A model generated the notes under the pieces. It ran no database searches. It was not told the DNA's origin and was given only the letters and a program-made list of their open reading frames with translations. From a virus: a stretch of 21,479 bases of DNA. The number at the start of each line of letters is the position of its first letter. Positions within the stretch are counted from its first letter, which is position 1. Position numbers and translations under genes: made by a program. This document shows positions 1-21,479 of the stretch, piece by piece. Where the stretch lies: the IMG/VR virus record IMGVR_UViG_3300040807_000840, positions 1 to 21,479 of that record; one strand, written 5' to 3'.

Positions 1-3000
1 ATGATTCATTAATGCCTGCGCCATTTGGATCTAAGAACAGTTCAAACATACGTGCTACTTTTTCTAACCACGCATCTGGAACTGCTGTTTGTCCACCTAC
101 TGTGCCAGCACCCATAATTCGTACACCATTAACTGTAAGTTCACGTTTGAAGAAATCACTACCATTGCCAGTAACATTACTGATTGCACCGTTGTTGTAT
201 TCTGCATCTGCTGGATTGCCAGGAATTTCGTCTGTGCCAGGAATTTCGGGTGTTCCTGCTACAAAATCAGTTGCATCAATTCTTACACCATTCTTATAAA
301 GATTGTAGACTATACCTTCTTCTAACGGTGCTCTAAGTTCTACAGCAATAGTAGATCCGTCAGATACAAAAACTTCATCTTCAAAAGTGTTTTCATAAAC
401 GTCCCATGCATCAGTAAACCATGGCTGACTATCCCATCCGCTTGAACCTCCAAAATCAAAACTCTTTACTTCTACTCCGCCATAGTCAATACCCGTCATT
501 AACTGATTAAGCTCTTTGCCAAACATGTTATCAGTCGGATTGTATGCAAATTTAATTCTGTCAGCTGCTTCTAAAAATTCTAAAGGCTTGTAGTATTCAA
601 TTCTAATAACACTATTACCTGTAGGAGCATTATTAAATGTTAATCTTCCTTTATTTTTTGTATATTGATCAATTATTTCTCTGTTAGAAACTTGATAAGT
701 GCTTTTTAACATTTCTTGGTCGTCTACAAAAACTTTAACCTTATTCTTACGAACATCAATAGGCCATTTTAAATCAAAAATTGTATCAACACCAGATGCA
801 GTAAATGTTTCTGATACTGCTAAATCTTCAATAAAATATTCTCCAGAAACTCTATCAAATTTTACTTTAATACTAGGAGTTCTTACAAGACTTTTTCCTA
901 ATATAGCAAATGCTGTTGCTGGTGTACCGTCTTCAGTTTGTGCACCTTCAAGTGTAATTTTAGGAGGATTAATAAATCTTCCGCCAGGATTACGAACTTT
1001 AATAGCAGTAACTTTTCCGTATCCAATAAAGGCTTCAGCAGTTGCACCTGAATTACTAGAATCTTCTATTATAACTTTGGGCGGGAATATATAACCTGAA
1101 CCTGGATTTTTTATTTTGATTTCTGAAAGTTCTGCTCCAAGATTGTCAGCAAAATATTTTCTAGGATATTCTTGTAAAATATTATCAACTTGTAGCAATG
1201 CGCCATCAAAAACGGTTGTTTTGATTGTTTCAATTTGTTGTGTAGTAGTATTATAAAACGGCGCTGCATCAAAATCTGTTACAACAGAATTTGTTGGATC
1301 AGTTTTATCATAGGATGCAACAAATTCTCTTATATTTGTCTTATAAGGCTTTACTTCTTTAACATAATTTTCAAAGTACTCTAAGTTGTCTTTCTTAAAT
1401 GTTGCAGGTTGATCTAACTCACCTAATTTATGATTAATTTTTATAAAACTAGTTTTAAATGCCCAATCAAGTAGTGGTTGTTCTGCTACAACGTATCTTA
1501 AACTACTTAAAAATAATTGGTTGTATTCAACTGCTAGTTCATTTATAAAAATATCATCTCTTAGTGCTTCAAAAATAATTCTTAATTCTTTTGCCGGATT
1601 TGTGTCGTAAAGAGTGCTATCAAAACTTCTATTATCATATCCTACTGTTGACTGTTGTATATTATAAAGATTAGAAGTGAATTGAATAGTACCGTTTTCA
1701 CGACCAATAGTTTCATAATCTACAGTATAATCTTCATTATCAGTAGTGCCTATTCTCTTAAGTAATAACCAGCCTGAACTTCCAATTGATTTAATTTTTA
1801 TTATAGAATTAAATTCTGGTTCTAATTCTTGTAATTCATAACTTTCATCAATTTCATAATTTATTTTTGTAAACTGATTATATCCTGGTGCATACCAATC
1901 TATATAATTCCAATATTTTGGAACATCATAACCTTGGGTAGATGTTCTAAACCATGTTTTGTCAATTTCATTATATCCGTAAATGCTCCAAAGATTCTTT
2001 GCAGTAGAATCTGCATTTACTAACACACCGAATCTTCTTACACTTATTGTTGTTTGATTTGTATAATTTTTTCCTGTGTTAGTAACTTCTGCAGATATTA
2101 CACTTCCTAAGTTATTAATTTGTAATTTTATTTCTGCATCAACGCCAGATCCATTTATATTAATAGTTGGAACTGTTTTATAGCCTCTGCCTGGAGATTC
2201 TATTTCAACTCTAACAAGCTCACCATTAGATATAATAGGTATTAATTTAGCAGGGCTTAAATTGTTTGTGCTTACATATTGCAATTCTTCTACAGTGTCT
2301 ACAGAAAGATCATACTTAGAAGATATTAATGTAGGAGCAAGATCGGTTTCAAACAATCGAGCTGTGTTATAATCATCTACTATTAATAAATCTTTAAATA
2401 TTATATTAATTCGTTCTATTGTTTGTTTTAGAGCTTCTATTCTATTAACAAACATAGACTGTCTAGGCATATTTAAAATGCCATACTTCTGAGTTTCTGG
2501 TAATTTAATATCGGGTACAGGTCTATTATTAGTATCAAATCCTATTAAACTGTCAAACCACTTTCTTTCAATGTCTACATCTAATTTAGAATTTGCATCG
2601 CCGTCGGCGATTAATTTGAATTCTTTATGAAGATTAGAATCCTTTGTAGCTTGCGATTTATATTTAATATTCAATACTAAATCGTCACCACTTAAAATAT
2701 TTTCAAAATTATTTAGAACTATTCTGTCTGCACCTAAAAACGAAATATACCTATAACCATTTTCTCTTGGTCTTTCAATTAAATTTACTATTTCAAAAAT
2801 ACTTAAATTTCTATTTTCTATATCAGGAACTGTTCTTTTAGATTCTACCCAATAGTAATATTTTGTTGAAAAGATTTGAGACACTTCATCATAAATTAAT
2901 TTTGTACTGTATTTTGTATCTCCGTATAAAGACTGTCCGCTAATTCCTAGTTTAATGCCTTCTTCTGTGTCAGCAAGATTACTCCATTGGCTTGGAAGAT

Positions 3001-6000
3001 AATCGCTTTCTATCCACTCGTATACATTAATACTAGCACCTTCCGTTAATACTGACCAATTATTTTTTTGTTCAAAAATATTACCTTGATAAGGATACTT
3101 AAATCTAGCAGTGCTAATATTCCACCAAACTTGTCCTACATGTTCGTCAAACCATGTTTGATTTGGATCATATTCTCTATCTGATGCTGTGCCAACATTA
3201 TAAAATGCTGGATCGGTTTGAGTTTTAAACGTTATTTCTTGTTCTGCCGGACCTGCAATTTTACCTTGTATTGGATCAATATAATCAATATAACTTATTA
3301 TCCTATTAGTAGTTTTGTTATAAACAAATGCTCCTTCAATTAAATCTAAATTTACAGGGTTGACAATTTCTTTATATAGATTCCATGCTAATTTTGTTTT
3401 TGGTTTTCTATAATCTACAAACATGCCTTTAGAGTCGTTACTGTTATAGAACGGCATACCGACATATACGTGATTGTCTTTTGCAAGTAATCGTTTGCCA
3501 AATTCTATTGTTGCATTATCAAATCTAAATTTTTCACTGTAGGTATAAGAATTATTTAAATTTTCGTATACGTATATTACACCAGAGTCAATTTTAATAT
3601 TTCTAAATGCAGTAAACTCTAGATCAAAAGTTGTAGATTGGTTATCAAATGTAGTAGGTATAGTTTGATCACCATTTAAACTTGTTACTGCTAAGTTTTC
3701 ATTAGTAAATGCAATTTGATAACCAAAATTTTCTGCTACTTCGTCTGCAGGACTATAAATTGTTTGACTTAATTCAAATTCTCCGTTTACTTGTGTATAA
3801 ATTAAAACTGCACCTTGACCATATTTTCGAGAATCATCTGAAGGGACACTAACGGCAATTTGTCTACCGTCTGGTTTAATTACTACACTTTGCGCCCAGT
3901 TTGTTCTATCAATATACAAATCAGGTGTTGCATCTAAATTTTGTGTTCTAGAACCAGTTTCTGAAGTTACTATATTTCCTTCGCTATCTGTGTATATCCA
4001 TCCGTCTCCATCTTTTAAAAATTTATCTAAGTCATGATCTTTTAAATCATAGCCACTTATTGGAGCAGATATTGTTTGGTATAATTTATATTTGTTGTTT
4101 TCTTTTCTATAAATTGCTAATCGTTTGTTACTTGTACTATCAGTCGATTCTAGTTTTACAGTAACAACTAAAACTTCTCCGTTTTTACTTACATCAAAAT
4201 TTTCACTAAATTCAATAATGTTTGTAGCAGGATCAAACACATCTTCGTTAAAGAATGCATTGTTAGTAAGATTTGGCAAATAACCTAAATAATCAAAATT
4301 ATTATCAGTTACTTCCCAATAAGTATCACTAAATTCTGTTCCTGTTGCGATATTTGTTTTTGCAACATAAAAACTATTATCTTTAAGAACTATTGAATTT
4401 ATTTCATAAGGGAAAGAATTGTCCCACTCCCCTCTATAATTGTCATCAACACCGTATCTCCAACTAATATTTGTCCAAACTATAGGATCAAGAATATTCA
4501 ATTGCGAACTATCGTCGGTGTCTTTATTTGCTCTATAATATTTGTCTTTGTAAATTACTACATCACCTTCATTATAAGATGTAGCTTGATAATCCTTTTT
4601 AAATACATCTGTAGTTTCTGGACCAGTTACAAAAATTTCAATACTGCCAGGATCTGAACGTGTAGTAGGATCTAAGTCGCCTTTACTACCGACAAGTAGT
4701 ACATAGGTATTTCCTTGTTTTCTAATTTTAACTTCGTCACCAAATTGTCTATTTGCAAACTTATATTGACTTGTGAGCATATAATCAAACTCATAAACAG
4801 CATTAGGTTGTCTCCTATAAATTACAACTGCGCCTTCATTGTCTAATCCACTCGATGTTCCTCTTTGATCAGCAGGTATGTTATAAACTTGAGTCCAATT
4901 TTTATTTAAATTATAAGGTGGACTTGCTGGAATTGAAATGCCGCCTTCGATTGTTTCATCATAGAAGTAATATTCTCCATCAAATATTTCAGGAGTAGAT
5001 ACTACATCAAATGGCGTATCTTTTTGGAAAACTAATAAATCTCCTACGAGATTAGTACCTAAAGCAATATCGTTACTTGGATCATCGATTGTACCCATTA
5101 CACGATCAACATCACCAGGTCCTCGAGCATCTTCATTCGCCTTTCTGCGAACCTGGAACCTACCAATATTATTCAGCTGATTCCAACTTCCGCTTAAAAC
5201 TTTTAAATAAACTCTTACAGAATTAAATTGCTTTTTATAAAAAACAACTTCTGCTGTACTTGTACTAGTGCTAGTAAGGGCTAAACCTCCTGAACCGTCT
5301 CTAGGAATTTGTACATCTTCAATAATATCTCCTACAACTGGCTCATATGGATTTCCTAAAAAGTCAAATTCTGTAAATTCAAAGTCAATATATCCGTCCC
5401 AGATATCATAAATTTGCTGAGACCCATTCATTTGATCAAGGTCAAAACCAGTAGATTCTAAATTTATTCCAGTATTTTCTGAGTCAAAAAATGTAAATTG
5501 TAGAGTTTTATTATCAGCACTACCTTGAGAATCAAATGCACTTATACTGGTTAAATAATCTTGGAAAGATTTACCAACTCTAACAACCCATAAGTTACTT
5601 AATTCTGGGCCGCTGTCACCATCATAACTTAAATTAGAAATATAACTTACACGATTTTTTTCTAATACAAATTCACCTATATTACCAACTGTATCCTGAA
5701 TGTTATAATACACAAATGGCCTGTCTGCATCGTCATTTTCTGCAGGACGTACATCTGCATAAACTAAACCTCGGCCTATATCTAAATACCTGCCATTATT
5801 AGCATACTCGAATCCAGTTTCTATATACCAAAAACCGCCAATATCTGGTGATGTTGAATATGTTGATTCTTGTGTATAAAATCCTATAAAGTTTCCAGTA
5901 CTTTGTACAAAAATTTCATCAGTAACATTAAAAATACCGTTGATATTTTTTAGATACAGTACTGCAGAATCTCTATAACTAGCAACATAAAATACTTCAC

Positions 6001-9000
6001 CTGAGCCAGTATCACTTTCGATTGTATCGCCTACCTCAGGCAAACTTACAAAAGTATCAATATAAACAATTGCATCAATTTTTTCAACAATTTCGTGTTC
6101 TTGTGTAATAAATTCTTTTGTAATTTCTGGTATTTGATCGTCAAATGGCAAATAGTTATCTAGTGTTGGATATGCATAACTACGCTGGTTCCAAGATAAA
6201 TTAACTTTATCTCCAGAAGCACCGTCTATTCTACCTTTAGTTGCAAGATACATATCTAATGGAGCTCTTACTAGTATATGATCAATACCATTTGTAGGTA
6301 ACCCAAATTTACCTGCAACTAACAATTGCAAACTTGTACTATCAGATGTATCAGAAGAAACAAGATTAATATAACTATCAAACGTACTAAATGTTTGTGT
6401 ACCTACTTCAGGATTAACTGTAGTATTAGCTTTCCAAAAACTTTCTCTAAACTTAACAATATCATGTTTACTATACTCTACAGTAGGATCAAAATTTCCT
6501 AAAAATTTTGTTTTTATTCCTGACATGTTTGGTATGCCAATAGCAAGATATTCACCGTCTTCACTTACATCTATGCTTGATCCAAAGTTTTCAAAAGAGT
6601 CTTGGTAACTATTTTTTGTTTCTGTAAAATCAATTACCTGTTGTAAAATTAAATTAGCATTTTCTTTTGATCTTCTATATACATAAATTTTACCTGTTTC
6701 ATCGCCAGAAGCAGAAACAAACAAATTATTATTATCATCAGTTACAGTCATTACGCCTGTAAAATTTTGAATAGTACTATCCCAATCAGAAGGATTATTA
6801 TATGTTTCTAAATATGAATAAACACTGTTGTTTTTTAAAACTGCCCAATTATTAGTGTTGTCATAATTGTCTATCCAGACTTTTTGCTCATTGTATAATT
6901 TTTCATTAACAATATCATTTAAATTAGTAGTATCATCAAGACGCACTTCTCTGAGTTTAGAAACTGCAAATGATTGTTCTAAGAAACCTAAAATATCATT
7001 TTCTATCGGAACTTTTATTTTTGCAATATTTAAATTAATATCTACAATTTTATAAAACCCATTAAGTTCGAATTCTTGTGCTCCGCGAACTGCAATTAAA
7101 TCGCCAATAGACAGCGTATTATCTAGCCATTTGTCCATAGACAACTCATAAATTAATTCGCCGGCATCATTTAAAGTATTTGCTTCTGTAAGTTCTGTTG
7201 CGTTTAAATTTGTGTCAATATGCTGATAAACAGTCCAGTTTTCATTTTCTTGATTTGTGAGATGTAAATAGCCGCCTAGTCTAAATACATTAACATTACC
7301 TAAAGCTAAATCATCTATAGTGTAAGATTCAAAATCTATATCGTCTTCGCTAACATATCCAGAAGATTTTATGTATTCTTTACTTTGAGACAATACTGGA
7401 AAAACTGAACTAGTATATTCCTGTGGACGATCTAACAAATCTGAAGGTAACACTCTAAAGATATTATCAAATTGCTCTGCAGGAAGATTATCTACAAATT
7501 CTACAGGCTGCGGACTAGATATCATTTTCTTTTCTTCGAGGTTTAACTCAATTTGTTGAATACTTTCTGAAGAACCGTATATACCTGATCGTACAGCCCA
7601 TTCTTCAAAATATTCTAAACTTTCCTCGCCAGACGCAGTTAAAGGAGCAAACAATTTTGAAAGACTGTTTTTTGTACCTTTTTCTTGGATATAGCCTTTA
7701 TAGAACTTTAGTTGACTTACATCGTCGACTATTAAATTACTTAGGTAATCTCTTTTTTGGAAGCCAATTAATCTAGATGCTAAATTGTGCAGAGATTGAT
7801 CAAAACTAGAAGTATTTGTATCGTAAAAATCGTTAAATTGATTTATTCTATAATCAAAATTTGTTAATAAATCCGGTACTGGTTTTTCATTTAGTTTGTA
7901 CCATTGATTATAATCTACACTTGTTGATCCCTGTATATTTTCTTTAGCAACATAATAATATTCTTTAAATTTTATAAGATCACCAATTTTGTAATCTTTA
8001 TAATTTTCAAAATCTTTAACTATAGCATTATCATACAAAAATCCTGGGATATTTAAGCCGCCATTCCAGTCTTCTGATCTATAACCATTAACTTTAATTC
8101 TTTGTTGTCTATAACCAGAAGCTGGGTGATAAATTACATCATTAAATATTGTTGTGTTAGATAGAACAACAACATGTTCTTTTTGTACAATAGGTAAAGA
8201 TGCTCCATATAATCCAAAGTCTGTATCTTTTATTTCTAATCCAAAACTATTATCTTCTCTTACTACACTGTTAAAGTTTCTATCAAGTGTTTGACCATTA
8301 CTTGAAACAATACTAGTATTATAAAAAGAATCAAATACATCATCTACAACTGAATAATTTGATTTAAAGAATAGTTTATTTGCAGCAGGACTTAAACTAA
8401 TAATTGTTCCATTAGCCCATCCTTGTGTAGTCCAGAACATAAATTCTTTTGTTACAGATACCCAATCATTTACTGTTTCGTCAGTTACGTCATCAAAAAC
8501 AAATCCTTGAGTAGTTAAATAGTTTCCGTAACCAGTAAGAAAATCTACTACTTCTTGAATACTTGTAAGTATAGATCCGTATGGTAATTTTTCTACTTTA
8601 TTGTTGTTAAAGTTTTTGTAAAACTCAGCTGTTCTACCTCCAATTGAAGGTAATGCAGGTAATTTAGCTAGGAAATCTGTTTCAAATATTCCTCCGCTTG
8701 TAAAATCTTGTGTTGCTCTATAATAAGTGTTTAGATGAAAAACTACCTGTCCCTTTTTGTATGGAGTTTGTTCGCTCCATTCTGAAAATTGTTCACTTAT
8801 TCCGCCAACCGATAAAATATAACTTGTTGATCCTACTAATGGTTTATAGTATTGGAAAAATGGTATTTTTGGATTATAACCCGTTACCTTAAATCCTGCA
8901 GGTGTTTTTTCAATAACTACACCACTATATACAAAGTTGTCTATAGGAGAACTTACATTATAAACTAAATTATAATTTTCTTGTGGTACAAAAATGCCCG

Positions 9001-12000
9001 TGGATCCTTTGTCCTGATTAGGAGACTTGCTTTCAAGAATAAGATTTAATTTTTGTTTATCACTAAATCCTCCTAATCTAAATGATAAATTTGTTTCTAA
9101 TGCAGTAACTTCATTTTGATAATCGCTATATACTGTTAATATATCACTTGCTAAAAGATTGTAAATGTAATTTACAAGTCCACAAGTTGTATTTCTAATA
9201 TTATCTGCATATGTATTTGGAAATACAATGTCTTTATTTCTAAAGAATGTGCCTGAATCTTTATATATGTTTTGCCCTGCAAGGTTCTTTGTAAATCTTG
9301 ATAAATCAAATCCTTTTGCTATTGTCTCTGCTGGATTAATTAGTAGCATAGACTTTAATAATGCAAAAGGATAATCGGAACTTTTCCTCCAAGCAGTTTC
9401 TATTGGAGAATAATCGCCAAATGCATAAGATTTAGAAGCATATCTTTGAACAAATCCTTTAACATAATTTATGTTTACTGGCGGTAATAGTTTACCTGTT
9501 TGATCTACTGGTATAAAAGATCTTAGATTTAGACGTTTGAATCTTTCGTCAATTCTACTATTATTAGGATCTGCTATTCTGCCATTTTCTAAATCTTCCC
9601 ATAGTACTAGGTTGTTACTTGTATATGGTGCAGGACCGTAAACATCGTTCCACCATGTAGGTTTATTTCTAAATCCTAACATTTCCCACGGATTTGTGTG
9701 AGGACGATCTGTATCAAATGCTTGATTATAAATCCCTCTCCAGAAACCTGGCAAAACTTTGCCATCTGGATTATTAGATTCACTATAATTAAATGTAAAC
9801 CCATTATTTCTATCATAAAATGAGTTTGAAGAATAATCTGCTGCAATGTTGGCTTGCCATCTAGTAAAATCTGTCAACAATAAGTTATTTTGTTTTTCTA
9901 AAGTATTTTGATATCCTCTAAAATCGCCACCTGTAAAATTAAAAATATCAAACTCATTGTCGTCATATGAAATTTTAATATTACTAAAAATTCTTTTCTC
10001 AAATTCAATAATTAAACTGTCTCTAAAATCTTTGTAACATGCAATTTGACTTCCGTCATGTCCTCTAATAAATGCAAAACCGATTGGGTATTCATCATAA
10101 TCTTCTGGATTAGAATCTTTAGAGTAGTTAGCATTAGTTTCAGGCAAATAAAATTTTGTATTTAATCCCTTAAACCACACTGCCTGAGAAGCACCATTTC
10201 CTCCATTGTTACTGTCTGCTGTTTCAGCAGCATTTTTTGATGTATATACTGGATAGGTCCATCCGAACGAATTTTTTAATTGACCTACTTCTACTTCTCC
10301 GTATATTTTAAAAGGACCTGAAATTGTTAAAGATGTTTCATCTATACCGGTGTCATCTATAAAGACTTCCGGATACCAAGATGGATACAATCCTAATTTA
10401 CTAGGTGTAGGAGCAATAAAACTTCCATCTGTATTATTGTATTCGTATATTTCAATTGTGTCGCCATTTTCTTTTGCTGCAATGATCTCTATAAAGCCAT
10501 CTTCATTAAAATTATAGTCTCTACCATGTACAAGTATTTTGTTATTAAGATAAACAGTGATTGCTTTTTCTGACAATGTTGACATTGAAAATGCAGTTGT
10601 TAAAGGAAATAAATTTATTTCTTTATCAATCACATTATATTCTATTCTATTTGCATCGCCATAAGCAAGCATATCGCTAAAATAAAACGGTTGAGAATCT
10701 GCTTTGTCTTTGTTTATTTCTTTTAATATTTTATCTACGTGAGCTTTGGGAGTACCGTCAAATCCTAATGAACTTGCAGTATCTACAAATATTTTTTTTG
10801 TTTTGTTGTATTCTAATGCTGAATATTCAACAGCTTTTATCAAATTGTATTTTTTATTTGTTAAATGGTAAATTGCATTAGCTAAACCTGCTTCGTGTTT
10901 AACAAATCTTTTGCCAAACTGACTTATATTACCTAAATCTCTAAGATTGCTTGTACCAGGATATGTGCCTGTAAATGATTGAAGATCTTCAATCATGCTA
11001 TCTACATGATCATAAACTTCGCCTAATGTAAATTGATTGATATCTTCATTAAGTGGATTTCTTTCTAAAGAAATAGGTAATTCATAATATCCGTTTTGAT
11101 TTTTATCAGCCGAGCTATGTAATTTTAATTTTAAATAATCTCCTACTGTTAAGTCGTTTACAAATGATACTAAAACCTTATTTTCTGTTTTAACAATATT
11201 ATAATCTGTATTTTTTAATTGTAGTTTATTATTAACATATACTTTGATTTTTAAATCTTCTAATAAATGAGGTTTATTGTAAACATCAACAGCAAAATTA
11301 TTTGTTAAGTTATCAGTAACTTCAATATCTCTAATAACATATTGTGTAAATCTACTTGGAGTAGAATTCCAACCATTTACATATTTAAAAGTTGTTCTAT
11401 CAGAATATTTTCTTAAATTTGATGTAGACGTAGGAACTTCAATTAAATCTTCATCGTTTTGATAAGAAAATACATCTGTAAGCAAATTAAATTCAAAAAG
11501 AATATCGCCTGTATTTTCTATATTTCTATATTGTAACGCAAATCCTAATTCGTTATCTACTGTTCCTGTGCCTTCTTTGTAACTAAAAATTTTAGTGCCA
11601 CTAAATGTGGAACTTTCAAAAATAGTTGTATTACTATATTCATTTCCTTGTGGACAACATAAATCAAATAAAGGTGGTTGATTGACTGCTAATTTTTCTT
11701 GTGCAGCAATCCACATATTTTTATGATAATGAAAAGTTTTTCCTGAATATACTTCACCTAGTTTTACAAATACGTTTTCTAAATCTAACGGAGTAGAATC
11801 CGCAGTTTCTACAAGATTGATAATTCTTTCAGTACCAATAGTTATAAATTTAACTTCATAAATTTTACCGCTAACTAATTGATCGGTATCAGCTCTGAAT
11901 AGAACTCTCATACCTTGTGCTAGTTCTACTCCATCAATAATATATCCTTGCGATCCTTGTATAGTACTAAACACATCAGTTGTAAAATTATCTAATAAGT

Positions 12001-13507
12001 CTACATCTTGTTTAGCAAATGTTCCGTAATTAAAAAGTTTCAATCCTGCATTAAATTCAATGATAGGACGTTTTGCTCTAAAATTATCATCTAAATTTTC
12101 TGCAATGTTATTATATTCGAAACTTTTTAAAACAACATCTTTATGGAACCATCTGTTATTTCTAGTCCAAGGGTTTTTATCTTGTGATGCTCTGTTTATT
12201 ATTAAATAATCTTTTTCTAAAGGATAGTTATTTGCTGTAGCAAACGGCGATACATCAAATTCTTCTGAATCAAACGGGACTCGAATATTATCTGTATACG
12301 CAGACGGAATAACTAATTCTCTTTGTGAAATTAATTTAATATTTTCGCCAACGCCTTCTACATACCAATTTCCTTCGTTATATTTTTCAGGAACAACTGT
12401 ACCTTGAAATCTAACAAGTAATCCGTTTGTAAAGTCTACACCGTTTGAACTTTGATAATATTTTTTTCCTAGTATATCTGTGTCAATATTTAAAAAGGTG
12501 TTTTCTTCAACGTCAAAGACTCGTATTTGGCCACTTGTGTTTACGTCATTTTGGCTAATATAAAATAGTCTATCAGGTGCATTAGCAGGTATTGTAAATT
12601 CAATTGTTCCTTTTTCTACATAAACAACTGCAACTTCGTCGCCATCTTCATTAAATTTAGTAATACCATCATTGTATAATGTTGACACATTTTCATCTGC
12701 TTCAAATGTTACACTTCCGGCATCAGGCGTAATAATAAAATCACCAATGTCATATTCGTTGCCATACAAGTCGGCACCGTACAATCCATCTGATCTAATT
12801 CCTTCTCTGCCTGCAACTAATAGAGCCAATCCTGGTATAAAAGTTCTACTTATAGAAAATGCTAAAGGGTGTCCTGGAGTATCAATTTCAAATCTATATG
12901 TTTGACCTCTATAAAGTTTTAATTTTGGATTTCTAGTAAACCCATCATTAAATACATATGCAACATTATCGCCCTGGTCTTCTAAAGTAACTGTGTATGT
13001 ACTTGTAATATCTCTCGATTGTCCCCTTACAGGAACACTCATAGGACCATTTGGCAGCCAATAGTAGTCTCTAAAATTTGTAAACGTATCCCAATTGATA
13101 TGCGGAGTCCAACTATAAGTATCTACTGTATTAAGAGAATTATGATTATTTGTATCTGCACCAAAATATCTTAAAATGTTTATGTAGTCTTTGTAATCTT
13201 TTAAAAAATCTACATTTTCTAAATTATCACGTATAACTACTGATGGCTCTAGTTGATAGTTTTCTCTATCATTACTAATTTCTGGTATATAACTATCTGT
13301 AGACTTATAAGAACTAGTATACTTTCTACCTACATAGCCGTCTACTTTTTCGGCAGCGCCGTCTGATATTAACTGATCTAAAGTACCTTGTAGGAACTTT
13401 CTGTTAGCTTCTGTTCTAAAGAACTTAGGTAAAAAATCTATTGACTTTTTCTTTTTACTATTAGGCGTTGGTAAAGCACTTTCGTTTTGATTGTTATTAT
13501 AAGCCAT
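1..13507 (-). CDS. Giant baseplate/tail structural protein, 3' end missing (over 4502 residues; gp7 position)
   Basis: The frame beginning at the ATG overlapping the gp6 stop was read codon by codon to the window edge: 4502 sense codons and no stop, so at least ~0.5 MDa of protein. T4 gp7, which sits at this place, has 1032 residues; this may be its functional counterpart, but I see no direct match. The N-terminus (SKKKKSIDFLPKFFRT, then LPNGP near residue 152) and the helical part at ~3960-4080 (EVKPYKTNIREF) look like large structural proteins of marine T4-like phages. Parts in order: cupredoxin-like motif ~195-217; VxVNxK...DY modules at 751-798, 976-1024 and 4240-4308; CBM5/12-like modules from 1577, 1836, 2338, 2973 and 3024; probable FG-GAP propeller 2249-3381 with insertions; NPGxGY repeats 3766-3832 and 4126-4204. 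Only four Cys (617, 618, 1157, 1442). No signal peptide or membrane segment is seen. The end, around AWLEKVARMFELFLDPNGAG, is cut inside a domain. Confidence 0.93.
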   Translation of the reverse strand, partial: MAYNNNQNESALPTPNSKKKKSIDFLPKFFRTEANRKFLQGTLDQLISDGAAEKVDGYVGRKYTSSYKSTDSYIPEISNDRENYQLEPSVVIRDNLENVDFLKDYKDYINILRYFGADTNNHNSLNTVDTYSWTPHINWDTFTNFRDYYWLPNGPMSVPVRGQSRDITSTYTVTLEDQGDNVAYVFNDGFTRNPKLKLYRGQTYRFEIDTPGHPLAFSISRTFIPGLALLVAGREGIRSDGLYGADLYGNEYDIGDFIITPDAGSVTFEADENVSTLYNDGITKFNEDGDEVAVVYVEKGTIEFTIPANAPDRLFYISQNDVNTSGQIRVFDVEENTFLNIDTDILGKKYYQSSNGVDFTNGLLVRFQGTVVPEKYNEGNWYVEGVGENIKLISQRELVIPSAYTDNIRVPFDSEEFDVSPFATANNYPLEKDYLIINRASQDKNPWTRNNRWFHKDVVLKSFEYNNIAENLDDNFRAKRPIIEFNAGLKLFNYGTFAKQDVDLLDNFTTDVFSTIQGSQGYIIDGVELAQGMRVLFRADTDQLVSGKIYEVKFITIGTERIINLVETADSTPLDLENVFVKLGEVYSGKTFHYHKNMWIAAQEKLAVNQPPLFDLCCPQGNEYSNTTIFESSTFSGTKIFSYKEGTGTVDNELGFALQYRNIENTGDILFEFNLLTDVFSYQNDEDLIEVPTSTSNLRKYSDRTTFKYVNGWNSTPSRFTQYVIRDIEVTDNLTNNFAVDVYNKPHLLEDLKIKVYVNNKLQLKNTDYNIVKTENKVLVSFVNDLTVGDYLKLKLHSSADKNQNGYYELPISLERNPLNEDINQFTLGEVYDHVDSMIEDLQSFTGTYPGTSNLRDLGNISQFGKRFVKHEAGLANAIYHLTNKKYNLIKAVEYSALEYNKTKKIFVDTASSLGFDGTPKAHVDKILKEINKDKADSQPFYFSDMLAYGDANRIEYNVIDKEINLFPLTTAFSMSTLSEKAITVYLNNKILVHGRDYNFNEDGFIEIIAAKENGDTIEIYEYNNTDGSFIAPTPSKLGLYPSWYPEVFIDDTGIDETSLTISGPFKIYGEVEVGQLKNSFGWTYPVYTSKNAAETADSNNGGNGASQAVWFKGLNTKFYLPETNANYSKDSNPEDYDEYPIGFAFIRGHDGSQIACYKDFRDSLIIEFEKRIFSNIKISYDDNEFDIFNFTGGDFRGYQNTLEKQNNLLLTDFTRWQANIAADYSSNSFYDRNNGFTFNYSESNNPDGKVLPGFWRGIYNQAFDTDRPHTNPWEMLGFRNKPTWWNDVYGPAPYTSNNLVLWEDLENGRIADPNNSRIDERFKRLNLRSFIPVDQTGKLLPPVNINYVKGFVQRYASKSYAFGDYSPIETAWRKSSDYPFALLKSMLLINPAETIAKGFDLSRFTKNLAGQNIYKDSGTFFRNKDIVFPNTYADNIRNTTCGLVNYIYNLLASDILTVYSDYQNEVTALETNLSFRLGGFSDKQKLNLILESKSPNQDKGSTGIFVPQENYNLVYNVSSPIDNFVYSGVVIEKTPAGFKVTGYNPKIPFFQYYKPLVGSTSYILSVGGISEQFSEWSEQTPYKKGQVVFHLNTYYRATQDFTSGGIFETDFLAKLPALPSIGGRTAEFYKNFNNNKVEKLPYGSILTSIQEVVDFLTGYGNYLTTQGFVFDDVTDETVNDWVSVTKEFMFWTTQGWANGTIISLSPAANKLFFKSNYSVVDDVFDSFYNTSIVSSNGQTLDRNFNSVVREDNSFGLEIKDTDFGLYGASLPIVQKEHVVVLSNTTIFNDVIYHPASGYRQQRIKVNGYRSEDWNGGLNIPGFLYDNAIVKDFENYKDYKIGDLIKFKEYYYVAKENIQGSTSVDYNQWYKLNEKPVPDLLTNFDYRINQFNDFYDTNTSSFDQSLHNLASRLIGFQKRDYLSNLIVDDVSQLKFYKGYIQEKGTKNSLSKLFAPLTASGEESLEYFEEWAVRSGIYGSSESIQQIELNLEEKKMISSPQPVEFVDNLPAEQFDNIFRVLPSDLLDRPQEYTSSVFPVLSQSKEYIKSSGYVSEDDIDFESYTIDDLALGNVNVFRLGGYLHLTNQENENWTVYQHIDTNLNATELTEANTLNDAGELIYELSMDKWLDNTLSIGDLIAVRGAQEFELNGFYKIVDINLNIAKIKVPIENDILGFLEQSFAVSKLREVRLDDTTNLNDIVNEKLYNEQKVWIDNYDNTNNWAVLKNNSVYSYLETYNNPSDWDSTIQNFTGVMTVTDDNNNLFVSASGDETGKIYVYRRSKENANLILQQVIDFTETKNSYQDSFENFGSSIDVSEDGEYLAIGIPNMSGIKTKFLGNFDPTVEYSKHDIVKFRESFWKANTTVNPEVGTQTFSTFDSYINLVSSDTSDSTSLQLLVAGKFGLPTNGIDHILVRAPLDMYLATKGRIDGASGDKVNLSWNQRSYAYPTLDNYLPFDDQIPEITKEFITQEHEIVEKIDAIVYIDTFVSLPEVGDTIESDTGSGEVFYVASYRDSAVLYLKNINGIFNVTDEIFVQSTGNFIGFYTQESTYSTSPDIGGFWYIETGFEYANNGRYLDIGRGLVYADVRPAENDDADRPFVYYNIQDTVGNIGEFVLEKNRVSYISNLSYDGDSGPELSNLWVVRVGKSFQDYLTSISAFDSQGSADNKTLQFTFFDSENTGINLESTGFDLDQMNGSQQIYDIWDGYIDFEFTEFDFLGNPYEPVVGDIIEDVQIPRDGSGGLALTSTSTSTAEVVFYKKQFNSVRVYLKVLSGSWNQLNNIGRFQVRRKANEDARGPGDVDRVMGTIDDPSNDIALGTNLVGDLLVFQKDTPFDVVSTPEIFDGEYYFYDETIEGGISIPASPPYNLNKNWTQVYNIPADQRGTSSGLDNEGAVVIYRRQPNAVYEFDYMLTSQYKFANRQFGDEVKIRKQGNTYVLLVGSKGDLDPTTRSDPGSIEIFVTGPETTDVFKKDYQATSYNEGDVVIYKDKYYRANKDTDDSSQLNILDPIVWTNISWRYGVDDNYRGEWDNSFPYEINSIVLKDNSFYVAKTNIATGTEFSDTYWEVTDNNFDYLGYLPNLTNNAFFNEDVFDPATNIIEFSENFDVSKNGEVLVVTVKLESTDSTSNKRLAIYRKENNKYKLYQTISAPISGYDLKDHDLDKFLKDGDGWIYTDSEGNIVTSETGSRTQNLDATPDLYIDRTNWAQSVVIKPDGRQIAVSVPSDDSRKYGQGAVLIYTQVNGEFELSQTIYSPADEVAENFGYQIAFTNENLAVTSLNGDQTIPTTFDNQSTTFDLEFTAFRNIKIDSGVIYVYENLNNSYTYSEKFRFDNATIEFGKRLLAKDNHVYVGMPFYNSNDSKGMFVDYRKPKTKLAWNLYKEIVNPVNLDLIEGAFVYNKTTNRIISYIDYIDPIQGKIAGPAEQEITFKTQTDPAFYNVGTASDREYDPNQTWFDEHVGQVWWNISTARFKYPYQGNIFEQKNNWSVLTEGASINVYEWIESDYLPSQWSNLADTEEGIKLGISGQSLYGDTKYSTKLIYDEVSQIFSTKYYYWVESKRTVPDIENRNLSIFEIVNLIERPRENGYRYISFLGADRIVLNNFENILSGDDLVLNIKYKSQATKDSNLHKEFKLIADGDANSKLDVDIERKWFDSLIGFDTNNRPVPDIKLPETQKYGILNMPRQSMFVNRIEALKQTIERINIIFKDLLIVDDYNTARLFETDLAPTLISSKYDLSVDTVEELQYVSTNNLSPAKLIPIISNGELVRVEIESPGRGYKTVPTININGSGVDAEIKLQINNLGSVISAEVTNTGKNYTNQTTISVRRFGVLVNADSTAKNLWSIYGYNEIDKTWFRTSTQGYDVPKYWNYIDWYAPGYNQFTKINYEIDESYELQELEPEFNSIIKIKSIGSSGWLLLKRIGTTDNEDYTVDYETIGRENGTIQFTSNLYNIQQSTVGYDNRSFDSTLYDTNPAKELRIIFEALRDDIFINELAVEYNQLFLSSLRYVVAEQPLLDWAFKTSFIKINHKLGELDQPATFKKDNLEYFENYVKEVKPYKTNIREFVASYDKTDPTNSVVTDFDAAPFYNTTTQQIETIKTTVFDGALLQVDNILQEYPRKYFADNLGAELSEIKIKNPGSGYIFPPKVIIEDSSNSGATAEAFIGYGKVTAIKVRNPGGRFINPPKITLEGAQTEDGTPATAFAILGKSLVRTPSIKVKFDRVSGEYFIEDLAVSETFTASGVDTIFDLKWPIDVRKNKVKVFVDDQEMLKSTYQVSNREIIDQYTKNKGRLTFNNAPTGNSVIRIEYYKPLEFLEAADRIKFAYNPTDNMFGKELNQLMTGIDYGGVEVKSFDFGGSSGWDSQPWFTDAWDVYENTFEDEVFVSDGSTIAVELRAPLEEGIVYNLYKNGVRIDATDFVAGTPEIPGTDEIPGNPADAEYNNGAISNVTGNGSDFFKRELTVNGVRIMGAGTVGGQTAVPDAWLEKVARMFELFLDPNGAGINES
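217..248 (-). repeat. Short direct DNA repeat (14 bases, 18-base period)
   Basis: The bases tgccaggaatttcg occur at 217-230 and again at 235-248. On the minus strand they encode PEIPGTDEIPG (residues ~4420-4430 of the giant protein), a proline linker that probably grew by slippage. Confidence 0.8.
584..790 (-). other. Phage beta module 3, VxVDxQ type, in the giant protein
   Basis: Residues 4240-4308: TIFDLKWPIDVRKNKVKVFV, then DDQEMLKSTYQV, GRLTFNNAPTGNSVIRIEYY. The long form 'PIDxR-x-N-K-V-x-V-F-V-D ... L-T-F-x-x-A-P-x-G-x-x-I-x-I-x-Y' is frequent in phage tail-fibre and baseplate proteins. Confidence 0.55.
896..1132 (-). repeat. NPGxGY-type protein repeats 3 and 4
   Basis: Residues 4126-4162 (IKIKNPGSGYIFPPKVIIED then ATAEAFIG) and 4163-4204 (AIKVRNPGGRFINPPKITLE then ATAFAILG). 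It is a clear tandem pair with the same 'NPG...PP-K-I/V' core and an Ala-rich end before each next copy. Confidence 0.75.
2012..2212 (-). repeat. NPGxGY-type protein repeats 1 and 2
   Basis: Residues 3766-3800 (RVEIESPGRGYKTVPTININ) and 3803-3832 (ISAEVTNTGKNYTNQTTISV). Both follow 'V-x-I-x-(N/S)-x-G-x-x-Y-x-x-x-(P)-x-I-x-I'. Repeat 2 is more diverged. Confidence 0.6.
4310..4438 (-). other. CBM5/12-like carbohydrate-binding module 5
   Basis: Residues 3024-3066: YRGEWDNSFPYEINSIVLKD then SFYVAKTN and a closing YWEV. It has the common phage form 'Y-x-G-x-W-(x)-Y-x(4)-V ... Y-x-A ... W', only 8 residues after module 4, making a tandem pair. Confidence 0.65.
4463..4591 (-). other. CBM5/12-like carbohydrate-binding module 4
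   Basis: Residues 2973-3015: YQATSYNEGDVVIYKDKYYR then AN, a loop, and a closing W (IVWTNIS). It is the best match in the set to the family core and lies directly before module 5. Confidence 0.62.
6398..6496 (-). other. CBM5/12-like carbohydrate-binding module 3
   Basis: Residues 2338-2370: NFDPTVEYSKHDIVKFRESF then WKANT. It has the 'Y-x-x-x-D-I-V-x-(5)-W/Y-x-A' core. It begins right after a propeller half-blade, so it looks inserted into that blade. Confidence 0.5.
7892..8002 (-). other. CBM5/12-like carbohydrate-binding module 2
   Basis: Residues 1836-1872: YKDYKIGDLIKFKEYYYVAK, an 11-residue loop, then NQWYKL. Both the GD-(I/V)-x-(5)-Y-Y-x-A core and the closing Trp are present. Confidence 0.58.
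8702..8779 (-). other. CBM5/12-like carbohydrate-binding module 1 (partial)
   Basis: Residues 1577-1602: W, four residues, then PYKKGQVVFHLNTYYRATQD. It matches the core 'Y-x-x-G-(D/Q)-V-V-x-(5)-Y-Y-x-A' of chitin/glycan-binding modules. The closing Trp of the family is not seen. Confidence 0.5.
10436..10582 (-). other. Phage beta module 2, VxVNxK...DY type, in the giant protein
   Basis: Residues 976-1024: ITVYLNNKILVHGRDYNFNE followed by NGDTIEIYEY. It is the clearest of the three copies, with the usual 'YLN-K-LV-G-DY' turn. Confidence 0.55.
11114..11257 (-). other. Phage beta module 1, VxVNxK...DY type, in the giant protein
   Basis: Residues 751-798: KIKVYVNNKLQLKNTDYNIV, then a strand and VGDYLKLKL. 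It fits the recurring phage-structural pattern 'V-x-V-N-x-K-x-L-x(4)-DY ... GD-x-I-x-I'. The same pattern returns twice later in this protein. Confidence 0.5.
12850..12925 (-). other. Cupredoxin-like motif in the giant protein
   Basis: Residues ~195-217 (KLKLYRGQTYRFEIDTPGHP) follow the pattern of a strand, 'G-x-TYRF-(D/E)', then 'HPLAF', that opens cupredoxin-like beta-sandwiches. The copper ligands of true cupredoxins are not evident, so a purely structural role is likelier. This is a fold guess from one motif. Confidence 0.4.
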
Positions 13508-16500
13508 TAGTAACTGTTGCCTCCGCTAGAATTTGTATCTCGACTTTGTACTCCGTAATTAGATTCTGAAGCACTTGTGATAGTATTGCCCGATGCTTGA
13601 AGTTGTGTTGCAGTAAGTTCTTCTATGATTTCAACATCAAAAACGTTTGCTCCGCTTATAAAAATTTCATCAGGTTCGGATCTTATTTCAAACAAACTAC
13701 CAAAACTTTGACTTCCTTGTCTTGGTACAATGACAATACTTACTAATTTAGGTGTTAATTGGTTCATAATATATGCTGCTAATTCTTGAAAATAAAATGT
13801 TTCACCAAAGTCCCAATTTTCAATTGCAAAAAATCTATCTATTGCACTTATAACATCTGCTTTTAATTCATTATCATTAACAACTACATCTTTATTTCTT
13901 ACAATTTTAAATATTACTTGTAAATCTTCTTTTGCTTTTTCACCAAAAAGAACTTTATACTTCACAGGATGATAAATTACTTCATCACTAATGGATTTAA
14001 TTTTTGCAATTTCAGAACCAAAGTTTCTATATAATTCATCATTGCTTTGAGGTAATGGCAATTTACTAATTGTTCCGTTTAGATATTTTCTAATATTAGT
14101 ATCGTAAGTTTTTGTCAACAAATAGGTATCAATTATATTGCTAACAGCAGGGTCAATTCTGTAATTGCTATCAGCAACATGAGTATATTCAAAACGTAGA
14201 TTATCTCTGCCAATATATGCTTTATAAGTATCTATAATAGTAAGATTATTTAATGCAGCATTTAATTGTTTAAAAACTTTTTCCTCATACAAGTAGAAAA
14301 TTTGATTTTCGTTTTCGTATTGACTATAAGCGCCAATTGCTGCTTCATTAGTTTTGATTAAAATAGTATTATTAGCATTATCAAAATATCTATATTCTTC
14401 TACACCATCTGCTGTTGTATACTTTCTTAAAAATATTAATTTTGTTTGTTCGTCCGTAGTAGGTTCTACTATTTCATTAAATAAGTCAGGATTATCAATT
14501 ACATTATCGTCGTCAAGATCGTGAAATTCTACTTGAATTTTTCTTGTATCAACATAGCCTTCTTTATCTCTATAAGCATCACTTATATTCCAATCAAAGT
14601 TCTTAGTGAAAGGAATATTAGTTCCAGGCTTAGAATTAATATTTAGAATTTTAACTAAATCTCTAACAATTTTTCCTGTTTTAGGATCATATATTTTATC
14701 TGCACTGTCAAAAAAGAATCTAACTTCGTCTGCACTTTCAAAAACATATCGTAAATTTCTAGTTGTGAGTGTGTATTTTTCTCCGTTAGTTTTAAAATAC
14801 ATAAGCCAACTTGAATCTAAATTTTGTGCTGTTATATCTCCTGCTTTACCTAAAGAAAAGTCATTTATTGTATTAATGTTTTCAGCAAGTACTAATTTCC
14901 ATTCAGAATTATTTCTGTCATATCTCAACGCAAAGTCTTTGTATGCAAACGCTTGGTCAATGATTTGAATTTTAAGATCATTAGAAAAAAATGTGCTCAG
15001 TAATGGAACAATTTGTGATAGCAAACTTCCGGTAGGAATAGCATCACTAAGTGTAATTCCGCCTGTATTATTTTCAGAATCTATTGTTGTTCCGTCATCT
15101 ACAACATTAGTCACTTTTGTCCATCTATATGTTGAACTCCCTGGATGATCTGCTGCGCCTGCCATTAATGTACCATCTTCCATAAAATGATAGCCTTCTG
15201 GTGCAGTAAATTTTAAAAGCGAACCTATTTTTATTGTTTTTAAATTATTTGCTGTAAATGTGCCAACTGGAAATTTATTTCCATCAATATCTTCTAATGT
15301 TCCGATATTTCTATTAGTACTCTGACTAAAACTATTCCAGTAAGAATTTAGATCTGATACTAATAAATTAGAAAATTCACTTGTATAAAAGTTTTTTAAA
15401 TTACTAGATCTTACTATACCTTGTAAAGTATTAACAATAACTCCTTCTATGTCACTTTGAGTAGTAAAAGTAAAGTCTTGTTTTGTTAAAAAAATGTCTT
15501 TATATAATACTCCATCATCGGCATACAATTTTGTTGTACTATATTTTCCGCTTGGATCTTTGATATCTAAGTATCTACTAATACCACTAGAAATTCTATT
15601 AACACTTTTTGTTTTGATTATCTCTTGGCTTATTGCTAGCGGACCTACATTATAATCCTCGCCAGTTATAAGTCTATTCTGAGTATAATAAGTAGTTGGA
15701 GCATTTAATTTTATATCTGCGTTAGTTTCTGCACCAGTACCATTTGTAATAGTATATTGTAACCTTAAACCTAAAGTAAGTGTTTCCTGTGAACCAGAAC
15801 GGCTTTGATAAGGAATACTAATATTCACATTACCTATAGATCCTGGTGCTATGGCTAGTGATTTATTAATACTAGTACGATAATAAACTTTAAAGTTACC
15901 GCTTGGTAAATTGCCAAATACGCCGTCACTAAAAACTAAGTTTATTCTATCTCCAATTCTACTTTCTACTGAAAATATATTTCTTACTTGATTAAACAAA
16001 CTATTATAGATAATATTATTACCTTCTGTTGAACTTAGTTTAGTCCACGCATTTGTTTCAAACCCATTTGAATCAATATTATAGAGCCAAACGTCAGTCT
16101 CATTTATATTAGATGCATCAATAGCAACTACTTGGTTAGGAACAGGATTTTTTACATTAAATGTTCCAGTTTGTAGTGCACCTTGTCTAATGTGCATAAA
16201 GAAACCTGTGTTCGAACTGCCTGGCCCTTGTCCGTCATCTCTAAACAAAAATGCAGGACTTGTTCCTGGAAGTGGTGTTTCTTCTTTTATTGTTGTATTT
16301 TCTATATCAGTGCTTACTATTTCAAATCTTACACTATCGCCTTCAATTGTTTTTGTAAATGGAAAAATTGGTGTGTCGGTATTAATAGCATTAAATCTAT
16401 ATTTTTGGGTTTGTATGCCTTCAATGTTAGCACTTTTTAAAGGATTGCCAATAGAATTATTTACAGGCAATGCTGCATTTAAAATCTTTGTAAATTGTTC

Positions 16501-16959
16501 AAAGTAATTATTATTTGACGTATCGTTCCACTTTACAACATTATTTGATAAATTTATACCAGAGCTGTCAAACAATGCTTCTGTAGTTTTTACAGAGGTA
16601 ACCTTTAACAAACCATTAGCTGCTTGATTCCTACGAGGATTGTAAGAAAGCATTTTTGCAAGTCTTAGTATACTTTCTCTGCGTTCTGCTGTTTCAAGAA
16701 AATTTTCTCTAGCGTTTAAATCGATACGGAATGATAAGTTTTGCCCAAGGAAAGCAATCATGTCAATAAGTGCAAGGTATTCTGAAGATTCAATGTAATC
16801 GTTAAAATCTTCTGGATAATTTTGACGCAAGTAGTTAATCATCGCACGGCGAAGATTATCAAAATCATAACTTTGGAAATCTGCATTCCTAAAGCTTTGG
16901 TAAATTCTTTTCCAATCCTCAGCTACAAGTAGCCTAGACTGCCTATCACTTGAAGACAT
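13507..16959 (-). CDS. 6: gp6 baseplate wedge subunit (enlarged, J-like)
   Basis: 1150 residues against about 660 in T4. gp6 joins wedges into the baseplate ring and belongs to the baseplate-J-like group. The N-terminus is typical: residues ~20-130 include YDFDNLRRAMINYL, SSEYLALIDMIAFLGQNLSF, RIDLNARENFLETAERRESI and YNPRRNQAANG. Residues 334-360 hold the J-like motif INLVFSDGVFGNLPSGNF followed by VYYRTS, and 420-435 hold APTTYYTQNRLITGEDY. The C-terminus (~990-1125) is the conserved gp6 end (EDLQVIFKIVRNKDVV, ENWDFGETFYFQELAAYIMN, SIVIVPRQG). The extra ~500 residues lie in the middle (~540-980) and include an EF-hand-like loop at 814-825 (DLDDDNVIDNPD). The start is an ATG with AAGGAA 7 bases upstream and a late promoter in front. 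The stop overlaps the next ATG (TAATG). Confidence 0.92.
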   Translation of the reverse strand: MSSSDRQSRLLVAEDWKRIYQSFRNADFQSYDFDNLRRAMINYLRQNYPEDFNDYIESSEYLALIDMIAFLGQNLSFRIDLNARENFLETAERRESILRLAKMLSYNPRRNQAANGLLKVTSVKTTEALFDSSGINLSNNVVKWNDTSNNNYFEQFTKILNAALPVNNSIGNPLKSANIEGIQTQKYRFNAINTDTPIFPFTKTIEGDSVRFEIVSTDIENTTIKEETPLPGTSPAFLFRDDGQGPGSSNTGFFMHIRQGALQTGTFNVKNPVPNQVVAIDASNINETDVWLYNIDSNGFETNAWTKLSSTEGNNIIYNSLFNQVRNIFSVESRIGDRINLVFSDGVFGNLPSGNFKVYYRTSINKSLAIAPGSIGNVNISIPYQSRSGSQETLTLGLRLQYTITNGTGAETNADIKLNAPTTYYTQNRLITGEDYNVGPLAISQEIIKTKSVNRISSGISRYLDIKDPSGKYSTTKLYADDGVLYKDIFLTKQDFTFTTQSDIEGVIVNTLQGIVRSSNLKNFYTSEFSNLLVSDLNSYWNSFSQSTNRNIGTLEDIDGNKFPVGTFTANNLKTIKIGSLLKFTAPEGYHFMEDGTLMAGAADHPGSSTYRWTKVTNVVDDGTTIDSENNTGGITLSDAIPTGSLLSQIVPLLSTFFSNDLKIQIIDQAFAYKDFALRYDRNNSEWKLVLAENINTINDFSLGKAGDITAQNLDSSWLMYFKTNGEKYTLTTRNLRYVFESADEVRFFFDSADKIYDPKTGKIVRDLVKILNINSKPGTNIPFTKNFDWNISDAYRDKEGYVDTRKIQVEFHDLDDDNVIDNPDLFNEIVEPTTDEQTKLIFLRKYTTADGVEEYRYFDNANNTILIKTNEAAIGAYSQYENENQIFYLYEEKVFKQLNAALNNLTIIDTYKAYIGRDNLRFEYTHVADSNYRIDPAVSNIIDTYLLTKTYDTNIRKYLNGTISKLPLPQSNDELYRNFGSEIAKIKSISDEVIYHPVKYKVLFGEKAKEDLQVIFKIVRNKDVVVNDNELKADVISAIDRFFAIENWDFGETFYFQELAAYIMNQLTPKLVSIVIVPRQGSQSFGSLFEIRSEPDEIFISGANVFDVEIIEELTATQLQASGNTITSASESNYGVQSRDTNSSGGNSY
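13520..13524 (-). promoter_or_regulatory. Shine-Dalgarno GGAGG of the giant gene, inside the gp6 3' end
   Basis: GGAGG on the minus strand, 12 bases before the ATG at 13507, embedded in the last codons of gp6. The spacing is long, but the core is the strongest match in the window. Together with the TAATG overlap it fixes the start of the giant gene. Confidence 0.6.
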
Positions 16960-16966
16960 ATCTTAA

Positions 16967-16972
16967 TTCCTT
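16967..16972 (-). promoter_or_regulatory. Ribosome binding site of gene 6
   Basis: AAGGAA on the minus strand, 7 bases upstream of the ATG at 16959. It lies downstream of the late promoter and supports the chosen gp6 start. Confidence 0.75.
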
Positions 16973-16981
16973 ATTATAGAG

Positions 16982-16989
16982 TATTTATA
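16982..16989 (-). promoter_or_regulatory. T4-type late promoter (TATAAATA) upstream of gene 6
   Basis: The plus-strand bases tatttata read TATAAATA on the minus strand, an exact match to the T4 late-promoter -10 box recognised by the gp55 sigma factor with gp33 and the gp45 clamp. It lies in the 50-base gap between gp25 and gp6, 22 bases upstream of the gp6 ATG, leaving room for a start site and a ribosome binding site. It probably boosts gp6 and the giant gene independently of the upstream genes. It is the only exact copy I noticed in a non-coding position in the window. Confidence 0.82.
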
Positions 16990-17009
16990 TGAATTAATAA
17001 TGTGCGTGT

Positions 17010-17453
17010 TTAATTTCTTAAACTTAGCCCAACTGTCTGGTCGAATGTAAAACGCATTTCTTCACTGATAGCATAGTCAAGAAATGTAACTGTTGCTGTA
17101 ATTTGAATGCCATTATCGTAAGTATCTACGATAACATTTTCTGCTTGTACACGAGGATCATAATTTATGATAAAAGTTACATTTTCAATAATAGCTTTTT
17201 GCAAAGCAGGAGTAAACGGTTCAAACAATATATCCCATATAATACAACCAAAAGAAGGATCACCTAGTTTTTCACCTTGTCTAATATGAAAATGATTTAC
17301 AATATCTTGTTTAATTAATTCATGATCGTAAAGATTAAAACCTTTATTAGAATCGCCAGAATAAAACCCTCTGTAGGATTTTGAAGGTTTAGGTTGTATA
17401 TTAGTACTTGGAACTTGTACTCTTTTATATAGATTTTGTTCTAATTCACTCAT
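17010..17453 (-). CDS. 25: gp25-like baseplate wedge subunit
   Basis: 147 residues, close to the ~130 of T4 gp25 and other GPW/gp25-family proteins, which link the wedges to the hub and tail tube and resemble T6SS TssE. Seen in the sequence: an N-terminal extension (residues 1-25), the ISR-type helix region (LYDHELIKQDIVNHFHIRQGEK), the conserved GDPSFGCIIWDILFEPF segment, and YDPR at the place of the family's EPR-type motif, followed by a VDTYDNGIQITATVTF beta section. The gene starts 11 bases after the gp5 stop. Its ribosome binding site is the gp5 stop region (TAGGTA, complement of 17462-17467), 8 bases from the ATG, so expression is probably coupled to gp5. T4 keeps gene 25 away from 5 and 6; here it lies between them. 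Confidence 0.93.
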   Translation of the reverse strand: MSELEQNLYKRVQVPSTNIQPKPSKSYRGFYSGDSNKGFNLYDHELIKQDIVNHFHIRQGEKLGDPSFGCIIWDILFEPFTPALQKAIIENVTFIINYDPRVQAENVIVDTYDNGIQITATVTFLDYAISEEMRFTFDQTVGLSLRN

Positions 17454-17464
17454 ATTGTATTTAC

Positions 17465-20197
17465 CTACTGTACATTAGACGTTCCGTCACTATTTTGAGG
17501 ACCTGGATTATTAGTATTTTCTGGTGTTGTAGGTGATTCTTGTTCCTCCTCTTCAGACAATTCTTTAGAAGGAGCAATATAGTAGTCTCTGCCCCTTGGG
17601 TCACCTTCTGTATGCACTTGTGCATCTGTACTAGGACCTTGCGGAATAATACCTGCTGGGAATCTATAATTGCCGCCTTCATTAGCTGCTGTACTAAAGT
17701 GCATTGCATCGTCTATTCTTGTCCATGCGCCGCCCCATCCTAAACCAAACTGTTTAGCTAATTCGCCTACTCCTGCAGGCATATCGGTTTTTGGAGCATC
17801 AGGTGGACGTGGACTGAATAGTCCATTTGGAGATGTATTTCTTACTGGATTTGGCGGGTTGATATCAATTGCTGCGCCGCTAGCGTGTGTACTATATCTG
17901 CTAGAATTACCAATTTTGCGCTTACAATAACCTAATAATGTTTTAATTTCATAACCACTATCTTCTAGTGCATCAATAAAGCCTTGGAAGTTAGGAACCC
18001 AAATTTCTGCAACTTGTGCAGTAAGTCCGCGTTTCTTACTTGTAATAGTTCCAAGAGGACCGTCACCTTTAAAGAATCTATTACAGTAACTACCGTCACC
18101 TCTAGTAGTATCAATCTCAAAATTTTCTATATATCTAAGTTCGTTTGACCCAGGAACATTTTCAGGCGGAACTACTTCACCATTTATAATTGCTCCGTCA
18201 CCTGTAGTTCCATAATCATTAGTTCCTGATGACCCTAAAACTTGCGAACTTTGTTGTATATTAGATTTTGATTTTGTAAATGTATCAGGTGTAAGTATTC
18301 TATCTGAAGGAGTTAATTGTCCTGGAGATTCTCTATCTGTCTGTTCTGGTTTAAGACCTACCGGATCCATGTTTTCATGCATTGGCCATGGTTCGTGTTG
18401 TGGAGCTCGTGTAAGTATACTTTCGTAAGGAACAGTATCTTGTGACCCAGGAAAAGTATAAGGTAATACAATTTGTGTTAAAGGAGTAACATAATCCGCA
18501 GGTTTGGCTTCTGTTGCTGCGGTTGCACTTAATGCTGTAGTTGCTGCTTCGCCTGTAACTGCTTTTCCTGTATTCCAAGATATTTTTGTCGCATCACCTG
18601 CAATAGCTGTTCCGCCTAACATATTAATTCCACTAGCTGCTTCAAAATGTTGTGAATCTGATTGTATGTCAAATGCACCCGAAACAGTGGTATGTTGAGC
18701 ACCTTGAGTTATTGTGTCAAAATTTGCTGCACTTAGTATTTTTGTGTCTGCAAGTGATGTTAAATTTATACCTTCTGCTTTATTAAAATAGCTGCCAGTA
18801 GCAAGATCGTTTATATTACTAGCACTTTCTCTATAAAATGTATGTGCAGATTTTTGATGGAAACCACCTTTAGAAGTATCAAATATATTCCCTGATGTTT
18901 TATGGTAATTTCCTTTTATAGAAACATATTCATCTTCTTCAACTTTGATATTACTAGTACCTAACACATTTCTTCTATATGTTTCGCCTACTAATATATT
19001 TGTATCATATTTACTTTCTATTTGTATTCTTCCGCACTCCAATCCATCCATTGTTTTTTGGCCGTCACTAAATCGTGCTTGTGCTCGCATATTGATATTA
19101 CGTCCTGCATCAATATTAAAATCTCTTTCAGCAGTAAAATTAATATCTTGGTTACTCATAACACTTATACTATCATCTGCATGTATATCAATTTTTCCGT
19201 CTGATGTTAATTCAATCCAAGCTGTTCCGCGACTGTTTGATATGTAGATTAGATCTTCTGAATTATGTAAAAGTATTTGATGCCCGGTTCTAGTACGTAT
19301 TCTAAATAATTCGTTTTGAGGAATAGTTTCATCGCCGCCCGGATAGTTTGCACCTTTGTTTACATATCTTGGAGGACCGTCTTCTGCATGTGTTTCTCTT
19401 ACAAATCTTTCATCGCCATCGTCCATAACTATAGACGAGCCGCCAAGTCTGTTGTATGGTAATTCTACTTTTTTACCATCTGGACCTATTTCAAATTTTG
19501 GAGATTTTTTGCGTTTATCTCTAGGACCAGGAGTACTCCATCCAAACACCATACTTGGAAAATCTCGTCTAGCACTAGAAGTTGTTGTTCCTCTTGCTTC
19601 GTCTAGTAATAATCCTTGTACTTCTAACACCTGTGTAAAATCTTTATTGTACGGTTTATTAAAAAGTGTAGGATCTACTTTTTCACCAGTTTCAACTAGC
19701 TTATTGTATTCACCTACAGGTAATTTTGCTCCTTTTAAGTGCTCTGGAGTATTTTCTGTTGTTAACGATGTTGCAGCACGACCATCAGGAATCATAAAAT
19801 TCATATAATCGTCTTGTATGCAACCTATCCAATATCCAAAGTTTTTATTGCCTTCTGCAAATATTACTAAACATTTTGTACCTACATCTGGGGGTACTGC
19901 CCAAAACCCATAACTTTTTTGTGTATATTCATACCCGTCATTTTCAGTTAAACCTGCGCTGGGTGTTGCTCCATAAAATGGACTAAGGTATCTTACAGTT
20001 TCTAATTGCCCGCTTCTTTCTGGTAGATTTCCTGCAGAAGTATAATTTAATAATTCAACTTCGAGTGTACCCATAGTGTTTACATCTAGATTATTAACTA
20101 CTACAGCTTCATAAGGAACTCCTGCCTTTATTGGAGGCAATTCTCTAGTACTTCTAGTGTATGTTGTACCTTTTCTTGGTGGTTCGTTTCTAGCCAT
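17465..20197 (-). CDS. 5: gp5 baseplate hub/central spike protein with C-terminal M15-type peptidase
   Basis: Probable trimeric hub protein at the centre of the baseplate, which forms the cell-puncturing spike. With the ATG at 20197 it has 910 residues. Residues ~15-130 look like the gp5/VgrG OB-fold (GTLEVELLNY, FWAVPPDVGTKCLVIF, YWIGCIQDDYMNFM). Residues ~290-550 carry the short alternating strands of the spike beta-helix (TAWIELTSDGKIDIHADDSI and following). Then comes a linker with the T4-like-style motif HEPWPMHENMDP. Residues ~687-840 resemble an M15 zinc peptidase: STHASGAAID gives H771 and D778, and GWGGAW...DAMHFS gives H833, the usual metal ligands. No T4-type lysozyme domain is visible between OB-fold and helix. 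The last ~65 residues are acidic and probably disordered. An in-frame TTG at 20212 could add five residues, but the ATG overlapping the previous stop (TAATG) is preferred. Its own TAG lies in the gp25 ribosome binding site. Confidence 0.9.
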   Translation of the reverse strand: MARNEPPRKGTTYTRSTRELPPIKAGVPYEAVVVNNLDVNTMGTLEVELLNYTSAGNLPERSGQLETVRYLSPFYGATPSAGLTENDGYEYTQKSYGFWAVPPDVGTKCLVIFAEGNKNFGYWIGCIQDDYMNFMIPDGRAATSLTTENTPEHLKGAKLPVGEYNKLVETGEKVDPTLFNKPYNKDFTQVLEVQGLLLDEARGTTTSSARRDFPSMVFGWSTPGPRDKRKKSPKFEIGPDGKKVELPYNRLGGSSIVMDDGDERFVRETHAEDGPPRYVNKGANYPGGDETIPQNELFRIRTRTGHQILLHNSEDLIYISNSRGTAWIELTSDGKIDIHADDSISVMSNQDINFTAERDFNIDAGRNINMRAQARFSDGQKTMDGLECGRIQIESKYDTNILVGETYRRNVLGTSNIKVEEDEYVSIKGNYHKTSGNIFDTSKGGFHQKSAHTFYRESASNINDLATGSYFNKAEGINLTSLADTKILSAANFDTITQGAQHTTVSGAFDIQSDSQHFEAASGINMLGGTAIAGDATKISWNTGKAVTGEAATTALSATAATEAKPADYVTPLTQIVLPYTFPGSQDTVPYESILTRAPQHEPWPMHENMDPVGLKPEQTDRESPGQLTPSDRILTPDTFTKSKSNIQQSSQVLGSSGTNDYGTTGDGAIINGEVVPPENVPGSNELRYIENFEIDTTRGDGSYCNRFFKGDGPLGTITSKKRGLTAQVAEIWVPNFQGFIDALEDSGYEIKTLLGYCKRKIGNSSRYSTHASGAAIDINPPNPVRNTSPNGLFSPRPPDAPKTDMPAGVGELAKQFGLGWGGAWTRIDDAMHFSTAANEGGNYRFPAGIIPQGPSTDAQVHTEGDPRGRDYYIAPSKELSEEEEQESPTTPENTNNPGPQNSDGTSNVQ
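17678..18139 (-). other. M15-type (VanY/L-Ala-D-Glu endopeptidase-like) domain within gp5
   Basis: Domain inside gp5, residues ~687-840. The SxHxxGxAxD signature reads STHASGAAID (His codon 17885-17887, Asp codon 17864-17866). The C-terminal metal-site motif reads WGGAWTRIDDAMHF (His codon 17699-17701). This spacing and the GWGG...D..HF ending match the Peptidase_M15_4 style of phage endolysins that cleave peptide stems. The inferred role is trimming peptide crosslinks as the spike crosses the wall. All three expected zinc ligands are present, so it is probably active. Confidence 0.82.
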
Positions 20198-21479
20198 TAT
20201 GTATTGATCCAATTCTTAGCAGTATTTTTAACTTCATTTGCAACTTTGTTTACCTCATTTTCTGCTAATTTGATAGCATTATTGGCGTCAGTAACTAACC
20301 CATTTGAAACTTTATCTAAAGCTCCTTTAAGATTTCCTGTAACTGCTTCGTTAACGCAATCACCTATATCATCTGGAAAAATATCTGCCACACTACCAAG
20401 TGCATCCTTAATAATATCATCAGGATACGGAAGTTCAGGTGCACCAGAATCAGCATTACCTGTTTCTCCTGTAGGCAAAGGATCTGGCTCATCTGGTTTA
20501 GGAACCAGATCAGGTAATTGTTCTTGACCTCTAGGGTCTGATGCGTCTGGATCTTGTTCTGGAGGTTTAGGAGCAATAACACCTGCATCTGTTGTTGTAT
20601 TAGATTCTCCTACAGTTGTGATAGTTGTAGGAGTTGCTGCTGCGGCACTTAATCCATGAATAAGAACATCTTTGACTTTTTCTCCAGATCTAAAATCATA
20701 ACGATCATCTAAAGGGTCTATAACATAATATGTATAAGGATTATCATAATTTGGAAGTTCGGTACTAGGCAAAGGTGCTGCTCCTGCTCTTGTGCCTCTA
20801 TATGCGCCTACACCTGAACCTGCTGCTGCACGTTCAACTTGCGTTCTTTCGCTTACTCCGCTTGCAGGTAAACCCCTGTTGGCGCCTGAAGTAGAAACAT
20901 CAATTTCAGTAACTTCACCTCGTCCGCCACTTTTAATATCTTCAAGTTGCTGATATACTGTATCAGGATCGTGATTAGCTTTGTTTAACCCGTCATTAGC
21001 ATAAAAACTTTGTCCTTTTTTAAGATTTCGTTTTGGCTGATTTTTATAAACACTTCCTGCAGGTATATCATAAGGTACAGGCATACTTGCAAATTCTGCT
21101 GCTAAAAATACCATAAATTGTCCAGTATTAATACTGCCTGTTTTCCATTGTTCGTACTTACGAAATTTTACTAGACGTTGAATGATCATAGCATCTTGGA
21201 CATCTGGCGAATAAACTGTTCGTAAGGGATCACATCCTAAGTATCCAGCACATTCACCTAATACATCTTTAAGCATTTGATATTTGCCTACAGCACTTGA
21301 GCGTCTGCCTGCATCTAAACGTTGTTGCTGATATGCTTGAACTTGAGATATCGTCATTGATGTAAGAGAGGGTTCTACATGACCTGGCCACACGCTACAG
21401 TACGGATTACTCCTAACTGCTTCTCCGTCTGCAATCATTCTTAATAAATGTCTGTCTTGGTCACTTACTGTTACTGCCA
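20197..21479 (-). CDS. Tail-associated muramidase-like protein, 5' end missing (lambda R/GH104-like lysozyme domain plus acidic tail)
   Basis: The frame is open to the window edge, so the start lies upstream; the Met at 21438 is internal, because the residues before it (SDQDRHLLRMIADGEA) already belong to the domain. The first ~150 visible residues resemble the lambda R endolysin (GH104, lysozyme-like superfamily): a Glu in ADGEA (codon 21421-21423) is the probable catalytic acid, followed ~40 residues later by SSAVGKYQM (compare GAGRYQ in lambda R), then SPDVQDAMIIQRL and AAEFASMPVPY. The predicted role is cutting peptidoglycan glycan strands during infection, as part of the tail, inferred from its place just before gp5. 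After the domain come ~130 residues rich in Gly, Pro, Asp and Thr that look disordered, then a C-terminal stretch from about DIIKDALG to NWINT that looks helical and may anchor it. Its TAA overlaps the gp5 ATG (TAATG). It could instead be assigned to another lysozyme-like family; the enzyme type is fairly secure, the gene name is not. Confidence 0.75.
   Translation of the reverse strand, partial: AVTVSDQDRHLLRMIADGEAVRSNPYCSVWPGHVEPSLTSMTISQVQAYQQQRLDAGRRSSAVGKYQMLKDVLGECAGYLGCDPLRTVYSPDVQDAMIIQRLVKFRKYEQWKTGSINTGQFMVFLAAEFASMPVPYDIPAGSVYKNQPKRNLKKGQSFYANDGLNKANHDPDTVYQQLEDIKSGGRGEVTEIDVSTSGANRGLPASGVSERTQVERAAAGSGVGAYRGTRAGAAPLPSTELPNYDNPYTYYVIDPLDDRYDFRSGEKVKDVLIHGLSAAAATPTTITTVGESNTTTDAGVIAPKPPEQDPDASDPRGQEQLPDLVPKPDEPDPLPTGETGNADSGAPELPYPDDIIKDALGSVADIFPDDIGDCVNEAVTGNLKGALDKVSNGLVTDANNAIKLAENEVNKVANEVKNTAKNWINT

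Follow-up and report, generated by a model that had tools for sequence, protein, structure and literature searches.

A putative giant baseplate protein at the genomic place of T4 gp7 and its mobile domain in marine phages

The giant gene and its neighborhood

The analyzed window is an entire virus record of 21,479 bases. Its main feature is a reading frame on the minus strand (2..13507) that begins with an ATG at 13507, comprises 4502 codons, and is still open at the window edge; its translation contains no stop, in agreement with the first-pass annotation. The longest stop-free frame spans 4508 codons, compared with a mean of 115 and a maximum of 206 in 50 base-shuffled windows. The complete gene is found in a longer record, IMGVR_UViG_3300040960_001631 (hereafter G001; 119,997 bp), which matches all but 3 of the 21,479 bases of the window and whose giant protein differs from that of the window in one amino acid, at residue 596. 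In G001 the gene extends from 22608 to 6073 on the minus strand and encodes 5511 aa with a calculated mass of 623,466 Da. Thus, the window holds the first 4502 of 5511 residues, and the stop codon lies beyond it, at G001:6073, where the proposed search in a longer contig located it. The expected size of at least 0.5 MDa was correct. To rank the giant among the longest phage proteins to be expected was too strong, since gp148 of cyanophage S-RIM12, directly after gp6 and so in the same position, is longer (6376 aa; L228 12720-31850).

The genes upstream of the giant encode, in transcription order, a 309-aa protein (phrog_12050), a 108-aa gp53-like protein (phrog_7145), a 1050-aa protein (phrog_11190), and a protein with an endolysin-like N-terminal part (20197..21477, minus strand, cut at the window edge; 427 aa in G001; phrog_90, E 1e-24). 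They are followed by a 915-aa gp5-like hub protein (17465..20212, minus strand; phrog_13211) with a C-terminal M15 peptidase domain (PF13539, E 1e-13), a 147-aa gp25-like baseplate wedge protein (17010..17453, minus strand; PF04965, E 8e-8), a 1150-aa gp6-like baseplate wedge protein (13507..16959, minus strand; phrog_10646, E 1e-300; phrog_219, E 2e-25), and the giant. Downstream of the giant, three genes encode proteins of 200 aa (phrog_11259), 683 aa (containing a tail-collar domain), and 633 aa, the last of which has N-terminal families in common with the 683-aa one. This set of genes is a T4-related baseplate operon. The M15 peptidase domain of the hub protein (window 17465-20212) stands where T4 gp5 has a lysozyme domain. 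The giant directly follows gp25 and gp6, both confirmed by profiles, and its assignment to the place of T4 gp7 therefore holds. Judging from gene order and family, it is probably a structural baseplate protein of a T4-related phage.

Family, conserved cores and added domains of the giant

The giant belongs to the known family phrog_10938, "virion structural protein" (profile match, E=0, 1056.8 bits). By tblastn, its residues 1-1000 have matches in 57 phage records out of 50,697, none of which reaches 60% identity. Giants from isolates have 4555 aa in Phosso, 4449 in Atu_ph07, 3857 in PA5oct, 3807 in SCTP-2, 3771 in Vibrio 2.275.O, 3341 in GAP32, and 3326 in RaK2. The gp25-gp6-giant adjacency is observed in five of these seven records (Phosso, Atu_ph07, PA5oct, GAP32, and RaK2), with genes taken as named or by size; in Atu_ph07 and RaK2 the gp25 gene is recognized by size only. 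In Vibrio 2.275.O the same order is seen by gene sizes only, and SCTP-2 does not have it, its gp6-like gene being located elsewhere. Profiles of three segments of the giant (residues 1-1130, 1131-2150, and 3371-4110) match all six isolate giants tested, with E from 1e-80 to 1e-206, and identity in the matched pieces is about 24-37%. The conserved pieces are roughly residues 1-190, 344-1062, 1134-2004, 3375-3716, and 3866-4086, the remainder being variable. The strongest-matching core, residues 1134-2004, is encoded at 7496..10108 and the second core, residues 3375-3716, at 2360..3385, both on the minus strand.

Some relatives come with virion data. The record of the PA5oct homolog, gp355, carries the note ESI-MS/MS. 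Passages of one study describe a 4455-aa structural protein beside the wedge genes of AP-J-162 and state that structural assignments in Atu_ph07 rest on ESI-MS/MS (PMC11242549). MIJ3 has a homolog of the giant by tblastn; in the passage on LC-MS/MS of several major bands of this phage, four structural proteins are named and the giant is not among them (PMC6892783). The main text of PMC3622015 does not mention the RaK2 protein ORF070. Giants at the place of gp7 are already documented, and of the earlier interpretation the place and the size stand, whereas the novelty of the giant and its origin by fusion do not.

The proposed fusion of several wedge or peripheral proteins is unsupported, as the comparisons revealed no homology with T4 gp7, gp8, or gp10. 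With profiles of the three segments, hmmsearch left T4 gp6-gp11 unmatched, and hhalign probabilities against gp7 (a single sequence), gp8, and gp10 were below 1%; these are sequence tests, compatible with a structural relation. For the same segments the PDB sequence search gave no baseplate entry, and phmmer with the 4502-aa frame against PDB gave nothing. A fusion of T4 gp7, gp8, and gp10 specifically was rejected on the lack of profile matches and of PDB baseplate sequence matches for the three segments. The AlphaFold model of residues 1-1130 has low confidence (pLDDT 68.9, pTM 0.45). Among the structural matches listed for it gp7 is absent, and a baseplate chain of Klebsiella phage KP1 appears at rank 43 with E 3.7e-3 and rmsd 29. 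The model has no interpretable structural match besides a cupredoxin-like domain.

This predicted domain comprises giant residues about 163-336 (12500..13021, minus strand). The model of this region has a cupredoxin fold by VIA (Z 10.4, rmsd 2.6, 97 residues), and Foldseek matches rusticyanin with E 6.5e-4; model residues 225-274, within the region, have pLDDT below 50. Copper ligands of cupredoxins are expected to be Cys, His, and Met. The giant has no Cys before residue 617, and LFYISQN occupies the expected ligand place. Residues 169-276 show weak profile similarity to residues 569-691 of S-RIM12 gp146 (hhalign probability 28%).

Further segments of the giant are candidates for carbohydrate binding. 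A CBM5/12-like segment at residues 1576-1604 (8696..8782, minus strand) matches PF02839 with E 5e-4, below the gathering score, and a PDB sequence search gave a chitinase match with E 0.11. Short CBM5/12-like motifs occur at residues 1583, 1839, 2978, and 3034; the regular expression also matched at 463 and 4404, likely by chance, and in shuffled sequences it gave a mean of 0.26 and a maximum of 3 matches. A repeat of ~70 residues occupies residues 3752-3824 (2036..2254, minus strand) and, in a second copy, 4115-4187 (window 947-1165). It has many matches in three cyanophage baseplate-region proteins, and its region matches the Dpo31 depolymerase with E 0.0012. The giant may have grown by the addition of beta-rich, cupredoxin-like, and carbohydrate-binding-like domains around its conserved cores.

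Hosts, fold and cellular relatives of the mobile domain

The unusual part of this protein is not the giant itself but a mobile domain of 316 residues, giant residues 4428-4743. Together with its linkers it forms an insert at about 4411-4763, whose start (linker and beginning of the domain) lies at 1..278 on the minus strand. Read along the gene, the domain occupies only the last 226 bases of the window and was beyond what the first-pass annotation could notice: its first 75 residues are encoded at 2..226 (minus strand), with GC content 0.422 vs 0.338 in the next kilobase.

Copies of the domain in unrelated marine phage proteins are 76-95% identical to it, as are those in other giants whose remaining sequence is only about 25-42% identical to ours. 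By tblastn, giant residues 4300-5511 match 96 phage records, 85 at 80-90% identity, with the matches listed spanning residues 4428-4743, and 11 below 60%, which is the number of Pseudomonas phages. The domain alone is found in 85 of 50,697 phage records at 80-90% identity, and all are named Synechococcus or Prochlorococcus phages or cyanophages. In IMG/VR it is encoded by 165 of 167 pattern-matched stretches. We analyzed 80 of these 165 copies; they were retrieved by exact short query peptides, which favors near-identical ones. The distance counts given below use 67 of 69 distinct copies, a few of the 69 being truncated. Alignment A1 contains 64 of the 67 copies and A2 contains 52 of them plus 5 bacterial sequences; for alignments A3-A5, 32/57, 37/64, and 35/56 segments were used after filtering for coverage and near-duplicates.

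Single-linkage clustering of the host reading frames (n=82) placed 25 together with our giant and the remainder in ten further clusters; the resulting 11 is a rough count, and the largest cluster may join several families. Pfam analysis of eight host proteins identified Peptidase_S8 in four, a laminin G domain in one, an Ig-type domain in one, and nothing in two. In L140 the Peptidase_S8 match (56-706) spans the mobile domain (74-386). In five proteins (L140, L149, L150, L153, and L179) the domain is inserted in frame between the motifs of the subtilase catalytic Asp and His, and in L147 it follows the S8 part and makes up the C-terminal end. Within giant orthologs the insertion sites are at about 1346, 4427, 4790, 5070, and 5165, plus less well-placed ones. 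The L192 and L200 copies resemble a circular permutation, with the N-terminal strand following the C-terminal end; this arrangement suggests that the domain has its two termini close together.

Mobility of the domain between unrelated marine phage proteins is thus observed. We lean toward an interpretation in which the giant is a structural protein at the gp7 place and bears, in its C-terminal region, an exchangeable domain that is displayed on virions and acts at the host surface. Another explanation is that this is an ordinary giant of the jumbo-phage family, whose C-terminal domain is the usual swapped tail domain and nothing special. The family is indeed already known, and domain exchange is common in phage adsorption genes. 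A passage of PMC7029224 describes a variable cluster for host recognition located between gp14 and the gene for VrlC. However, the 316-residue domain resides in subtilase, tail-fiber-like, and lectin-like proteins, sometimes as the end of a protein and, within one orthologous protein, at several positions, which goes beyond the swapping of homologous tips. We consider the ordinary-giant explanation unlikely, though it deserves serious attention.

Searches of Pfam, NCBIfam, PHROG, and PDB sequences gave no significant match to the domain. Literature word searches found no description of it, although such searches cannot exclude one; the zincin passages of PMC7824862 concern other proteins. The AlphaFold model is good (pLDDT 86.4, pTM 0.88). 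Foldseek gave no significant match (best E 0.36), the first two hits being thermolysin-like proteases, and BFVD gave nothing significant. The 50 VIA matches listed are zincin proteins or toxin relatives; the best is PPEP-2 (Z 6.7, rmsd 5.0, 155 residues), with Z in a range that can reflect a common arrangement. At twelve positions chosen from conserved columns, all 57 aligned copies have the same residue, and the residues invariant in all 57 include H92, E156, E159, H160, H163, H166, and E228. The residues from E156 to H166 are on helix 150-168, which carries ExxEHxxHTxH, and E228 is on helix 219-237.

Relatives in cellular genomes were detected with an alignment query, which gave 5 relatives among 23 pattern matches, at 63-70% identity; a single domain sequence as the query gave 0 among 36. 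The five are from metagenome-assembled genomes (MAGs) of Opitutaceae, Acidimicrobiia, Actinomycetota, and Actinomarinales. Three were viewed: two are stand-alone proteins (401 and 366 aa) with a start that looks lipoprotein-like by eye, and one has a longer N-terminal part. The stand-alone relatives in Acidimicrobiia/Actinomycetota MAGs (L211 5689-6894 and L212 5755-6855) adjoin a 1300-aa lipoprotein-like protein with HEYEH. In the order of G003, including L214 (Actinomarinales), 8 of 42 genomes have matches: four strong, two fragments, and two distant. In the phylum of G002 (Opitutaceae) there are two matches in 240 genomes, one of which, a transhydrogenase-like protein, was rejected by eye as a chance match. 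A distant 295-aa lipoprotein-like relative retains ExxEHxxHT and a later Glu.

With these relatives, the domain could be viewed tentatively, and with rather low confidence, as a self-contained, enzyme-like unit: a new metal-dependent peptidase or surface-modifying family that spreads as an in-frame plug-in among ocean phages. Its kin would be the lipoprotein-like proteins of marine actinobacteria. It would be gained or lost within a phage species, inserted into loops of exposed virion proteins (baseplate giants, tail fibers, and subtilase proteins), and directed at a target common to the hosts of several phage groups. More specifically, the domain might be a metallopeptidase that is carried on the virion, belongs to a new family, and cleaves a protein of the host surface. 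The listed VIA matches, with PPEP-2 as the best, and the invariant Glu and His residues on the two helices, partly kept in the distant relative, point in this direction. However, the HExxH motif is absent from the domain, and the Foldseek matches fall short of significance. In addition, 9 of the 50 listed VIA matches are to the N-terminal domain of anthrax lethal factor (7) or to Certhrax (2), that is, to domains that bind rather than cleave; therefore, a non-catalytic binding domain fits equally well. The metallopeptidase proposal is accordingly doubtful. More generally, the domain would be extracellular, possibly metal-binding, and used at the host surface, where it may cleave, bind, or decorate.

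Exchange of the mobile domain and comparison with known systems

Two pairs of closely related phages with and without the domain are observed. L092 (IMGVR_UViG_3300017956_003900) has 31 nt in place of 1060 nt in G001, with flanks that are 99.3-99.4% identical over 3823 and 4787 bases; the difference is a loss in L092 or a gain in G001, in either direction. Among the S-RIM12 isolates, RW_28_1109 has the protein without the domain (1404 aa) and RW_29_1109 with it (1721 aa). Here the flanks are 98.2% and 99.7% identical, and the affected protein is encoded two genes after the giant.

Several sequence comparisons point to recent exchange of the domain. The G001 and L131 copies have dS 0.19, dN 0.032, and 93.6% nucleotide identity, and their giants are 35% identical over 3158 aligned residues. 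The hosts have no detectable similarity in 1747 of 2211 copy pairs, and in 14 of these the domain DNA is at least 90% identical (maximum 92%); for homologous hosts with identity below 45%, such domain DNA is found in 13 of 287 pairs. The identities of domain and host protein show a weak positive correlation (Spearman 0.245, 373 pairs), and L156 has the same insertion site as G001 and similar linkers; hence the distribution is probably in part vertical.

In-frame insertion into many unrelated proteins, including a catalytic domain, and the near-identical phages with and without the domain could also indicate a protein-splicing or other selfish element that removes itself and leaves the host protein unaffected. 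Inteins have a terminal nucleophile and a C-terminal His-Asn followed by Cys, Ser, or Thr. These junction residues are absent from the 69 distinct copies, whose starts lie near DPEY and whose ends lie near SGYVVD; both sequences have variants, and the neighboring residues vary. Moreover, flanking residues are replaced, not preserved, at the insertion, some copies form the end of their protein, and dN ranges from roughly one tenth to one quarter of dS in comparisons with the G001 copy. These observations make a selfish element very unlikely.

In the giant gene the domain has a GC content of 0.426; the gene itself has 0.316, and none of its 457 other windows is above 0.349. Over all copies it averages 0.413 (range 0.355-0.435), the rest of the loci having 0.32 to 0.42, and it is nearly independent of phage GC (r 0.12, 67 copies); four related copies have 0.355-0.356, not 0.41. 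Such an abrupt change might be expected of a chimeric assembly with a high-GC end from another phage, but the frame is open across both junctions, each junction is identical in two records (the left in the window record and G001, the right in G001 and IMGVR_UViG_3300040807_001226), and the S-RIM12 isolates show the same with/without polymorphism, which leaves this explanation scarcely credible.

Returning to the interpretation of an exchangeable domain displayed on virions, marine phages may exchange it by recombination at flexible Pro/Ala/Gly linkers or surface loops and graft it in frame onto any virion protein available. In the giant, it would be exposed on the baseplate rim and would bind or, more boldly, modify a host-surface component during adsorption. 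Cyanophages and jumbo-like marine phages alike carry the exchangeable domain, which nearly identical isolates may have or lack. If it is displayed and active, ocean phages that are otherwise unrelated would have a phage-host contact module in common, and S-RIM12 isolates of both types make this directly testable on laboratory Synechococcus.

Among known systems, Pro-Pro endopeptidases and M34-like zincins are the top structural matches of the mobile domain, which differs from them in a Z of only 6.7, the absence of a catalytic HExxH, and the lack of a sequence match. The giant resembles T4 gp7 in following gp6 in the same transcription direction, but is five times longer, with no sequence similarity found. 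According to a passage of PMC7029224, pelagi- and cyanomyophages lack gp7, and VrlC appears to substitute for it. The likeness of VrlC to our giant is one of described position only, both taking the place of gp7. The S-RIM12 gp148 and S-B43 giants share position, large size, and the small repeat with ours; the S-B43 protein, a "baseplate wedge initiator" of 4337 aa located, like gp148, after gp25 and gp6, also holds the mobile domain. Outside this domain, matches of the two proteins to ours are confined to the ~70-residue repeat, which in S-B43 gives a 97-residue blastp piece (giant 3751-3846, 39% identity). Therefore, several unrelated or highly diverged giants occupy the gp7 place. Close counterparts are the giants of phrog_10938 and their relatives in jumbo phages, with the same conserved cores, large size, and, in five of the seven records, position after gp25 and gp6; compared with them, our giant is longer (5511 aa) and bears the mobile domain.
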